A stretch of 64,000 nucleotides of DNA, taken from assembly GCA_017410365.1 (NCBI GenBank), contig JAFQQY010000048.1:1-64000 (forward strand), read 5' to 3'. The notes under the pieces were generated by a model that had not been told where the DNA came from, searched no databases, and was given only the letters and a program-made list of their open reading frames with translations. This document shows positions 1-64,000 of the stretch, piece by piece. The DNA is from Prevotella sp. (lineage in GTDB: Bacteria > Bacteroidota > Bacteroidia > Bacteroidales > Bacteroidaceae). Numbering within the stretch: the first letter of the stretch is position 1; each line of letters opens with the position of its first letter. Made by a program: the position numbers and the translations under genes.

Positions 1-76
1 GAATGGACATTCCTTCTTGAATCATACGCATGTACTTCAAGCACTCTACATAACCGTGTTTCTTCCTTTTTGACAT
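1..76 (-). CDS. N-terminal fragment of a small basic ORF, possibly a transposase orfA
   Basis: An ATG at 74-76 on the minus strand opens a reading frame that runs off the left edge, giving about 25 residues beginning MSKRKKHGYVECLK. The basic start followed by a helix resembles the helix-turn-helix beginning of IS3-type OrfA proteins, but the fragment is too short to be sure. The start lies five bases after a strong hairpin (81-114), a layout used by some insertion sequences to block read-through into the transposase. The family assignment is a guess. Confidence 0.3.
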   Translation of the reverse strand, partial: MSKRKKHGYVECLKYMRMIQEGMSI

Positions 77-80
77 AATA

Positions 81-114
81 AACCCCGAAAGTTTTTTGTC
101 TAACTTTCGGGGTT
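81..114. terminator. 11-bp hairpin downstream of the VOC gene
   Basis: AACCCCGAAAG at 81-91 pairs perfectly with CTTTCGGGGTT at 104-114. It lies just past the stop of the minus-strand VOC gene and just before the ATG of the cut-off ORF, so it most likely ends the VOC transcript or shields the downstream ORF from read-through. The T-run expected after a minus-strand terminator is short. Confidence 0.55.
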
Positions 115-122
115 CACTTCAA

Positions 123-485
123 TTACATCGGTGTTCCTACTTCAATTAAGTTACCATCCAAATCGTAGAATCGGATTACTCGTTGCCCCCAACTATGTGT
201 CATAAGATGATTTACATATTCTATCGTGGGGTATAGCCTTTTTAATTTTTCATCAAATGATTCGATATCCTGCTCCTCAAAATACAATTCGCAAGAGTTG
301 CTTTTTGGAACAATATCTCTATCTAAAAACTCTTTCCATATTTTCTCGTCTTGAAGGACAAGACCTTCTGTTAAAATCATATTGCCGTCGTTATCATGCA
401 CCAAGTCTATACCAAATAAGTCGTGATAGAATTTTCTCGACTTTTCTATATCTTTAACAACAATCAAGGTATTCTTCAATTTCAT
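123..485 (-). CDS. VOC-superfamily (glyoxalase/bleomycin-resistance fold) protein
   Basis: This 120-residue protein has the layout of a vicinal-oxygen-chelate domain: an opening VxDIEKSRKFYHDLFG helix, a central strand region, and a closing FYDLDGNLIEVG motif whose Glu is the usual metal ligand. Family members include glyoxalases, extradiol dioxygenases and antibiotic-binding proteins, and nothing here fixes the substrate. It is probably cytosolic. It is monocistronic, with a consensus Bacteroidota promoter about 200 bases upstream (684-715), so the mRNA has a long leader. The leader contains a CCAGCCC/GGGCTGG pair (629-635 with 543-549) that could fold. The superfamily call is secure; the role is not. 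Confidence 0.8.
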   Translation of the reverse strand: MKLKNTLIVVKDIEKSRKFYHDLFGIDLVHDNDGNMILTEGLVLQDEKIWKEFLDRDIVPKSNSCELYFEEQDIESFDEKLKRLYPTIEYVNHLMTHSWGQRVIRFYDLDGNLIEVGTPM

Positions 486-683
486 ATCATTTCTCCGTTT
501 AATTCTGATTTATTTGTTTTAAAATTATTTTTAAATTTATACCCAGCCCAAAAGTTTTTTATTCTTTAATATTCCAATGTCTGCTGTTCGCCATGCATAT
601 ATTTAAAAGGGTGGCAATTATAAGGGGCTGGTTCAAAACATCACCATATACGAAGCAGAGGTTGTTACAATCTACTTTTGAAG

Positions 684-715
684 CAAAAGTAAATATTCCT
701 TTTCTGTTTACCAAA
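684..715 (-). promoter_or_regulatory. Consensus Bacteroidota promoter for the VOC gene
   Basis: On the minus strand TTTG (712-715) is followed after 20 bases by TACTTTTG (684-691), matching the -33/-7 pattern. The -7 box is half of a perfect palindrome, TACTTTTG-aag-CAAAAGTA (673-691), so a second -7-like box faces the other way. Confidence 0.65.
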
Positions 716-799
716 TTTTTCTGCAAATTTTTTCTGAAGATAATTTTGTATGTATAGCGATGAACGTGGAACAATTAATGATGAGCGATTAACGAAATA

Positions 800-930
800 T
801 GTCTTTTTGTCTATGAATGCTATTTGTCTCTATGTCTAAAAATGTTATTTGTCTTTTTGTCTAAGATTCAAGGATTATATTTTGTCTTTATGTCAGAATT
901 AACGATGAGCGAAATCTGTCTTTGTGTCTT
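800..930. repeat. Five copies of a TTGTCTTTTTGTCT-like motif
   Basis: Near-copies begin at about 800, 825, 850, 883 and 917 in the gap upstream of the FNT gene, so spacing is first 25 and then about 33 bases. Each copy is a doubled TGTCT with T-rich filler. No coding frame runs through them. They could be regulator sites for the downstream gene or degenerate intergenic repeats. Confidence 0.6.
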
Positions 931-953
931 AAACCACGATTTTCGCTAATTAA

Positions 954-984
954 TTGCTAATGTCGAATAAAATAATTAATTTTG
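954..984 (+). promoter_or_regulatory. Promoter of the FNT gene, possibly leaderless
   Basis: TTG at 954-956 and TAATTTTG at 977-984 are 20 bases apart. Transcription from such a promoter would start at about 990, essentially at the ATG at 991, so the mRNA may have almost no leader. Confidence 0.6.
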
Positions 985-990
985 CAAAAT

Positions 991-1590
991 ATGAAAAAAA
1001 TAATTGATTTATTAAGTTCGGCAGTCTTGGCTGGTGTCTGCATCGGCATAGCGGGGTTCGGTTATCTGGCTACGCGTGACATCATTGGCAGTGTGCTGTT
1101 TGCATTCGGATTGCTTACCGTGGTGGGGTATAAGTTGAAACTCTATACCGGTACAGCTGGTTTCATAACCAAGGGCGAGGTGGGGAGTCTGTTTATGATT
1201 CTTCTCGGCAACATCGTGGGATGTCTGCTGGTGTCGCTGATGGCCCGCTTGTCTCCAATGGATCTGCAGGCTTCGGCACAGTCGGTGCTTGAAGGACGTT
1301 TGGCGATAGGACCATGGCGGGCAGGTGCATTGGCCATTGGTTGTGGATTTATTATGACCACCGCCGTTACCTTTGCCCGTCAGGGAAATAACTTGCCGTT
1401 GCTGTTCGGTGTGCCGTTGTTCATCGTGTGCGGTTTCCCTCATTGTGTGGCAGATGCCTTCTATTATCTATGTGTGCCAGTTGATTTCTGGTTGCAGAAC
1501 ATAGGCGATATAGCCCTACTGTATGTGTGCATCGTTACGGGCAATTTCGTTGGATGCAATTTTTACAGGTGGGTTGCTGCGAGGTTTTGA
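991..1590 (+). CDS. Formate/nitrite transporter (FNT) family channel
   Basis: A 199-residue integral membrane protein with about six hydrophobic segments and the FNT-like pattern of glycine-rich helices (GVCIGIAGFGYL near the N-terminus, LYTGTAGF and GNIVGC in the middle, GNFVGCNFYRW at the end). The family makes pentameric channels for small monovalent anions such as formate, nitrite or hydrosulfide. At about 200 residues it is shorter than the usual 260-280. I place the start at ATG 991 rather than an upstream TTG, because the promoter -7 box overlaps that TTG. It is monocistronic. The substrate cannot be read from sequence. Confidence 0.8.
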   Translation: MKKIIDLLSSAVLAGVCIGIAGFGYLATRDIIGSVLFAFGLLTVVGYKLKLYTGTAGFITKGEVGSLFMILLGNIVGCLLVSLMARLSPMDLQASAQSVLEGRLAIGPWRAGALAIGCGFIMTTAVTFARQGNNLPLLFGVPLFIVCGFPHCVADAFYYLCVPVDFWLQNIGDIALLYVCIVTGNFVGCNFYRWVAARF

Positions 1591-1666
1591 GGTTTTGAGG
1601 TTTTAAGGTTATGAGGTTGTAAGGTTATGAGGTGATAAGGTCGCTTTGCTTTGAGGTTTTGAGGTG
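1585..1666. repeat. GAGGTTTTGAGGTT-type low-complexity repeat
   Basis: About eight degenerate copies of GAGGTT(T/A)(T/A)(A/G) follow the FNT stop codon, interrupted by GGTCGCTTTGCTT. The same family, with GGTCGCTTCGCTT, follows the gene ending at 3905. Confidence 0.8.
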
Positions 1667-1676
1667 CACAAAAGGG

Positions 1677-1766
1677 ATTTGTAGTGCAGATACTACAAAT
1701 TTTTATTGCATTTGTAGTGTATATACTACAAATTTTATGTAATTTTGTAGCGAGTATAATACAAAT
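1677..1766 (+). promoter_or_regulatory. Three tandem palindromes with exact 33-bp period upstream of the AAA ATPase
   Basis: ATTTGTAGT-N6-ACTACAAAT occurs at 1677-1700 and 1710-1733, and a degenerate third copy at 1743-1766. The starts are exactly 33 bases apart, about three helical turns, which suits a dimeric regulator binding along one face. The array lies 28 bases before the ATG of the next gene and probably overlaps its promoter. Confidence 0.7.
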
Positions 1767-1794
1767 CGTTGTTTTGACGTTGAAATGATAGCTT

Positions 1795-2994
1795 ATGGAG
1801 AATCTGATTAAAAGATGTAAAAGGCTCTTGGATGTGACTTCTACCGACTATATTAGAGGCTTGATGAATGTTATTCATTGGGATGTGCGTCTCGTTGCAA
1901 TACGAGGAGCACGTGGTGTCGGTAAGACAACGCTGATGCTTCAATATCTGAAACTCCACTATTCGTCTGATTGCAAGGAAGCTATTTATGTGAGTTTGGA
2001 TAATCCTTACTTTACCCGTCATACTCTTGAAGAGTTTGTGGATTTGTTTTATTTGCATGGCGGCAAGCATCTTTTCTTGGATGAGGTGCATAAATATCCA
2101 GATTGGAGTCGTGAGATAAAAAGCATCTATGACGGTTATCCGGGGTTGCGAATAGTGTTTAGCGGTTCTTCTCTTTTGCAGATTTTGAATGCAGAGGCAG
2201 ACCTGTCGCGCCGTTGTATCTCGTATGAGATGCAGGGATTGTCATTCAGGGAGTACTTGAAATTGTCATATAAGATAGATGTGCCTCCATTCTCGTTGAA
2301 TGAGATATTGGAATCACCCGACAGTATTTGTTCACAGATAAATGCTTTGTGCCGTCCGCTGGCCTACTTTGAAGAATATCTGCAAAAGGGATATTATCCG
2401 TTTGTTTTTGAAGGTGGCAGTGAGTATTATTCACGCATTGAGAATGTTGTGAACATGATTCTTGAGATGGAACTCCCACAGCAATGCGGAGTGGACCCAG
2501 GTAATGCCCGTAAATTGAAAACACTTCTTACGATTCTATCTACCGAGGTGCCGATGATGGTTGATATGACAAAACTGTCGCTGATGGCTGGTATGCCTCG
2601 TAGTACCATTCTCACGTATCTGCACCATCTTAATCGTGCGAAGCTGATACACTTGCTCTATTCTGATCTCAGTTCATTGAAGAAAATGCAGAAACCAGAC
2701 AAGATATATATGGAAAATCCTAATCTTCTATATGTTCTGTCGTTGGAAGAGGTCAACAAGGGTACGCTAAGAGAAGTCTTTATGGTTAATCAGTTGTCAT
2801 ATCAGCATCAAGTAGAGTATTGCACGCGCAGTGCCGATTATACAGTGGATGGTCGTTATGTAATAGAAGTGGGCGGCAAGGCCAAGGATGGAAAGCAGAT
2901 CGCCAAAGAGCAGAAAGCATTTATTGCTGCCGATAATATAGATTATCCAGTAGGCAATAAGATACCGTTGTGGCTGTTTGGTTTTTTATATTAA
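1795..2994 (+). CDS. AAA_14/DUF4143-type ATPase
   Basis: This 399-residue protein belongs to the widespread bacterial and archaeal ATPases with an N-terminal AAA_14 P-loop domain and a C-terminal DUF4143 region. The Walker A motif GARGVGKTT is at residues 38-46 and Walker B LFLDEVH at about 93-99, followed by a sensor-like FSGSS. Residues about 280-399 hold a winged-helix-like stretch and the family's nuclease-like IEVGGK segment. The cellular role of the family is not established; many copies sit in accessory regions. Three palindromes at 1677-1766 precede it. The next gene starts 17 bases after its stop, so the two may be cotranscribed. Confidence 0.85.
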   Translation: MENLIKRCKRLLDVTSTDYIRGLMNVIHWDVRLVAIRGARGVGKTTLMLQYLKLHYSSDCKEAIYVSLDNPYFTRHTLEEFVDLFYLHGGKHLFLDEVHKYPDWSREIKSIYDGYPGLRIVFSGSSLLQILNAEADLSRRCISYEMQGLSFREYLKLSYKIDVPPFSLNEILESPDSICSQINALCRPLAYFEEYLQKGYYPFVFEGGSEYYSRIENVVNMILEMELPQQCGVDPGNARKLKTLLTILSTEVPMMVDMTKLSLMAGMPRSTILTYLHHLNRAKLIHLLYSDLSSLKKMQKPDKIYMENPNLLYVLSLEEVNKGTLREVFMVNQLSYQHQVEYCTRSADYTVDGRYVIEVGGKAKDGKQIAKEQKAFIAADNIDYPVGNKIPLWLFGFLY

Positions 2995-3011
2995 TTAAAC
3001 ACTAAAAGAAA

Positions 3012-3905
3012 ATGAATAAATTCAAGAAAATAGTGGCTATTGAGCCGGTGAGCCTGATACCTGAGTATGAAGAGAAACTCAAGACACTGGCAGATGAAGT
3101 GGTGATGTTCGGTGATATTCCGACAGACGATAATGAGATATCCGCACGTATAGGCGATGCCGATTGCGTGTTGCTGAGCTACACCTCGCGCCTCACGGCA
3201 GAGGCGATGGCTAAGTGCCCGGATATAAAATATGTGGGCATGTGCTGTTCGCTCTATTCGCCTGAAAGTGCCAACGTGGATATACGCTATGCCGAGGCGC
3301 ACGGAATAAAGGTGACCGGTATTCGTGACTATGGCGATGAGGGAGTGGTGGAGTATGTTGTCAGCGAACTGGTGCGCTGTCTGCATGGCTTTGGTCAACC
3401 GGCGTGGGAGACGATGCCTCGCGAGATAACAGGTTTGAAAGTCGGTATTGTTGGTTTGGGCAAGTCGGGCGGCATGATAGCAGATGCTATGAAGTTCTTC
3501 GGAGCTGATATTGCCTATTTCGCACGCGGAGAGAAGCAGGCAGCAACAGAAAAGGGTTATCGTTTTATGCCGTTGCAGGACATGATGGAGTGGAGCGATG
3601 TGGTGTTCTGTTGCTTGAACAAGAACACGGTTTTGCTTCATGAAGAGGAATTCCGCCGTTTGGGCAACCACAAGATTCTGTTCAACACAGGCCTGTCGCC
3701 TGCATGGGATGAGGCTCCGTTCTTGAAATGGCTTGAGGAAGACAACCTTTGCTATTGTGATACTCTGGGCGCCTTGGGCGGAGAGCAGTTGCTTGCGCAT
3801 CCTCATGTACATTGCGTAAACGTATCTACTGGTCGCACGAGTCAGGCTTTCGTCCGTTTGAGTCAGAAAGTTTTGGCTAATGTTGAGGAGTATTTGGGGG
3901 CGTAA
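3012..3905 (+). CDS. D-2-hydroxyacid dehydrogenase-like protein with altered active site
   Basis: A 297-residue protein with the two-domain layout of NAD-dependent D-2-hydroxyacid dehydrogenases. The nucleotide-binding GLGKSG motif (G148-G153) sits in a Rossmann segment. Active members carry an Arg in an NTARG-like motif and a His in a PHxxxxT-like motif. Here the corresponding places read FNTGLSP and NVSTGRTSQA, so both residues look absent. It may be a non-canonical dehydrogenase, a reductase with other chemistry, or a non-catalytic NAD-binding protein. It follows the AAA ATPase by 17 bases. Confidence 0.75.
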   Translation: MNKFKKIVAIEPVSLIPEYEEKLKTLADEVVMFGDIPTDDNEISARIGDADCVLLSYTSRLTAEAMAKCPDIKYVGMCCSLYSPESANVDIRYAEAHGIKVTGIRDYGDEGVVEYVVSELVRCLHGFGQPAWETMPREITGLKVGIVGLGKSGGMIADAMKFFGADIAYFARGEKQAATEKGYRFMPLQDMMEWSDVVFCCLNKNTVLLHEEEFRRLGNHKILFNTGLSPAWDEAPFLKWLEEDNLCYCDTLGALGGEQLLAHPHVHCVNVSTGRTSQAFVRLSQKVLANVEEYLGA

Positions 3906-3978
3906 GGTAGTGAGGTGATTAGGTTATTAGGTCGCTTCGCTTTGAGGTTATAAGGTTTTGAGGTTATAAGGTTTTAAG
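3903..3978. repeat. GAGGTTATAAGGTT-type repeat, second locus
   Basis: The same family as at 1585-1666, including the GGTCGCTTCGCTT interruption. It fills the start of the gap between convergent genes. Confidence 0.75.
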
Positions 3979-3995
3979 CGTTGGCTAATAAAGTA

Positions 3996-4027
3996 ATCGG
4001 GCACGAATTTCACAATCCGTGCCCGAT
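3996..4027. terminator. Hairpin between convergent genes
   Basis: ATCGGGCACG (3996-4005) pairs perfectly with CGTGCCCGAT (4018-4027). It lies between the convergent dehydrogenase-like gene and the B12 operon and could end both transcripts, although neither side has a long T-run. Confidence 0.6.
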
Positions 4028-4066
4028 AATATTATCTATGTCAAACTGTTTTTCAAGTCACTTTGA

Positions 4067-7000
4067 TTAAAACGTTACAACCACCTTCTTGCCATTCTTG
4101 ATATATATGCCATTCTTGGTAGGAGCAGTGATGCGCATACCATGCATATTGTACCATATGTCTGAAGTCTGTGTGGTTATGCTGTTGATGCCATTTGGAA
4201 CATTCTCCTCGTTGTAATAACGGTTTTCTGTTTCATTGTAGAGCACCTTCAAACCGCCAATAACAGGGTGGGTATCCTTGCCAATCTCCTGACCGAATGC
4301 TTCGCCAAGCAGATAGGCAATCTCACCTGATGCCATTTGCTCTTCCGTTACCGTTGTCTGTCCCTCAACGATGCCGTACTCCTTAATGGCAAACATATTC
4401 ACGGCCTTGTTCTTCTTCGTTGTTCCGCCGATACATGCAGCCACTTTCGTACCACTAATCTCGCCAAGGTTGAACACATTCTCGATTACGGCATTGGCAT
4501 TATTGTAGCCAGCCACACCGCCGCAGTTGGTCGTTCCGCTTATATTGCCCGTGTTGTAGCAGTTGGTAAGTTTTGCCGTGGTGTGAGACACACTGCCAGT
4601 TATACCGCCAACATAGGTGTTCTTTCCCGTTACGTCGGCATGGTTGGCGCAGCGGTCGATACTGCTTGATACACCCAGGTAAGCCACGATGCCGGCAACA
4701 TACTGCTTGCCAGATACCTCGCCCTCAACGGTTATGCCGCTTATATTGCTTGTCTTTATGTAACCGAAAAGACCTTGGTATGTGCTTGTGCTGTTATTGA
4801 TGTAGAGGCCGCTTACGGTATGGCCTTGACCGTCGAAATTTCCTTGGAAGGCCGTTGCCGACTTGCTGCCGCCTATTGGTGTCCAGTCATATCCGCAGAG
4901 GTCGATGTCGGCCGTCAACGCTCCGCTTATCTTATAGTTGCCGCCGTTTACCTGATTGGCAAACCATGCCATTTCCTCGCCGTTGTCTATGAGGTAAACC
5001 CCATCGCTAAGTTCCGGTTCGGAAGTAGTAGAACCATCCCATCCGTTTTCGCCAGCCGCTGTCATACTGATGTTGCACACATATTCTCCCTCATGCCCTT
5101 CGTCTATGATAAAGGTTCCGCGCCAGCATCTGTAACCCTTCTTGGCCGCCTTCACCATATAGGTGCCATAGGTGCCAGTGAAAGTGCCGTCGGCATTAGC
5201 TTTGATGGTGTCGCCCGCTGCAATAACGGTATATTCTGCACCCTCCACATCGTTGACCATGCGTATGGTGAAATTCTTTACGGCCGTAAGCGGTATGCGC
5301 ACGTCGGGCAGCATGCCGAAGTAGGTCTTGTGGGCAATGGCTGTGAAGTTGGGCGAGCGTCCTGCCTGTTTGTTGATGCCACGATGTGCACCTATAGGGT
5401 CGCCGAAGCCGTTAACCTGAATAACACCCTCGTTCATCACCAGCTCTGCCGACTCAGAGAGGTCGTAATCGGCTGGTATGTCTATCGTTACGGCTTGTGC
5501 CGCTGGGGCAGAGGCGAAGGTGTACTGGCCGGCGCCTTGGATGAGTGAAGAACCGTTTGGTATGCCGTTGTAGGTTACATAGGCAGACATGTTGTAGATG
5601 CCTGCCAACTTATTGGCTGGGTGGTAGAGACCGCTATACTGAATCTTTACCTGGTCGCCAGGCTGGAACACGTTGCTTCCGCCGCGGGTAACGTTTGAAA
5701 TCTCTCGGTGACATGGTTTTGCCGTGAGCACTTGATAGATGGCATTGCCGGCGGCATCAGTCATGCGGACAATCTGTCGGCCGCGCTTCAGAAGCAGAGT
5801 GTATGTGCCGTCAGCATTCTTTGTTACGCCCTCTGAAGCAAACCCTTTGTAAGTTGCCATCTGCTCGCCGATAACGGGATAGGCAATCTCAACCTTCTCC
5901 ACACCTGTTGGCGCAAAGGTGTATCTCGCTCCCTCTTCGGTGTCGAGATAATAGAACACGTCGTGCTCGGCATCAACATTGTTGCCCGCTGTCTTCAGGG
6001 CATCGGCATTGTATTGTATGTTGATTGTCATGTTTGGCTGCATGGTTGAGTTGTCTTCGCCAACTGTAACCACGTATGCCGCCGTGTTTTCCGGCCAGAT
6101 GGCACTCCAGTATTCGCCACCCATATAGTTTGTCTTGTTAAGCGTGCCGCTTGAGGTGTTGTACTTGTAGTAGTTAAGGCCGATGGCATCATAGGTTACG
6201 AGTACAATGGCCGTTCCCTTGCCCACAGCCTTGATGGTTGACCATGGATTGGTGGTAGGGTTAGCGTTGTCAATCTCTATGACGCCGGTACTCGGATTAC
6301 CCTCAAGGTCGATTACGGTATAGTGGAAATCTGGTTCTATGAAATAGTTGTTCGTCTGCGTGTCGGTGATTTGCCATGAGCGCATGGCAAGGGCATCGTG
6401 TGTGTCGCCCACATTCATCATCAGATGACCGCGCTCGTTGATGTTGACGAAGATGTTGCCCGTCTCGTAACCGCCGTTCCACATAACGTCGTGCTTTATT
6501 GTCTTAGCGCCGAAAGCCTCATAGTCGGCATCTGAGAAACTAAGATACCCGCCTTCGCCTGCGTCAATGTCCATGGTGAAGTAGCCGCCCTGCGTCAACC
6601 CTCCCTGCTTCCATGTGCGGAAGTTGTACACTTGGTTGTCTGCCAGACGGTAGTAAACCTTCTTGTTGGCGCCCTCCGTCACTGTCTTCGTTGGTTCTAC
6701 CTTGGTGAAAGCGGTGAAGTGGCTGAACTTCTTGCCTATAAACAATTCGGCATCGGCAGGAAGCGTTACGGCATAGTCGCCACCCATAGGGATTGCGCCC
6801 GAAACGGTTATGCCTCCTGTCAGTGTGCCGCTGCGGTCGTTGGACATGTAACCCTCGGCTTGGCGCTCGGCGCTTGGTATCAGAGACACGTAATAGGTGT
6901 TGCCGCTAAGCGCAAGAAAGGTCTTGCGACCGGCGGTGGTGCTATTGCCCATCTCCATTGCCATCTTCTCGCCCTCGCGAGTTGCAACCTCGGCGCTGAT

Positions 7001-7354
7001 GGTATAGTCCTTGCCGTACTCCCATGCCGTTTTGTCCTCGTTCTTATTTGTGGCGTATGTCGTGCAGGTGAGTACAACAAAATCCAGAGAGTCTTGTTCT
7101 GTCATGTTCAGTTCTATCCTTCCGTTAACGGTGGTACTGTCTTTGGCGTATGCCGTAAGTACATAAACGCCTGTTGGCACATCGAAAGAGTAAATCTTGT
7201 TGTCGGGAGTGCCCACGTCAACAGTGTCGTTTGTCGCCTTGCTTACGAGGCTCATCGTCGGTGAAGTGCTGTTCATCTTCACGGTCACATTGGCTGCAAA
7301 TGCAATATTGGTGCATAGGAATGCAGCCGATAAACTTGATAATAACTTTTTCAT
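4067..7354 (-). CDS. Large secreted GLUG-repeat protein of the B12 operon
   Basis: A 1,095-residue protein with a clear Sec signal peptide (MKKLLSSLSAAFLCTNIAFA) and no lipobox. Most of it is beta-rich and unassigned. Around residues 800-1000 it has GLUG-type repeats (for example GNFDGQGHTVSGLYI and GGITGSVSH), usually found in surface or adhesive proteins. The last 40 or so residues form a tail ending GIYIKNGKKVVVTF, like three other proteins in this window and like type IX sorting tails. It is the last gene of the riboswitch-controlled operon, 16 bases after the BtuG-like gene, so it should be made under B12 limitation. A role in surface cobamide capture is an inference from position only. 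Confidence 0.7.
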   Translation of the reverse strand: MKKLLSSLSAAFLCTNIAFAANVTVKMNSTSPTMSLVSKATNDTVDVGTPDNKIYSFDVPTGVYVLTAYAKDSTTVNGRIELNMTEQDSLDFVVLTCTTYATNKNEDKTAWEYGKDYTISAEVATREGEKMAMEMGNSTTAGRKTFLALSGNTYYVSLIPSAERQAEGYMSNDRSGTLTGGITVSGAIPMGGDYAVTLPADAELFIGKKFSHFTAFTKVEPTKTVTEGANKKVYYRLADNQVYNFRTWKQGGLTQGGYFTMDIDAGEGGYLSFSDADYEAFGAKTIKHDVMWNGGYETGNIFVNINERGHLMMNVGDTHDALAMRSWQITDTQTNNYFIEPDFHYTVIDLEGNPSTGVIEIDNANPTTNPWSTIKAVGKGTAIVLVTYDAIGLNYYKYNTSSGTLNKTNYMGGEYWSAIWPENTAAYVVTVGEDNSTMQPNMTINIQYNADALKTAGNNVDAEHDVFYYLDTEEGARYTFAPTGVEKVEIAYPVIGEQMATYKGFASEGVTKNADGTYTLLLKRGRQIVRMTDAAGNAIYQVLTAKPCHREISNVTRGGSNVFQPGDQVKIQYSGLYHPANKLAGIYNMSAYVTYNGIPNGSSLIQGAGQYTFASAPAAQAVTIDIPADYDLSESAELVMNEGVIQVNGFGDPIGAHRGINKQAGRSPNFTAIAHKTYFGMLPDVRIPLTAVKNFTIRMVNDVEGAEYTVIAAGDTIKANADGTFTGTYGTYMVKAAKKGYRCWRGTFIIDEGHEGEYVCNISMTAAGENGWDGSTTSEPELSDGVYLIDNGEEMAWFANQVNGGNYKISGALTADIDLCGYDWTPIGGSKSATAFQGNFDGQGHTVSGLYINNSTSTYQGLFGYIKTSNISGITVEGEVSGKQYVAGIVAYLGVSSSIDRCANHADVTGKNTYVGGITGSVSHTTAKLTNCYNTGNISGTTNCGGVAGYNNANAVIENVFNLGEISGTKVAACIGGTTKKNKAVNMFAIKEYGIVEGQTTVTEEQMASGEIAYLLGEAFGQEIGKDTHPVIGGLKVLYNETENRYYNEENVPNGINSITTQTSDIWYNMHGMRITAPTKNGIYIKNGKKVVVTF

Positions 7355-7370
7355 ACGTTTAATTATATGT

Positions 7371-8639
7371 TTATAGAATGATTTTCTTTCCGTTCATGAT
7401 ATATAGTTTTCCCTTTTGAGGTGTCTCAACCTTTCTTCCGAAGAGGTCGTATATTGCGTTGTCAGATGGTTGTTGGTTATTCACACTCTCTTCTATTCCG
7501 CTGAAATCGCCGTTTGGCGGTAGGGCGAGGATATGGGCTGGATTAATATATACCTTGTGCTTGCCCAACAGTTTGCCTTCTGGCGACCACTGGATAAGTG
7601 AACCTGCGGCAGCAAACGAACCGGCATCGGTAGCGTACATATATCCTGTGTAGGGGTTGACATAAATGCCGTAGGGCATGCCTATGCGCTTGATGTCGCT
7701 AAGCATCGTGCCAGGCAAAGACTCTTCTATTCCATTGGTGCCGTCTGACTCTATTGCTTCTTTAGGGTCGATGGTGATATAGTTGAACTCATACTGGTTA
7801 GTGTAATAAGAAAAGCGCGAACCTATGGCAAAGAACTGTCCGTCGATGGTGGTACAACCATATGTTGAGGCATAGTCAAGTCGAACGAAGCAATTGTCGC
7901 TTCCGCTCAAAGCCTTCTCGCAGTCGAAAATGATTGTTGCGGCAGGAACATCGTAATAGTCGCCGGGGGAGTTGATGCAGAGATATTGGCCCGACTGAGA
8001 CATCTTTCCATACAGGTTTATCTGATGTGTGTCAACGTTCCTTTGTAGTTGCATGGTGTTGGCATCTATAATGCTCACGGTTGTCTCATAATCGTGGTTC
8101 TCCTGAAAGGCGTAACCGCCGGTGTTGGCAACGAACAGATGACCTTTATACATTGCGATGCCTTCGGGTTCGTAACCCACTTCACATGTAGCGACAACCT
8201 TGAATGTGCTGAGGTCTATCTTGGCAACGTAACCTTTTGTAAACGAGACATATCCGTTTACTGTTCCGCACTCATGACCATAAGACGTTACATATACATA
8301 TTGGCCGTCGGTGGCAAGTTTACGGTTATTTGGCACATCCTCGGTTGCTGCTATAGCCTTGCCTTCGGGTGTAATGAACTGCACGATATTGCTCCAGTTT
8401 ATTGAAATGGCAATCAGATTGTCGTTCACCTGTATGATGTCATTAGGTGTGTCGCCAAGTTTCTGACCGTTGACATCTCGAAACCACTGGTTACTTACAA
8501 TGCGCCCGTCTTCAAAATACGTAAGTTTGCCATTGTCTGCCTGCCATATCCCTTCGTTAAGCAGGATAATTTTCTCTTGTGCATAAGTCGTGCTAACGGC
8601 ACAAATCAATGCGATAATTATAAATAGTTTCTTTTTCAT
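7371..8639 (-). CDS. BtuG-like beta-propeller, putative surface B12-capture protein
   Basis: A 422-residue secreted protein. The start is taken at ATG 8639, which begins a signal peptide (MKKKLFIIIALICAVSTTYA). Repeated blade-like strands such as DGQYVYVTSYG, GYVAKIDLSTFKVV and GHLFVANTGG show a YncE/DUF5074-type propeller. In Bacteroides the propeller BtuG is encoded beside BtuB, sits on the cell surface and hands B12 to the receptor; the position here is the same. Unlike BtuG it lacks a lipobox cysteine and instead ends in a sorting-like tail (KGKLYIMNGKKIIL). Cobamide binding is inferred from family and context. Confidence 0.7.
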   Translation of the reverse strand: MKKKLFIIIALICAVSTTYAQEKIILLNEGIWQADNGKLTYFEDGRIVSNQWFRDVNGQKLGDTPNDIIQVNDNLIAISINWSNIVQFITPEGKAIAATEDVPNNRKLATDGQYVYVTSYGHECGTVNGYVSFTKGYVAKIDLSTFKVVATCEVGYEPEGIAMYKGHLFVANTGGYAFQENHDYETTVSIIDANTMQLQRNVDTHQINLYGKMSQSGQYLCINSPGDYYDVPAATIIFDCEKALSGSDNCFVRLDYASTYGCTTIDGQFFAIGSRFSYYTNQYEFNYITIDPKEAIESDGTNGIEESLPGTMLSDIKRIGMPYGIYVNPYTGYMYATDAGSFAAAGSLIQWSPEGKLLGKHKVYINPAHILALPPNGDFSGIEESVNNQQPSDNAIYDLFGRKVETPQKGKLYIMNGKKIIL

Positions 8640-8735
8640 ATTCTTTGATGTTGTTGTCAAGTGTTGTAGGCAATTCCTTGTCATGCAAACAATAAACCTT
8701 AATCTTTAATCTATAATCCAGAAACCCAAAGGTTT

Positions 8736-10721
8736 CTATATCCCCACCACCAAAGTAAGCTTGTAGTTCCTTCCCGGCATGGGGTATCTTGGAATGTGCT
8801 CATATTGTTCGTTGAGCAAGTCGTTAATCTCAAGACAAAGTCCTGTGCATATCGGTTTGCCTGATTTGCGCATTATGGTAGTATCGTAAGATAGTTTCAT
8901 ATCGATATTGTCGTATGGTTTTAGTATGTCCTCTGGGTCGGCATACGACCACATACGCTCACCGACATGGAGGTTGGACACCGTGAGCGACAGTCCTTTC
9001 CAAGCAGCGATGGCGGTGATGCCGTAGGAGAGAGTGGGTGAGTAGCATATAGGTTTGTCGTAGGTCTCCTCATCTTTGGGGTCGGTGCGGTTAAGGTCAC
9101 GCTGCCAAGTGAGCGAGGTGAGTAGCGAGAACTTCCACCCCTTGTTGGCGAAATGTCCTGATGCCGTGGCGTTAAGTCCTTGACAGAAGGTATAGCCGTA
9201 GTTCATCATCGTCCATGTGTATGTGCCTTTCATTGGCAGGCACACGATGCGGTTCTCTATCTTGTTCTGATAGACATCGGCTTGTATTGATGCCTTCCAA
9301 CGCCTTGATGCATAGTGATATTCCGCACCGATGTTCAACTGCTTGGTATATTCCGGTTTGAGGTTGCGGTTGCCCACCTGTGTGTAGTAAATGTCGTTGA
9401 GTGTAGGCGCGCGGAAAATCTTCTTATACCAAGTTCTAAGTGTCAGGTCGCCTAAAGAATAGGCAACAGATATGGCCGGTGTCCAGCGGTCAATAGGGTC
9501 GGCTGCTCCTACATGAGTGTTGGTAAAGTCGTGGTAATGCTGGTGCAACAGCGAAGCTGCCAGTTGCAAACCTTTGTAGTTTATCTGTGTGGCAACAACC
9601 TGTTTCTGGTCGAGACGGAAAATGTTTTCAAACATCTTGAGGTCTGCCCACAGCTTGCTGTAACGTATGTCGTAACTTGTTGACAGGGTGAGCCAGGAGA
9701 ATGGGGAAAAACCATAGCACACAGCACCATAACTATCCTCTTGCCGATAATGATTGTCATAGCGTGCGGTGTTTTGGTTCTCGGGATAGTCGGTGCAATA
9801 GCGGAGATACTCGTTGGTGTATTTCGCATTTACCTTGAAGCGATGGTTGTTTATTTCTTTCTGATAAGAAGCCTGAATAAAGAAATCGCGGTCCCACTCC
9901 CGCCCCACGTTCACATACTTGTCGCTCAGGCGGCGTACAATGCCACCGGGACAACCGCGCTCTGATTCGTAATAATAAAGATGAGATGAGAAACCACCGT
10001 TGAAGAGTGCTGCTTCGATGCGTCCGTAGCAGATGTCGCTGTTGCTTCGTCGTCCTATGGTATCTTCATATTCCGACTTATATATGAAAGGGTAGTCGCC
10101 CTTAGAATCGCAATACTCGCCGTCAACGAATCCGCTCCAACCCTTCTTCTTGAACTGGGCGTTTGCCTTGGCTGTGTATGTGGTGAACGAACTGCGTCGT
10201 AGTTGTAGGGAGAGGGAGTCGCTGGTAGGGCGGCGTGTGCGGAGATACACCGTTGCCCCCGATGCGTATTCGCTTGCCGACTGGCAGTTGTCGAGTTTAT
10301 TGGCATTATACAACGCCACCGATTCCATTGACGACAGGGAAAACTTGCCAAGGTCAACCGTACCGTTCTGTGCGTTGGTGATGCGGATGCCGTCGATATA
10401 CACACCCACATGCTGCGCACCGAGCGACCGAACATTAATTGTTTTCAGTCCTCCCAATCCGCCATAATCCTTTATCTGCACACCGGCAAAATACTTCAAT
10501 GCGTCGGCTACGGTGGTTGTTGACAAGGCTCTAAGGTCTGTCCCTTGCAGTGTCTGCGCTGTTGCCAATGGGCGTCTGCCTTGCACTCTTACCTCTTTAA
10601 GGTTGTAGATGCTGTCAGTCATAACCTTCTTAGTATCTGCATTTTGCGCAGCTATATGCAAAGGCACGCTCCACCATAGATGAATGAACGCATTGACGAC
10701 GATAAGTCTCAGATGCTTCAT
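8736..10721 (-). CDS. btuB: TonB-dependent outer-membrane receptor, BtuB-like
   Basis: A 661-residue protein with a signal peptide, a plug domain (for example ALKYFAGVQIKDYGGLGGLK followed by a VRSLGAQHVGVYIDG segment) and a long 22-strand-type barrel ending in aromatic strands. The start is set at ATG 10719-10721. The frame stays open further upstream, but that extension would translate the riboswitch and has no membrane signal. TonB receptors take up scarce nutrients across the outer membrane. The cobalamin riboswitch directly in front and the BtuG-like partner behind point to vitamin B12 or related cobamides. It should be derepressed when B12 is scarce. Confidence 0.85.
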   Translation of the reverse strand: MKHLRLIVVNAFIHLWWSVPLHIAAQNADTKKVMTDSIYNLKEVRVQGRRPLATAQTLQGTDLRALSTTTVADALKYFAGVQIKDYGGLGGLKTINVRSLGAQHVGVYIDGIRITNAQNGTVDLGKFSLSSMESVALYNANKLDNCQSASEYASGATVYLRTRRPTSDSLSLQLRRSSFTTYTAKANAQFKKKGWSGFVDGEYCDSKGDYPFIYKSEYEDTIGRRSNSDICYGRIEAALFNGGFSSHLYYYESERGCPGGIVRRLSDKYVNVGREWDRDFFIQASYQKEINNHRFKVNAKYTNEYLRYCTDYPENQNTARYDNHYRQEDSYGAVCYGFSPFSWLTLSTSYDIRYSKLWADLKMFENIFRLDQKQVVATQINYKGLQLAASLLHQHYHDFTNTHVGAADPIDRWTPAISVAYSLGDLTLRTWYKKIFRAPTLNDIYYTQVGNRNLKPEYTKQLNIGAEYHYASRRWKASIQADVYQNKIENRIVCLPMKGTYTWTMMNYGYTFCQGLNATASGHFANKGWKFSLLTSLTWQRDLNRTDPKDEETYDKPICYSPTLSYGITAIAAWKGLSLTVSNLHVGERMWSYADPEDILKPYDNIDMKLSYDTTIMRKSGKPICTGLCLEINDLLNEQYEHIPRYPMPGRNYKLTLVVGI

Positions 10722-10786
10722 ATCCAAAAAGTAATAAAATAAGCTTTTCTTCAGCTCCCATCCCCAGGGGAATTCTGAATAATTAG

Positions 10787-10941
10787 CAAGAGGCAGGTCT
10801 TCTGACTTATCGCCAACCAGCAAACGTCTTCCCAAAAATATCAGTGACTTTTGTTTGCTTTTAAAAGCGATTTACAGCTGCGGGACAGTTGAGGATTCGC
10901 ACCTCATTCCCTTTTAATCACCCTTTCGAGTGAACCAAATG
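10787..10941 (-). promoter_or_regulatory. Cobalamin riboswitch
   Basis: The minus strand carries the conserved cobalamin aptamer blocks in order: a GGTTCACTCGAAAGGGT start, GGGAATGAGGTG, the AACTGTCCCGC stretch followed by AGCTGTAAA (the B12 box region), then distal GAAGACCTGCC. No clear terminator separates it from the btuB start about 65 bases downstream, so control is probably at translation. It should shut off btuB and the two genes behind it when adenosyl- or other cobalamin is plentiful. Confidence 0.93.
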
Positions 10942-10947
10942 CGGTTG

Positions 10948-10977
10948 CAAAAGTAATAATAAAAAATGAATTTGCAA
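10948..10977 (-). promoter_or_regulatory. Promoter of the B12 operon
   Basis: On the minus strand TTTG (10974-10977) and TACTTTTG (10948-10955) are 18 bases apart, immediately upstream of the riboswitch. Confidence 0.7.
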
Positions 10978-11007
10978 ATAAATGGATGGATATTTTTATG
11001 AACAACC

Positions 11008-11052
11008 AAAAAAATAACTGCACCATTTACGCATCGTAAGTGGTGCAGTTAT
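11008..11052 (-). terminator. Rho-independent terminator of the AlbA_2 gene
   Basis: A perfect 12-bp stem, ATAACTGCACCA (11014-11025) with TGGTGCAGTTAT (11041-11052), is followed on the minus strand by seven T. A second, weaker hairpin with GCCACTT/AAGTGGC arms lies at 11066-11088. Confidence 0.8.
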
Positions 11053-11141
11053 GCTTGCTAAGTGTGCCACTTATGGAGTGAAAGTGGCATGGTTTCGCAA
11101 AGATGCACCAGAGGAATTCGGCTAAACTATCGAAAAATGAC

Positions 11142-11229
11142 TACTTTTACGACTAGAAGCTTCCAACTAGTCTTTTTCTAGTCGTTATTAGTCGTGTACT
11201 AGTCGTTGTTTTAGTCTTTACTAGTCGTC
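11142..11229. repeat. CTAGTCGTT-type repeat cluster overlapping a gene's 3' end
   Basis: Six or seven copies of (C/T)TAGTC(G/T)T(T/G), about 10-12 bases apart, run from the gap into the last codons of the AlbA_2 gene (TTSKD plus stop). Confidence 0.7.
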
Positions 11230-12887
11230 GCATACCAAGTTCTATCCTTTTGTGTGACTGAACCTTCATTACTCATTTCTGCCAAGATATTACCTACCAA
11301 TCTCTGGTTTTGTTCCTTGGTGTTTCTTGCAGGAAGGGTCTCTCTGAGGTATTCAATGACAAACTCTCTTCGGGTTCCTTCCTCTCCAGCATTCTGGATG
11401 AACTGTAAAGCCATCTGTTTTAACTTGTCACGTTCAAGTCCTTTCACCTTGGTATATTCTGGCAATTGTTTCGTTTGCCTTGCAATGCTCAGGGATATAG
11501 TCAAGTCTGGATATTCACCCTCTACCAATCCGCGTTCCAAGAGGTTCTTGGCATCACTTTCATTCAGTCGGTGCCCTTTCTGTACAGCATCAAGCAAGAT
11601 GCAGTCCTCCAACGACAAGTCTTTGTTCTCTTTCAGAAGTTTGGTATACTTCCCATTGATTGCGTTACCATACAGACGGACGGCAACCTCCTTATTGGCT
11701 GCGTCAATCTCATAGTCAGGCATAGGGAAATGGCGTTTCCACTGCTCATTGAATATCTTGCGGATGCCACGACCAACGATGTCTATCATATTGAAATTCA
11801 CCATCGCATTGCAAAGACACTCGTTGCGGTAGTGGCGCTGCGGCCCATGCGTAGCCAAAGCCTTTTGCAGGGAGCCAGGAATGAAGCTACCACCATTAGC
11901 ATAATACAGGAATCCTGGATTCTCCACCAGATTGATTCTCTCTTGCAGGGTATAGTCCTGATGTGCGATGCAGTTATGAAGCACTTCACGCATGGAATAG
12001 TCATCGTATTGCTGCATTACATCTGGGAACATCGTGCCGCCTGGCATCTCACGCATCGTCAGGTTATGCACTTTGGCAAGTATCTGGTCAACAGTCAAGA
12101 TGAATGGTGCCGTGAAGTGTTCATAGTCAATTACATCTTCGTGTTCATCACGTAGTGACCAAGTGACTCTCACTACGGCAGGACGGAGTTTGAACACTGA
12201 CACAGGCTTGCCCAGCAGAATGATGGCGGCGCGAGTGATTCCACCGTCAATCATCACTCCGGCATTACTCAGAAACTCTTCTACCGACCATGCATTCACC
12301 TCTGCTGCAGGAATACGACTGTGTACCTTCTTGAACATCACCTTTGCCTTGGCAATGGCCACCTCATCCAAATCATCAATTGTGGCATTGGGCACAATTA
12401 CGGCCGACCAGTCGGTATCTGTGAACAACGGTTCATCCAAAATGGCATTCAATCTTTCTTGTGTCAGTTCCACCAAAGAGTCCTCTATCCGTTGCCATGC
12501 CTTATCGTGTGCATAGACAGGACGCTTGGGCTGATGTTTAGGAATATGAATCACCCACACCACCTTCTTTGTGTCGTCTGTGATATATTCCTCGATGTCC
12601 AGTCCCTCGCTTGACAGGTTCGTGCATCGTTCCGTCAATCGGAGTATTGCCTTTTGGCGGTCATAGTTATAGGTGTCTGTGCCGACGACTTCCAATGTCT
12701 TGTCATGCACGCCCACCACGAGGAAACCACCCTCCATGTTGGCGATAGCCGACACGTAGGAAATCACATCATCCTTCTCGTCCCCACAGAACGAGTTCTT
12801 TAGATTCTTAAATTCCTTCCACTCACACCGCGCATTCTCCTGTGGGTACTCGCGGAGCAGGTATTGTTGTAGTTCGAATTGGGTCAT
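11211..12887 (-). CDS. AlbA_2 (Schlafen-type) DNA-binding and RecG-like C-terminal protein
   Basis: A 558-residue protein. Residues 15-135 match the AlbA_2/Schlafen N-terminal domain (EWKEFKN, then ISAIANMEGGFLVVGV-like: YVSAIANMEGG). Residues about 290-400 resemble the degenerate GHKL ATPase module of RecG-like transcriptional regulators (MREVLHNCIAHQDYT, then NPGFLYYANGGSF). The C-terminus looks like winged-helix repeats. Such proteins are often annotated as ATP-dependent DNA helicase-related or RNA-binding and are common in accessory and defence regions; their biochemistry is poorly known. It lies just beyond the 5S rRNA and the helicase-PLD operon, on the same strand, with its own terminator. 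Confidence 0.8.
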   Translation of the reverse strand: MTQFELQQYLLREYPQENARCEWKEFKNLKNSFCGDEKDDVISYVSAIANMEGGFLVVGVHDKTLEVVGTDTYNYDRQKAILRLTERCTNLSSEGLDIEEYITDDTKKVVWVIHIPKHQPKRPVYAHDKAWQRIEDSLVELTQERLNAILDEPLFTDTDWSAVIVPNATIDDLDEVAIAKAKVMFKKVHSRIPAAEVNAWSVEEFLSNAGVMIDGGITRAAIILLGKPVSVFKLRPAVVRVTWSLRDEHEDVIDYEHFTAPFILTVDQILAKVHNLTMREMPGGTMFPDVMQQYDDYSMREVLHNCIAHQDYTLQERINLVENPGFLYYANGGSFIPGSLQKALATHGPQRHYRNECLCNAMVNFNMIDIVGRGIRKIFNEQWKRHFPMPDYEIDAANKEVAVRLYGNAINGKYTKLLKENKDLSLEDCILLDAVQKGHRLNESDAKNLLERGLVEGEYPDLTISLSIARQTKQLPEYTKVKGLERDKLKQMALQFIQNAGEEGTRREFVIEYLRETLPARNTKEQNQRLVGNILAEMSNEGSVTQKDRTWYATTSKD

Positions 12888-12903
12888 ATAATTCTTTATT
12901 TAA

Positions 12904-12922
12904 AAGAGCCTTTTACCCTCTT
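12904..12922 (-). terminator. Short hairpin just before the AlbA_2 start
   Basis: On the minus strand AAGAG-N9-CTCTT followed by TTAAA lies about 17 bases before the ATG at 12887. It may end transcription arriving from the 5S/defence operon, or act as an attenuator. Confidence 0.4.
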
Positions 12923-13178
12923 GCTCAGGAGGTCCCTCTTATAGAAAGATTATTAGGAGGCCAATAAAGACCCACCAAATGAAGTTGGCACATAGCTTTC
13001 CCATCTGTCTCTAAAACTCTTCTACGAAAGGAGACGGCCTTTGAGAACCAGCCCCTTTTCCTTGGGACTGTTCAATCTATATGCCACCATTGTTCAAAAA
13101 GTAATACTTGTCAAACATGATTTTATAGACTTTGAAATGTTAAATGCATCACACGTTATCAACCCTGTTTGCTTCCGG
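12923..13178. other. 256-bp non-coding stretch after the 5S rRNA
   Basis: No convincing ORF. On the minus strand it directly follows the 5S rRNA and contains several short GC-rich words (GGGGCTGGTTC, GGCCGTCTCC, GGGACCTCC) that could form local stems, but I cannot assign a known RNA. GAACCAGCCCCTT is also present in the VOC leader near 624-636. Confidence 0.4.
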
Positions 13179-13285
13179 GCTGGCATCTACCTACTCTCCC
13201 ACATATGCAGTACCATCGGCATAAGCGTCTTTCACTTCTCTGTTCGGGATGGTTAGAGGTGGGACAACGCTATTATAAACACCTA
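13179..13285 (-). rRNA. rrf: Solitary 5S rRNA (or 5S pseudogene)
   Basis: The minus strand contains the hallmark 5S blocks in order: TCCCACCTC, CCCGAACAGAGAAGT, GCCGATGGTACTGC and GGGAGAGTAGG. The outer helix can form (GGTGTTTA with TAGATGCC, allowing G-U pairs), as can helix II (AGCGTT with GACGCT, one G-U). At about 107 bases it is near normal length, helix II being shortened on both sides. No 16S or 23S gene flanks it: the AAA ATPase gene stops about 12 bases upstream. It could be functional, or a remnant left by insertion or rearrangement. Confidence 0.85.
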
Positions 13286-13296
13286 ATTTATTCTCA

Positions 13297-14928
13297 TTAT
13301 TTATCATTATCTTTAGAAATGTTCAAATCAAAAGACCTTTCAAGTTCCAATTCTGGACGAGTCAGAAGGATCGGCATTTCCTTTTGCTCTTCTTCCTTCA
13401 CAATAGTTGAAGCGTTCTTTGCTCTAGTTGCTGCCCAATTCCTAAGAACTGCTATTTGCTCTTTCATCGTTGTTGATAGAGGAACTGTTTTTGAAATAGC
13501 ATCCACCAAGTGTTTGCTCAGCAACTTAGGATTATCAGGAGATTCAACATAGGCTGCAAACATTGCTTCCTTGATGCATTCTTCAATTTCTGCACCATTA
13601 AAACCTTCCGTTTTCTTGCCAAGCATTTCCATTGGGTATTGAGAAGGTTCTTGCCCTTTCTTTTTCAAATGTATGGAAAAAATGTTTTCTCGTTCCTTTT
13701 GGCTTGGAAGATCTACAAAGAATATTTCATCGAAACGTCCCTTTCGCAACAATTCTGGAGGCAGGAGATTAATGTTGTTTGCAGTAGCCACTACGAATAC
13801 TGGTGATGTCTTCTCTTGCATCCACGTCAATATTGTTGAAAAAATCCTTGATGAAACACCTCCATCTGTTGACCCACTAGATTGCACACCATTAAGTCCC
13901 TTTTCTATTTCATCTATCCAAAGAACACAAGGTGCCACAGCCTCTGCAGTCGCTATTGCCTTTCGTATATTGTCCTCGCTACTACCAACCAATCCTTGAT
14001 AAACCTTGCCAATGTCCAACCTCAACAATGGCATATTCCAGAAAGATGCAATACTTTTTGCGGTAAGACTTTTTCCGCAGCCAGGAACACCCAACAGCAA
14101 TAAACCCTTTGGTTCCTGAAGTCCAAAATCTCTAGCTTTCTTCTCATATGCCTTTTGTCTTTTGAATAGCCAGTCTTTTAAGACTTCCATGCCACCGACA
14201 TCTTTGAGGTCTTCGTTTTTGGGAAAATAATCCAATATTCCTGATTTCTTTATTATTTGCTCTTTTTCTGATGAGACTGTATATGGAGCATTATTTCCCA
14301 AATCGTCTTTCACCGCAGCTAAGCAGAATGCCAAATCTGCTTCCATAGATGTCATACCAAGAGCGGCATCAACCATTCTATTCCGCATTTCTACAGATAG
14401 ATTTATCTTACATTGTCTTTCAACTACGCCTAAAGTTCTCTCCATATCAAACCTGTCAGGCAACGGTATGTTTAATACGGTAACATATTTTTCCAGTTCA
14501 ACAGGTAATTTGTAAATGGCAGACAATATAATCGCATGGGTATTCGTATGCCTTGCCCTTTCTGCAATAGTGCGGATGTAGTATTTTATTTTCTCTTCTT
14601 CAATATAATTGCCAAAATCTTCTAATATAAAAACGTCTTTACTTGTTTCCTTATCATTAAGGATATATTTCAATGTCATTTCCGGCTCGTCGTATTCTTC
14701 TCCTAAATAACGAGAGCCGCTATCTGATACCTCACACAATCCTTCTACGCAATTCCAGTTGAAAAGGCGAATCTGTTTGGCGTTATCAGATTTAAGACTG
14801 TTTATGATACCAACGATCTTTTGTCTTGTCCTGTCGTACTCAAAGCTTGTGAGATATAATACAGGATAATATGCCTTGAGCATATCTCGTATTTTGCCGT
14901 ATATTGCTTCCATATCACTTGTGTTCAA
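13297..14928 (-). CDS. Ycf46-like AAA+ ATPase
   Basis: A 543-residue AAA+ protein closely resembling Ycf46. The N-terminal part begins YGKIRDMLKAYYPVLYLTS, and a degenerate first ATPase-like domain ends in the VELEKYVTVLNIPLPD segment. The active domain has GVPGCGKS (Walker A, about residues 280-287), WIDEIEKGL (Walker B), and VATANNINLLPPELLRKGRFDE (sensor 1 and arginine finger region, given here as family-typical). Ycf46 proteins are poorly understood but often pair with DUF1257/Ycf35, as here, where the upstream gene overlaps by 14 bases. It is the last gene of a six-gene operon with a helicase and PLD protein, so an energy-using or sensing role in that system is likely. Confidence 0.85.
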   Translation of the reverse strand: MNTSDMEAIYGKIRDMLKAYYPVLYLTSFEYDRTRQKIVGIINSLKSDNAKQIRLFNWNCVEGLCEVSDSGSRYLGEEYDEPEMTLKYILNDKETSKDVFILEDFGNYIEEEKIKYYIRTIAERARHTNTHAIILSAIYKLPVELEKYVTVLNIPLPDRFDMERTLGVVERQCKINLSVEMRNRMVDAALGMTSMEADLAFCLAAVKDDLGNNAPYTVSSEKEQIIKKSGILDYFPKNEDLKDVGGMEVLKDWLFKRQKAYEKKARDFGLQEPKGLLLLGVPGCGKSLTAKSIASFWNMPLLRLDIGKVYQGLVGSSEDNIRKAIATAEAVAPCVLWIDEIEKGLNGVQSSGSTDGGVSSRIFSTILTWMQEKTSPVFVVATANNINLLPPELLRKGRFDEIFFVDLPSQKERENIFSIHLKKKGQEPSQYPMEMLGKKTEGFNGAEIEECIKEAMFAAYVESPDNPKLLSKHLVDAISKTVPLSTTMKEQIAVLRNWAATRAKNASTIVKEEEQKEMPILLTRPELELERSFDLNISKDNDK

Positions 14929-15553
14929 TTGTTTGCGTGTTGACTCTACGCGGTTTCATCTTAGCAAGATATTTTGCTGGAATATTCGTCTTTTTGGTCA
15001 TAATACGTCTATTTCCCAACAACTGCTCTAAGACATCCATTGCTTCATGGGCTCTTTCATTGACATCATTTGGAAGATAGTCAGAATCCGTTACAATTGT
15101 ACCATCCTTGAGAATCGTAAATTTGATTTGTGCCACAGGCTCATCTTCACTCTTGTCTTTTGAACGACCAACCATAAAGAAACAATATACTTCTTCTGTA
15201 GTCGGAGTGAAATGATCATTCGACTTGTATGTAAACCCTTTCTTCTTAAATTCTTGAACTAAGGAGTTCTTTGCGTAGGCAGCATTGAGAGCATAAAACT
15301 GGTTTTGCAACTCTTCTACCTTTTGTGTCGCATTGGGCATATAATACGTATTGTATGTAACCTCATTTGTTGTGAGGTTTAATTTCAATGCATATTCTCC
15401 GTACAAACGAGTTCCCTGTTTGGCATCTGTAACGAGGAGCTCATTCCCTTTTATTGTATATGTCCATCCCAAGGTGTCGCACGCAGACTTTAGTACATCT
15501 ACATGCATTACTTGTGGGTTGCGGACAAATCTTGATGACTCGAATCTAGACAT
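14915..15553 (-). CDS. DUF1257/Ycf35-like partner of the AAA ATPase
   Basis: A 212-residue protein with a compact alpha/beta N-terminal part (DVLKSACDTLGWTYTIKGNEL, then LYGEYALKLNL) matching the style of the DUF1257/Ycf35 family, followed by a C-terminal extension (residues about 110-212) rich in charged residues. In cyanobacteria and other bacteria Ycf35 is found with Ycf46-type ATPases, and the neighbouring gene is exactly that. It starts one base after the PLD gene ends and overlaps the ATPase gene by 14 bases, so the three are translationally coupled. The family assignment rests on sequence style and context. Confidence 0.55.
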   Translation of the reverse strand: MSRFESSRFVRNPQVMHVDVLKSACDTLGWTYTIKGNELLVTDAKQGTRLYGEYALKLNLTTNEVTYNTYYMPNATQKVEELQNQFYALNAAYAKNSLVQEFKKKGFTYKSNDHFTPTTEEVYCFFMVGRSKDKSEDEPVAQIKFTILKDGTIVTDSDYLPNDVNERAHEAMDVLEQLLGNRRIMTKKTNIPAKYLAKMKPRRVNTQTIEHK

Positions 15554-15554
15554 A

Positions 15555-18023
15555 TTATTCTATAACATATTTAATTGCGATATCCAATATTTCTGTTGAA
15601 AACAAGAATGTTCTGCTACCATTCCATCGAGTTATTCGATTGTTATGAGCATTTATTATTCCCCTAATTTCATCATTCACCTCAAATTTTTCATATTGGA
15701 ATTGTATTCCTTCAAGATCAAATATAATACGCTTTTGACTCTCATTATATATTATACTGAGATTCTCAAAATCATCACTTTTTTTAATAACACGACGAAG
15801 TGAATTATGAACGTCTGCAAGTCTCATCTTCCTTTCTATACCAAGTTTAATAGCTGAAGCCAAGACATTAGCTCCAGAAAGGACCTTGAAAAGTTTGTCA
15901 GTATTTTCAAGACTAAGATTTATAGGAGAACACATCTTTTTCGCCATAGTGACAGACTCTAACGTAATGCGTGTACCATGCTGATTACCATCCATCAAAT
16001 CAGAAACCATCGATGTGATTTTTGACACTGAGATGCTCTCTGTAATTGGAGTTAAAGAAACAGGTTTCTGAGTTTGGGGCTGAGAGTTAACACCTGAAAT
16101 TTTAGCGGGTTTACCTGGGAAAATCTTTTTCTCACGAATCTTTTCTAACAATTCCTTGTTGTTGTTTAGCAACTCTTGCATAGAGGGGTCATCTATGCTG
16201 TTGTTTTGCATCTCGCTCTCAATAGTTGTCAACATAGAGGTAAGCCGCTTCTTTTCTTTGGGATTGAGGCCTGAAATGTTGGAAGCGGCAACTAATTCCT
16301 GACCAATCTTGACAAGCTTTTTGTTGACTTCACTTTTTATTCTTTCATAAGCCTTTTCTTCCAACATGTCTTCTAACGGGCTAAATAGCTTCCTTATCAC
16401 CTCGTTGTCAATTTTAAGAAAATACTCAAAACGCTCATTCTTGTAATTGGCCAACATGTTAAAGTCGAGTTGCTCAATTTCTTTCCTTATACGGTTTGCA
16501 TATATTTCAGCAAACTCTAATTGGCAGTCTTCATATTTTTTTCTTGCCACGCTGTGATGTGCCAATGCCATTTCTTCTCTGCGAACATGAGTTTGTTGGT
16601 CAGAGACAGAGAAAGAGAGGACATTGAAGCTGCCCGAGAAAAGAACTTTTTGGTCACCCTTTACTTCAATTACATTCTTTAAATGGAATTCAGGCAGTTG
16701 AACATAAAAGAAATTGGGGTATTGTTCGTCCAGCAACTTGATACCAGGTTCTACTTCCTCGTCCATCATTGGTTTGCCATCATTATTGGTGGCAGGCTCT
16801 GAATATGCTATAAATACGCGTTTGTTCTCATCGCACAAGAAATCTTCTATCATTGGACCGCGATCATGTAGGAAAGCCCCTTTTCTTATCCAAGGACTAA
16901 TCAGCCATACCTCATCAGGATCATCCTCTGTGAAAATCTTTTGCAATTCCACTTCAAACGACAAGGAGTCATATAGGGCTTTTTTATGTAAGCGTTCTTT
17001 TGCAGGAACCCTTGTTATAGTACCAGATAACTCATTACTCGGACTTAAAGCAGATTCTTCTTCGCTATTATCATCAATCTCACCACTTTCCTCCTTGATT
17101 ATTTTTAGCTCAGCCTCTTTTATTTCTTCTGAGATTTCAGATTTTGCGACTTCGACATCATCCCCTTCAAGAATAGTTGTCTCTTCATTGTTTTCAATCT
17201 CATAATGAATACAATTATTAAGCAATTCTTCTTTTAACGAGAAATCTCTATTGATATAATTAGCTAAGACATCATTAAGGTTATTGGTGTTTTCGTCAAA
17301 AACAAAAGCCCTCACGTCATCACTATTGGCAACATTTTGTACAAAGCATACATATACTTTATATGATGCTTCGTGACCAGAATGCCACGTAGCACTTTCT
17401 AACAAATATCTGTTTTGTGGGAAATGTACATCTTGCGCTTGATTTTCTGCGTAAGACTTGATTGTTTCTAAATCCAAATTAATATCATCACAAGGAGTGT
17501 TTATTTCTACAATGTTCTTAGAGTTTTCTCCAATCCCATTCTTAATGTCTAACCATGATGGGTGGCTGACATCAACAAAGATATCAAAGGATTTCGTGTA
17601 TGAGTCAGGACGTTCACCTTTGTCGGCATATACACGTCCCTCTGTTGTAAGTGCATAACAACTATCATCCCCTTCAATAGCCCCAAATCCTTTTAATAAG
17701 TCTATTTTGTTTCTAAGAATTGATTGTTCTGCTTTGTCATTAACTACGTCAAGTCCAAGTATTGAGCCAATCTTCTCAAACGAAGATGACTCATCAACCA
17801 ACAAGATACCAACAATACCCTTTTCTAAAGCAGTAATTTTTGCAGGGCGTTGTGTTTTGCCATTGTATGTAGCACGCACGAATTTAATATCGTACGAAAC
17901 ATAGCCAACAATTCTTTCCGAAATACGTTTAGCTTCGTAAACAGCTTTTGCAATGCGGCTACTAATGGGCTCCTGTACCTTCTTTGTGGCAGGGGTTTTA
18001 TGATTTTTTTTTATCTTTTTCAT
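15555..18023 (-). CDS. PLD-superfamily protein with N-terminal winged helix
   Basis: An 822-residue protein. A lysine-rich N-terminus leads to a winged-helix-like region (about 61-140). Residues about 350-490 form a phospholipase-D-type domain with one HxK motif (HLK at 447-449) and GSFN at 464-467. The Asp expected eight residues after the His is not in its usual place; D457 is the nearest. A very acidic linker (about 275-330) precedes it. PLD proteins in defence systems usually act as nucleases, often as dimers sharing two HxK motifs. Its start overlaps the helicase stop by four bases (ATGA), indicating tight coupling. Helicase plus PLD is the core of Mokosh-type defence. Confidence 0.8.
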   Translation of the reverse strand: MKKIKKNHKTPATKKVQEPISSRIAKAVYEAKRISERIVGYVSYDIKFVRATYNGKTQRPAKITALEKGIVGILLVDESSSFEKIGSILGLDVVNDKAEQSILRNKIDLLKGFGAIEGDDSCYALTTEGRVYADKGERPDSYTKSFDIFVDVSHPSWLDIKNGIGENSKNIVEINTPCDDINLDLETIKSYAENQAQDVHFPQNRYLLESATWHSGHEASYKVYVCFVQNVANSDDVRAFVFDENTNNLNDVLANYINRDFSLKEELLNNCIHYEIENNEETTILEGDDVEVAKSEISEEIKEAELKIIKEESGEIDDNSEEESALSPSNELSGTITRVPAKERLHKKALYDSLSFEVELQKIFTEDDPDEVWLISPWIRKGAFLHDRGPMIEDFLCDENKRVFIAYSEPATNNDGKPMMDEEVEPGIKLLDEQYPNFFYVQLPEFHLKNVIEVKGDQKVLFSGSFNVLSFSVSDQQTHVRREEMALAHHSVARKKYEDCQLEFAEIYANRIRKEIEQLDFNMLANYKNERFEYFLKIDNEVIRKLFSPLEDMLEEKAYERIKSEVNKKLVKIGQELVAASNISGLNPKEKKRLTSMLTTIESEMQNNSIDDPSMQELLNNNKELLEKIREKKIFPGKPAKISGVNSQPQTQKPVSLTPITESISVSKITSMVSDLMDGNQHGTRITLESVTMAKKMCSPINLSLENTDKLFKVLSGANVLASAIKLGIERKMRLADVHNSLRRVIKKSDDFENLSIIYNESQKRIIFDLEGIQFQYEKFEVNDEIRGIINAHNNRITRWNGSRTFLFSTEILDIAIKYVIE

Positions 18024-21000
18024 CTTACTGCTGCTTTTAACTGTTCAATACTAAATGTTTTCATGTTATGAATAGATGCTGCATAATTGGTATTCTGCTC
18101 AAATTTGCTTTTGTTACCGACAACTATAAGAAGACGCCGGGCTCGTGAAAATGCAACATTGATTCGCTCTATTTCTCTTGCAAAACCAATTCCGTTCTTC
18201 GAATTATAACTTTTGACTGTTGATATGATGATGATATTACGCTCCATGCCTTGGAAACGGTCGACAACATCCATCCTGTAATTCTTTCCCTTGTATTTCT
18301 TTTTTATTTCCTTGCTTTGGGCACTATAGAACGTAATAATACCGATTTCTTTGTCTTCCGATTTCTTTTGAGAATCCATAAAGGAGGTAAAACCATCAGC
18401 CTTTTTTAAGCCTCTTAATAGAAGGTCTATTGCTTCTAATTCACCTTTGTTCATACAGCTAGTTGAGTTGGCTGGTGTTTGCTCTGGTGTTTGAACATCA
18501 ATCCATACAGCGTGTGTACTGGGCGTAATAATAGGATTTAGCGTGATACCATGCCAACGACTCCCCTTGTCAGATAGATCCGAATTATCCATAGTATCAA
18601 CAATTCCACATTTCAAGCCCCCCGTTTCTGCCAGCTCTTCTTGATAGAATTGCTTAATCGTATTCATAATCTGCTCATGCATACGATATTGTGTATCAAG
18701 GGTAGATACTATCGTTTTGCGTACTTTAGCAGCAGACACAAACAATCGCTTGAATTGAGATTCAGCTTTCTGCAATTTCTCAGCAAGTTCCTTCTTCCCA
18801 ATCTTTTCAAGAGCACTGTCTATTGTGTTCTCATTCATCATTGGAGGCAACTGTTTATGGTCACCTATTACAATGATTTTCTTTCCAAGTACTAGAGGTA
18901 CAGCCATCTCCAAAGGAGTTGCTTTACTTGCTTCATCCATTATCACGATGTCAAAATACATATCTTGGCGTCTTGTCTCACCAAACATTTCAGTATATGT
19001 ATCTTCAAAATCACGTGACCCGCATATACTACATGTGGCAGCAACTAGGTTTACATGGCTCTTATATAATCTGCTAAATTCGATACGAGAGAATTTGTCC
19101 CTCTCTAACAGTTCTGTTTTCCAATAACTGACAGCATCAGAGTATTTTGCGTCATTGGATATCTTGTTCACAATACGATCTATCCATATTTGTGAAGCGT
19201 TGTCTGTTGCATCAAGTTCCAACTCCTTATTTACAGCGTATTTATCAGAACCCTCAGCCCAACTTTTTATTATAGGTAGAGAGAAACGCCTTCCTTCGGG
19301 TTCCAGTTTTTCTGGTCTTCCTATGCGGATAGGTCGAATACCTGCTTGCCCTTGCAAACGTTCAAGAGCATTATCTACTGCCAAGTTCGTTTGAGATGTA
19401 AGCAATATCCTACAATCTGGGTTACGCCTTATTGCTTGCCATATAATCTCAGCAATTACCGTAGTTTTACCAGTTCCAGGAGGACCTTGTATGAGTGCAA
19501 TATCACTTGCAAGCACGGATTTTGTAACCGCTTCTAATTGCTTTTCATTCAAATTTCCAATTTTATGGACGCGAATGTCCTCCATAGCTTCAACTATATC
19601 AGCAACCGTTTCTGCCGCATATTTTGGATCAAAAATAAAATTAGGCAAGTTGGGATTGATTGGTTTATGATTGTAACGACTTTCTGGCTTAAGTATCCTA
19701 TTCATCGCATTGCTCTGACGCATCAATTCCATCGTTTCACCCATTGCAGGGAACTGAATATAGTCGCCAGTTCTTATTGCAAAATCTTTCGTGGACAAAG
19801 CCTTTGCTATTTCATCTGTAGGTTCAATAATGGCATAGTCACGGCATCTTTTAATGCATACACCTATGTTTTGACTATTATTTCTCAGAAACGCCATTCT
19901 TTTTCTTTTGATTATTTTGTCTCTGGAAAGGTAGTTCTTGTCGATTTCTTCATCATCCACTTCATCTAGCTTATCATAAGCTTTTCCGTTAATATGGTTG
20001 ACGGCCTCATTTCTAAAATCTGATTGTAGCTTTCTTTCAAGTTCTTGGAGCAGAGACGGGTCTTCTGTAAAAGACCATTCTGTTACTCCTTTGTTGTTAT
20101 CATCGTCATAGAGAATTTTTATCCCATGAATGTTCGCAAGGGAATCTTCTAGTATTTTTTCAATAGCATCTCTTTCCTCGATGTCTCCAAATTTGAACTC
20201 AAAAGCTAATTCTCGCGCATCACGACTAAGTTTGTTTTTAGAAAACTTTTCTCGTTTGTCCGTAAGGGAAACGCTCACTCTTTCAAACAAAGAACGTCTA
20301 TAGTCTTCTTTCTCGCAAAGGAACTCTATTCTGGCAGTTGGCTCATACTGTGGAACTTCCGCAATTGTTGCGCTATCTAATTGCTGGAGAATGTCTTCTC
20401 GTAAAGCCGTATAATCATCTTCTGATTGTGGAGAGAAAATCACACAGGAACGCGGAACGTCAACAACAACAGACTTTTTTCCGTAATTGCTTAACTTTAG
20501 TTCTTGTAATGCCGCCCTGTCAATTTGGGGTGCGAATGCGTAATGAAAAGTGCTGTTTATGTATTGATCTGTATATACTTTTCTTACCTCATTGAACAAT
20601 CTTCCCAAACCATTCAACTCATGGAAATCATTAATAATCCATTGGTACGCGTTTCCTTTAATTGTTGCGCCTTCTATTGCAATAGTAGTATCAATAGATT
20701 TGGAAGGACTAATACTTACCATACAACTTGCAAATTGAAGATTTTTGAAGACATCAAGCGATGTGTCTAATGGTTTTTTCGAAGAAACCACAAAATGCTT
20801 CCCATGAGGTACTATGTTTGCGGTATCTGGCAGCCACGCTTTAATTTTCTCAATGTCAATCCCCTCTGGTGATGGTACCAGACGCATAATCATTTTGGTA
20901 GTAGGTACTACTTCTGCTATCCCTTTGTGGTTGGTTTCAACGATTTTTCGCAAGAACTCAAAGTCCTTGTCTGATGATAATTTAAACTCACCGCTGTCTG

Positions 21001-21949
21001 TTCTTTCTATATGAGTTCCAAAATCATGAAGTTCCTGATCTATTGCAGACAGGATACTGTTTAACTCATCAGGATTTGAAACAATTGCGATTTTACCGCT
21101 AACAACATTTTCAGGGTTTGCTTCAGATGTATAACAATAATCTCGGCCTATCGCTTTAATGTCCTCAATAATCTCCTCAGATATGGCTTGATAACTGTCA
21201 AAAGAGATATGACACTCCCCATTTCCAATCTCAACATCAAATTTCTGTTCGCATTGACTGGATAGCTTTTCAATAATGGCATTTTTTAGGTTTTCTCCAT
21301 AGCTCTCCATATCGAAAACCAATTTAATTAAGCCACCCTTTTGATTATGAACTGACGAGATTTTGATGAGATCACGCTTGTTCTCAAGAATGGCGTTGAG
21401 TCCGTCCAAATAGGCCTGCCACATCTCCTTGTCCTCTTCAATTCTAATCTCAATGGGAGGGATGGGAAGCGCAAAACAACTTGCAATAAACTCCTTGACA
21501 TCGTTAGTGTGGCCGACCCAATAGGAACCTGCCGAGTTGAAAAGCTTTAACGTGTCCTCAAATTGATCCACAAATTTTATCTCGCACTTCCTTACAATGT
21601 ATTGTTCCTCTTCTTCAGGGAGAACCATGTTCTTTTGATTGAAGTGTGGCCACTGTAACGTGAACTCATCGCGTGATAATTGTGCAGTCATGCAAAATGA
21701 CTCATCGTCAACCTTAATAGACAACTCATCGTATTCTTTTGCATTACGTCCCTTTTGTTTGCGATGAATAAAAACGCATGTGTGAACACCAGACAACATC
21801 GAAACGATAGTGTCAAAAAGAACAGATGATGTTTTGTCGTGAAACTCTACGTTTTTACTGGTGTATCTTATAAACAATGGAAGAACTTCTTTTTCCTCAA
21901 CATTGCTATAGATACTTTCCTCCGGCTGTCTAATTTCTAATTCTGCCAT
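18020..21949 (-). CDS. Large SF1 (Upf1/DNA2-like, COG1112-type) helicase
   Basis: A 1,309-residue protein. The last 500 residues form a superfamily 1 helicase: a Q-like LNEKQLEAV motif, Walker A GPPGTGKTT at about 820-828, IVIMDEASKATP (motif II) near 1003, GDHKQLPP (motif III), DTQYRMHEQ (motif IV) near 1085, and VDRFQGMERNIIIIS (motif V) then NVAFSRARRLLIVVG (motif VI). The first 790 residues are mostly unassigned mixed alpha/beta repeats. Helicases of this kind work on RNA or DNA and are the motor of Mokosh-type and several other anti-phage systems. It is the third gene of a six-gene operon and is visibly more A+T-rich than the housekeeping genes around it. Confidence 0.85.
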   Translation of the reverse strand: MAELEIRQPEESIYSNVEEKEVLPLFIRYTSKNVEFHDKTSSVLFDTIVSMLSGVHTCVFIHRKQKGRNAKEYDELSIKVDDESFCMTAQLSRDEFTLQWPHFNQKNMVLPEEEEQYIVRKCEIKFVDQFEDTLKLFNSAGSYWVGHTNDVKEFIASCFALPIPPIEIRIEEDKEMWQAYLDGLNAILENKRDLIKISSVHNQKGGLIKLVFDMESYGENLKNAIIEKLSSQCEQKFDVEIGNGECHISFDSYQAISEEIIEDIKAIGRDYCYTSEANPENVVSGKIAIVSNPDELNSILSAIDQELHDFGTHIERTDSGEFKLSSDKDFEFLRKIVETNHKGIAEVVPTTKMIMRLVPSPEGIDIEKIKAWLPDTANIVPHGKHFVVSSKKPLDTSLDVFKNLQFASCMVSISPSKSIDTTIAIEGATIKGNAYQWIINDFHELNGLGRLFNEVRKVYTDQYINSTFHYAFAPQIDRAALQELKLSNYGKKSVVVDVPRSCVIFSPQSEDDYTALREDILQQLDSATIAEVPQYEPTARIEFLCEKEDYRRSLFERVSVSLTDKREKFSKNKLSRDARELAFEFKFGDIEERDAIEKILEDSLANIHGIKILYDDDNNKGVTEWSFTEDPSLLQELERKLQSDFRNEAVNHINGKAYDKLDEVDDEEIDKNYLSRDKIIKRKRMAFLRNNSQNIGVCIKRCRDYAIIEPTDEIAKALSTKDFAIRTGDYIQFPAMGETMELMRQSNAMNRILKPESRYNHKPINPNLPNFIFDPKYAAETVADIVEAMEDIRVHKIGNLNEKQLEAVTKSVLASDIALIQGPPGTGKTTVIAEIIWQAIRRNPDCRILLTSQTNLAVDNALERLQGQAGIRPIRIGRPEKLEPEGRRFSLPIIKSWAEGSDKYAVNKELELDATDNASQIWIDRIVNKISNDAKYSDAVSYWKTELLERDKFSRIEFSRLYKSHVNLVAATCSICGSRDFEDTYTEMFGETRRQDMYFDIVIMDEASKATPLEMAVPLVLGKKIIVIGDHKQLPPMMNENTIDSALEKIGKKELAEKLQKAESQFKRLFVSAAKVRKTIVSTLDTQYRMHEQIMNTIKQFYQEELAETGGLKCGIVDTMDNSDLSDKGSRWHGITLNPIITPSTHAVWIDVQTPEQTPANSTSCMNKGELEAIDLLLRGLKKADGFTSFMDSQKKSEDKEIGIITFYSAQSKEIKKKYKGKNYRMDVVDRFQGMERNIIIISTVKSYNSKNGIGFAREIERINVAFSRARRLLIVVGNKSKFEQNTNYAASIHNMKTFSIEQLKAAVR

Positions 21950-21972
21950 TGTGATATAATGAGTTATGTGTT

Positions 21973-22431
21973 CTAATGTTGTTTATTCAAGTATACAATA
22001 CTAATGTCTCTGTCGTACATGTTCAGTTGTAGTCTCTTAATGGCATTATTCTCAATCAAGAGAACAACGCCATAACTAGCGAAAGATGCATCAGATAAAG
22101 GTGCGCCCATTGCCAATGCATTTTCGTCATAGCCATAACCGCGCAATTCTACAAAATTGTCATTTACTGAAACAATATGCATACGCTTGGGAGCCATCTG
22201 GATATTATTCTGCCAAAATGGATGAAGGCCATCAAGATTATACATGGTAACAGTATATCCTACGCCTCCCTCAATGTTTTTCTCAATCACAAAACGTCTG
22301 TTGCAACCATAATTATGTCCTGATACATTTTGACCATTTTGGAAGCGTATATGATCAGAAGAATCAAAAAACACTTTACCTTCTGGTGGATAATTATTGC
22401 CTTCAATGAGACATTTTATTATTTCTTTCAT
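21973..22431 (-). CDS. Orphan protein of the helicase operon
   Basis: A 152-residue beta-rich protein that I do not recognise. It has no signal peptide or membrane segment. A HNYGCNRRFVIE segment and several aromatic-glycine turns (GVGYTVTMYNLDGLHPFWQ, ELRGYGYDENAL) suggest a small all-beta fold. It starts 13 bases after the 70-residue gene and ends 23 bases before the helicase start, so it belongs to the same operon. It could be a sensor or specificity subunit, but this is inference from position. Confidence 0.7.
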   Translation of the reverse strand: MKEIIKCLIEGNNYPPEGKVFFDSSDHIRFQNGQNVSGHNYGCNRRFVIEKNIEGGVGYTVTMYNLDGLHPFWQNNIQMAPKRMHIVSVNDNFVELRGYGYDENALAMGAPLSDASFASYGVVLLIENNAIKRLQLNMYDRDISIVYLNKQH

Positions 22432-22444
22432 TCTTTTAGAAAAG

Positions 22445-22657
22445 TTACTGATATGTTCTAAATATGTCTATTTTCTTTCTGAGTATTGTATGAAACCATA
22501 GTGGAGTATCACCTATCGTCTCGCGTACATATTTCAGTATCTCGTCAAACGTGAAATACTCCGGCAACTCAAAACCATGATACTGCTCAGATTTCATGAA
22601 GAAGTCCATTACTTCCTCATGATTCAGGGATAATATGTTTTTTGTTGTTTTAGTCAT
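22445..22657 (-). CDS. Small protein heading the helicase operon
   Basis: A 70-residue protein, unrecognised, with an acidic-aromatic composition (MTKTTKNILSLNHEEVMDF, then ELPEYFTFDEILKYVRE). It is the first gene after the putative promoter at 22728-22735. The compact helical pattern and small size would fit a regulatory or adaptor subunit. No close family comes to mind. Confidence 0.6.
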   Translation of the reverse strand: MTKTTKNILSLNHEEVMDFFMKSEQYHGFELPEYFTFDEILKYVRETIGDTPLWFHTILRKKIDIFRTYQ

Positions 22658-22727
22658 CGAATTTGCTTGAAAGTAGGAATGATAAACTTTCCTTGTTGAA
22701 GATTGTCATATTTTAGACATTAAATTA

Positions 22728-22735
22728 CAAATATA
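22728..22735 (-). promoter_or_regulatory. -7 box of the helicase-PLD operon
   Basis: TATATTTG on the minus strand matches TAnnTTTG and lies about 70 bases before the first start codon. A TTTG (22760-22763) is 24 bases further upstream, slightly long for a -33 box. Confidence 0.5.
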
Positions 22736-22851
22736 AATAGAAATGACATCAATAAATGGCAAAAATCAGCGATTTTTAACAGAAATGTTCTCTGAATCGT
22801 TTAAAAGCAGTCTTCTGTCTTTTATAACTTTTTTGTTAATCTCTCGCCACA

Positions 22852-23643
22852 TCACACAAACACAATAGGAGAGGAGATGTTGCGCAAGGTGTTTACAACC
22901 GACCAACCGGCGATTTCGGCGGTGGCACTGTAAACATCGATGACGGCATGCACCTGATTGTTGCGTATCTCCACGCGCTGTGTGTCGCCCTTGAAATAAG
23001 GTGTTGACTGAATTGTTACCTGCATGTTCTCTGGACCTACACTGGCGCGAGAGGCTGCCACGGTTACGTTGACCTTGGTAGGGAACATCTTGATGGCTTC
23101 TTTGGCAGTGCCTGTGAACACGGTACGCTGCTCTGTTAGCAATGAGTCGTCGTAAACGGATGTGCCTACAAGTCCTTGCGGACATTTCTCATTGAAGAAC
23201 TTTGCCGTTGCTCCCCCCATAAGCGTTGCCGTCTGGAGTATGTCGAAACCGCCAGTTGCACCGGAGACGATGTAGATATGTGTGCCGTTTTCCTTGGCAA
23301 CCTCCATTGCCTCGGCATAGAAAGCATCGTCGGCAAAGGCACCGATAGACAATGTTACTATCGATGTGCCGTTTTTGAGTGCCGGCACTGCCCATTGGCG
23401 CATGGCTGCAGGTGATGCCGCCTCTACCAGATAATCTGGTTTGAGAGCAAGCAACTCCTCAAAAGAATCCGCAACTTGACAATCCATGCCTTGCTCATTG
23501 GCTTTGCCAGCAAGCATTATGGCTCTGTCTTCTGTTCGTGAATAGACTCCCACCAATTCGTAATCGGGCAGAAGTCCTTTAATCATTGCATCAACAACGA
23601 TGCTTCCTAATTTGCCGCAACCGGCTATTGCTAGTTTTTTCAT
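22852..23643 (-). CDS. L-aspartate dehydrogenase-like protein (DUF108)
   Basis: A 263-residue protein with an N-terminal Rossmann motif (MKKLAIAGCGKLGSIVVDAM) and the DUF108 catalytic domain seen in L-aspartate dehydrogenases (NadX), including YIVSGATGGFD and TVAASRASVGPENMQVTI-like segments. The family makes iminoaspartate or oxaloacetate from aspartate with NAD(P), which can feed NAD synthesis or nitrogen metabolism. It is cytosolic and appears monocistronic, as a repeat tract follows the region upstream of its start. The substrate cannot be confirmed from sequence. Confidence 0.8.
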   Translation of the reverse strand: MKKLAIAGCGKLGSIVVDAMIKGLLPDYELVGVYSRTEDRAIMLAGKANEQGMDCQVADSFEELLALKPDYLVEAASPAAMRQWAVPALKNGTSIVTLSIGAFADDAFYAEAMEVAKENGTHIYIVSGATGGFDILQTATLMGGATAKFFNEKCPQGLVGTSVYDDSLLTEQRTVFTGTAKEAIKMFPTKVNVTVAASRASVGPENMQVTIQSTPYFKGDTQRVEIRNNQVHAVIDVYSATAEIAGWSVVNTLRNISSPIVFV

Positions 23644-23644
23644 G

Positions 23645-23820
23645 TTTTTTTGAGTTTTAAGTTTATGAGTTTTTAAGTTTATGAGTTTTAAGTTTATGAG
23701 TTTTTAAGTTTATGAGTCTTTAAGTTTATGAGTCTTTGAGTTGTTACACTTCACCTACTCGCAAAATCATTAACTCACTAACTCTTTAACTTACCAACTC
23801 AACAACTTACCAACTCAACA
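23645..23820. repeat. AGTTTATGAGTTTTTA repeat tract and its inverse
   Basis: Seven near-copies of AGTTTATGAGT(T/C)TTT fill 23650-23740, followed by a complementary-looking ACTCA/ACTTACCAACTCAACA tract. It separates the aspartate-dehydrogenase-like and FKBP genes. Confidence 0.8.
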
Positions 23821-23828
23821 ACTGATTG

Positions 23829-24227
23829 CTACGCTATCCCTATCAACTCAATCTCAAATATCAACGTAGAACCGGCGGGTATGCCAGGTTGGGAGAACTT
23901 GCCATATCCCATTTCTGAAGGGATATATATTTCCCACTTGTCGCCCACGCACATCTGTTGCATAGCAATAATCCAACCTTCGATGAGGTCGCATAGGCGA
24001 ACAGCTAATGGTGCTCCGCCACGACTAGAGTCGAACTTCTTGCCGTTGATTGTCCAACCAGTATAGTGAGCAGTGATAATACTCCTTGGCGTAGGGTGTT
24101 TGCCGTCATTATTCCCTTCGCTAATTACCTTGTAATAAATGCCTTTAGGCAATGCTTTCACTCCCTCCTCGCTGGCCTTTGCTGTAAGCCAATCTTTGTT
24201 AGCTTGTATATATTCGCGTTTTGACAT
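23829..24227 (-). CDS. FKBP-type peptidyl-prolyl cis-trans isomerase
   Basis: A 132-residue protein with a single FKBP domain: ITAHYTGW, GKKFDSSRGGAPLAVRL, VGDKWEIYIPSEMGYG and GSTLIFEIELIGI are the usual blocks, including the Tyr, Phe-Asp, Ile and Trp pocket residues. It catalyses proline isomerisation and helps protein folding. There is no signal peptide, so it is probably cytosolic, although many Bacteroidota paralogues are secreted. A consensus promoter lies 20 bases upstream (24247-24277). Confidence 0.9.
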   Translation of the reverse strand: MSKREYIQANKDWLTAKASEEGVKALPKGIYYKVISEGNNDGKHPTPRSIITAHYTGWTINGKKFDSSRGGAPLAVRLCDLIEGWIIAMQQMCVGDKWEIYIPSEMGYGKFSQPGIPAGSTLIFEIELIGIA

Positions 24228-24246
24228 TCTTTCTTTATTCTTTCTG

Positions 24247-24277
24247 CAAAAATACTTAAAAGATTACAACGTTGCAA
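24247..24277 (-). promoter_or_regulatory. Promoter of the FKBP gene
   Basis: On the minus strand TTG (24275-24277) and TATTTTTG (24247-24254) are separated by 20 bases. Confidence 0.6.
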
Positions 24278-24292
24278 GAAAAGCTATTTAAA

Positions 24293-24344
24293 AGTTAAAA
24301 ATAAAACCACCTTAATGCCATGATACGTTGTAGCATTAAGGTGG
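24293..24344 (-). terminator. 12-bp hairpin with T-tract
   Basis: CCACCTTAATGC (24307-24318) pairs perfectly with GCATTAAGGTGG (24333-24344). On the minus strand it is followed by TTTTATTTTTAAC, so it should end the transcript of the gene at 24605-25258. The 260 bases between (24345-24604) hold nothing I recognise. Confidence 0.75.
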
Positions 24345-24604
24345 TGTGCATGGTTGGACAACTAATGATTAAACCCAAATCGGTTCATTAGACCGTAACT
24401 GTGATATTAAGAAATACTTTTTGCACGTTTGTCTATTCTTTTTGGCATATATTTCATGTCTCTTCAGTCGTATAGCCAGCTATACTCCTTTAGAACACAT
24501 AAAAAATCTGGTTCATCCCCGAATAGCGTTGGTAGAGTCTTTTAATCCGAGCAGTTGCAATTTGTTCTCATAATGATTTCCATTATAATACATTCTGTTT
24601 GCTA

Positions 24605-25258
24605 TTATTGTTTATGTCGTAGTTTGTAAGGTTTGACGGACTTTATGTATTCTTCTCGGTAAGGATACCAATCTTCAAACATTACTCCGTTAGAGAAGTA
24701 CTCGTATGCAATGCTTGCAGTCCTTTTCATTTCAGGATAAAATTTATCCATTGCCGAAAGGATTCTGTCCTTTTCTTTTTTGTGGCTGCTGTCAATAACT
24801 CCTCCGTCTTCCTCATGACTCAAAGATGCCCAATAGAATTGCCAGAATCGCATCTGGTCACCTTTCATAATCTTTGATATAACCCACAGCATAACATTGA
24901 GCATGTCTTTATCTTTGTTTTTCAGGCATGTCGTACACCCCATCTTCCTGTGTAAGACATCTTGGAAATAGGTTGCTCCGTCCACTCCATAATCTGCTGT
25001 AATGGCTATATTCATCAGTTTGATGCAGAAAATAGTGTCGTTAATGGCCGATAGTTTGGACAATTTATCAAAAACTTCGTATGGGTGAGTTGATTGTGAT
25101 TCCTCTGATTCCAGAAAAGTTTTGAACTTGTCCCATGTAGAAGGAATTAGTTTGAAAAACTCATGTTGCTCACTAATTGTTAACGACTTGTCTGATAATT
25201 GTGGACGAGCAGTTATGAATATAGATATTCCTAATATAAAAAAGAAAAACCGTTTCAT
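24605..25258 (-). CDS. Secreted protein of unknown function
   Basis: A 217-residue protein with a signal peptide (MKRFFFFILGISIFITARPQ) and a mostly helical body rich in aromatic and charged residues. A CTTC pair (MGCTTCLKN, about residue 117) could form a disulfide. I do not recognise the family. It is monocistronic, A+T-rich, and ends in a good terminator about 260 bases downstream. Confidence 0.65.
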   Translation of the reverse strand: MKRFFFFILGISIFITARPQLSDKSLTISEQHEFFKLIPSTWDKFKTFLESEESQSTHPYEVFDKLSKLSAINDTIFCIKLMNIAITADYGVDGATYFQDVLHRKMGCTTCLKNKDKDMLNVMLWVISKIMKGDQMRFWQFYWASLSHEEDGGVIDSSHKKEKDRILSAMDKFYPEMKRTASIAYEYFSNGVMFEDWYPYREEYIKSVKPYKLRHKQ

Positions 25259-25532
25259 GTCTTTTTGTTTTGATTAAATTTCAATTCAATAAATAATTAT
25301 CTATATTGTATATCTCATTCGGCAAAATTACAAATAAATAATCAAATATGGGGATGCTGGCTGATTTATTTTGCCTCATAGCATAATTTTGTCTTTATAG
25401 AGTGCGTATTAGCATGCCTTTATTCGCTCAATGGAGTGTTAAGCTTCACAAAATATTTAAACTCATACTTGCTCATCTGCCTTTTATATTTGTTTGGACG
25501 GCGTGGCGTTAAGGTTTAATGAAAAAAATTAT
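25259..25532. other. Intergenic gap between divergent genes
   Basis: An A+T-rich gap with no ORF. A TAATTTTG -7-like box on the minus strand (about 25323-25330) may serve the secreted protein gene; no other structure was seen. Confidence 0.35.
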
Positions 25533-25540
25533 TACTTTTG
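25533..25540 (+). promoter_or_regulatory. -7 box of the GH106-like gene
   Basis: TACTTTTG lies 32 bases before the ATG at 25573; the -33 region is weak. Confidence 0.5.
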
Positions 25541-25572
25541 TAATCAGATTCTAATAATAACTCAACTTGCAC

Positions 25573-28500
25573 ATGTTAAGAGGATACATTTTGTTTGCCA
25601 TGATGATGGTAGTACTGAAGGCAATGGCTGCCGATGATGCTACAAGCGGGTTGTGGAAGGGCTTTTCTAATCCACAAGATTCGGCACGCACAAAAGTGTG
25701 GTGGTTTCACGGACAGACGGAAACAACACGCGAGGGAATAACCGCCGACCTTGAGGCGTTCAAGCGTCAGGGTGTGGGAGGCGTGGTGTTCTATAATCAG
25801 GTGCACGGCAAGCAGACGAGTGGGGCATTGAAGGTTTTTTCGCCTGAATGGTGGCAGATGTTCGTGTTTGCCGCGCAGGAGGCAAAGCGCCTGGGATTGA
25901 CGTTCGATACACATGTCTCTGACGGTTATGTGGCTGGCGGCCCGTGGATAACACCTGATTTAGGCATGCAGAGACTCACGAGTGAGGAATTACGAGTTAC
26001 GAATTATGAATTAAACGGCCTCACCCCCAAACCCTCTCCAAAGGGCGAGGGGAGTGGTAACAATAGTATTTTAAGGAGTTCTGGAGTGCAGGAGTGTAGG
26101 AGTGAAGACAATGGTTTGTCACGCAATTCTTCAATTCTTCAATCCTTTAATTCTTCCTCCTTCCTCCTCGCATACCCCCTGAAAGGCAAGGTGTGGGAAA
26201 GGAGCAAGACCATAAGCGAGGGGAAACTGATGACCATCGAGGCAGATGGCAACGAGCATTATCTGGATTTTGACATCAGCGACAGCTTCACTGCTCGTCG
26301 TATAACCTATAAGTGCGGCAAGCGAGGTAAGGCAACCACAAGTGCAACCAACGTGCCGGGACCTCCAGGCGAGACATTCGTGGGAACTGGTTATCGTGAG
26401 ATGCCCGATATTGGCGAGTTGCAGGCTTCTGACGACGGAAAGAATTACTTCACGGTGTGCCGACTGAAGAATGTGTATAACGCACATGGCAGTTGGAATC
26501 AGAAAACCATAGCCTTTCCTGCGGTTAGAGCACGCCATTTCCGTTTGCGTCTGCACGACTGGAACCCGGAAGGCGAGAAGCGCAACCTGCGCATCGGCGA
26601 CATCTCGCTACATTCGGCTGCCGGAGTAAACGAGTGGGAAGAGAAGGCGGCTCTTTATTCCGAGTATATAGAGCGGCAGGAGATTGTTGACTATCCCGAT
26701 GAGGAATGCCTGCGCTCGGATGAGATGATAGACCTGACGCAGTTTGTAGATGCCGACGGACATCTGCAATGGAAAGCACCCGAGGGCGATTGGCTGATAA
26801 TGCGCTTTGCTCCTGTGCCCACGGGCGCGAAAACCAAGCATGGCACCGAGGGCATGGGCGGATTGGAATGCGACAAGCTGTCGGCAAGGGCAGCTGAAGT
26901 GCAATGGCGCAACTACTTCAAGGTGATGAGCGACACGCTGGCACGCTACGGTTTGGCGATTGACGGCTTGGCTATGGACAGTCATGAGGCTGGTTCGCAA
27001 AACTGGACAGCAGATTTTGAAAAGCAGTTTGAGCGTCGCCGTGGCTACAGTCTTTTGCCCTATCTGCCAGTGATGATGGGCTATGTGGTCGATTCGGCAG
27101 AGCGTTCCGAGCAGGTGCTTCAGGATGTACGCCGCACCATTGCCGACCTCATTGCCGATGAATACTATGCCACGCTCGACAGTCTTTGCCATTCGGTAGG
27201 CATCCCCTTTACCGCACAAGCCACGGGCAATGCCCTCTGCATCGTTTCCGACCCTATACAGGCAAAGGGCAGGGTGGCGAAGCCGCAAGGCGAGTTTTGG
27301 GCGATACACCCCGACGGCAATTATGACATTAAGGAATGCTCGTCGGCAGCCCACCTCTACGGCAAACCCATAGCATCGGGCGAGGCGTTTACCGATGTGA
27401 AGTTCACCCAACCGCTGTCTTACATCAAGAGCCTGGCCGACTATGCCTATTGCTACGGCATCAACGAGTTTGTGGTGTGTGCCTCTGCGTATCAGGCGCA
27501 ACAGGATAAAATGCCTTATAACACCGGAGGCGGACGCCACTATTGTCTGAACCGCAACAATACCTATTGGCCATATAGCCAACCCTTCTGGGATTATCAG
27601 GCGCGTTGCTCGTGGATGATGCGTCAGGGCAAGCCAGTGGTTGACCTCTGCGTATATCTCGGCGACAACGCTCCGGTAAAGATACTCACTCACCGCTTGC
27701 CGATAATCCCCTCAGGCTTCTACTACGATGCCTTTACAGCCGATGCCCTATACAATAGGATGAGGGCAGAAGACGGCAGGATAGTGCTGCCCGACGGACT
27801 TTCATATAGAGCCATGATTATTCCTCGCCGCACGGTGCTCACGCCACAGGCAGCTGCCCGCATCGACTCGTTTGAGCGTGCCGGTGTGCCTATTATCAGG
27901 GAAACAACGTTAGAGTCAGTGGCAGAAGGGATAAGAAGCCACGGACTTCTGCCGTCCATCCGTCTGCAACATGGCGACATGAACAACCAGCAGTTGTGGT
28001 TTGCCCATCGAGAAACGGATAATGCCGAACTGTATTTCCTCAACAATCATGGCGAGGAGGTGATTGACGATGCTCTTGTCATTAGTTCGCCATATCGGAA
28101 TGCCGAATGGTGGAATCCCGTTGACAACAAGCGCACGCGACTCACGCAGACAACCGATGGTGCATGGCGCATACACCTGCAACCAAAGGAGGCGGGTTTC
28201 GTGGTGCTCAGTAACCAGTCGGTAGCAGAACTTCCGCCATACGACAGAGGAAAGGAACGCTTGGTGAAGACGATTTCAGACGATTGGAACGTCAGTTTCG
28301 ATAAGAGTATGGGTGGGGTAGGTGATGTGCATTTCTCGCGACTTACCGACTGGACAAATCATACCGATACCGCCATCAGATATTTCTCAGGTACCGCCAT
28401 ATATGAAAAGGAGTTCAAGATAAAGAAACCGAAGGCACGCACGCTGCTGAGAATACCCCAACTACACGACATTGCCAAGGTAGAGGTTAACGGCATCGAT

Positions 28501-28746
28501 GCCGGCATCATCTGGTGCTCGCCGTGGCAACTCGACATCACCCGTCTTTTGCGCAAAGGCAAGAACACCCTGCGCATATCAGTTGCCAATACGCTGATGA
28601 ACAGAATGATTTTAGATTCTTCGTTGCCGCAAGAGCAACGCGTGACCGAGGCAATACCTGTGATAGCCACCCCCGACGACCCGCTCATGCCTTCGGGGAT
28701 TGTGGGGAGTGTGGAATTGTTGGAGGTTGATTATGGAGAAAGATAG
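25573..28746 (+). CDS. GH106-like glycoside hydrolase with an internal repeat insertion
   Basis: A 1,057-residue secreted protein with a signal peptide (MLRGYILFAMMMVVLKAMA). The opening region (KVWWFHGQTETTREGITADL, FSPEWWQMFVFAAQEAKRLG) and the closing beta-sandwich (ALLRIPQLHDIAKVEVNG-type: LLRIPQLHDIAKVEVNGID) match the GH106 family of alpha-L-rhamnosidases and relatives. It probably acts on rhamnose-containing plant glycans. Residues about 136-198 are an in-frame insertion made of repeat words (TPKPSPKGEGSG, SSGVQECRSED) that do not belong to the fold. It is next to a GH43 gene on the same strand. The start is ATG 25573; an upstream TTG in frame is less likely. Confidence 0.8.
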   Translation: MLRGYILFAMMMVVLKAMAADDATSGLWKGFSNPQDSARTKVWWFHGQTETTREGITADLEAFKRQGVGGVVFYNQVHGKQTSGALKVFSPEWWQMFVFAAQEAKRLGLTFDTHVSDGYVAGGPWITPDLGMQRLTSEELRVTNYELNGLTPKPSPKGEGSGNNSILRSSGVQECRSEDNGLSRNSSILQSFNSSSFLLAYPLKGKVWERSKTISEGKLMTIEADGNEHYLDFDISDSFTARRITYKCGKRGKATTSATNVPGPPGETFVGTGYREMPDIGELQASDDGKNYFTVCRLKNVYNAHGSWNQKTIAFPAVRARHFRLRLHDWNPEGEKRNLRIGDISLHSAAGVNEWEEKAALYSEYIERQEIVDYPDEECLRSDEMIDLTQFVDADGHLQWKAPEGDWLIMRFAPVPTGAKTKHGTEGMGGLECDKLSARAAEVQWRNYFKVMSDTLARYGLAIDGLAMDSHEAGSQNWTADFEKQFERRRGYSLLPYLPVMMGYVVDSAERSEQVLQDVRRTIADLIADEYYATLDSLCHSVGIPFTAQATGNALCIVSDPIQAKGRVAKPQGEFWAIHPDGNYDIKECSSAAHLYGKPIASGEAFTDVKFTQPLSYIKSLADYAYCYGINEFVVCASAYQAQQDKMPYNTGGGRHYCLNRNNTYWPYSQPFWDYQARCSWMMRQGKPVVDLCVYLGDNAPVKILTHRLPIIPSGFYYDAFTADALYNRMRAEDGRIVLPDGLSYRAMIIPRRTVLTPQAAARIDSFERAGVPIIRETTLESVAEGIRSHGLLPSIRLQHGDMNNQQLWFAHRETDNAELYFLNNHGEEVIDDALVISSPYRNAEWWNPVDNKRTRLTQTTDGAWRIHLQPKEAGFVVLSNQSVAELPPYDRGKERLVKTISDDWNVSFDKSMGGVGDVHFSRLTDWTNHTDTAIRYFSGTAIYEKEFKIKKPKARTLLRIPQLHDIAKVEVNGIDAGIIWCSPWQLDITRLLRKGKNTLRISVANTLMNRMILDSSLPQEQRVTEAIPVIATPDDPLMPSGIVGSVELLEVDYGER
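25979..26165 (+). repeat. In-frame repeat insertion in the GH106-like gene
   Basis: A mosaic of repeat words seen elsewhere in gaps: GAATTACGAGTTACGAATTA, the CTCTCCAAAGGGCGAGG hairpin word, GGAGTGCAGGAGTG and TTCTTCAATTCTTCAATCC. About 187 bases, with the frame kept open. Confidence 0.8.
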
Positions 28747-28865
28747 AAGACAATATAGGACAATAGCTTTGATGTATGATATCAGTAGATTTAAATACAT
28801 TAAAGCTATTGTCCTTTATCTTGCCATTGAAAGTGCATATCTCCAGTATCTTCTTAATAATTATA

Positions 28866-28896
28866 TTGTTTTTTATTCTTTTTTTCACTAACTTTG
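28866..28896 (+). promoter_or_regulatory. Promoter of the GH43 gene
   Basis: TTG (28866-28868), a 20-base spacer and TAACTTTG (28889-28896) lie about 40 bases before the start codon. Confidence 0.65.
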
Positions 28897-28934
28897 TAAC
28901 GACATAACTAATTATAAACACTTATAAACTATTT

Positions 28935-30353
28935 ATGAAGACAAACAAACTAATAACTATATTGGCAGCTTTAGGCATAAGCCTATTTGCGGCTGCTCAA
29001 GACAATCCCATCAAGAAGAGCGCTTTGCCGCATAATCCCTTCGGCAATCCTCTTATTCCCGATATGATTGGCGACCCGAGCATTGTGGAGATAGACGGCA
29101 CGTTTTATTGTTATGTAACCACCGATGGCTACGGACGAGGACTTGAGACATCGGGACCTCCAGTGGTGTGGAAATCGAAAGACTTTAAGAACTGGAGTTT
29201 CAACGGAACATATTTCCCGCAAGCGGAAAACGAGAAGTATTGGGCACCAAGCAAACCTGTCTGGCGCAACGGCAAGTGGTACATCTATCCTACGGTAAAC
29301 GGCTACATGTATCCCGCCGTGGCAGAAAGTCCTGACGGACCTTTCCGACTGGTAAAGGGCGATACGTTCACGCTTGAGAACCGTCTGCTGGAGAAGGACA
29401 GCGTCTGCGCCATTGACACCGAGATTTTCATCGACGACGACAACACGCCATACGCCATTTGGGGACTTCGTAACGTGTCGCGACTAAAGGAAGATATGGC
29501 AACTATCGACACGCTTGTTACGATAACCACACGCAAGAAGTCGTACACCGAAGGCCCTATATTCTTCAAGCGCAACGGCATATACTATTTTCTATATACC
29601 AATATGGCGCTAGAAAAATATGAGTATTTCTATCAGATGAGTCATGTGTCGCCGTTTGGCCCTTACATCACACCAAAGCAAGACCGTGTTTGTGCCACCA
29701 ATGCCGAGAAGGGTGTTTTCGGCCCCGGTCACGGTTGCGTGTTCCGCCTCGAAGGTACCGACGATTACTATCTCGCATATCTTGAGTTCAGCAGGAATAG
29801 CACTAACCGACAGGTGTATGTAAACAAACTCGAGTTTAATGCCGACGGCACCATCAAGCAGGTAGATGTCTCGCTCGATGGAGTAGGGGCATTGCGCCCT
29901 CAAGCCGATGCTCCTCGCCGACTCATGCCTATGGACGTTAAGGCTTCGTCGGTGGCAGAACCACAACGTGTTCCTTACAAACTTGATAAGCGATGCCAGA
30001 GAACGGAGTATTTCGTGCCCGAATTTGCCGCTGACGAGTCGAACGGCTCACGCTGGATGGCGGCCGACAACGACACCACCGATTGCTGGCTGATGCTCGA
30101 CCTTGGTAGCGTGCGCAATGTGGGCACAAGCAAGATTGCCTTTGTCCGACCGACACAAGGTCATGCCTACGAACTTGAGGGTTCTGCCGACGGCAAGCAA
30201 TGGGCACGAATTGGCGGTCATGCCGACGTGCGAAAGATGTCGCCACATACCGATGCCATAGATATGCCATTGCGCTATCTGCGAGTAAGGATAACCAGTG
30301 GTATCAGAGGTGTATGGGAGTGGATAGTGGAAGAGCCACAAGAGAAAAGTTAA
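28935..30353 (+). CDS. GH43-family glycoside hydrolase with a C-terminal carbohydrate-binding-like domain
   Basis: A 472-residue secreted protein with a signal peptide ending AAAQ. Residues about 35-340 are a five-bladed GH43-type propeller: MIGDPSIVEIDGTFY carries the usual catalytic-base Asp, and DTEIFIDDDNTPYAIWG and SYTEGPIFFKRNGIYYFLYT (with the acid Glu) are the other signature blocks. The last 110 residues look like an F5/8-type (discoidin) module. The family includes arabinofuranosidases, xylosidases and galactosidases; the exact substrate is not readable. It follows the GH106-like gene but has its own promoter. Confidence 0.88.
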   Translation: MKTNKLITILAALGISLFAAAQDNPIKKSALPHNPFGNPLIPDMIGDPSIVEIDGTFYCYVTTDGYGRGLETSGPPVVWKSKDFKNWSFNGTYFPQAENEKYWAPSKPVWRNGKWYIYPTVNGYMYPAVAESPDGPFRLVKGDTFTLENRLLEKDSVCAIDTEIFIDDDNTPYAIWGLRNVSRLKEDMATIDTLVTITTRKKSYTEGPIFFKRNGIYYFLYTNMALEKYEYFYQMSHVSPFGPYITPKQDRVCATNAEKGVFGPGHGCVFRLEGTDDYYLAYLEFSRNSTNRQVYVNKLEFNADGTIKQVDVSLDGVGALRPQADAPRRLMPMDVKASSVAEPQRVPYKLDKRCQRTEYFVPEFAADESNGSRWMAADNDTTDCWLMLDLGSVRNVGTSKIAFVRPTQGHAYELEGSADGKQWARIGGHADVRKMSPHTDAIDMPLRYLRVRITSGIRGVWEWIVEEPQEKS

Positions 30354-30361
30354 TTATAAAT

Positions 30362-30392
30362 AAATGGGATGCAGATTGATTGCATCCCATTT
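30362..30392. terminator. Bidirectional terminator between GH43 and the kinase gene
   Basis: AAATGGGATGCA (30362-30373) pairs perfectly with TGCATCCCATTT (30381-30392) between the two convergent genes, with a T-rich sequence on the plus-strand side. Confidence 0.8.
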
Positions 30393-30397
30393 GTGTT

Positions 30398-32071
30398 TTA
30401 TAACTCTTCAAACAGATTGCCCCATGGGTAACTACCGGGTTTTAATATGATGCGCATATTGCCATGGGAGAGGCAGACGACGCCGGGCGAGTATTCGTAT
30501 TCTACATCGAATGAACTGATGCCAAGGCGCTGAAGAACGGTGTAGGCGGTGGCGCCGCCTTCAATGATTATACGAGTTGACGAGTTGAGTGCTTCGCAAG
30601 TTGACAAGTTGACGAGTTGACGAGTTGACAAGTTGCTTGTACTTGAAGGTAATGTCTGCACTCCTTCACTCCTGAATTGGGATGAGAGATGAGGGATGAG
30701 AGATGAGGGATGAACCTCCCCTGACACCTCCGAAGGAGGGGGAGTTGGGGATGAGGGATTGCTTGCCAAGGTAATGTCTACACTCCTACACTCCTTCACT
30801 CCTTCACTCCTCAAAATGCTATTGTCTGAACTCCTGCACTCCTGAACTCCTTGAACAGGTGATAAGATTTGATATGCCATTTCCCCAAAAAGCTTTCTAA
30901 GTCTTACGGCATATTCCTTGCCGCCAGTGGCCTCGTGACCTATGCGTACAATCATGGCATCGTGCTTCAGCCATTGGTCTTTGAGGGTTGCAATCCATGC
31001 GTTTGTTTCTAGAATAGAAGCGGTTCCATGGAACACGTCTTCGGGCATGGTCACCTCAATGGCGTTCTTGTTGGCAAAGAAGGGTTCACCGATAAGCGAG
31101 CGGCTCTGGGTGCTGCCGCAGAGGAGGAGGATTTTTTCAGTTGACGAGTTGAGTGCTTCGCAAGTTGACGAGTTAACAAGTTGACAAGTTGACAGGTTGT
31201 TTGTACTTGAAGGTAATGTCTGCACTCCTTCACTCCTGATTTGGGATGAGAGATGAGGGATGAGAGATGAGGGATTGCTTGACAAACTATCGTCTGAACT
31301 CCTGCACTCCTGCACTCCTTCACTCCTGCACTCCTGCACTCCTAATAAATAATCCACCACCGCCTCATACATATCGGCACCGCCGGCAAACAGGGTGTCG
31401 TTGTCGGCCTTTGCGACATGCTCTCTGATTTCTTCGAGGGTGGTGGCGTCGGGGAGGAGAAGTCCCCTCCCGTCCTCCCCCTTGGGGGAGGAAATAGATG
31501 AGAGATGAGAGTTTGGAGATGAGAGATTGCTTGCCCAGCTATTGTCTGAACTCCTACACTCCTGCACTCCTGCACTCCTTTTTAAAAGTTTCTTCGCCTC
31601 CGCCGTCTTTGCCGGAAACTCAGGGTCATAGGCGAAAGATGTCTGGTCGAGTGGGGTGCCGTTGATATAATAGATGCCGTCTTTCACGATTCTGCCCTTA
31701 GATGGGTTTTGAGGTATGAGCAATGCTTTCTGCTTGCCCGTCACTCTCATGAGTGCCTGCAACTCCGCCGCTACGTGTCCTCGGAGGACGGAGTCGGTTT
31801 TTTTGAAGATAAGGCCTACCCCAACCCCTCCTTGGAGGGGAGAAGTAGAAGGGGCAAACAAGTATTCAATCGTTTTCACCGCCTCTTCCTCCGTGCCTGA
31901 GCGGGTGTCGGTGGCAAGAATAAGAGCCTCACCCCCTGCCCCTCTCCATGATGAGAGGGGAGTTGTTGGCATATTAGGTTGGTAAACCATCAACCTAACC
32001 TTCAATCCCTTGCGCCATGCAATGCCCGCTATCTCGGCAGCTCCGGTTATGTCGTCGGCAATTATTAGCAT
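30398..32071 (-). CDS. Four-carbon acid sugar kinase (DUF1537) with five repeat insertions
   Basis: A 557-residue protein of the DUF1537 family, which phosphorylates tetronates and similar sugar acids. The N-terminus has the family start LIIADDITGAAEIAG, then KKTDSVLRGHVAAEL; the C-terminus has IRIGHEATGG-like and IIIEGGATAYTVLQRLG segments for the nucleotide-binding domain. Normal members have about 400-430 residues. The excess is five stretches of repeat-derived peptide at about 34-48, 73-86, 165-203, 243-312 and 406-499, full of words such as GVQECRSSD and SSLIPHLSSQ. The reading frame is intact throughout. It lies in the sugar-acid cluster, beside a PdxA2-like gene, its usual partner. Whether it is still active is unclear. 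Confidence 0.85.
   Translation of the reverse strand: MLIIADDITGAAEIAGIAWRKGLKVRLMVYQPNMPTTPLSSWRGAGGEALILATDTRSGTEEEAVKTIEYLFAPSTSPLQGGVGVGLIFKKTDSVLRGHVAAELQALMRVTGKQKALLIPQNPSKGRIVKDGIYYINGTPLDQTSFAYDPEFPAKTAEAKKLLKRSAGVQECRSSDNSWASNLSSPNSHLSSISSPKGEDGRGLLLPDATTLEEIREHVAKADNDTLFAGGADMYEAVVDYLLGVQECRSEGVQECRSSDDSLSSNPSSLIPHLSSQIRSEGVQTLPSSTNNLSTCQLVNSSTCEALNSSTEKILLLCGSTQSRSLIGEPFFANKNAIEVTMPEDVFHGTASILETNAWIATLKDQWLKHDAMIVRIGHEATGGKEYAVRLRKLFGEMAYQILSPVQGVQECRSSDNSILRSEGVKECRSVDITLASNPSSPTPPPSEVSGEVHPSSLIPHLSSQFRSEGVQTLPSSTSNLSTRQLVNLSTCEALNSSTRIIIEGGATAYTVLQRLGISSFDVEYEYSPGVVCLSHGNMRIILKPGSYPWGNLFEEL
30575..30856 (-). repeat. Kinase insertion 5 (residues about 406-499)
   Basis: Repeat words GGAGTTCAGGAGTGCAGG, GATGAGGGATGAGAG-type, a CCTCCGAAGGAGGGGG hairpin and GTTGACGAGTTGA words, in frame. 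Its second half is nearly the same as the second half of insertion 4, down to CEALNSST in the protein. Confidence 0.85.
31136..31345 (-). repeat. Kinase insertion 4 (residues about 243-312)
   Basis: Tandem GGAGTGCAGGAGTG words, then a module translating to SSLIPHLSSQ, RSEGVQTLPSST and CEALNSST that is repeated in insertion 5. Confidence 0.85.
31463..31579 (-). repeat. Kinase insertion 3 (residues about 165-203)
   Basis: GGAGTGCAGGAGTGTAGG words, GATGAGAG words and a CCTCCCCCTTGGGGGAGG hairpin, in frame. Confidence 0.8.
31814..31855 (-). repeat. Kinase insertion 2 (residues about 73-86)
   Basis: A CCCCTCCTTGGAGGGG hairpin word, in frame, giving SPLQGGVGVG in the protein. Confidence 0.75.
31928..31972 (-). 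repeat. Kinase insertion 1 (residues about 34-48)
   Basis: A CCCCTCTCCATGATGAGAGG hairpin word, in frame, giving TTPLSSWRGAGGE. Confidence 0.75.
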
Positions 32072-32089
32072 TTGTTTTCAATCTTCCTT

Positions 32090-32232
32090 TTTCTGTTTTA
32101 TCCCCCTCTAACTCCCCCTTTTCAAGAGGGAGCACAGTTTGCTTTTGTTACAAAATCCCACCCAAAAATGGGAGGTTAGGATAAGGTTTCTCATCCCTAA
32201 TCTCCTCCCCAAGGAGAGGATGGGAGGGGCTT
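32090..32232. repeat. Hairpin-word repeats between kinase and PdxA2-like genes
   Basis: Three copies of the CCCCCTCTAACTCCCCCTTTT / CCTCCCCAAGGAGAGG type, both orientations, fill the gap. No terminator or promoter stands out. Confidence 0.75.
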
Positions 32233-32233
32233 T

Positions 32234-33256
32234 CTACTTATTCTTCGCCATCCGCGTAGCATAATCAATGGAGAGGAGCATGGCAGAAGGACTTGCGATG
32301 CCCTGACCGGCTACGTCGAAGGCGGTGCCGTGGTCAACGGATACGCGGATGATAGGCAAACCGAGGGTGATGTTCACGCCCTGTGCACTGTCCATCTTTC
32401 CCGTTTCCTTGTTCCAGTTGAACCCTACCACCTTAAACGGAATATGTCCTTGGTCGTGATACATGGCCACGCAACCGTCGTACTTGCCGCAACGTGCTTT
32501 GGCAAAGAGGGTGTCGGGCGGCACAGGACCGTCAACGTTGAAGCCTCTTGCTCTCAGTTCCTCAACGGCTGGCAATATCTCCTTCTCCTCCTCCCAACCG
32601 AACAAACCGCCGTCGCTGGCGTGTGGGTTAAGTCCTGCGATACCTATGCGAGGATTGTCAATGCCAAACTGCTTGCAGGCATCGCTAATCAGTTCGGTAA
32701 CCTCGATGATGCGTGGCTTCTTCACTCTGTCGCAAGCCTCGCGCAGAGAGACGTGTGTAGAGACGTGGATTACGCGCAAGAACTCATCTGCCAGCAGCAT
32801 GGCATATTTCTTTGTGCCTGTGAAGTGGGCATATATCTCGGTATGTCCGTCGAAGTGATGACCGGCAAGGTTCAGTGCCTCCTTGTTCAGGGGAGCCGTC
32901 ACGGTGCCGTCCACCTCGCCCGCCATAGCCAGTTCGATGGCTTTTATTATCGAAACGAAAGCCGCGTTTCCGCATTGCGGAGCCACCTTGCCCGGCTCGA
33001 ACTGCTCCATGTCGATGCAGTTGAGGTCATATACATCGATGGTTCCATATTCAAACTTTGCCTCGCTGACGTTGGCAATGGCATTTATCTTCACGTCGGC
33101 ACCCAGTTGCTTGGCTGCCCATTCCATTACTTTAGCGTCGCCAGTAACCATCGGACGGCACTTCTCGTAAGTCTCTTTTATTGTTAGGGCCTTAACCACT
33201 ATCTCAGGTCCGATGCCTGCTGGGTCGCCCATGGTGATTGCTAAAATTGGTTGCAT
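32234..33256 (-). CDS. PdxA2-like 4-phospho-tetronate dehydrogenase
   Basis: A 340-residue PdxA-family protein (ITMGDPAGIGPEI at the start, HFDGHTEIYAHFTG, STHVSLREACD, GLNPHASDGGLFG, and the DQGHIPFK metal-binding His). True PdxA makes pyridoxine precursors; PdxA2 paralogues oxidise and decarboxylate 4-phospho-tetronates to dihydroxyacetone phosphate. The adjoining DUF1537 kinase strongly favours PdxA2. It is cytosolic. It is separated from its neighbours on both sides by repeat tracts, yet all are on the same strand and may form one operon. Confidence 0.85.
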   Translation of the reverse strand: MQPILAITMGDPAGIGPEIVVKALTIKETYEKCRPMVTGDAKVMEWAAKQLGADVKINAIANVSEAKFEYGTIDVYDLNCIDMEQFEPGKVAPQCGNAAFVSIIKAIELAMAGEVDGTVTAPLNKEALNLAGHHFDGHTEIYAHFTGTKKYAMLLADEFLRVIHVSTHVSLREACDRVKKPRIIEVTELISDACKQFGIDNPRIGIAGLNPHASDGGLFGWEEEKEILPAVEELRARGFNVDGPVPPDTLFAKARCGKYDGCVAMYHDQGHIPFKVVGFNWNKETGKMDSAQGVNITLGLPIIRVSVDHGTAFDVAGQGIASPSAMLLSIDYATRMAKNK

Positions 33257-33267
33257 GTTATTTTTTA

Positions 33268-33575
33268 GTTAAAGCCCCCTCCTATCCTCCACCTTGGGGG
33301 AGGGATTGGGGAGTAGGTTTTTGAGTTTTTGAGTTTTTAGGAGTGTAGGAGTGAAGGAGTTTAGGAGTGTAGACGATAGCTTGGCAAGCAATCCCTCATC
33401 CCTCATCTTATTTCCCCTCCTTCGGAGGGGTTAGGGGAGGTTCATCTCTCATCCCTCATCTTAAATTTGGAGTTCAGGCGCATACGTCCTCTAACTTCCT
33501 TTATCTTCCTCTAACTTCTTCTAATTTCTTGTTTCTGATTATCAGCTCCCCTCTCTATGGGAGAGGGGTGGGGGT
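33268..33575. repeat. Repeat-filled gap reaching the stop codon of the alcohol dehydrogenase
   Basis: Words of at least four families: CCTCCACCTTGGGGGAGG, GGAGTGTAGGAGTGAAGG, ATCCCTCATCTT, CTAACTTCCTTTATCTTCC and CCCCTCTCTATGGGAGAGG. The last word codes for the end (LSLTPTPLP) of the next gene. Confidence 0.85.
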
Positions 33576-34709
33576 GAGGCTCAAATATATCCCCCTCGCA
33601 TCCTCCTCCGTTACCTCGCGCGGATTGTTCTTGAGCAGTCGCTGAACGCCCATGGCCGCCTTTGCCATGCCATCAACGGCCGAGGCAGGGATGCCCAGTT
33701 CTGTGATGGTGGTTGGTATGCCGCAATCCTTTGACAGCTGAGCAATAAACTCCACGCCCTTGAGAGCCGTTTCCTCGTCTGATGCTCCAGGAGCAACGCC
33801 GCAAGCCAATGCCACCTCGGCATATTTCCGTGGGTTGGCACTGATGTTGAAGCGCATTACCGACGGAAGCAATATGGCATTTGAAAGACCGTGAGAGAGG
33901 TGGAACTCGCTTCCAAGAGGGTAGGAGAGAGCGTGGACAGCCGCCGTGTTCACAGGTCCGAGACATAATCCGCCATACATGCTGCCCAAAGCCAATGCCT
34001 CGCGTGCCTCCACGTCGTTGCCGTTTTTCACCGCACGGAGCAGGTTGGCGGCTATAAGGCGAATACCCTGCAAGGCATATACATCTACCACAGGATGAGC
34101 AAACTTGTTGGTGTATGCCTCAAGGCAATGCGTCAGAGCGTCCATGCCCGTCTCCGCGGTTACCTTTGCCGGCACGCTCCATGTCAGTTTGGGGTCGATA
34201 TAAGCAGCATCAGCCATAAGGTGAGGACTTACGATGCCCTTCTTCATGTTGTCGCGCTCGTCGAGCAGGATGGCGTTTGGCGACACTTCGCTACCCGTTC
34301 CTGCCGTTGTTGGCAGACAGGCGAACCACTTGCCGCGCTGCTTCACGAAACCGATGCCAAACAAGTCTTCCACCTGTTGCTCGCTATCCACGAGAGCAGC
34401 CACGAGCTTAGCCACGTCGAGCACGCTTCCGCCGCCCACGCCCACCACGCTATCGGCACCAAACTGGCGAGCCGCGTTGAGCGTTTGCTTAAAGTCGTTG
34501 ACGCTTGGTTCCTGCATAATGTTTTCATACACCTCTATGCTCACGCCCTTTTCCGTGAGAGTGTCAATCATCTCTGAAATCATTGGGCGTATAACGGGCA
34601 CGGTGAGCACGAAAAGTCTCTTGTGCCCCAATGCGATATAGTCGTCGCAGAACTGCTTTGTGCATCCTGTGCCGAATACTATCTTGCCGGGTTGTAATAG
34701 GGTAATCAT
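33555..34709 (-). CDS. Iron-containing alcohol dehydrogenase
   Basis: A 384-residue member of the Fe-ADH family: GGGSVLDVAK (NAD site), TAGTGSEVSPNA, DALTHCLEAY and a HALSYPLG-HLSHGLSNAILL metal-binding region carry the usual Asp/His ligands. Relatives include lactaldehyde reductase and hydroxyacid-oxoacid transhydrogenase. In this cluster it may oxidise the sugar acid or reduce an aldehyde product. The start is ATG 34709; a longer frame upstream lacks family similarity. The last residues, LSLTPTPLP, are coded by a hairpin-type repeat word, so the original C-terminus seems to have been replaced. Confidence 0.85.
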   Translation of the reverse strand: MITLLQPGKIVFGTGCTKQFCDDYIALGHKRLFVLTVPVIRPMISEMIDTLTEKGVSIEVYENIMQEPSVNDFKQTLNAARQFGADSVVGVGGGSVLDVAKLVAALVDSEQQVEDLFGIGFVKQRGKWFACLPTTAGTGSEVSPNAILLDERDNMKKGIVSPHLMADAAYIDPKLTWSVPAKVTAETGMDALTHCLEAYTNKFAHPVVDVYALQGIRLIAANLLRAVKNGNDVEAREALALGSMYGGLCLGPVNTAAVHALSYPLGSEFHLSHGLSNAILLPSVMRFNISANPRKYAEVALACGVAPGASDEETALKGVEFIAQLSKDCGIPTTITELGIPASAVDGMAKAAMGVQRLLKNNPREVTEEDARGIYLSLTPTPLP

Positions 34710-34714
34710 ATTAA

Positions 34715-34985
34715 CTTTAATGTAGATAGAGGAAGTTAGATGAAGATAAATGAAGTTAGAGGACATTTGTCTTCTATCTCCCTCTATCTTCTTTATCTTC
34801 TTATATCTCCCTTTGTTATTCTTTTATTTTCTAATGTAGTTAGAGGAAGTTAGATGAAGATAAATGAAGTTAGAGGACATTTGTCTTCTATCTCCCTCTA
34901 TCTTCTTTTATCTCCCTTTATCTTCTTTTATCTTCTTATATTTTGTATTTAATACCTCCCCCAAGGGGGAGGACGGGAGGGGGCT
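34715..34985. repeat. Duplicated GAAGTTAGATGAAGATAAAT repeat
   Basis: A block of about 70 bases (GAGGAAGTTAGATGAAG, GACATTTGTCTTC, TATCTCCCTCTATCTTC) occurs twice (about 34730-34800 and 34836-34905), followed by a CCTCCCCCAAGGGGGAGG word. Confidence 0.8.
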
Positions 34986-36551
34986 TCACTTCTTCCTCCT
35001 CTCCTCCAAATATCCGTAGATGGTGAGGTTCTTGTCGGCAAGCGGAGTCTTGAAGCAACGGCTTGCGATGAAGCCAACCACCAATACGATGATGTGGCTA
35101 TACACACCAAGCATCAATGTGTGGTGAGGGAAGTTGTATTCGCCCAAGTCGAGGAACAGGGTTCCGTCGTCGGCCTTTGTTGTTGTCAATACGGCATAGG
35201 CGGTAAAGATGATGGCGCAAGCGATGCCGATGTAAAGACCTTGCCAGTTGGCGCGGCGGTCGAACAAACCGAGCATGAAGATGCCCACGATGCCAGCCGA
35301 GAGAATGGCGTAGAGGCCGAAGAGGGTGCCCAGCACGCCGTCGCCGCCCCAGCTCACGTAGAGCAGAGCCACGCCAACACATGCAAATCCTACTACGAGC
35401 ACCGACACACGGCCAACAAACAGTTTCTCCTTGTCGCTTGCCTTAGGGCGTATGCGTGAGTAATAATCCTCAACCACGCAAGCCGAGATGCAGTTGATGT
35501 CAGAGTCGAGACTTGACACCGCACCAGCTATCAGAGCCGCTATCACCAATCCTGTAAGACCCACTGGCATCTCTGTGGCAATGAAATATGGGAACACGTC
35601 GTCGTTGCGAATACCCTCAGGCAGAGCGCCGCTGTTCACCTGATAGTAGGCGAAGAGGCAAGTGCCCACAAACATAAACAATGCCCATGCTGGCACGCTC
35701 ATCAATATACCCATATACGAAGCCTTCTTAGCCGATTTGTCGCTCTTGGCGGTGAGGTAGCGCTGAACGATTGTCTGGTCGGTTCCATACTTCTGTATAG
35801 CATAGAATATACCGTTGATTACCAATACCCAGAACGTGCGCTGGCAGAAGTCCCAGTCGTAAGGTCCCACGTCAATCTTCTTGTGCTCAGCCGCAATGGC
35901 AAATATCTCAGATGGTCCTCCGTCGGTAAGGTAGAACAGCAAGCCGATGGCCATCAGGCCGCCTATGATGAGCAGGAATCCCTGTGCCACGTCCATCCAG
36001 ATGATGGCTTCCATGCCGCCCAGATAGGTGAGCGCAATGACCACGATGCCCACGAAGATGATAATCCACGCGATGGTTGTTGGGTCGTTATATCCAGTGA
36101 ATATGGCCACGGCTGTACCCATGAGGAACATGATGGTCCCCGACTTGGCAAAGTGCTCAAGGATGAATGCCACCGAACTATAATAGCGTGCCAGCGAACC
36201 GAAACGGCGCTCGAAATATTCGTAGCAGCTCAGGCGAATCATCTTGCGGTAGAGCGGTACGATGTAGCCGATGATGAATACCAAAACGATAGGTACCATC
36301 AAACCTTGCACCAGTAATATCCAGTTGCCGCCGTAGGCAGCTCCAGGGTAGGCGAGGAACGTTACGCTACTGATGATAGTTGCAAACATCGACATACCGA
36401 TGGCCCATGTAGGCACGGCGCCGTTGGCGGCGAAGTATGCCTGTGTTGAGTTTTGTTTCTTAGAAAAATACACGCCCACGCCTACGGCTGCGAGCACTGA
36501 CACGATGATAATGGTGTAGTCGATCCAATGTAAAGATGTGTTTAGTTCCAT
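34986..36551 (-). CDS. Sodium:solute symporter (SSS family)
   Basis: A 521-residue membrane protein with about 13 hydrophobic segments. It starts LHWIDYTIIIVSVLAAVGVGVYF and carries SSS hallmarks such as TLAYPGAAYGGNW-like (VTFLAYPGAAYGGNW), LGGMEAIIWMDVAQ, YGTDQTIVQRYLTAKS and GAVSSLDSDINCISA. SSS members couple Na+ to uptake of sugars, sialic acid, amino acids and others. Position among kinase, PdxA2, dehydrogenase and aldolase genes suggests it imports the sugar acid. It lies in the inner membrane. Confidence 0.9.
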   Translation of the reverse strand: MELNTSLHWIDYTIIIVSVLAAVGVGVYFSKKQNSTQAYFAANGAVPTWAIGMSMFATIISSVTFLAYPGAAYGGNWILLVQGLMVPIVLVFIIGYIVPLYRKMIRLSCYEYFERRFGSLARYYSSVAFILEHFAKSGTIMFLMGTAVAIFTGYNDPTTIAWIIIFVGIVVIALTYLGGMEAIIWMDVAQGFLLIIGGLMAIGLLFYLTDGGPSEIFAIAAEHKKIDVGPYDWDFCQRTFWVLVINGIFYAIQKYGTDQTIVQRYLTAKSDKSAKKASYMGILMSVPAWALFMFVGTCLFAYYQVNSGALPEGIRNDDVFPYFIATEMPVGLTGLVIAALIAGAVSSLDSDINCISACVVEDYYSRIRPKASDKEKLFVGRVSVLVVGFACVGVALLYVSWGGDGVLGTLFGLYAILSAGIVGIFMLGLFDRRANWQGLYIGIACAIIFTAYAVLTTTKADDGTLFLDLGEYNFPHHTLMLGVYSHIIVLVVGFIASRCFKTPLADKNLTIYGYLEERRKK

Positions 36552-36559
36552 AATAATTT

Positions 36560-36778
36560 ATTTTGAGCCCCCTCCTAACCTCCCCCTTGGGGAGGAATTG
36601 GGGAGTAGGTTTTTTGAGTTTAGGAGTTCGGGAGTTCAGGAGTTCAGGAGTTCAGACAATACCTTAAGCATTTGTCCTTTATCTTCCTCTAACTTCTTTG
36701 TAACTTCCTTTAACTCCTTTGTTTTTGATTATCAACTCCCCTCTCTCTGGGAGAGGGGCGGGGGTGAGGCCCTTAGCA
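36560..36778. repeat. Repeat-filled gap between symporter and aldolase genes
   Basis: CCTCCCCCTTGGGGAGG, four GGAGTTCAGGAGTTC words, CTAACTTC/TTTATCTTCC words and CCCCTCTCTCTGGGAGAGG, the last reaching the aldolase stop codon. Confidence 0.85.
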
Positions 36779-37684
36779 ATACTTCTCCACCACCGCCTTG
36801 GCATCTCTCTTGATGCGCTCCACGATGTCGTCGCTAAGAGTGGTGAGCGGTGGCAGCATGTAATAGTCGCACAAGCCAGCCATGCTCATTATAACCTTGA
36901 GTCCGCAGAGCGATTCGCCCAAAGTAAGACCAGCGGTGTTTATCTTGCCTATCTCAATGGTAAGCTGTTGCAGTTCCTCTGCCTTTGCCGTATCGCCGTC
37001 GCGACCAGCCTCGTAGAGCGCCTGGTAGAGCTGCGGCACGTAGTTGCCCACGCTTGGCACGATGCCGTCGCCGCCCAGCGAAAGAGCTTTTGCCGAGTTG
37101 GCAGCACATCCGCAGAAGTAAGAGAAATCCTCGCGGTCGGCAAAGAGTTTCAACGCCTCCTCTATGCGTGGCACGTTGTTCTCTGAGTCCTTCAAACCCA
37201 CGATGTTCGGGTGGTGGCTCAAGCGCTCTATGATGTCCATAGGTATGCTCATGTGTGTGGTGATGTCTATGTTGTAGAGCATCAGCGGCACGGTAAGCGC
37301 ATCTGCCATTGTCTTGTAGTAGTTGTACATCTGCTCAGGCTGCAACTTGTAGTAGCAAGGCAGTGTGGCGGCAATCACGTCAGCACCCGCCTCAATGAAT
37401 TTCTTTGCCGTTTCCAGCTGTTCGCTAACGCAGTTGCCAGGCAATCCCACGTAGATGGTCACCCTGCCCTTTGCCGCACGCTTTGCCGCACTGATCATCT
37501 CCACGCCCTGGCATGCAGAAACAGAGTTGCCCTCGCCCGTTGTTCCCATTATCAGAGGCGAAACGCTGTTGTTGGCAAAGTTCTCGATGATTCTCTCCAC
37601 GGCGGCAACGTCTATCTTGCCCTCGCTGGTAACGGGTGTCACCATTGGCACCACCACGCCGTGGTATTTCTTTTCAGTCTTCAT
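36773..37684 (-). CDS. DapA/N-acetylneuraminate lyase-family aldolase
   Basis: A 303-residue TIM-barrel protein of the DHDPS/NAL class. GTTGEGNSVS near residue 45 is the substrate carboxylate-binding block, the YNIDITTHMSIP region contains the usual Tyr, and KDSENN near 162 carries the Schiff-base Lys. Members cleave or form 2-keto-3-deoxy sugar acids, dihydrodipicolinate or sialic acid. It starts the minus-strand sugar-acid cluster. The absence of typical sialic-acid partners nearby makes a keto-deoxy sugar acid the more likely substrate, but this is inference. Confidence 0.85.
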   Translation of the reverse strand: MKTEKKYHGVVVPMVTPVTSEGKIDVAAVERIIENFANNSVSPLIMGTTGEGNSVSACQGVEMISAAKRAAKGRVTIYVGLPGNCVSEQLETAKKFIEAGADVIAATLPCYYKLQPEQMYNYYKTMADALTVPLMLYNIDITTHMSIPMDIIERLSHHPNIVGLKDSENNVPRIEEALKLFADREDFSYFCGCAANSAKALSLGGDGIVPSVGNYVPQLYQALYEAGRDGDTAKAEELQQLTIEIGKINTAGLTLGESLCGLKVIMSMAGLCDYYMLPPLTTLSDDIVERIKRDAKAVVEKYC

Positions 37685-37780
37685 AATTATAATGTTTTAG
37701 TTTTGTTGTTATTTTCAGTTACAATTTTTCTTATTAAGACGTAAAAACCTTTATTTTGTAACCTTTTCGGCGAAAAATAA

Positions 37781-37810
37781 TTGATTTTCACTTAAGATTT
37801 TTTAATTTTG
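37781..37810 (+). promoter_or_regulatory. Promoter upstream of DUF554
   Basis: TTG (37781-37783) and TAATTTTG (37803-37810) are about 19 bases apart. The transcript would carry a leader of more than 200 bases containing repeat words. Confidence 0.55.
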
Positions 37811-37854
37811 CATGGTGTAATGAGTGAATGAGTGATAACATTCATGTTTCTCAT

Positions 37855-37990
37855 GCAAAGAAGATATAGGAAGTTAAAGGAAGATATGTCGCTTTCAGCG
37901 GCGAAGATAAAGGACGATACTTTGTAGGCAGATATTCTGTTGCAAGACTAATGTCTTTTATCTCCCTCTATCTTCATCTATCTTCTGTTA
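37855..37990. repeat. GAAGATATAGGAAGTTAAAG-type repeat tract
   Basis: GGAAGATA words, their complements (TATCTCCCTCTATCTTC) and a GTCGCTTTCAGCGGCGAAG small hairpin, in the leader of the DUF554 gene. Confidence 0.7.
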
Positions 37991-38036
37991 CCTACTTGTT
38001 ATACAAAGCAAGCTCGTCAACTAAAAAAATATAACC

Positions 38037-38726
38037 ATGCTCGGCACAATAGTAAACACATGTACGATAATAGTAGGCTCGGTGGTGGGCGCGCTGCTCA
38101 ACCGCGGAATCAAGGAGAAATATAAGAACGTGCTCTACACCGGATTGGGACTTGCCTGTTTGGCCATAGGCCTTAATGCCACCGTCACCAACCTGCCTAA
38201 GAGCCAGTATCCCGTGCTCTTCATCGTGGCCATCTCCATAGGCGGCGTCATCGGTACAGCCCTCGATATTGACGGACGGTTTAAGAGAAGGGTTGACAAG
38301 TTGAGTCATTCAGTCAACTCGTCAACTAATAATAACCTCGCCTCCGGCCTTAGCACCGCCGTACTCGTCTATTGCATAGGTCCCCTGTCAATGCTCGGTC
38401 CTGTGATAAGTGCGCTCAAGGGCGACAACACCTTTCTCTATACCAATGCCACGCTCGACCTCGTGTCGTCGGTAGTCTTTGCCTCGACCTACGGCATCGG
38501 CATGATACTTGCCGCCCCCGTGCTCTTCCTTTGGCAAGGACTGTTCTATCTTGTGGCATCACTCTCGAGTCAGGCGGTAAGCGATGCCCTCATGGCAGAA
38601 CTGCTCATCGTAGGCGGAATGATGATAACCGCCAGCGGCCTCTCGCTCCTCAACCTCAAGGATTGCAAGACGCTCAACTATCTGCCCGCTCTGCTCGTGC
38701 CAGTGGTATGGTTCTTGGTGGTGTAG
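38037..38726 (+). CDS. DUF554 membrane protein
   Basis: A 229-residue integral membrane protein of the DUF554 (YdfK-like) family: MLGTIVNTCTIIVGSVVGAL at the start, GLACLAIGLNA, the IGTALDID loop, and VYCIGPLSMLGPV. It has about seven hydrophobic segments and an unknown transport role. The loop after residue 84 carries KLSHSVNSSTNN, encoded by a GTTGACAAGTTGA word and its inverse, again an in-frame repeat insertion. It is monocistronic. Confidence 0.85.
   Translation: MLGTIVNTCTIIVGSVVGALLNRGIKEKYKNVLYTGLGLACLAIGLNATVTNLPKSQYPVLFIVAISIGGVIGTALDIDGRFKRRVDKLSHSVNSSTNNNLASGLSTAVLVYCIGPLSMLGPVISALKGDNTFLYTNATLDLVSSVVFASTYGIGMILAAPVLFLWQGLFYLVASLSSQAVSDALMAELLIVGGMMITASGLSLLNLKDCKTLNYLPALLVPVVWFLVV
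38291..38328 (+). repeat. In-frame repeat insertion in DUF554
   Basis: GTTGACAAGTTGAGT, six bases, then the inverse GTCAACTCGTCAAC. This is the family found in kinase insertions 4 and 5. Confidence 0.7.
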
Positions 38727-39060
38727 TGAAGACCAGTGGATTGAAGGATTGAAAATTGAAGGAGATAGATGGAGGTAGATGAAGATAGAAGGAGATAGAA
38801 GACATTAGTCTTGGATACAGGAGGATTGGAAGATTGAAGGATTGAAAAATTGAAGGATTGAAAAAGGCATTCGTCCTCTAACTTCCTCAGCGAAGCGATA
38901 ACTTCCTTTACCTCCCTTTAACTCCTAAAAAAGAAAGCATACGTCTGCACTCCTACACTCCTTCACTCCTAAAAATAAGGCATTCGTCCTCTAACTTCCT
39001 CAGCGAAGCGATAACTTCCTTTAACTCCCTTTAACTCCTAAAAAGAAAGCATATAAGAAT
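38727..39060. repeat. Repeat-filled gap between DUF554 and DUF5020 genes
   Basis: GATTGAAGGATTGAAAA words, GGAGATAGATGGAGG words, a near-exact 60-base duplication (GCATTCGTCCTCTAACTTCC, CAGCGAAGCGATAACTTCC) and ACTCCTACACTCC words. No ORF. Confidence 0.85.
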
Positions 39061-39780
39061 ATGAAAAAACTCCTTATTACCATCTTAACAGCCCTTGCAT
39101 GCACGGGGGTGCAGGCGCAGCTGAACCTGCAAATGCACTACGACATGGGTAATGCAATCTATGGCGATGAACTATCGGAGCGACCGAAACTCACCGCAAC
39201 CGTAGAGAATTTTAAGGCAGACAAGTGGGGTAGCACCTATTTCTTCGTGGATGCCAATTTCGCCGACAACAAGATGCACAGCGCATACGCGGAAATATCG
39301 CGAGAACTAAAGTTCTGGGATGCTCCGCTGGCCGTGCATGTTGAGTATAACGGCGGACTTGCTGGTAGCGGTTCCTACAACGATGCCTATCTCCTCGGAG
39401 CGGCTTATAACTGGGCAAGCAAGGACTTCAGCAAGACCTTCTCTTTGCAGGCGCTCTACCGTTATCTCGCCAACCAGCAGGTGGGCACGAAGCACAGTTG
39501 GCAGCTCACTGCCGTATGGGGGATAAACTTCGCAAAGGGATTGTTCGACTTCAGCGGCTACGTTGACCTCTCCCACGACAACAGCGTCAACGGCTCGCTC
39601 GTCTTGGGCAGCGAACCTCAGTTGTGGTTCAACCTCTATGCCCTCGACTGCATCAGCGACGATGCACGACTGAGCATCGGCACCGAACTGGAGATAAGCA
39701 ACAACCTCGTGTGGCCGTCCGACGGCATCAACAACCGCTTCTACGTCATCCCCACGCTGGCGGCTAAGTGGAAGTTCTGA
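39061..39780 (+). CDS. DUF5020 outer-membrane beta-barrel protein
   Basis: A 239-residue protein with a signal peptide (MKKLLITILTALACTGVQAQ) and an alternating beta pattern of outer-membrane barrels, ending in an aromatic residue (LAAKWKF). The DYNMGN-like MHYDMGNAIYGDE opening and FVDANF block match DUF5020, distantly related to Tsx nucleoside channels. It likely forms a small pore. It ends in a strong terminator. Confidence 0.8.
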   Translation: MKKLLITILTALACTGVQAQLNLQMHYDMGNAIYGDELSERPKLTATVENFKADKWGSTYFFVDANFADNKMHSAYAEISRELKFWDAPLAVHVEYNGGLAGSGSYNDAYLLGAAYNWASKDFSKTFSLQALYRYLANQQVGTKHSWQLTAVWGINFAKGLFDFSGYVDLSHDNSVNGSLVLGSEPQLWFNLYALDCISDDARLSIGTELEISNNLVWPSDGINNRFYVIPTLAAKWKF

Positions 39781-39810
39781 TACTAATGCCCCAAAAAAGA
39801 AACACAATAA

Positions 39811-39855
39811 GAAGCCTGCTCCAAGAATTCTCTTAGGGCAGGCTTCCTTTTTTCT
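39811..39855 (+). terminator. Rho-independent terminator of DUF5020
   Basis: GAAGCCTGC (39811-39819) pairs with GCAGGCTTC (39838-39846), followed by a T-rich run. Confidence 0.85.
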
Positions 39856-39856
39856 T

Positions 39857-39970
39857 TTAGTTATTTATTACATATTTAGTAACAACATCTAGATTGTAGA
39901 GCCTTTTGGAGGAATAGTCCATGCCGATGTACAATTTCCGCGTCTTGTCAATAAGGGCAAACTGTCCGAA
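39857..39970 (-). pseudogene. Remnant of a decayed coding sequence
   Basis: An open minus-strand stretch of 37 codons reads like the C-terminal end of a protein (ALIDKTRKLYIGMDYSSKRL) but is preceded by a stop and lacks a start. The residue pattern is protein-like, not repeat-like. It probably is the leftover of a gene lost at the right border of the peptide cluster. Confidence 0.35.
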
Positions 39971-40009
39971 CTAATTTATATTCGAGCTGTAGCTGATGGA
40001 ATATACAGG

Positions 40010-40246
40010 TTAATCGTCATTTATAACACAGGAATTATCGCAGAAAGGGCATCGTTTTTTTTCAAACTTGCAGAGATTACAATCGTGGCGATTTTCGAAG
40101 TTGCATAAAATACATTTTTTAGGCAACCATGATAAATCAAAATACGTCAATATCCTTTCTCTATAGATGAAAATATTTGAAAGGAAATACAACAAAAATA
40201 CTATTCCAACATACTTAACAATCCTATTTAATACATTTGTTTTCAT
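40010..40246 (-). CDS. Small cysteine-rich membrane protein of the peptide cluster
   Basis: A 78-residue protein: one N-terminal membrane helix (about residues 9-28) and a C-terminal domain with three CxxC pairs (CILC, CNLC, CPFC) plus one more Cys. The pattern suggests zinc or an Fe-S/redox site. Its start overlaps the ABC transporter stop by four bases (ATGA), so it belongs to the same operon. It could protect the producer, handle thiol redox during peptide maturation, or assist export. I know no family for it. Confidence 0.75.
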   Translation of the reverse strand: MKTNVLNRIVKYVGIVFLLYFLSNIFIYRERILTYFDLSWLPKKCILCNFENRHDCNLCKFEKKRCPFCDNSCVINDD

Positions 40247-41871
40247 TCTCTTAAATAATTTATTGTTACTATATCTGAAACATACTTTTTAATCTCTTGT
40301 TTATGCGTGATAATGATAATGGTCTTTCCTAGCATAGTAGAAGTAACCCTTTCGAGAAAGAGTTTTTCTGTCTCATTATCAAGAGCAGATGTAGGTTCAT
40401 CCATTAAGATAACTTGACCAGGACATAAAAAACTCCTAGCAATAGCAATCCTTTGGGCTTGTCCTTCACTAATACCATGCCCTTCTTCACCTACAATTGT
40501 ATCAAGCCCATTTGGAAAATCGTTAATTACAAATTCTGCTGCGGCATTATATAATGCATTTATCATGTCTTCCTCAGAGGCGTTCAAATTTCCAAGCAAT
40601 AGATTATAACGAATGCTTCCGCTTATTATACTATTTCCTTGTGGAACATAAATACAATTTCCTCTTGTAAGAGGACTAGCTTTGTACTCATTCTTGTCAT
40701 CATATAATATAACAGAACCCTTAGTTGGATAATTAATTGAAAGAATCAAGCGAAGTAATGTACTTTTCCCAGAACCTGTCTCTCCAATTATCGCTGTCGT
40801 GCTGCCTTGGGTAAAGTTGTAAGAAAAATCCTTATGTATCCATCTTGAGTCTTCAGAATATCGAAAACTCATATTCTCAAATCGAATACCAACTGAATCA
40901 TATAGGAATAATGGATCTCCAGTTTCTTCTTTAGGCAGATTCTCTACCTCTATTAATCTTTCTATGGATGCAAAAGAGGATACAAATGCGGGATATTGTG
41001 CTTTGAATAGGACAAATGGACGTTGGATTTGTCCAGTTAGTTGCATAAAAGCGATTAATTGTGAATAAGAAAACGTATCGTTCTTTATTCCAAATACACC
41101 CCAAATAAAAATTACAATAAATCCAAAAGCAAAACCAATATCCACAAATGATTCTGCAACAATATCTAGAGTAATCTGAGATTTCTGTTTATGGAAAAGA
41201 TTGTATTGAAGTTTTTTAAGTTGTTCTTTGATAAAGTCATTCTTACGTAATGTATTTATTAATTCATGATGTTGTAAATGCTCTTGCATAAAGACATTTA
41301 CTTTGCTATTACATATACGAACTTTTCTAGAAATAGGAATCATTTTCTTAGTATAATATCGCCCAACCAAAATTGCGAAAGGCATTATGACTGCCAAGAT
41401 GATAGTTAATACGGGTTCTATAGTCATTAGATAACAGCATGTTAAAAATAGTTGCACAAAAGCATAAATCATAATAGGAATGACATATGTGACACTTTGA
41501 ACAACTGCGAACACATCTGAAGTTAGCCTGTACATTTCATCTCCCGAATGCAGAGTCTTTTCATCAGATATTTTACTATCGAACAAAGATGAAAAAATTC
41601 TTAAAGATAAGGCATTCTCCATCTTCGCACTAGATAATTCTCTGATGTATATTTCCGTTTGTTCAAATGCTAATTGAAGAATCTTCGTAATAACGAGAAT
41701 TAAGATTAATCCTCCGACTTTAGAAACATTACCTTCAAGAAGTTTTTGTGTTATATCTACAAAAAACAAAGATAGCAAAACTGCAAATAGATTCAGAAGA
41801 ATAGGGATAATAATAATTTTTTTATAACCATGACTTATATCATAAAGCCATTTTACATATTGCCAATTCAT
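40243..41871 (-). CDS. ABC exporter (permease-ATPase half-transporter)
   Basis: A 542-residue protein with five or six membrane helices in residues 15-300 and an ATPase domain from about 320: Walker A GETGSGKST, signature ISEGQAQRIAIARS, Walker B VILMDEPTSALD and the switch His in ITHKQE. It is a homodimeric half-transporter of the peptide/lipid exporter type. There is no N-terminal C39 peptidase, so leader cleavage must be done by another protein, for which the adjoining ClpP-like gene is the candidate. It overlaps the ClpP-like gene by four bases. Confidence 0.9.
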   Translation of the reverse strand: MNWQYVKWLYDISHGYKKIIIIPILLNLFAVLLSLFFVDITQKLLEGNVSKVGGLILILVITKILQLAFEQTEIYIRELSSAKMENALSLRIFSSLFDSKISDEKTLHSGDEMYRLTSDVFAVVQSVTYVIPIMIYAFVQLFLTCCYLMTIEPVLTIILAVIMPFAILVGRYYTKKMIPISRKVRICNSKVNVFMQEHLQHHELINTLRKNDFIKEQLKKLQYNLFHKQKSQITLDIVAESFVDIGFAFGFIVIFIWGVFGIKNDTFSYSQLIAFMQLTGQIQRPFVLFKAQYPAFVSSFASIERLIEVENLPKEETGDPLFLYDSVGIRFENMSFRYSEDSRWIHKDFSYNFTQGSTTAIIGETGSGKSTLLRLILSINYPTKGSVILYDDKNEYKASPLTRGNCIYVPQGNSIISGSIRYNLLLGNLNASEEDMINALYNAAAEFVINDFPNGLDTIVGEEGHGISEGQAQRIAIARSFLCPGQVILMDEPTSALDNETEKLFLERVTSTMLGKTIIIITHKQEIKKYVSDIVTINYLRE

Positions 41872-42371
41872 GCTGTTGTTATTCCAAGTTCAAATGCCTT
41901 ACCTTTGGATATCATTTGTCCTTTTTTCATTAGTTTTTTCCAATATGTCTTATTCTTGTTTGTTTTTAATTCTAACAAAGAAGTAACTTTTTCTGTATTT
42001 GCATTCATTTCTCGAGCTTCTCGGATTAATTCGTCAGCACAATAATTGCCATCTAAATGTTTTGTTATAGAATGTACGTAGAAAGAAGAACCTGGTAAGC
42101 AAATACGTTCATCCCCAGCCAAAAACACAATAATAGCAGCTGAATTTACATAAGAAGTGTTAACCATTTTTATATGACAATCCAATGTGTTTATAAAGTT
42201 AAATAATTCAATGGCAATATCTACATTACCTCCTAGGGATGAAATGTTTATTGTGAGTTTATCAGCTTGAGGATTTTTATTATTTATCTGTTCCAACTTG
42301 TTGATAAACATATAAACACTATCTGAGTTAATTTGCTCAGAGAAAGCAATAGTTATATTTTTTTCACTCAT
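41868..42371 (-). CDS. ClpP-like serine protease of the peptide cluster
   Basis: A 167-residue ClpP-fold protein (start at ATG 42371, where ATGAGTGA overlaps the stop of the radical SAM gene). SSLGGNVDIAIELFNFI corresponds to the oxyanion-side SPGG block, VNSAA at about residue 77 to the nucleophile Ser, and SFYVHS at about residue 100 to the catalytic His. The Asp of the usual triad is not visible; the matching place near the C-terminus reads YWKKLMKKG. ClpP relatives degrade or process peptides. In this operon, with an exporter that lacks its own peptidase, leader removal from the precursor is the most economical role. Confidence 0.8.
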   Translation of the reverse strand: MSEKNITIAFSEQINSDSVYMFINKLEQINNKNPQADKLTINISSLGGNVDIAIELFNFINTLDCHIKMVNTSYVNSAAIIVFLAGDERICLPGSSFYVHSITKHLDGNYCADELIREAREMNANTEKVTSLLELKTNKNKTYWKKLMKKGQMISKGKAFELGITTA

Positions 42372-43461
42372 TGTGAGAACTTTCAAATAAATTAATGTAT
42401 CTTATGGCATTTGAGATAGCCTCTTTTTGATTATTTGTATCTAATTTTAACATGTTCCTTGTAGCACGAGCTATGAGTAATCTAGCAGATGAATAAGCGA
42501 CAACTTTTTGTGCTTTGCACATTAGCATTCGGTTTATATTGTCGCCAAAATTACCTGTATGTTGAAAGTTTAGCGCCATACAATTTTTACAACACCATCT
42601 AATTGGACAATTCCTGCATTCATTTAGAAACAATTCAAATTTGACTTTTGCAGCTTCAAATAATATTGTTTCCCGTTTCGTTTTCCCTTGTATGATGCTG
42701 GAGAACATATGGCATGGTAATAATTCACCATCACAATCATATGTATGAATATTAGCAACTTCCCAACAAGGTGGATCTGCTTCATCTTGTGATTGAGGAA
42801 TCCAAAATGATTTATGGAAGTCAAAATCAAATAATGGAGTGATAACATCTATCTGAGGATTATCTAAATAGAAATCGCAAAGTAGATCAAGCTGTTTGTT
42901 TAACTCTTCGCATGATTTATCATCCCACATTACTCCTTGGGCCAATCCGCCAATAATATTAAAACCTCTTCGATAAAAATATTGCAATGATTCAGATAAA
43001 TATTGAACACTATCAGGAAAAACCGTCATTTTTAACGGGTTGTTAGGCCAATGCTCTTGAAAGAAATCAATATCAAGATAAGCTATTCCACGGTTAATTA
43101 AGTTTACTTCGGGTATGCCATCAATGCTAAGTCCAAGTGTAATTCTCTTTTTGTTTGATATAAACCATGATTTCATTTCAGGTGTAAGTAAGGTACCATT
43201 TGTCCTAATGAAAATTCTCATGGCTGGTACTTTATCCCATACCCAGTTGCATATTTGAGGAATCAGTTCAAAATTTGTAAGGGGTTCTCCACCTAATAAA
43301 TCAACACTTTCAATGTCATTATTGCTATTTTCAAATTCTTTTTCCAGAATTGGTTTAACTTGGTTCCATGTCATTCGTTTAGAATCCTTGAATCTCTCAT
43401 AGCAATATCGACAATTGAGGTTGCAGGAATGACTTATTAGGAGTAATATGGTTCTTTTCAT
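42364..43461 (-). CDS. Radical SAM/SPASM peptide-modifying enzyme B
   Basis: A 365-residue radical SAM protein with the [4Fe-4S] motif CNLNCRYC (C13, C17, C20), the LLGGEPLTNF motif, and a C-terminal SPASM-like Cys cluster (CRNCPIRWCCKNC). It is a paralogue of the enzyme at 43772-44965: they share blocks such as NRGIAYLDIDFFQEHWP and GLAQGVMWDD. Such enzymes install thioether or carbon-carbon crosslinks on ribosomal peptides. It follows the precursor gene by 57 bases and overlaps the ClpP-like gene by eight. Confidence 0.88.
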   Translation of the reverse strand: MKRTILLLISHSCNLNCRYCYERFKDSKRMTWNQVKPILEKEFENSNNDIESVDLLGGEPLTNFELIPQICNWVWDKVPAMRIFIRTNGTLLTPEMKSWFISNKKRITLGLSIDGIPEVNLINRGIAYLDIDFFQEHWPNNPLKMTVFPDSVQYLSESLQYFYRRGFNIIGGLAQGVMWDDKSCEELNKQLDLLCDFYLDNPQIDVITPLFDFDFHKSFWIPQSQDEADPPCWEVANIHTYDCDGELLPCHMFSSIIQGKTKRETILFEAAKVKFELFLNECRNCPIRWCCKNCMALNFQHTGNFGDNINRMLMCKAQKVVAYSSARLLIARATRNMLKLDTNNQKEAISNAIRYINLFESSHNE

Positions 43462-43518
43462 ATTTGGTGTCTTTTATAAAAGCACAGAGGAGATATATAC
43501 TCCTCGTGCTATTACAGA

Positions 43519-43713
43519 TTAATACTTGTTTTTTGTGGCTTTGCATACGCTAACACATGTGCCACGGCAAGTTCCCTTACAACCACCGCTGCTATAGCAA
43601 TCGGTGCAAGAGTTTGAGTTCTGAGACTTGTGCTCGGCAATAGAACCGTTCACTTTGCTGTACTCATTAAGCTTGAGTTCCAGCGCATTAAGAGCTTCGA
43701 GATTGATTTTCAT
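43519..43713 (-). CDS. Six-cysteine RiPP precursor peptide
   Basis: A 64-residue peptide with a helical, hydrophilic leader (residues 1 to about 34: MKINLEALNALELKLNEYSK) and a Cys/Gly core with cysteines at 36, 39, 45, 49, 53 and 57, the last four spaced C-x3-C-x3-C-x3-C. This CXXX-repeat pattern resembles precursors paired with radical SAM maturases. A GG pair (43-44) inside the core could be a cleavage site. It has an excellent AGGAGG ribosome-binding site at 43721-43726, rare in Bacteroidota, suggesting high production. It sits between the two radical SAM genes. Confidence 0.85.
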   Translation of the reverse strand: MKINLEALNALELKLNEYSKVNGSIAEHKSQNSNSCTDCYSSGGCKGTCRGTCVSVCKATKNKY

Positions 43714-43720
43714 ACGAAAT

Positions 43721-43726
43721 CCTCCT
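43721..43726 (-). promoter_or_regulatory. Strong ribosome-binding site of the precursor peptide
   Basis: AGGAGG is seven bases before the ATG. Most genes in this window lack a Shine-Dalgarno sequence. Confidence 0.7.
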
Positions 43727-43771
43727 GTTTGTTAAATTGTTAATAATAAATGAATATTGGGCATTATGCCT

Positions 43772-44965
43772 TTATATGTTCATGCATGCTACTGTGTATG
43801 GACTTTTGTTTTTTTCAATGTCCAATTGTTGCAATATTTTATATGCAGTTAAGGCGGTTTTTCCATACTCAGCATCTTGCATTGTTAAATTTTCAATCAT
43901 AGCTATTCGTTCTATTTGAAATTCACAAGCAGTCATGGCTTCTGCAAGAACCATAGGGCACCATCGTTTGTCACGGTTGGAGAAATGTCCCCTATATTTA
44001 TAATTGAAACCAGGGCATGTAGGGCAAAAACATCTAAGTACGCAGTCTTTACAATAATTATCTGCCATAACCTCAAGTTTACCCCATTCTACATTCTCAA
44101 TTGGAAGTGCATTCTGATTTCCTAATACTAATGGAGTAAACATATGACATCCATAACAATTTCCATCGATGTCGTATGTCACCATATTGAGACCAGCCCC
44201 ACAACGCTGTAGCTGTTCTCTTTCGTATGATGGCAAATTAAAAACATCAACAATTCGTCTTAATTTATTAAGTGGTGTCAATTTCGAATCAGCTAAGTAA
44301 GCATCTTTTAGCAAGCATAATTGCTCTCTATAAAGCAAAGCATCATTTAGATCCCATTCAATACCTTGAGCCAAAGAAGCTGAGATACCATAACCTTTAC
44401 GTTGTACATAAAGTACCCCTTCTGCTAAATTGGGTAATGTTTCTTTGGAGATTGTCATTTGAAATTCTTGCTCAGGCCATAATTCATGGAAGAAATCTAA
44501 GTCAATCGTATAATTATCAGTACCCCTGTTTGTTAATTGCATATTCTTACTTCCATCATAACTGGCACCCAGTATAATGCTTTCTTTATGTTCATGCAAC
44601 CACAACTTAATCTCTTCGCTAATTAAAGTTGCATTAGTTGAAGCAAAACATAACCATGGTACATCAATAGCTCCGTTTTCAAGCCATTCTACTATTTCTT
44701 TAATAAGTGTAAAATTCATCAAAGGTTCTCCTCCCATAAAGTCAATTTGTAATTCATCAAACTTTTTGTCTTTTAATACAAATTGTGCTTCTTTGCTTAT
44801 TATTGACTTTGCTTGTTCTACACTCATGTATTTATTTTGCTTATGTGTTTCATAGCAATAACTGCAATTTAAATTGCAAGCATGTGTTATCATTAACATA
44901 CACATCCTTCGTCTAGCAGAGTGCTCTTCCTCCCAAATTGTTTGGTTCTTAATTATTTTAGGCAT
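43772..44965 (-). CDS. Radical SAM/SPASM peptide-modifying enzyme A
   Basis: A 397-residue radical SAM protein with CNLNCSYC (C30, C34, C37), MGGEPLMNF, and a C-terminal cluster CKDCVLRCFCPTC typical of SPASM auxiliary clusters. It has an N-terminal extension of about 20 residues absent from its paralogue at 42364-43461. The two may act in sequence or as a pair on the precursor. It is the first enzyme gene of the cluster, 58 bases before the precursor, with a -7 box (44986-44993) shortly upstream. Confidence 0.88.
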   Translation of the reverse strand: MPKIIKNQTIWEEEHSARRRMCMLMITHACNLNCSYCYETHKQNKYMSVEQAKSIISKEAQFVLKDKKFDELQIDFMGGEPLMNFTLIKEIVEWLENGAIDVPWLCFASTNATLISEEIKLWLHEHKESIILGASYDGSKNMQLTNRGTDNYTIDLDFFHELWPEQEFQMTISKETLPNLAEGVLYVQRKGYGISASLAQGIEWDLNDALLYREQLCLLKDAYLADSKLTPLNKLRRIVDVFNLPSYEREQLQRCGAGLNMVTYDIDGNCYGCHMFTPLVLGNQNALPIENVEWGKLEVMADNYCKDCVLRCFCPTCPGFNYKYRGHFSNRDKRWCPMVLAEAMTACEFQIERIAMIENLTMQDAEYGKTALTAYKILQQLDIEKNKSPYTVACMNI

Positions 44966-44985
44966 ATCTTTACATTATTTTAATG

Positions 44986-44993
44986 CAAAGGTA
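44986..44993 (-). promoter_or_regulatory. -7 box of the peptide-cluster enzymes
   Basis: TACCTTTG on the minus strand, 20 bases before the radical SAM A start. A good -33 box is not seen, consistent with activator dependence. Confidence 0.5.
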
Positions 44994-45034
44994 TAAATTT
45001 AAAATAAGAGTATATATATATAGGTGATGCCAGA

Positions 45035-45055
45035 CAATCCACACTTGTGTGGTTG
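45035..45055. promoter_or_regulatory. Dyad between the HTH gene and radical SAM A
   Basis: CAATCCACAC-TT-GTGTGGTTG, a near-perfect dyad about 40 bases upstream of the -7 box and right after the HTH stop. It may be the operator of the HTH protein or a terminator of its transcript. Confidence 0.45.
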
Positions 45056-45056
45056 A

Positions 45057-45293
45057 TTATTCCTGTAATTTTTTCTTGTAGATATCAAAAAAGTCGTATT
45101 TCAATATTTTTGATATTCTTAATAATAATTCCGTGTCTATTGTTGAACGTTTGAATAATTTATAAACATTGGAACGGTCACAATTTAATTTCCTAGCAAA
45201 CCAGCTAACAGTTCGCTCTTGGTTTTCCAGCTCAGCTTTTATTAATGTCCCAATATGAAGTCTTGCTTGTGTTTTATCTAGCAACTCATTCAT
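45057..45293 (-). CDS. XRE-type helix-turn-helix regulator
   Basis: A 78-residue protein made of one HTH domain: SWFARKLNCDRSNVYKLFKR is the recognition region, followed by LLLRISKILKYDFFDIY, the usual closing helix. It probably regulates the downstream peptide genes; the dyad at 45035-45055 is a candidate site. It is preceded by a structured RNA-like leader and a -7 box at 45673-45680. Confidence 0.85.
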   Translation of the reverse strand: MNELLDKTQARLHIGTLIKAELENQERTVSWFARKLNCDRSNVYKLFKRSTIDTELLLRISKILKYDFFDIYKKKLQE

Positions 45294-45348
45294 CTTATAA
45301 TCAATCTTGCAGCATCCCAGACAAGCATAAATTTAGTTTTGATATTAT

Positions 45349-45460
45349 AAAAAAGCGCGGGTGCTGTATCTGTTGGCTCGTCCCACTGCTCAAGGCGTCT
45401 CGCATTGCCCCTATTGTCTGACGAGCAACATGCAGATCCCACGCCTTGATGCAATATATT
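45349..45460 (-). ncRNA. Pseudoknotted structured RNA upstream of the HTH regulator
   Basis: On the minus strand CAAGGCGT (45441-45448) pairs with ACGCCTTG (45391-45398). Inside that loop GCTCGTC (45420-45426) pairs with GACGAGC (45376-45382) beyond the stem, forming an H-type pseudoknot. A CCCGCGC block just before six T (45349-45361) could instead pair with GCGTGGG of the first stem, giving a terminator. Such mutually exclusive pairing is the hallmark of a switch. It matches no riboswitch I recognise. A short ORF overlapping it is not believable. Confidence 0.55.
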
Positions 45461-45535
45461 TATCCTATTGTTCGATTTAATGAACATAAGGATGCGTATA
45501 TTAACACATCATGCGAACATCTACCTGTTGCTTTG

Positions 45536-45603
45536 TCTTTGACAATAGTTAAAGTTTGCGAGACTTTGAGCAGTCAAAGAACAAAGCGCTGATAAACGCT
45601 TTT
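45536..45603 (-). other. Further stems in the long leader of the HTH gene
   Basis: TCTTTGAC (45536-45543) pairs perfectly with GTCAAAGA (45573-45580), and AAAGCG/CGCTTT form a small hairpin at about 45583-45603. With the pseudoknot these suggest a folded leader of about 370 bases. Confidence 0.4.
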
Positions 45604-45672
45604 CTTAAAAAAATGTCTAAAGTTATCAGGGCCGTACGTTAATGCGACATCACTTCTAAAACTTTGACTTTA

Positions 45673-45680
45673 CAAAAGTA
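45673..45680 (-). promoter_or_regulatory. -7 box for the HTH leader transcript
   Basis: TACTTTTG on the minus strand; no clear -33 box. It would start a transcript of about 370 untranslated bases before the HTH gene. Confidence 0.45.
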
Positions 45681-45699
45681 CTAATATTTCTTCAATACT

Positions 45700-46108
45700 G
45701 ATTATTTTTAATACAAAAATATTAGTTTAGTAAGGATTTATTGTATAATAAAATTTGATTTTCTTTCTTTTTTATGACAACTTTGTATATTCAGAATCTA
45801 AAACAGTAAATATGAAGATTATATAAGAAGGGAAAACTAATGATAATATGGCGGACTTGGATTATATGCATATACTTCGCTATATTCATATGTTTTTACC
45901 TTGAATTAGGGTCTATATTAAAACAAAATTTCACAACAATTCACAAAACATACTGTATACCTAAGTAATAAGCATGATTACTATAAGTATCTAAAAGGGG
46001 AATAGTTGCACATGGCAGAATAACAAGAAAACATTGAAGAGGTTTTCCGAAATCATGACAACGTTGGAAAAGTGGTGTACAATTGCACGGAAGAGGTAAA
46101 ATCATAGT
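45700..46108. other. A+T-rich non-coding gap
   Basis: No convincing ORF, tRNA or repeat family. Possible short protein remnants near 46060 (TLEKWCTIARKR) are too small to assign. Confidence 0.35.
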
Positions 46109-46211
46109 CAATGGAATTTGGTATACTGCCTGTATACCATCGGTATATGCCGTGTATACCAAAAGTATACAGGCTATATACCAAATTAGAGTCTGGATTC
46201 CAGACTCTAAT
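46109..46211. repeat. GTATAC palindrome cluster and a strong inverted repeat
   Basis: Six GGTATA/GTATACC words in alternating orientation fill 46109-46183; then TTAGAGTCTGGA (46186-46197 region) is mirrored by TCCAGACTCTAA. The latter follows the glutamine synthetase gene and could end its transcript; the former looks like a multi-site operator or a recombination site. Confidence 0.55.
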
Positions 46212-46223
46212 TATTTTATACTT

Positions 46224-48410
46224 TTATCTAATAAACAACAGCTCGCGATATTTCGGCAACGTCCAAAGGCCGTCTTCGATTATCATCTCGAGATTGTCTA
46301 TCTCAAGTCGCATTGCCTGCATCTTCGTGTCCACGGTGTCGTGGTAGGCTATAGCGCGCTCGCGTATGCTCTCTATTCGGTTGGCAAGTCGGCGTGCCTC
46401 GGTCAGTTCGTCAGTCAGTCGCTCAATGCTCTCCGTGCGCTCTGCTATCTCCTCAATGAGTTTCATGTTGCGTGCGCTCAGTCGCTCAGCCTTGTCGGCA
46501 GGGAAGATGCTCTGCATGCTCTGTACGTTCTTGATGAGTTTGCTCTGGTAGTGTGTGGCCACAGGGATGATGTGGTTCATCGAAAGGTCGCCCATGACGC
46601 GCGCTTCTATCTGCACGGTCTTGACGTATGTTTCCCATTTCACCTCGTTGCGCGCCTCCAGTTCCTTGCGTGTCATCACCTTGGTGCTCTCGAACATGCT
46701 TACGGTTTGCTCGTCGAGGTAGTGCTCGAAGATTACGGGGCACGACTTCTCTACATCAAGTCCTCGGCGCTCTGCCTCTACCACCCACTCGTCGCTGTAG
46801 CCGTTGCCGTCGAAGCGTATTGGCTTGCATGCCTTTACGTCCTGTCGCAGTATGTTTATGATGGCGCTAATCTTGTCTTCGCCATCGGCGATGCGTGCAT
46901 CTACGCGCTGCTTGAAACTGGTCAGTGCCTCCGCCATGGCGGCATTGAGTGCTATCATGGCCGATGCGCAGTTGCCCTCGCTACCCGGTGCACGGAACTC
47001 GAATCTGTTGCCGGTGAAGGCAAACGGCGATGTGCGGTTGCGGTCGGTATTGTCGATGATGAGGTCGAGATTGCCCAGTTGCGACGTGCGCGGAGCAAGG
47101 TAAGAAAGGTCTTGGTATGAGAAATCTTCGCGCTCCAGCAGTTCGAGCATGCCAGTAAGCTGCTTGCCGAGGAAGCTGGAGATGATGGCTGGCGGTGCCT
47201 CATGACCTCCCAGTCGGTGGGCGTTGGTGGCACTCATGATGCTGGCCTTGAGAAGTCCGTTATGCTTATGGACGGCCATCAGCGTTTCTACGATGAAGAC
47301 TATGAAGCGGAGGTTCTCTTCGGGTGTCTTGCCCGGCGCATGGAGCAAAGTGCCGTTGTTGGCAGAGAGGCTCCAGTTGTTGTGCTTTCCCGAGCCGTTG
47401 ATTCCGTCGAAGGGCTTTTCATGAAGCAACACGCGGAAACTATGCTTGCGTGCCACTTTCTTCATCAGCGACATGAGCAGCATGTTGTGGTCAACGGCGA
47501 GGTTGCATTCCTCGAAGATAGGTGCCAGCTCAAACTGGTTTGGCGCCACCTCGTTGTGGCGTGTCTTGCAAGGTATGGCAAGTTCTAATGCCTGCACCTC
47601 AAGGTCTTTCATGAACGCCTGCACGCGGTCGGGTATGGTGCCGAAGTAGTGGTCGTCCATCTGTTGGTTCTTGGCACTCTCATGACCCATCAGCGTGCGA
47701 CCGGTGAGCATGAGGTCGGGACGTGCAGAGTAGAGGCCCTCGTCAACGAGGAAATACTCCTGTTCCCAACCGAGGTTACACTTTACGCGTGTCACGTTGT
47801 CGTAGAAATACTGGCATACTTCGGTGGCTGCCTTGTCAACGGCACGAAGCGCGCGGAGCAGAGGTGCCTTGTAGTCGAGCGACTCGCCCGTATAGCTTAT
47901 GAAGATTGTTGGGATACATAGGGTGTCGTCGATGATGAACACGGGTGAGGTGGGATCCCATGCCGAGTAACCGCGTGCTTCGAATGTGTTGCGAATGCCT
48001 CCATTGGGGAAAGACGAGGCATCCGGTTCCTGCTGTACGAGCAGTTTGCCGCTGAACTTCTCCATCATTCCTCCCTTGCCGTCGTGTTCAACGAAGGCGT
48101 CGTGTTTCTCGGCGGTACCTTCGGTCAGCGGCTGAAACCAGTGGGTGTAGTGGGTGACACCCATCTCCATTGCCCATTGTTTCATGCCTGCCGCCACAGC
48201 ATCTGCTATCGAGCGGTCGAGGCGTGCGCCGTTGTCTATGACGTCTATCAGTTGGTTGTAAACATCCACTGGCAGGTACTTGTACATCTTCTGTCTGTTG
48301 AAGACGTACTTTCCGAAATATTCTGATGGTCTTTCCTTTGGTGTCTCAACGTTGAGCGGGCGTTTCTTGAACGCCTCTTCTACTACTTGGAATCTTAAAT
48401 TGCTTGACAT
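46224..48410 (-). CDS. glnN: Type III glutamine synthetase
   Basis: A 728-residue protein of the GSIII family, as long as typical members. Signature blocks include MGVTHYTHWFQP near the N-terminus, GWEQEYFLVD, NEVAPNQFELAPIFE, EKPFDGINGSGKHNNW and ATNAHRLGGHEAPPAI, and an FRAPGSEGN catalytic segment. It makes glutamine from glutamate and ammonia using ATP. GSIII is characteristic of Bacteroidota. It is downstream of polyamine genes on the same strand, separated by a CTAGGA repeat tract. Confidence 0.95.
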   Translation of the reverse strand: MSSNLRFQVVEEAFKKRPLNVETPKERPSEYFGKYVFNRQKMYKYLPVDVYNQLIDVIDNGARLDRSIADAVAAGMKQWAMEMGVTHYTHWFQPLTEGTAEKHDAFVEHDGKGGMMEKFSGKLLVQQEPDASSFPNGGIRNTFEARGYSAWDPTSPVFIIDDTLCIPTIFISYTGESLDYKAPLLRALRAVDKAATEVCQYFYDNVTRVKCNLGWEQEYFLVDEGLYSARPDLMLTGRTLMGHESAKNQQMDDHYFGTIPDRVQAFMKDLEVQALELAIPCKTRHNEVAPNQFELAPIFEECNLAVDHNMLLMSLMKKVARKHSFRVLLHEKPFDGINGSGKHNNWSLSANNGTLLHAPGKTPEENLRFIVFIVETLMAVHKHNGLLKASIMSATNAHRLGGHEAPPAIISSFLGKQLTGMLELLEREDFSYQDLSYLAPRTSQLGNLDLIIDNTDRNRTSPFAFTGNRFEFRAPGSEGNCASAMIALNAAMAEALTSFKQRVDARIADGEDKISAIINILRQDVKACKPIRFDGNGYSDEWVVEAERRGLDVEKSCPVIFEHYLDEQTVSMFESTKVMTRKELEARNEVKWETYVKTVQIEARVMGDLSMNHIIPVATHYQSKLIKNVQSMQSIFPADKAERLSARNMKLIEEIAERTESIERLTDELTEARRLANRIESIRERAIAYHDTVDTKMQAMRLEIDNLEMIIEDGLWTLPKYRELLFIR

Positions 48411-48437
48411 TGGTTTTCTTTTTCTTTTTTATAGGGT

Positions 48438-48660
48438 TTTCTAGGAACTTCTAGGCTTTCCTAGGATTTTCTAGGATTTTCTAGGACTTTCTAGGACTCT
48501 CTAGGACTTTCTAGGATTTTCTAGGACTCTCTAGGGACTTTCTAGGACTTTCTAGGACTCTCTAGGATTTTCTAGGACTTTATAGGATTTTCTAGGACTC
48601 TCCAGGACTCTCTAGGATTTTCTAGAGCTCCCTCTCCAAGGAGAGGGCGGGGGGAGAGGC
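48438..48660. repeat. CTAGGA(T/C)TTT tandem tract
   Basis: Nearly twenty copies of TCTAGGA(C/T)T(T/C)T, about 10-12 bases apart, followed by a CCCTCTCCAAGGAGAGGGCG hairpin word that ends at the stop of aguB. Similar tracts follow at 49640-49740 and 50810-50880. Confidence 0.9.
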
Positions 48661-48664
48661 TTTA

Positions 48665-49624
48665 TCAATCAATAAATCTCTTTGTTATCTCCTTATACTC
48701 ATCTATGCGGCGGTCGCGGAGGAATGGCCACCAGCGGCGTACCTGTTCGCAGCGCTCCATGTCGATGGTTACTACGGTGCGCTCTTCGGCATCATCTGGT
48801 GACTCATGGAGCAACTCTCCTTGTGGCCCTGCCACGAATGATGTGCCCCAGAAGTTTATGCGCTCTTCTTGTTGTAGGATGCTTGATTCAGAGTGTCTGA
48901 TGCCTTCTTCGTTTTTGATAATTTGCTTTAGTTCATCAACTCGTCTTAAATCATTCTTTCCCTCAAAGCCAACCCTGTTTACCGCAACCACGGGCAATCC
49001 GTTTGCCACGGCATGACCGCGCTGAACCGTCTGCCATGCACGGCGTTGGCGTTGCTGTTCGTCGGGCGTGTCGTTATCGGCATAGCCGATGGCGGTAGGG
49101 TAGATGAGAATCTCCGCTCCTTGAAGAGCCATAAGACGTGCTGCCTCGGGGTACCATTGATCCCAGCATACGAGCACTCCAAGACGACCAACTGACGTGT
49201 CGATGGGCTTGAAACCAAGATCGCCCGGTGTGAAGTAGAATTTCTCGTAGTAGGCAGGGTCATCGGGGATGTGCATCTTGCGATACTTGCCCGCTATGGT
49301 GCCGTCGCGCTCAATCACTACGGCTGTGTTGTGGTAGAGGCCAGCGGTGCGGCGCTCAAAGAGAGAGGTTACGATGACCACATTCAGTTCCCTTGCCAGT
49401 TGACCGAACAGTTCGGTAGAAGGTCCGGGAATGGGTTCGGCGAGGTCGAACGTATCGACATTCTCTTCCTGGCAGAAGTAGAGCGAGTTGTGCAGTTCTT
49501 GAAGCACTATGAGCTGCGCACCCTTCGATGCCAGTTCTCTGCATCCCTCTGTCAGTCGCTTTATGTTGTCGGCAATATCAGCCGTGTTGTGCTGTTGGAT
49601 GAGGCCGATGTTTAGTTTTTTCAT
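48665..49624 (-). CDS. aguB: N-carbamoylputrescine amidase
   Basis: A 319-residue nitrilase-superfamily protein. The Glu-Lys-Cys triad is visible in IVLQELHNSLYF, KYRKMHIPDD and LGVLVCWDQWYPEA. It hydrolyses N-carbamoylputrescine to putrescine, the step after agmatine deiminase, which is encoded immediately upstream. Usual length is about 290; the excess of about 25 residues (about 218-243, KQIIKNEEGIRHSESSI) sits in a loop before the FWGTSFVAGPQGE block and may be another repeat-derived insertion. Confidence 0.9.
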   Translation of the reverse strand: MKKLNIGLIQQHNTADIADNIKRLTEGCRELASKGAQLIVLQELHNSLYFCQEENVDTFDLAEPIPGPSTELFGQLARELNVVIVTSLFERRTAGLYHNTAVVIERDGTIAGKYRKMHIPDDPAYYEKFYFTPGDLGFKPIDTSVGRLGVLVCWDQWYPEAARLMALQGAEILIYPTAIGYADNDTPDEQQRQRRAWQTVQRGHAVANGLPVVAVNRVGFEGKNDLRRVDELKQIIKNEEGIRHSESSILQQEERINFWGTSFVAGPQGELLHESPDDAEERTVVTIDMERCEQVRRWWPFLRDRRIDEYKEITKRFID

Positions 49625-49639
49625 TTTTTCTTTTTCTAG

Positions 49640-49738
49640 GGTTTTTTGGGGAGGCTCTAGGGCTATCTAGGATTCTCTAGGAGATTCTAGGACTTTCTAT
49701 AGCTCCCTCTCCAAGGAGAGGGCGGGGGGAGAGGCCTC
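49640..49738. repeat. CTAGGA repeat tract and hairpin word
   Basis: TCTAGGA(T/C)T copies, then CCCTCTCCAAGGAGAGGGCG, identical to the word before aguB. Confidence 0.85.
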
Positions 49739-49756
49739 AAGGACATTCTATTTTTA

Positions 49757-50791
49757 CTATCTATATAGTTGCATAGTGCAGCAGTGGAGCGAACCGTGCT
49801 GCTTGATGATGCTTCGGCAATCGATGCCAACCAACTCTAACCCTGGGAAGGCCATGGCGAGGGCTTGGCGTGCCTCTTCGTCAAGGTCGGGTTGTGCGTA
49901 TGTGGGGTAGAGCACGGCTCCGTTGATTACGAGGAAGTTGGCGTATGTAGCAGGCAGGCGCTCGCCTCCGTCGTATATTGCTCTTGGCGAGGGTAATGGT
50001 ATGAGGCGGTAAGGTTTGCCCTCGTCGGTGAGCAGACATTTCAGTTGCTCCTCCATGAGGTGAAGTCCGTCATACTGCTCATCGTTACGGTCAGAGCATG
50101 CTACATATAATAAGGTGTCATTGGGTGCTACCCTTACCAGTGTGTCGATATGTCCGTCAGTGTCGTCGCCCACGAGGTTGCCATGGTCAATCCATACTAT
50201 GCGTCGGGCGCAGAGCGATTGCATGAGACGCTTCTCGATATCGGCTTGCGACAAAGGTTGGTTGCGGTTGGGCGCCATGAGACAGCCACTGGTGGTGAAT
50301 ACCGTTCCTTTGCCGTCGCTCTCAATAGCTCCGCCTTCGAGCACGAAATCCAACTCATCTGAATACTCTCCACCGAGCAATCCGGCATCGAACATCTGGC
50401 GGTTGATGGCATTATCGTTTTCAGCCTTGAACTTTTCGCCCCAACCGTTGAAGCGGAAGTCGAGCAAGCGGCGACTGATGCCGTCGGAAGATACGAGCGT
50501 GATGAATCCGTGGTCGCGCGCCCAAGTGTCGTCCGTGTCGCACTTAAACAACGTTACCTTTGCCATTTGTTCATCGCTAAGCTTTTGTTTAAGCAACGCC
50601 GCAACCCTTTCAGGCTCCGGCGTTACTATGATAAGATGCTCGCGAAGGCTGATGGCGTCTGCAATATCAATGTATGTGTCATCAATCTCGCTGAGCATGT
50701 ATTGCCAATCGGTGGCGGCATGTGGCCATGTCAGTTGCACAGCTGTCTGCCGCTCCCACTCGGCGGGCATTCTGAAGGTGTTGGTTGTCAT
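49757..50791 (-). CDS. aguA: Agmatine deiminase
   Basis: A 344-residue protein of the peptidyl-arginine/agmatine deiminase family: MPAEWERQTAVQLTWPH at the start, DDTWARDHGF, FNGWGEKF, FVLEGGAIESDG, DHGNLVGDDTDGHIDTLVR, and GSLHCCTMQ with the catalytic Cys at the end. It converts agmatine to N-carbamoylputrescine and ammonia, the first step towards putrescine. aguB follows 132 bases downstream. Confidence 0.93.
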   Translation of the reverse strand: MTTNTFRMPAEWERQTAVQLTWPHAATDWQYMLSEIDDTYIDIADAISLREHLIIVTPEPERVAALLKQKLSDEQMAKVTLFKCDTDDTWARDHGFITLVSSDGISRRLLDFRFNGWGEKFKAENDNAINRQMFDAGLLGGEYSDELDFVLEGGAIESDGKGTVFTTSGCLMAPNRNQPLSQADIEKRLMQSLCARRIVWIDHGNLVGDDTDGHIDTLVRVAPNDTLLYVACSDRNDEQYDGLHLMEEQLKCLLTDEGKPYRLIPLPSPRAIYDGGERLPATYANFLVINGAVLYPTYAQPDLDEEARQALAMAFPGLELVGIDCRSIIKQHGSLHCCTMQLYR

Positions 50792-50809
50792 TGTTTTTGT
50801 GAGGTTTTT

Positions 50810-50882
50810 TTCTAGGGGCTAGGAGTTTCTAGGGGTTTCTAGGACTCTCTAGGACTTTCTAGGACTTTCTAGGACTCCTAAG
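50810..50882. repeat. CTAGGA repeat tract, third locus
   Basis: TTCTAGGACTTTCTAGGACT-type copies in the short gap between aguA and the secreted protein gene. Confidence 0.85.
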
Positions 50883-50884
50883 AA

Positions 50885-52543
50885 TTATCTTACAACTTTC
50901 TTCTTGTTGATGATATAAGTGCCTGGTCGTAGGTTCTTGATATCAGAAGCGTTTGCATTTTTCTTTATCAGCACTCCGTTTATGCCATAGACGTTGCCAT
51001 TGGCATTGCCGTTGCTTGTGATGTTTTCTATGCCCGCTGTACCTGTTATGGTTGTGTAGGTGGCGGTATAGTCGGCTGAGTGGTCAACACCATCAGGAGT
51101 GACAACATCGGCCAGAGTGACAATCACGTTGGTGTTGGCATCGGCTATGAATGCAGGCACAGGGATGGTGAGGATAGATGCGTTGGCATCATACTCGTCT
51201 GCCTCAATCTTGATATCGCTCTTAGCCACAAAGGTGGTGTCGGCCTTGCCCTCGAAGGTGGTTATGAACCAAGCACCCGTGTAGGTCATCTTCTTGTCAC
51301 CCTCTTCGCTAAGCCATAGTTCGATGCTCTTCACGCCATCGATAGATGCAGGCTTTGATGCCGTTGTTGCCGGCATGTAGTCGCTCATAACCATATAGCG
51401 CACTTCCTTGAAGTTATATACATAGGTATAAGAACCGAAGGCACTGCTGCCAGCAGAGTATGTTGCCTGTCCGTCCTTGCCGTGAAGATTGGTAATGTTA
51501 AGGGTAATGTCGGCGAATGTGTCGTCGATGGTAAGCATATCCTTATGGCGACGCAACTTATTGCGGAAGTCAACGCCGATGGTCTTGTTGTCTATAATCT
51601 TCACCTCTATGTTCTCGATGTAGAGGCCGTTCTCCTTCTCAAGGTCGCCGTATGTAAGTGAAGCATGTGGCATGTTGTCGCCCTCGGTGCTTAGTTCGCC
51701 GTCGAAGGTCAGAGTAACAAGTCCGCTCTCATCTTCAGGCATGAACCAAGAGTAGAATGTGGTCAAGCTGTTTGGATTGCCCTCAGGCACGTTGTTGGCA
51801 GCAATCAGTTCCACCGGTTTGTCGGCTGCCACATAGTTAAGAGTAAGCGTGCCGTCGGTTCCATAGATATTGCTGTTGTTGCGTGCGTCGCAAAGTCCTT
51901 CGATGACGAATGAAATGGCATCGCCCTTCTTCATAGTGCCAGCCTTGTAAAGGTTCATCAGTGTCTCCTTAATCTCAATGGTGAGGTAGCAGCCAGACAC
52001 GTGGCCGTTCATCTGTATTTCCTGTGAACCCGCCTTTAATACTATTTTGCTAAAAGCCACGTTCTTGCTGAACTCAAGCGAAAGCACGTCGCTGGCGGCG
52101 CGCAATGTGCTACCGTCTGCCGGAATCTGTCTTACCATTTCGATAGGCGTTGCCTGAGTGCCGAAGCTGATAGTTATGGTACCGGTGTTCATGATGAATG
52201 TATTGGCAAGGTAGTATGTCTCGCCAGCCTTTACGTTGAGTGCATATTCCTTTGGATTATAGCTGCCGTTCCACTGAGGTTGGTTTGGCGCCTCCTCGCT
52301 ATAAGTAGCATCGGCGAAAAGATAGAGTTGGTCGGCACCAACGTGGGTCATTGTCATCACACCATCTTCGGTAGCGTTGAAGATGGCATAGAGAGGTTTG
52401 AAATCATATTTTGAGTCGATATTGTAGGTCTTGCCTACCTCGAGCACCAGTGGATTGTCCTTGGTAAGTCCTGCCTGAGCCATGGCAACCATGCTTGTTG
52501 CCATCATCAGGATAATTGTTATAAGTGATTTTGTTCTTTTCAT
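50885..52543 (-). CDS. Secreted beta-rich protein with sorting-like tail
   Basis: A 552-residue protein with a signal peptide (MKRTKSLITIILMMATSMVAMA). The body is all-beta with Ig-like or SbsA-like modules (about residues 130-230, PADGSTLRAASDVLSLEFSK), and it ends in a tail (RPGTYIINKKKVVR) seen also in the neighbouring 1,230-residue protein and in two B12-operon proteins. It probably reaches the surface through a type IX-like route. Function unknown. It is 80 bases downstream of that larger protein and probably cotranscribed. Confidence 0.7.
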   Translation of the reverse strand: MKRTKSLITIILMMATSMVAMAQAGLTKDNPLVLEVGKTYNIDSKYDFKPLYAIFNATEDGVMTMTHVGADQLYLFADATYSEEAPNQPQWNGSYNPKEYALNVKAGETYYLANTFIMNTGTITISFGTQATPIEMVRQIPADGSTLRAASDVLSLEFSKNVAFSKIVLKAGSQEIQMNGHVSGCYLTIEIKETLMNLYKAGTMKKGDAISFVIEGLCDARNNSNIYGTDGTLTLNYVAADKPVELIAANNVPEGNPNSLTTFYSWFMPEDESGLVTLTFDGELSTEGDNMPHASLTYGDLEKENGLYIENIEVKIIDNKTIGVDFRNKLRRHKDMLTIDDTFADITLNITNLHGKDGQATYSAGSSAFGSYTYVYNFKEVRYMVMSDYMPATTASKPASIDGVKSIELWLSEEGDKKMTYTGAWFITTFEGKADTTFVAKSDIKIEADEYDANASILTIPVPAFIADANTNVIVTLADVVTPDGVDHSADYTATYTTITGTAGIENITSNGNANGNVYGINGVLIKKNANASDIKNLRPGTYIINKKKVVR

Positions 52544-52574
52544 ATATTTAAACTCTTTAATTTTTCAATTCTTT

Positions 52575-52615
52575 ATCCAAGCCCCCTCTCCAAGGAGAGG
52601 GCGGGGGGAGAGGTT
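52575..52615. repeat. Hairpin word between the two secreted protein genes
   Basis: CCCCCTCTCCAAGGAGAGGG, the same word as before aguB and aguA. Confidence 0.85.
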
Positions 52616-52623
52616 TCTTCAAT

Positions 52624-55600
52624 TTACTTCACAACAACTTTCTTGCCACCAATGATATATAAACCCTTCTGAAGGTTTCTGGTGTCGTTGATGCGTCTTC
52701 CATCGATGGTGTATATGGCATTGCCGGTATTGCTGTTCTTGTCAGAAACCACTCCCTCGATGCCTGTACTGCTCAGAACCTTGGCACGTGCCACGTTGAT
52801 TACCTTGCCTGTGTTGGCATCAATCATCATGCAAACCACCTTGCAGTTGTAGATGTTGTCAACGGTAGGCTTGTTGAATGTAATCGAAGCCTTGTATTCC
52901 TCGCCACCCTTGACACTTGTAGGTACGATGCCTGTCTGTCCGAAATAAGAAGATGACATGATGCCACGGGCAACGTCGTTCTGCGTGTAGAGCACGGCTT
53001 CTGCACCATATTCGCCGCCCTGCTGCCAAGGACCCAGGTCAGGGTCAACGGTCTTGTAGAAGTTATTGTACTGATAGCCGCTGATGCCGTCTTCGATAAC
53101 TATTGGCAGCAAACCGATGTTGAGCTTGTCCTGAGTGATGGCAAACTTATAGCTGCTGTTCATGGTTATCTTGCCTGTTGCCTCGTCGAACGATGCGGTG
53201 ATGTCGATGTTGGCATCGGCATCTGTTGCCATTTCCTGTTCTACTACATCGAGCCAGCAATCCTTGTTGGCAGAGCTGAACATGTAGTCAGTAACGCCAT
53301 CCTTTGTTACGTTGGTCATAGGAGAGTAAGTTGCTGCACTACGGTTAATCTTGGCACTTGGTGCTGCCGAAAGACCCAAGAACTGTTGTGCGTAGTTGCT
53401 CATGCCACTCTCAAGCGGGTCGCCAGTGTAGGTATGATACTCGATAGGAATAGCCAGTTCGCCATAGATGCTCTCAATCTTCTCAAGAGCCACCTTGCCC
53501 TGAGGACAGAACACGCAATCCTGACCGGTTACAATCTCAAGAACAACGCGCTTGGTAGGTTTGAACGAGAGGTTCTTTACCGAAGCATAGAGCGTGTCGA
53601 TAGCCTCACCCAGTTTCACTCTTATGGCATACTTGTTCTCGATGCCGATAGTCAGAGGCAGTTCCTTGGCGAAAGCAAAGTTGTATGAGTCGTCGAGTTT
53701 CATGCTTACAGATGCGTCGCTCAGTTCGTCTATCTTATTGCCGTTGGTATCGAGCAGAGTGAGAGAGATGCCATTGTATGTCTCGTTCATGTTCTTCACG
53801 ATGACCATACCCTCAACCTTCATGCTGCTTTTGGCGATAACGCTTTCTGGCGATTTCAGGGCGGTGATGAAGTCGTTGTCGTGTACAATCTTGATGTTGT
53901 CAACGAATACGGCACTCTGGTTCTCGTTCTCGTTAACGAAAGCCACGTAGATGCTCTTCTCGGCATAGTTGTCAAGAGCGATGGCATAGTGCTTCCATTC
54001 GCCTGCCAGCAATCCCTCGTTGGCTCCAGGTGTCAGTGTCTCGTTGAATATCACCGTTCCCTCGCTGTTTATCTTTGCCACCTCTTCGTCTGTCAGGATG
54101 CTCAGTTCGCGCTCTGTTGCGTAAACAATCACCTTCAGGCGGTCGTTCTTGCTCTTGAGATAACTCTGTGCGTCAAACTCCAGCACACACTTGTTGTCAG
54201 GGATATAGCACTGAGGAGTCATCATCCAGTCGGCCGACTTGCCTGCAGGAGTGTACATAGAGTGAGATGCGGCGCTGAAGTCGCTTCCCTCGTCGTCTCT
54301 TACCGGTACCCATGGGCGACCGTCAGCGGTGAAGTCCCATGCAAGCATCTCTTCGGTAGGATTCAGTTTGTCACCCTCGTAGAGCAGCATGTTGGCAACG
54401 CCGTTGGCAAAGTCCTCGCTGAATATCAAAGTATCGTTAGACACAATCAGTCGTTCGTAAGAACCCTCGTAGGCAATCTCAATCTTCTCGTTGCCGTTGC
54501 CGTCGGTCACATCCGTAATAGAACCCGCGTTGATAACCACCTTGTAGTTGTTGTTCTTATACAGATACTGAGTTGTTGTAGGATAAACCAGTACCATGTT
54601 GCCAGAGTACTCCATTTCCAGTGCAGACAGTGCTGACGGGTCGTCGTTGATGTAGAGTGCCGCCGATGCGTTCTCTGCCAGTTTCACGTTGGTGTCGAAG
54701 GTAAGCAGTATAGGGTTGGTACTATAGTTCAACTGAGCCACGCTGCTTCCTGATGCCGGTGAAACGGCTGTCATCTTCACCGGTGTGGCGGCACGTCCGC
54801 TGTATTCAATCTTTATGATTCCGTTGGTGCGAGTGTTGTCGCCCTTGAGGCAGATTGTTCCGGCAGGAATAGTTACGAAGTATTTCTTGCCATCTTCGAG
54901 AGTGGTGGTGCGGAAACCTACGTCAACGGTCTTGTCGTTGCCGGCATTCACGCCGAAGGCAATAGAACTTCTTACGGTGTTGCCTGCCTCGTCGGTAAGC
55001 AATACAACGTTTCTCTCGCCAATGACCTCAATCTCGCGGCTGAACCTGATGCTGATGCTCTTGATGCTTGTAAATTCAGAACCGCTCTGTGGGGTGATGG
55101 TGTATGTGTTCAGCAGATTCACCTTTGCTGCCGCCTCACCGAAGGTTACAGGCAGAGAAAGAGTATAGTTGTCATCTGATGCCGATGCTATGGCACTGAG
55201 AATCTTTCCGTCGCCAGATACTGCGATTGGTGTACCAGAATATTCGAATCCGCTTTTCTCGTAATAGTTTATTCCGTAGTTCTGACTCAGTATCTCTGTC
55301 AATGGATACCAGTAGTTGCCGTTGCGCACAAAGAGTGTGCGTACTGGCGAGTTAGGTGGGGTGGCAGCGTAGAGTGTACCGTGGTTGTCAACAACCACAC
55401 AACTCATGTTCTGGCTCTCGCTGTCGTCATAGAGTTCAAATGCCTTTGTCTCGAGATTGTATCTGAACGGAGTGCGGTATTCATTTCCGAACTGGCTGCC
55501 TTCAACGGTCTTCACCATATATGCCGTACCGCCAATCCACTTGCCGTCGCAACTGATGTCGGCATCGTCCATGTGGGCAATGCCCTCCTTGAGCGGAGTA

Positions 55601-56316
55601 TATCTCTTTGTTGTTGCGTCGTAGTTGAAACCCAGCGGTATCCAACTGTTGTCGTTACGGTCGTAAACGAAGTACATCACGTTGCTCACATAACTATAAG
55701 AAACGCAACCCACTATATATCTTGCATCTGCCGATATGCTATAGAAGCGCACCATGCCGTCGTTGCTGCCCTCAACACCGATGGTTGGGAAGTTGGGTGT
55801 CGCAACAATGCTGCCGCTTTCCAGATTCCACATCACAGGGTACTCTCTGAAGCTGTCGCCATAGTCGTTGGCACGTCCCACGGCATACTTGCCGTCAGGA
55901 GTAACGGCATCTGCCTGACCCTCGTTCCATCCTGTTGGCAATGGCAATGTCTTCCAACCCGCACCAGATTTCCAGTAAGCCGGTTTGCCGTTGTACTCGC
56001 CTACGATGGTCTTGCCGTCGTCGGTCACGTCGTTTCCGTAGCATGACTGCACTGTTGACATCTCCATTTCGGTGAGCAGGTTGTTAACCGCTTTGGTTGC
56101 CACGTTGATAAGTTTTGGATAATGGTATCTGCTTCCGTCAGTGGCGCTAGGGCCGTATGCAACTGCCCATGCTCCGTTGTCGGCCATGCCTCGAATGGTG
56201 CTGCCATCCTGAAACACATATTTGTTCAACTGTGCGTTAGCTGTTTGTGCCTGCGCCCCTGCGCATAACTGTAATCCAATGAATAAAAGGAGTACTCTGA
56301 AAATCAGTTTTCTCAT
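52624..56316 (-). CDS. Large multidomain secreted protein with Omp28-like domain
   Basis: A 1,230-residue protein with a signal peptide (MRKLIFRVLLLFIGLQLCAGAQ). The first 380 residues look like a propeller (GKYAVGRANDYG, GKWIGGTAYM). Then come SbsA/Ig-like modules (about 400-610), a jelly-roll binding module (about 620-820), and an Omp28-type domain (about 910-1160) with a thioredoxin-like CVFC pair. A sorting-like tail (LQKGLYIIGGKKVVVK) closes it. Omp28-type proteins are surface or secreted proteins of periodontal and gut Bacteroidota. A -7 box (56361-56368) lies upstream. The role is unknown, although the CxxC suggests thiol chemistry or disulfide stability. Confidence 0.75.
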   Translation of the reverse strand: MRKLIFRVLLLFIGLQLCAGAQAQTANAQLNKYVFQDGSTIRGMADNGAWAVAYGPSATDGSRYHYPKLINVATKAVNNLLTEMEMSTVQSCYGNDVTDDGKTIVGEYNGKPAYWKSGAGWKTLPLPTGWNEGQADAVTPDGKYAVGRANDYGDSFREYPVMWNLESGSIVATPNFPTIGVEGSNDGMVRFYSISADARYIVGCVSYSYVSNVMYFVYDRNDNSWIPLGFNYDATTKRYTPLKEGIAHMDDADISCDGKWIGGTAYMVKTVEGSQFGNEYRTPFRYNLETKAFELYDDSESQNMSCVVVDNHGTLYAATPPNSPVRTLFVRNGNYWYPLTEILSQNYGINYYEKSGFEYSGTPIAVSGDGKILSAIASASDDNYTLSLPVTFGEAAAKVNLLNTYTITPQSGSEFTSIKSISIRFSREIEVIGERNVVLLTDEAGNTVRSSIAFGVNAGNDKTVDVGFRTTTLEDGKKYFVTIPAGTICLKGDNTRTNGIIKIEYSGRAATPVKMTAVSPASGSSVAQLNYSTNPILLTFDTNVKLAENASAALYINDDPSALSALEMEYSGNMVLVYPTTTQYLYKNNNYKVVINAGSITDVTDGNGNEKIEIAYEGSYERLIVSNDTLIFSEDFANGVANMLLYEGDKLNPTEEMLAWDFTADGRPWVPVRDDEGSDFSAASHSMYTPAGKSADWMMTPQCYIPDNKCVLEFDAQSYLKSKNDRLKVIVYATERELSILTDEEVAKINSEGTVIFNETLTPGANEGLLAGEWKHYAIALDNYAEKSIYVAFVNENENQSAVFVDNIKIVHDNDFITALKSPESVIAKSSMKVEGMVIVKNMNETYNGISLTLLDTNGNKIDELSDASVSMKLDDSYNFAFAKELPLTIGIENKYAIRVKLGEAIDTLYASVKNLSFKPTKRVVLEIVTGQDCVFCPQGKVALEKIESIYGELAIPIEYHTYTGDPLESGMSNYAQQFLGLSAAPSAKINRSAATYSPMTNVTKDGVTDYMFSSANKDCWLDVVEQEMATDADANIDITASFDEATGKITMNSSYKFAITQDKLNIGLLPIVIEDGISGYQYNNFYKTVDPDLGPWQQGGEYGAEAVLYTQNDVARGIMSSSYFGQTGIVPTSVKGGEEYKASITFNKPTVDNIYNCKVVCMMIDANTGKVINVARAKVLSSTGIEGVVSDKNSNTGNAIYTIDGRRINDTRNLQKGLYIIGGKKVVVK

Positions 56317-56360
56317 TGTGTGGAATTATCTTTTATTTTAATAATGTATATAAATCGGTG

Positions 56361-56368
56361 CAAAGTTA
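56361..56368 (-). promoter_or_regulatory. -7 box of the two-gene secreted-protein operon
   Basis: TAACTTTG on the minus strand, 45 bases before the start codon. Confidence 0.55.
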
Positions 56369-56412
56369 TTAAAAGTTAGTGTAATTTTGATAAAAAAGTA
56401 AATATTTTTCAT

Positions 56413-56420
56413 TACTTTTG
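56413..56420 (+). promoter_or_regulatory. -7 box of the NUC gene
   Basis: TACTTTTG, with TTTG at 56386-56389 as a somewhat distant -33 box. The resulting leader of about 30 bases supports the ATG at 56454 as the start. Confidence 0.55.
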
Positions 56421-56453
56421 CATGTACAAACTATTTTTCGAACCATTAGTTTT

Positions 56454-57275
56454 ATGAGATATGCAATAATTCTTTCACTTTTGGCGGCGTTCACGTCTTG
56501 TTCTGAAAAGGCTGCAAAGGAGGTGGCCAGACAGGTGGAGGCAGCTGTGAGTGAAGCTCAAGAGAAAAGTCGCCAGCAGTCGTCTGTTGCCGACGGATGC
56601 CTGTTGCCTGCTTCAGCAGATGAGACTTTGCTGAGGCGTGTGGCATATACAGCCAACTATAACGCAGAAACCCGTCAACCAGATTGGGTGGCATGGGAAC
56701 TGACAAAAGAAGAAACGCGTGGCGAACACAATCGTCAAGGCATTAATTTTCAGGAAGATTATGCCGTTTCCGGGCGTCGTGCAACAGCATCTGACTATTC
56801 CCGCTCCGGCTACGACCGTGGTCACATGTGTCCGTCGGCAGATTGCAAGTGGAGTGCCGATGCCCAGCAGCAGTCGTTCCTGCTAACCAATATCTGTCCT
56901 CAAGACAGGGAACTGAATGCCGGTGCATGGAATGACCTCGAACAGCTGTGTCGCAAGTGGGCGCGCCGTTACGGTTGTCTGCATATTGTTTGCGGACCTG
57001 TTTTCTACGATGATAAAGCAACAGGTCGCAAGACGATAGGCCGCAACAAGATTGCTGTTCCTGATGCCTTTTTCAAGGTTGTCTATCGTCCGGGAAATAA
57101 TCCTCAGACAATAGGATTCATATACGCCAACCACTCTCAATATCAGTCGCTTAGCGATGCTCGAAGGACGGTCGATGAGATAGAGCGCATAACAGGTTTC
57201 GACTTCTATCACCAACTGCCCGATAATATTGAAAACAAGGTGGAAGCTGCGTTTGATGAGGGTGAGTGGCGGTGA
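56454..57275 (+). CDS. DNA/RNA non-specific endonuclease lipoprotein
   Basis: A 273-residue protein with a lipoprotein signal (MRYAIILSLLAAFTSC). The nuclease domain has the catalytic DRGHMCPSAD motif, then FLLTNICPQ and the metal-binding Asn in LNAGAWNDLE. NUC-family enzymes cut single- and double-stranded nucleic acid; this one is probably tethered to the envelope, for nutrient DNA use or defence. An upstream TTG in frame is rejected because it overlaps the promoter and would spoil the signal peptide. Confidence 0.88.
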   Translation: MRYAIILSLLAAFTSCSEKAAKEVARQVEAAVSEAQEKSRQQSSVADGCLLPASADETLLRRVAYTANYNAETRQPDWVAWELTKEETRGEHNRQGINFQEDYAVSGRRATASDYSRSGYDRGHMCPSADCKWSADAQQQSFLLTNICPQDRELNAGAWNDLEQLCRKWARRYGCLHIVCGPVFYDDKATGRKTIGRNKIAVPDAFFKVVYRPGNNPQTIGFIYANHSQYQSLSDARRTVDEIERITGFDFYHQLPDNIENKVEAAFDEGEWR

Positions 57276-57415
57276 GCCCCCTCCTGACCTCCCCAGGGGA
57301 GGAATCTGAAAGGAGTATACTTCACTCCTTCACTCCTTAAAAAAACAATCAGCTTGTCAACTCGTTTTTTCGTTTCACTCAAGGAACTTCTCGTCAACTT
57401 GTCAACTAAAAAAAT
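57275..57415. repeat. Repeat-filled gap upstream of the BNR gene
   Basis: A CCTCCCCAGGGGAGG hairpin word, CACTCCTTCACTCC words, and AGCTTGTCAACTCG/CTCGTCAACTTGTC words. Confidence 0.8.
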
Positions 57416-57418
57416 ATA

Positions 57419-59239
57419 ATGAAAAAGCCAATTCTATTAGTTCTAATCTGCCTGTTGTCGTTGACAACAAAGATTTATGGTATTGTACCAAGTGACTATA
57501 TCAAACCGTCTGTTGTAACGCCCGAAGGCGCATGGTGCTGGTTTGCCGATCCGCGTGCTTTGCACTATGAAAATGCCGATGGTTCCATCAATAGCACATA
57601 CATCGGTTATATTGACGTGCATGGCAATGTCAAGGCAATGCAATATGATTTTAATACCGGTGAGCAGGCGGAGGTGCTTGTCCGCTCTTATTTCCAACCC
57701 GACGACCATAACAATCCCACGTTCCTGGTGTTACCCGACGAGCGTGTGATGATATTCTACTCTCGCCATACCGACGAACCATGTTTCTATTATCGTCTGA
57801 CGGAGAAAAAAGGTGATATAACAACGCTTGGCGAGGAAAAGCGATTGGCTACCGACCATAACACTACCTATCCGTCGCCATTCGTACTGAGCGACGACCC
57901 TAATCATATCTATCTCTGTTGGAGAGGCATCAACTGGCACCCGACCATTGCCCAGTTGTCAATGCCCGATGCTCAGGGTGAGATACACTTCACTTGGGGA
58001 CCTCATCAGTTGGTCAAGTCAACAGGTGCTCGTCCGTATGCCAAGTATCAGTCGAACGGCAAAGACAAGATTCTGCTTGCCTATACAACAGGACATCCTG
58101 ACAATGAAATGCCTAACCATTTGTATTTCAATTATATAAACATAAACAAGAAGACCGTTGAAGATGTGGCGGGAAATACGTTGGCTGACATCTCTGCCGG
58201 TCCTCATCGTGTTGACAAGACACCTTCTTACGGCGAGAAATATCCTAAGGCAGTGGTCGATGCTCCTACACAATGGCGCGACTGGTTGTGGCAGGTAACG
58301 GCAACGCCCGACGGCAAGCCTGCTATAGCCATGGTGCGAATAAACGATGCCAAGAACTCTCATCATTATTATCTGGCACAATGGGACGGCAACCAGTGGC
58401 AGAAGACATTCCTTGCCGATGCCGGCGCTCACTTTCATCAGTCGCCAGATATAGAGAAATGCTATAGTGGCGGCATGGCTATCGACCCGGCTAATCCCAA
58501 GGACATCTATTGCTCGGTGCCGGTTGAGGGTGCTAACGGCAAGCACTATGAGATTGTGAAATATAGCGTTCAGGCGGATGGTTCGGTAAAGAGCACTCCT
58601 GTAACTGTCAACTCAGAGAAGAACAATGCCCGTCCGTATGTAATTCCAGGGTCAGAGGCTTCTCCGTTGCGTCTTATTTGGATGCATGGCGACTACTACG
58701 ACTGGATTGTAAGTCGTCAGCGCCCTGGCTATCCTACGGCAATATGGGCAGATTATATTGCTCCAACGGTTAAGACAGACACGCAGAAGAAGTTGCTCGC
58801 AGGGAAAAAACGCCAGAGTTTCGCAGGCAAGCGCAAGCTCGGAGATTTCTCTCTTGTGGTTGACGTTAAGCAGCAGGATGGGGCGTATCCTCAAACGCTG
58901 TTGGCAATAGGCAATCTTTCCGTTGCATTGGAGGCAGAAACGCTTAAGCCTATAGTCAGGGTAGGGCAGCAGACGTATAAGAGCAGCAACCGCTTGGTAA
59001 CTGCAGATTCTTGGTTGCAACAGAATCGCAGTACCAATGGCCGTTGGTATAAGCCCTCTCTCCATAAGAAACTCAGCTATGCCGTAGTTTATGGCGACAA
59101 CGTCATAAGTACCTATGTCAATGGTCTTCTCGACCAGAAGATTGCAATTTCAGAACCGCTCAAGGGAGGCAACTGCTCCGACGGCAAACTCTATAAACGA
59201 GCATTGAATCAGCAAGAGATAAAGTTGCTTGTCCGTTGA
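57419..59239 (+). CDS. BNR_4-type propeller enzyme with a laminin-G-like C-terminus
   Basis: A 606-residue secreted protein with a signal peptide (MKKPILLVLICLLSLTTKIYG). Residues about 30-440 form a BNR_4-style seven-bladed propeller (WCWFADPRALHY, STYIGYIDVHGNVKAMQYD, DDHNNPTFLVLPDERVMIFY, HFHQSPDIEKCYSGGM). Relatives are polysaccharide lyases or hydrolases of plant and algal glycans, so glycan degradation is likely. The C-terminal 140 residues resemble a LamG-like binding module. A hairpin ends the transcript at the stop codon. Confidence 0.8.
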   Translation: MKKPILLVLICLLSLTTKIYGIVPSDYIKPSVVTPEGAWCWFADPRALHYENADGSINSTYIGYIDVHGNVKAMQYDFNTGEQAEVLVRSYFQPDDHNNPTFLVLPDERVMIFYSRHTDEPCFYYRLTEKKGDITTLGEEKRLATDHNTTYPSPFVLSDDPNHIYLCWRGINWHPTIAQLSMPDAQGEIHFTWGPHQLVKSTGARPYAKYQSNGKDKILLAYTTGHPDNEMPNHLYFNYININKKTVEDVAGNTLADISAGPHRVDKTPSYGEKYPKAVVDAPTQWRDWLWQVTATPDGKPAIAMVRINDAKNSHHYYLAQWDGNQWQKTFLADAGAHFHQSPDIEKCYSGGMAIDPANPKDIYCSVPVEGANGKHYEIVKYSVQADGSVKSTPVTVNSEKNNARPYVIPGSEASPLRLIWMHGDYYDWIVSRQRPGYPTAIWADYIAPTVKTDTQKKLLAGKKRQSFAGKRKLGDFSLVVDVKQQDGAYPQTLLAIGNLSVALEAETLKPIVRVGQQTYKSSNRLVTADSWLQQNRSTNGRWYKPSLHKKLSYAVVYGDNVISTYVNGLLDQKIAISEPLKGGNCSDGKLYKRALNQQEIKLLVR

Positions 59240-59251
59240 CAGGCAACTTCT
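59222..59251. terminator. Hairpin overlapping the BNR stop codon
   Basis: AAGTTGCTTGTC (59222-59233) pairs with GACAGGCAACTT (59238-59249), loop CGTT, one G-T pair. It lies between convergent genes. Confidence 0.6.
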
Positions 59252-59263
59252 ATCTCACTCTAT

Positions 59264-60127
59264 TTATAACCCAATTCCCACTCCAATGGTAAGAGGGAAG
59301 CACTTGGGCGCGATGTCTTTATTCAGAAGTGGAGTGATTGCCCCTCGCATGTATAAACTGAATCCTCCATATCCAATCTTCATGTCAAGATTTACCCCAA
59401 AGGGATTTATGTTGATGTCGTCAGATAGGGTTGTCTTGCCACCGCCACGTTTGATATATCTTGAATGCTCGTTCTCGCGGTATTCTAATGATGCACCGAT
59501 GCCTGCAAAGAAATTCATGCGCTCAGTCTCCAACATAAGTGCGAGACGCAACACATTGTAACTGATATAGCTCTTCTTCAGGTCAACACCCTCTACTGGT
59601 GCCATGTATGAATGGTTGTTATCAGTGAACAGCGCATAGTTGTTCTTGAAATGATGATGCACTTGTCCTACCTGCAGCCCTGCTACAATACCAAAAGTTT
59701 TTGCTTTGTTCAAAGGAATGGCTGCACTTCCTAAAGTGATACCCCATTCCCATGACTTTGAGTCGCGTGAGTGCATGGCAGGATTGCCGTTAAAGTCAAA
59801 AGCGCTGGCAGCTCCCATGCTGCGACCAAGGTAAAAGAAGGGCCAGTTGGCTTTGAAACGTTTGCGTCGCTCTCCTTGTTTCAAGATTGCCGGTATCAGT
59901 GGAGTGCTGACATATATTTGTTCCACCTCTTGACTGTCGCTATAAGAATACTGTGTGGTTTTGCTTAGCATCTCGCCATCTTGCCTGAATACGTTTATAA
60001 CGGTCTTGCCATTGTTGTCGCTAACCTTTATGGTTTTCCCGTTTACAACAAACGTGGTGTCGGTTGTTTCTTGAGCCATTGCAACGCTAGATGTGGCGAG
60101 GGCTAAAAATAATAAAATCTTTTTCAT
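59264..60127 (-). CDS. Outer-membrane beta-barrel protein of the sigma operon
   Basis: A 287-residue protein with a signal peptide (MKKILLFLALATSSVAMA). The first 60 residues carry a small soluble domain (TTFVVNGKTIKVSDN) and the rest is a barrel, ending in a hydrophobic strand (FPLTIGVGIGL). It is the last gene of a four-gene operon starting with an ECF sigma factor, a common arrangement in Bacteroidota. It may be the sigma factor's target or a partner in signalling; the function is unknown. Confidence 0.75.
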   Translation of the reverse strand: MKKILLFLALATSSVAMAQETTDTTFVVNGKTIKVSDNNGKTVINVFRQDGEMLSKTTQYSYSDSQEVEQIYVSTPLIPAILKQGERRKRFKANWPFFYLGRSMGAASAFDFNGNPAMHSRDSKSWEWGITLGSAAIPLNKAKTFGIVAGLQVGQVHHHFKNNYALFTDNNHSYMAPVEGVDLKKSYISYNVLRLALMLETERMNFFAGIGASLEYRENEHSRYIKRGGGKTTLSDDININPFGVNLDMKIGYGGFSLYMRGAITPLLNKDIAPKCFPLTIGVGIGL

Positions 60128-60144
60128 GTTATTTGTCTTTTCTT

Positions 60145-60585
60145 TTAATTCCTTTTATAGCAAATCTTCATAATATCGTCAACGGTTACTTTCCCTTCGA
60201 TATAGATAACTGCTCCCGTTCCGTTTATGGGATTTGTAAATACAACAAATCTGTTGTGGCCTTTTCTTGTAGGCGGCATCATCAGACAACCGCTTTGCAC
60301 TTTGCCGTCGTGTATCACTTCGCGGATTTTCTTCGCCTGTTTGCGGTCGGCTTCCACTAAGTCGGCAATCTCCTCTGCATAGCGTTTGTAGGTTAGAGTT
60401 TTAAACACATCTATCCTATGCCCTCTTATGTCAATGTCGTTCATTTCAACCATTGTGCATCCCTTGGAGTGTCCGTATTTGCTAAACACATTGTTGATGT
60501 GCAATCCGTTTTGGGCATTTGCATTACCGCTAATAAGCAGTAGGGTGGCAATTATAAGCAAGTTAAATATAATCCTTAGTTTCAT
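60145..60585 (-). CDS. Secreted small protein of the sigma operon (DUF6108-like)
   Basis: A 146-residue protein with a signal peptide ending NANA and a body with a basic, helix-rich centre (YAEEIADLVEADRKQAKKIRE) followed by a CLMMPPTRKGHNRFVVF strand pair. I recall similar proteins annotated DUF6108 next to Bacteroidota ECF sigma factors. It lies eight bases after the anti-sigma-like gene. Confidence 0.6.
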   Translation of the reverse strand: MKLRIIFNLLIIATLLLISGNANAQNGLHINNVFSKYGHSKGCTMVEMNDIDIRGHRIDVFKTLTYKRYAEEIADLVEADRKQAKKIREVIHDGKVQSGCLMMPPTRKGHNRFVVFTNPINGTGAVIYIEGKVTVDDIMKICYKRN

Positions 60586-60593
60586 ATATCGCT

Positions 60594-61016
60594 TTATTCT
60601 TCATCGTTTAACATTTGCAGAGCAGAGAATGCCAGTTCATTGTCTGCCGATACCAGAGTCAATGCTTTGTCTATCTCATTCTCAATAGCCGTCTTGTCTG
60701 TTGTTCTTATGCCGTCTGCTATCATATAATTGTTGTCGTCTTTCCCTAATGACAGACAAATCGTGACAAGTAGTGCTATGCAAGCCGCCATTTCCATAAA
60801 TCGTTTAAGCGTCAGCTTGTGCAGTTTTGCTTTTCTTGGTTCTGTGCCATCGCGTTCCTCTGCAACATAACCGAACAGAGCTTTGTATATGCACCATTCT
60901 TCAGGAATGTCGTTTCCGCAAGAAGCGAAATAGCTTCTAAGCGTCTGCTCTTCATTAGCAGATGTGTCACCATCCATATATTTGTCAAGCAATGCTTCTA
61001 TTTCCTTCTGTGTCAT
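60594..61016 (-). CDS. Putative anti-sigma factor
   Basis: A 140-residue protein with a soluble N-terminal part (residues 1-70), one membrane helix (MEMAACIALLVTICLSL, about 75-91) and a short periplasmic tail. The layout, and the four-base overlap with the ECF sigma gene, point to a membrane-bound anti-sigma factor. It probably holds the sigma factor until a signal is received. Confidence 0.7.
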   Translation of the reverse strand: MTQKEIEALLDKYMDGDTSANEEQTLRSYFASCGNDIPEEWCIYKALFGYVAEERDGTEPRKAKLHKLTLKRFMEMAACIALLVTICLSLGKDDNNYMIADGIRTTDKTAIENEIDKALTLVSADNELAFSALQMLNDEE

Positions 61017-61501
61017 TTGTTTCTGATTTTAATAAATTCTTCTCTGATTTTCTTTCTTGCCCTTGAGAGGTTCTGTCTGAGACTATCGGGAGTACATCCT
61101 ATTATTTTTAGAAGTTCTTCGTTTTCATATCCCTCTATGTCTTTCATTCTGAACACTTGGGCTTGTAGTGGCGGTAGGGTGTCAACGATAGAGCGTATTA
61201 TGCTGATTTCGTCTTTCAGTTCAACGGTATTGTCTGTTGTCGCAATATCTTTGTCTGTTTTTAGGTGGCATTCCATTTTGCTATGTCGCCAATGGTCAAT
61301 GTACCAATTCCGAATCATCTTTATTGCAAGTGCTCTGGTGTTGCCGTATTTGTCGAGTTCATGCCGAATACTCCACAGCTTGAGCATGACCTCCTGTACA
61401 GAATCCTCTGCCAAATCTTCATCTCCTGTCTGTCTGCGTGCCATGCTCAACAGTTCCTGTCGCATTGGCACAATCTTGCGGTTAAACTCTTCTAATTCCA
61501 T
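61013..61501 (-). CDS. ECF-type RNA polymerase sigma factor
   Basis: A 162-residue sigma-70 family protein with region 2 (TGDEDLAEDSVQEVMLKLW, then IRNWYIDHWR) and region 4 (LPPLQAQVFRMKDIEGYENE, then SLRQNLSRARKKI). ECF sigma factors direct transcription in response to envelope signals. It is the first gene of the operon with anti-sigma, secreted and barrel genes. Confidence 0.9.
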   Translation of the reverse strand: MELEEFNRKIVPMRQELLSMARRQTGDEDLAEDSVQEVMLKLWSIRHELDKYGNTRALAIKMIRNWYIDHWRHSKMECHLKTDKDIATTDNTVELKDEISIIRSIVDTLPPLQAQVFRMKDIEGYENEELLKIIGCTPDSLRQNLSRARKKIREEFIKIRNK

Positions 61502-61642
61502 GCTGCTTTTATAGAGAAGACGGATAAGTCTTGTTTTTGTGACATTAAAACGATAATTTTTTATTATGGATGGCTAAATAAACATTGTCAATGTTTTTGT
61601 ATGCATAAATATTCATGTTTTTTATGTGCCTCAAGCAACCGG

Positions 61643-61672
61643 TTGAGATGTCTTAAAAATATATTACTTTTG
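61643..61672 (+). promoter_or_regulatory. Strong promoter in the gap upstream of the NIF3 gene
   Basis: TTG (61643-61645), 19 bases, TACTTTTG (61665-61672). The transcript would begin right at the 22-bp repeats. Confidence 0.6.
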
Positions 61673-61683
61673 TACCTTTTAAA

Positions 61684-61749
61684 GAGAAATGCCAGATCTC
61701 TCATCGAGAAGTGCCAGTTCTCTCAACGAGAAGTGCCAGATCTTGATGA
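61684..61749 (+). repeat. Three 22-bp dyad repeats at a transcription start
   Basis: GAGAA-N7-TTCTC-like units start at 61684, 61706 and 61728, exactly 22 bases apart (two helical turns), each of the form GAGAAGTGCCAG(A/T)TCTC. They lie just downstream of the promoter at 61643-61672, where a bound protein would block it; a GATGAGAG further on can pair with CTCTCATC. The rest of the gap to 61960 has nothing recognisable. Confidence 0.65.
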
Positions 61750-61964
61750 GAGATTGGCGTAATTACTTATAATAGTTAATAAGAGCAGTTATAAGAACTG
61801 GTCGATTTGTTGGACAAGAAGTGGTTGTTTATACAAAAAAATGTATATTAATGTGATTCGTTTCTTGTGTTCAATAACTTGTGATTCTAATTTGTCTTTG
61901 CTTAAAAAAACTTAAGTATTGAAACATTCTTCATTCTTCATTCATCATTCTTCATTTTTATTTT

Positions 61965-61972
61965 TACCTTTG
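61965..61972 (+). promoter_or_regulatory. -7 box nearer the NIF3 gene
   Basis: TACCTTTG; the -33 region is a CATTCTTCATTC repeat with no clear TTG. Confidence 0.45.
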
Positions 61973-62009
61973 CACTTTGAAATAAAAGAGGAGGGATTGA
62001 AGAATTAGG

Positions 62010-62158
62010 GATTGAAACCTCCCCTTGCCCCTCCGAAAGAGGGGAGAAGGGATGAAGAAGATAGAGGGAGATAGAAGAAGATAGAAGACATTTGCATGTC
62101 AAGCATACGTCTGAACTCCTGAACTCCTACACTCCTTTACTCCTGAACTCCTTTTAAA
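62010..62158. repeat. Repeat-filled leader of the NIF3 gene
   Basis: CCCCTCCGAAAGAGGGG hairpin word, GATAGAGGGAGATAGAAG words and CTGAACTCCTACACTCC words. Confidence 0.8.
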
Positions 62159-62180
62159 TAAAAAATAAAGCTGAAGAAGC

Positions 62181-62963
62181 GTGAAAATTAAGGAAGTGTT
62201 GAGCGCCCTTGAACGATTCGCGCCTCTGCCATTGCAGGAAGGCTGGGACAATGCCGGCTTGCAAATCGGATTGACAGAGGCGGAAGTTTCAGGGGCATTA
62301 TTGTGTCTTGACGTCAACGAGGCTATTGTTGACGAGGCCATCGAAAAGGGGTGCAATCTGATTGTTTCCCACCATCCGTTGCTGTTCAAAGGACTTAAGA
62401 CCATCTCCGATGGCGACTATGTGCAGCGCACGGTGATGAAAGCCATCATGAACAGCATAGCCATTGTTTCCATGCACACGAACATGGACAATGCCAAGGG
62501 TGGGGTGAACTATAAGATTGCAGAGCATCTGGGATTGCAGGAGGTGAAGTTCTTCGCCGAGAAACCGGGTGCTGTCGAGGCAGGAAGCGGAGTAGTGGGC
62601 TTGTTGCCGGAACCAATGTCTGCAACAGCCTTCATACAGTTGGTTAAAGAACGTTTCGGCGTGAAGTGCGCCCAGTGCAACCAGTTGCTTCAGCGTCCCG
62701 TCCGCAAGGTTGCCATCTGTGGCGGTTCGGGCGATTTCCTGCTTGGCGATGCCATAGCACAAGGTGCCGATGCCTTTATCACGGGCGAGATGCACTATCA
62801 TGTTTATTTCGGTCAGGAGCAGAAGATACAGATATGTGTCATCGGCCACTACGAAAGTGAGCAGTTTACAAGTGAAATATTTAAATCAATAATCGAGGAC
62901 GAGTGCCCAGGACTGCCAGTGATGATTGCGCAGACAAGCACAAATCCTATAATCTATTTATAA
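62181..62963 (+). CDS. NIF3/DUF34 dinuclear-metal family protein
   Basis: A 260-residue protein of the NIF3 (YbgI/YqfO-like) family: WDNAGLQIG, DVNEAIVDEAI, VSHHPLLFKG, MHTNMDNAKGG and TGEMHYHVYF with the metal-ligand His/Asp/Glu pattern. Members form hexamers with two metals, have a suspected role in nucleotide, folate or metal handling, and are widespread. The start is GTG at 62181. The zinc-ribbon gene follows by three bases. Confidence 0.92.
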   Translation: MKIKEVLSALERFAPLPLQEGWDNAGLQIGLTEAEVSGALLCLDVNEAIVDEAIEKGCNLIVSHHPLLFKGLKTISDGDYVQRTVMKAIMNSIAIVSMHTNMDNAKGGVNYKIAEHLGLQEVKFFAEKPGAVEAGSGVVGLLPEPMSATAFIQLVKERFGVKCAQCNQLLQRPVRKVAICGGSGDFLLGDAIAQGADAFITGEMHYHVYFGQEQKIQICVIGHYESEQFTSEIFKSIIEDECPGLPVMIAQTSTNPIIYL

Positions 62964-62966
62964 TTT

Positions 62967-63797
62967 ATGGCAAAGAAAGATCCAACAGATTTGTCGGTAG
63001 AAGAGAGATTGAAAGCCCTCTACCAGTTGCAGACAGCCCTCTCGGCAATCGACGAGAAGAAGGCATTGAGAGGTGAGTTGCCTCTTGAAGTAAAGGACTT
63101 GGAAGACGAGATTGAAGGTCTGTCAACACGTGTTGAGAAGATACAGACAGAAATTGACGAGTATCAGAAGGCCATCGCACTGAAGAAAGGCGAAATCATC
63201 GAGGCTCAGGCAAGTGTTGACCGCTACAAGAACCAGCTCAACGAGGTTAAGAACAACCGTGAGTATGACACGCTGAGCAAGGAAATCGAGTTCCAGTCAC
63301 TGGAAATAGAGCTCTGCAACAAGAAAATCAAGGAGGCAGTGGCTCGCGTAGCTGAGCGTACAGCAACACTCGAGGATACTCAGAAGGTCATCGAGGAGCG
63401 CAAGAGCGACCTTGACGTGAAGAAGGCTGAGCTCGACGAGATTATGGAAGAGACACGTGCCGAGGAGGAGAAGCTCAAGGCAAAGGTTAAGGAACTGGAG
63501 GTAAAGATTGAGCCACGTCTGCTTGCATCGTTCAAGCGCATCCGCTCAAGTGCCCGCAATGGTCTTGGCATGGTTTACGTTCAGCGTGATGCCTGCGGTG
63601 GTTGCTTCAACAAGATTCCGCCACAGCGCCAGCTCGACATCAAGATGCACAAGAAGATTATTGTGTGCGAGTATTGTGGCCGTATCCTCATCGACCCAGA
63701 ATTGGCTGGTGTTAAGACAGCTGCTCCTGTTGAGGACAAGAAGCCACGCAAGCGTGCTATTCGCAAGACAAAGAAAGACGACGAGGGTGCTGAGTAA
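62967..63797 (+). CDS. Coiled-coil zinc-ribbon protein
   Basis: A 276-residue protein with long heptad-type helices (about residues 5-190) and a C-terminal C4 zinc ribbon (CGGCFNKI and CEYCGRIL), then a basic tail (KPRKRAIRKTKKDDEGAE). This family is almost always next to NIF3 in Bacteroidota, and shares it with some other phyla; it probably binds nucleic acid or a NIF3-related partner. It is cotranscribed with the NIF3-family gene. Confidence 0.9.
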   Translation: MAKKDPTDLSVEERLKALYQLQTALSAIDEKKALRGELPLEVKDLEDEIEGLSTRVEKIQTEIDEYQKAIALKKGEIIEAQASVDRYKNQLNEVKNNREYDTLSKEIEFQSLEIELCNKKIKEAVARVAERTATLEDTQKVIEERKSDLDVKKAELDEIMEETRAEEEKLKAKVKELEVKIEPRLLASFKRIRSSARNGLGMVYVQRDACGGCFNKIPPQRQLDIKMHKKIIVCEYCGRILIDPELAGVKTAAPVEDKKPRKRAIRKTKKDDEGAE

Positions 63798-63821
63798 CAC
63801 AGTGATTTAGTTCTTTTTTTA

Positions 63822-63883
63822 AACAACGAATTAAACGAATTACGCTAATTTATTCTTATTGATAATTCGTTTAATTCGTTGTT
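63822..63883. terminator. Very long inverted repeat after the zinc-ribbon gene
   Basis: A perfect 21-bp stem, AACAACGAATTAAACGAATT (63822 on) with AATTCGTTTAATTCGTTGTT (63864 on), loop of 20 bases. It stands between convergent genes and likely ends both transcripts. A third AATTCG copy lies at about 63920-63938. Confidence 0.8.
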
Positions 63884-63942
63884 GTTTATAAAGAAAATCA
63901 AACTCAGGAATTAGTGTTAATTCGCGTAATTCGTGGTTTTAC

Positions 63943-63999
63943 TTACAACACACTGTCCTCAACAATGTGGCCGTCAAGCAGATTTATTGTGCGCTCGGC
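63943..63999 (-). CDS. C-terminal end of an ABC transporter ATPase
   Basis: The last 18 residues read AERTINLLDGHIVEDSVL, the usual end of an ABC ATPase of the LolD/MacB type (an AERTI...LDGxIVED pattern). The gene continues to the right of the window. Confidence 0.7.
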   Translation of the reverse strand, partial: AERTINLLDGHIVEDSVL

Positions 64000-64000
64000 A

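Follow-up and report, generated by a model that had tools for sequence, protein, structure and literature searches.

The window, by which we mean the whole 64,000-nucleotide stretch of Prevotella sp. contig JAFQQY010000048.1, contains the six ORFs in question on the minus strand, at the positions originally predicted. In transcriptional order these are two small genes (S1 and S2), a helicase (HEL), a nuclease (NUC), a DUF1257-like protein (D1257) and an AAA+ ATPase (YCF46). The predicted 4-base overlap of HEL with NUC and the 1-base spacing between NUC and D1257 are real. D1257 and YCF46, also predicted to overlap, most likely do not, since the probable start of YCF46 is the ATG at 14913 rather than position 14928 (543-aa ORF), which leaves one base between the two genes. 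This ATG column is the ORF start in all 26 aligned orthologues, seven of which carry a few extra residues after it, and the five-residue TTG extension occurs in the window only within that alignment. A search with what we take to be the Bacteroidales promoter consensus gave two matches, which is not above chance, and none close to the operon.

The original prediction treated all six genes as one multi-protein system that resembles Mokosh but differs from it. This holds for four of them, with S1 falling outside and S2 being only accessory. The quartet HEL-NUC-D1257-YCF46 recurs, without exception where the contigs reach, in 29 loci beyond the window, and so is not restricted to this genome. HEL is present in 28 of the 30 loci, being absent only where the contig stops first. 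YCF46 flanks D1257 and NUC in all 30, a count biased for D1257, through which the loci were collected, and not for YCF46. The YCF46 and HEL trees both separate loci with a PLD-type nuclease from those with a PIN-type nuclease (support 100/100), the HEL tree with a long-branch warning on the join of the two types. Divergence is clearly faster in HEL and NUC than in D1257 and YCF46, which fits parts that meet changing phage targets. As far as alignments, trees and models go, this is a conserved gene set with intact catalytic motifs, inherited together.

S1 (22445..22657, 70 aa) had been regarded as an orphan gene of the system. Instead, it is the truncated N-terminus, about 52 residues long, of a reverse transcriptase of the AbiP2 type, matching residues 2-52 of the 489 of PADLOC AbiP2 (E-value = 4.5e-13). 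In a search of its own genome for AbiP2, S1 is the sole convincing piece, next to one further weak match (E-value = 0.01), and none of the ORFs at the other loci came up as a relative of S1. S1 is a remnant that borders the cassette on the left and does not belong to the system. In our survey of neighbouring genes this remnant, at the cassette's own edge, is counted as a defence neighbour. S2 (21973..22431, 152 aa), likewise predicted as a leading orphan, is a system-associated protein without assigned function, but occurs in only 12 of the 30 loci. It is 60-79% identical to its 11 orthologues, and S2 homologues are present in two of 295 genomes where the NUC search gave nothing.

HEL (18020..21949, 1309 aa) is an Upf1-like SF1 helicase with the Pfam domains AAA_11/AAA_12. 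It matches the PADLOC model MkoA with an E-value of 3.1e-107 (model positions 402-1096 of 1112), and two HEL proteins from PIN-type loci do so at 2.3e-101 and 1.6e-103. The MkoC model matches HEL in three pieces (E-value = 6.5e-39). Its solved relatives are SMUBP-2, UPF1, SEN1 and DNA2. The Walker A and B and other helicase motifs are intact and kept across 25 aligned rows. A NERD domain (PF08378) gave no Pfam match at E-values up to 1 in either HEL or NUC.

NUC (15555..18023, 822 aa) has no nuclease match in Pfam. Its prediction as a PLD protein is borne out by the PLD fold and the HxK...GSxN motif. In the structural model, residues 62-136 of the N-terminal domain form a MarR-like winged helix and residues ~340-510 a PLD nuclease domain that carries a single HKD motif and has SauUSI, BfiI and Nuc as its nearest folds. 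This single active-site motif is found in NUC at 20 of the 30 loci. At the other ten the PLD motif is lost and a PIN nuclease is added after it: the PIN motif is present and the HKD motif absent in 10/10, PIN_4 is recognized in all eight proteins scanned, and the PIN acidic residues are invariant in all nine aligned proteins. The PIN-type proteins retain a decayed PLD domain, so that alignments and models alike point to an actual exchange of the nuclease. A nuclease seems to be needed in the cassette yet exchangeable, because loss of the PLD motif coincides with gain of PIN in these ten loci.

The PADLOC model MkoB does not match the window's NUC at E = 0.1. Among NUC relatives it matches those of loci L008 (E-value = 1.1e-11, model positions 23-421 of 610), L029 (4.6e-9) and L007 (3.8e-5) and none of L014, L009 and L011. 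The model is unspecific, and we dropped it as a marker because 114 of 295 genomes match it. PDB sequence searches with NUC and D1257 profiles returned nothing useful.

The assignment of D1257 (14915..15553, 212 aa) to DUF1257/Ycf35 fails in Pfam (PF06868, 12.5 bits, below the gathering score of 22.2; three of five members match at all, with a best E-value of 0.086) but receives support from profile comparison. With hhalign, D1257 scores 32.6 against a DUF1257 profile, the best of 40 column shuffles reaching 16.3, in a colinear alignment of 90 columns with a probability of just 48%; the profile comprises three template proteins, one annotated as DUF1257 and two assigned in this analysis. Comparisons with single DUF1257 proteins gave 49% over 17 columns and 0.3%. 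The kinship is supported but weak. Of two DUF1257 matches of the phylum search, one (L051) overlaps, by our reading, an rpoC-like frame, and the other (L052) lies inside a 1276-aa frame. Against the C-terminal half of D1257, DUF2997 alone scores 15.3, the best shuffle 16.1; the placement is colinear when the comparison is joined. A single DUF2997 protein gave nothing against this half, and PF11211 (DUF2997) has no match in the own genome. A DUF1257-DUF2997 fusion is possible, and we state it only so because DUF2997 alone did not exceed the shuffles. The AlphaFold model of D1257 (pLDDT 81.5) has no convincing Foldseek match in the PDB (best E-value = 0.016), and PADLOC has no match to the protein.

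YCF46 (13297..14913, 538 aa) contains a Pfam AAA domain (E-value = 1.3e-30) with a core resembling the D2 domain of p97/Cdc48, its relatives including p97/VCP. Walker A and B motifs are found in 27 aligned rows. The match to phrog_8638 (E-value = 5.7e-142, residues 9-515) includes the N-terminal half, and the AAA protein adjoining a DUF1257 gene on plasmid CP114562 is 33% identical over residues 12-517. In PADLOC, the AAA core matches IetA (E-value = 1.2e-25) and TRIP13, and there is a weak match to mad8 (E-value = 1.7e-7, best stretch residues 96-136). We call the protein Ycf46-like; no curated Ycf46 model is among its matches. Its kin are found on plasmids and phages, the closest plasmid relative among VgrG/baseplate-like genes. 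AAA-DUF1257-DUF2997 triads occur on CP114562 and on the viral contig IMGVR_UViG_3300028018_000002. Since this helicase is absent there from the stretch read, the AAA pair may also have a separate function.

The cassette is mobile. Loci L014 and L016 share 93.7% DNA identity over 9.6 kb, from S2 to just beyond YCF46, and outside it only two stretches of about 0.5 kb at 69-70% and one of 101 bases. L019 and L036 are 94.6% identical across 9.0 kb, with no match beyond it, and Bacteroides finegoldii and a rumen Prevotellaceae MAG share 96.4% over 15 kb. Cassettes about 94% identical in different surroundings are, on this nucleotide evidence, the product of horizontal transfer as a unit. The distribution is sparse: a NUC query found six of 295 genomes of the order, and D1257 was found in three of 395 genomes of the phylum and three of 151 of the family (own genome included in each). 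Defence genes among the neighbours, in a raw list not set against random genes, are Dnd/Pbe (L007, L035), DSR2 (L014), PrimPol (L036) and, at L008, HKD+Snf2. Half of ten neighbours scanned singly had no defence match, and aminotransferases, GAPDH and a ribosomal protein, all of them housekeeping families, adjoin as well. An empty site was not demonstrable, because the aspartate-dehydrogenase-like flank occurs in only one of 40 genomes of the genus (the own) and the protein further out has many paralogues. Searches of plasmids, phages and viral contigs with NUC or D1257 gave no match, the viral scans consisting of a few short peptide patterns.

We favour, with moderate confidence, the reading of this cassette as a mobile four-gene system against phages or mobile elements, derived from a Mokosh-type helicase-nuclease pair. 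The Upf1-like HEL would survey nucleic acid, RNA or R-loop/ssDNA being more likely than intact duplex, and pass it to the partner nuclease. One clade would cut with its PLD active site, the other with the added PIN domain. YCF46, which is p97-like, and D1257 may together form an ATP-driven gate or remodeller that loads, releases or disassembles the helicase-nuclease complex and thereby restricts its action to the right trigger. These elements differ in strength. An immune function is likely. An RNA-type target appears marginally the better guess; DNA is possible as well, BfiI and SauUSI, which have the closest folds, both being restriction endonucleases. The role of YCF46 as gate or remodeller is put forward tentatively. 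Evidence against a four-gene unit comes from L008, where HEL and NUC occur but the AAA pair does not, and from the AAA-DUF1257-DUF2997 triads, which show no such helicase in the stretch read.

The best alternative, which we regard as rather unlikely, is a guard or toxin-antitoxin arrangement. HEL and NUC would be a toxic effector and YCF46 with D1257 its antitoxin or chaperone, and phage interference with the AAA+ pair would free the nuclease, causing the cell to die or stall. The IetA match and the slow evolution of the AAA+ pair would agree with this, but that match is limited to the AAA core and the cassette has no protease gene. Moreover, the AAA pair is missing at L008 although HEL and NUC are present, which counts against a lethal nuclease unless another gene of L008 protects. 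It is improbable that the cassette is plain Mokosh type I accompanied by two hitch-hiking genes of no use to it. The strong MkoA match of HEL, the MkoB match in L008 and, at L093, a helicase-PLD pair that is Mokosh-like and lacks AAA genes speak for it, whereas YCF46 adjoins D1257 and NUC in every locus of the D1257-derived set, its tree has the same deep split as that of HEL, and the window's NUC is missed by the unspecific MkoB model. The least credible alternative is a housekeeping or stress module for RNA decay or repair, carried by mobile elements: an Upf1-like helicase together with a PIN nuclease is reminiscent of RNA quality control, and the plasmid and phage kin of Ycf46 would suit it, but patchy presence, transfer between distant hosts and defence genes among the neighbours make it very improbable.

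Beyond the favoured reading of a Mokosh-derived immune system, these cassettes might conceivably, though doubtfully, constitute a separate class of immune machine, composed of an Upf1-like helicase, an interchangeable nuclease module (either PLD or a PIN domain mounted on an inactive PLD scaffold) and a p97-like AAA+/DUF1257 engine. If true, a Ycf46/Ycf35-type pair would here have its first immune role, which would suggest that the same pair on phages, on IncC plasmids and in plastids acts on nucleoprotein complexes. The Ycf46/DUF1257 pair is poorly understood and widespread (plastids, cyanobacteria, viruses, plasmids); its link to a defence-like helicase and nuclease gives a testable handle on its role. 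Where PIN replaces PLD, the PLD domain persists but lacks its catalytic residues, which suggests that the cassette requires a nuclease activity but no particular chemistry. The cassette is a candidate addition to the defence repertoire of Bacteroidota, gut species included.

With Mokosh type I the cassette shares an Upf1-like helicase of the MkoA type and, immediately after it, a PLD protein. PMC10952713 lists the NERD domain as a type I feature. In the cassette no such domain was found in HEL or NUC, its NUC in the window is not recognized as MkoB, and each of the 30 loci adds an AAA+ and a DUF1257-like gene; the PIN-for-PLD variant is a further difference. We do not claim canonical Mokosh membership, because NERD was not found and MkoB is matched only by some relatives. 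Mokosh type II also combines helicase and PLD, MkoC being a fusion of the two in a single protein; the cassette has separate genes and matches MkoC in pieces only. The AAA-DUF1257-DUF2997 triads likewise set a Ycf46-like AAA+ protein beside a DUF1257 protein, but in reversed gene order and with no helicase-nuclease pair seen beside them, D1257 perhaps holding both DUFs in one. In cyanobacteria, DUF2997 and ycf35 adjoin in one type of ferredoxin gene cluster (PMC4284462). IetAS and sgiAT of SGI1 are conflict systems whose AAA+ ATPase belongs, broadly, to the superfamily of YCF46, but it is paired there with a subtilisin protease (IetS in IetAS), for which the cassette has no gene. Hachiman (HamAB) is described as a sensor helicase controlling a partner nuclease, a likeness that we draw for the working principle only; to our knowledge, it has no AAA+ partner. 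The original prediction knew of no described defence system with Ycf35/Ycf46, and in agreement with it PADLOC and the literature searched contain no system of this make-up, nor any defence system under the names Ycf46 or DUF1257. The cassette looks like a new, Mokosh-derived variant, for which we infer a role in defence.

The six ORFs of the original prediction are all present on the minus strand, in the expected place. In reading order they are S1 (22445..22657, 70 aa), S2 (21973..22431, 152 aa), the Upf1-like SF1 helicase HEL (18020..21949, 1309 aa), the PLD-domain nuclease NUC (15555..18023, 822 aa), the DUF1257(Ycf35)-like D1257 (14915..15553, 212 aa) and the Ycf46-like AAA+ ATPase YCF46 (13297..14913). 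HEL and NUC share the predicted 4-base overlap, and a single base separates NUC from D1257, again as predicted. The predicted D1257/YCF46 overlap is absent with a YCF46 start at 14913, one base after the D1257 end. This start is the most likely one, because the ORFs of all 26 aligned YCF46 orthologues begin at the alignment column of window residue M6 (seven of the 26 carry a few additional residues past it).

HEL exhibits Pfam matches to AAA_11 (E-value = 1.9e-39) and AAA_12 (E-value = 8.2e-41), its solved relatives being SMUBP-2, UPF1, SEN1 and DNA2. No Pfam nuclease match was obtained for NUC. YCF46 matches Pfam AAA (E-value = 1.3e-30) and, over its full length, the phage family phrog_8638 (E-value = 5.7e-142); the nearest solved chains are p97/VCP and Cdc48. 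D1257 matches DUF1257 only at an E-value of 0.17 (Pfam). When 24 D1257 rows were compared, as a profile, with three DUF1257-like proteins, the score was 32.6 (at most 16.3 in 40 shuffles); with a joined DUF1257+DUF2997 profile it was 36.2 (shuffles at most 21.3). DUF2997 alone reached no significance against shuffles in the same kind of comparison, and single DUF1257 or DUF2997 proteins exhibited little similarity to the D1257 profile. Since the two scores exceed those of the shuffles and DUF2997 alone does not, D1257 is very probably related to DUF1257, and a DUF2997-like tail is possible.

Far from being limited to this genome, the proposed co-occurrence of helicase, PLD, Ycf35 and Ycf46 genes extends to 29 further loci. 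A NUC search of 295 genomes of the order gave six positives, own genome counted. Four of the five others carry HEL-NUC-D1257-YCF46 in the same order. In the remaining one, L008, HEL and NUC (4971-13986, minus strand) occur without D1257 and YCF46 and are followed by an HKD+Snf2 defence protein. A D1257 profile scan of 84,980 species genomes returned 27 loci, found via D1257 with two short peptide patterns and thus giving no measure of how frequently D1257 or the others stand alone; four were contigs already known from the NUC search, and gene content was read in these and the other 23. With two more loci from a phylum search, the total is 29 plus the window. NUC is present in 30/30, as is YCF46 (truncated where the contig stops in L027 and L033), and HEL in 28, missing only in L022 and L033, whose contigs end first. 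Apart from two MAG contigs, the named records belong to Bacteroidota or have no more specific label. The two are L022, filed as Lachnoclostridium and with 99% DNA identity to a Bacteroides locus, and L024, filed as Alphaproteobacteria. Both carry Bacteroidota-type copies, and we suspect that they are wrongly binned.

The quartet behaves as a single mobile unit. The YCF46 tree (27 rows) and the HEL tree (25 rows) both separate loci with the PLD active-site motif (PLD-type) from those with the motif gone and a PIN nuclease (100/100 support in each, with a long-branch warning at the HEL join); finer branches were compared by eye only. The Bacteroides finegoldii locus L014 exhibits 96.4% DNA identity across 15 kb to a rumen Prevotellaceae MAG (L015), and 93.7% to L016 across 9.6 kb, from S2 to just past YCF46, beyond which only two matches of about 0.5 kb (69-70%) and one of 101 bases occur. 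L019 and L036 share 94.6% across 9.0 kb and nothing else, despite a Schlafen-like gene next downstream in each. Setting aside the closest group, PLD-type loci have 31-39% identity to the window in HEL and NUC, and 50-74% in D1257 and YCF46.

Just downstream of the window cassette lies a Schlafen/AlbA_2 + HATPase_c_4 protein (11211-12887, minus strand), with relatives in the same place in L024 (78%), L036 (61%) and, weaker, L016 and L019. The L024 copies of this gene and of S2 resemble their window counterparts far more than the intervening L024 quartet does. It looks as though one quartet has replaced another between common flanks. Beside the islet is an aspartate-dehydrogenase-like gene (22852-23643, minus strand), found in one of 40 genus genomes searched, its own.

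The two leading genes had been described as small orphans. S1 instead matches the AbiP2 N-terminus (E-value = 4.5e-13, PADLOC). It is the stump of another defence gene, since in the own genome the AbiP2 model recognizes nothing but this stretch of S1 (22499-22651) and, elsewhere, a weak and incomplete hit (E-value = 0.01). From the end of the AbiP2-matching stretch to S2 there are 67 bases, and the block common to L014 and L016 likewise starts 67 bases ahead of the corresponding S2 start. S2 is indeed without a convincing family match in searches including Pfam and PADLOC; it is present in 12 of the 30 loci. S2 relatives occur in L064 (40% identity) and L065 (37%, within a run of small genes), genomes in which the NUC search gave no match.

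The neighbourhood was surveyed with 96 complete proteins (at least 110 aa, at most 5.5 kb away) from 18 loci including L008. PADLOC matched 185 families, the 25 listed including PbeA, PDC-S02, PDC-S57, PD_DExK, DrmD and mad2; Pfam matches included MmeI, McrBC, a TOTE primase and YhcG, and housekeeping families as well. Among ten neighbours scanned singly, selected mostly by size and without a random-gene control, five had strong matches (DndA/SspA in L007, Dsr2 in L014, HKD+Snf2 in L008, PrimPol in L036, DndD/PbeC in L035) and five none at 1e-20.

In two other records, a Nitrospirota plasmid (CP114562) and a viral contig (L059), genes for DUF1257 and DUF2997 proteins come after one for a Ycf46-like AAA+ ATPase; in an IncC plasmid (L049), a DUF2997 gene lies a few genes beyond the AAA+ gene. 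DUF2997 and ycf35 stand side by side in one cyanobacterial cluster type (PMC4284462). No DUF1257-annotated neighbour was found in three phages with the AAA+ gene examined. The AAA+ lineage of YCF46 serves several machines, since its closest plasmid relative (46.7% identity; L045, NC_015386.1, Treponema succinifaciens) sits amid VgrG/baseplate-like genes. A Klebsiella plasmid (L048, NZ_CP082786.1) carries a cluster of VWA protein, Ycf46-like AAA+, DUF1887 CARF protein and PP2C phosphatase, which looks like another AAA+ conflict module.

Our best guess is that HEL would perform a surveillance step and NUC would be the nuclease effector, and we hypothesize that the AAA+/DUF1257 pair would act as a gate or remodeller. 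In the strongest of the rival readings, the AAA+ protein may be an antitoxin, by analogy with sgiAT, where a relative of the Ycf46 superfamily, also an AAA+ protein, has that role (PMC10954446).

HEL-NUC is clearly Mokosh-related: HEL matches MkoA (E-value = 3.1e-107, PADLOC), and MkoB is matched in the relatives L008, L029 and L007, whereas the window NUC has no PADLOC match to MkoB. A simple Mokosh-like pair without AAA genes occurs in L093 (13 kb read). Mokosh is described as degrading foreign viral transcripts (PMC11291487), and type I has a NERD domain as a listed feature (PMC10952713); that domain was not found here. No such gene set appeared in the literature searched (many subscription papers and preprints lie outside it) on DUF1257, on Ycf46 or COG0464 with phage, on SpoVK with phage defence or on PIN+PLD+helicase defence, or among the matches listed for Ycf46, Ycf35 and DUF2997. 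Because HEL-NUC is clearly Mokosh-related and the literature searched lacks this make-up, the prediction of a "Mokosh-like but distinct" defence candidate is upheld for four of the six genes, and we call the quartet Mokosh-related and new in its make-up.
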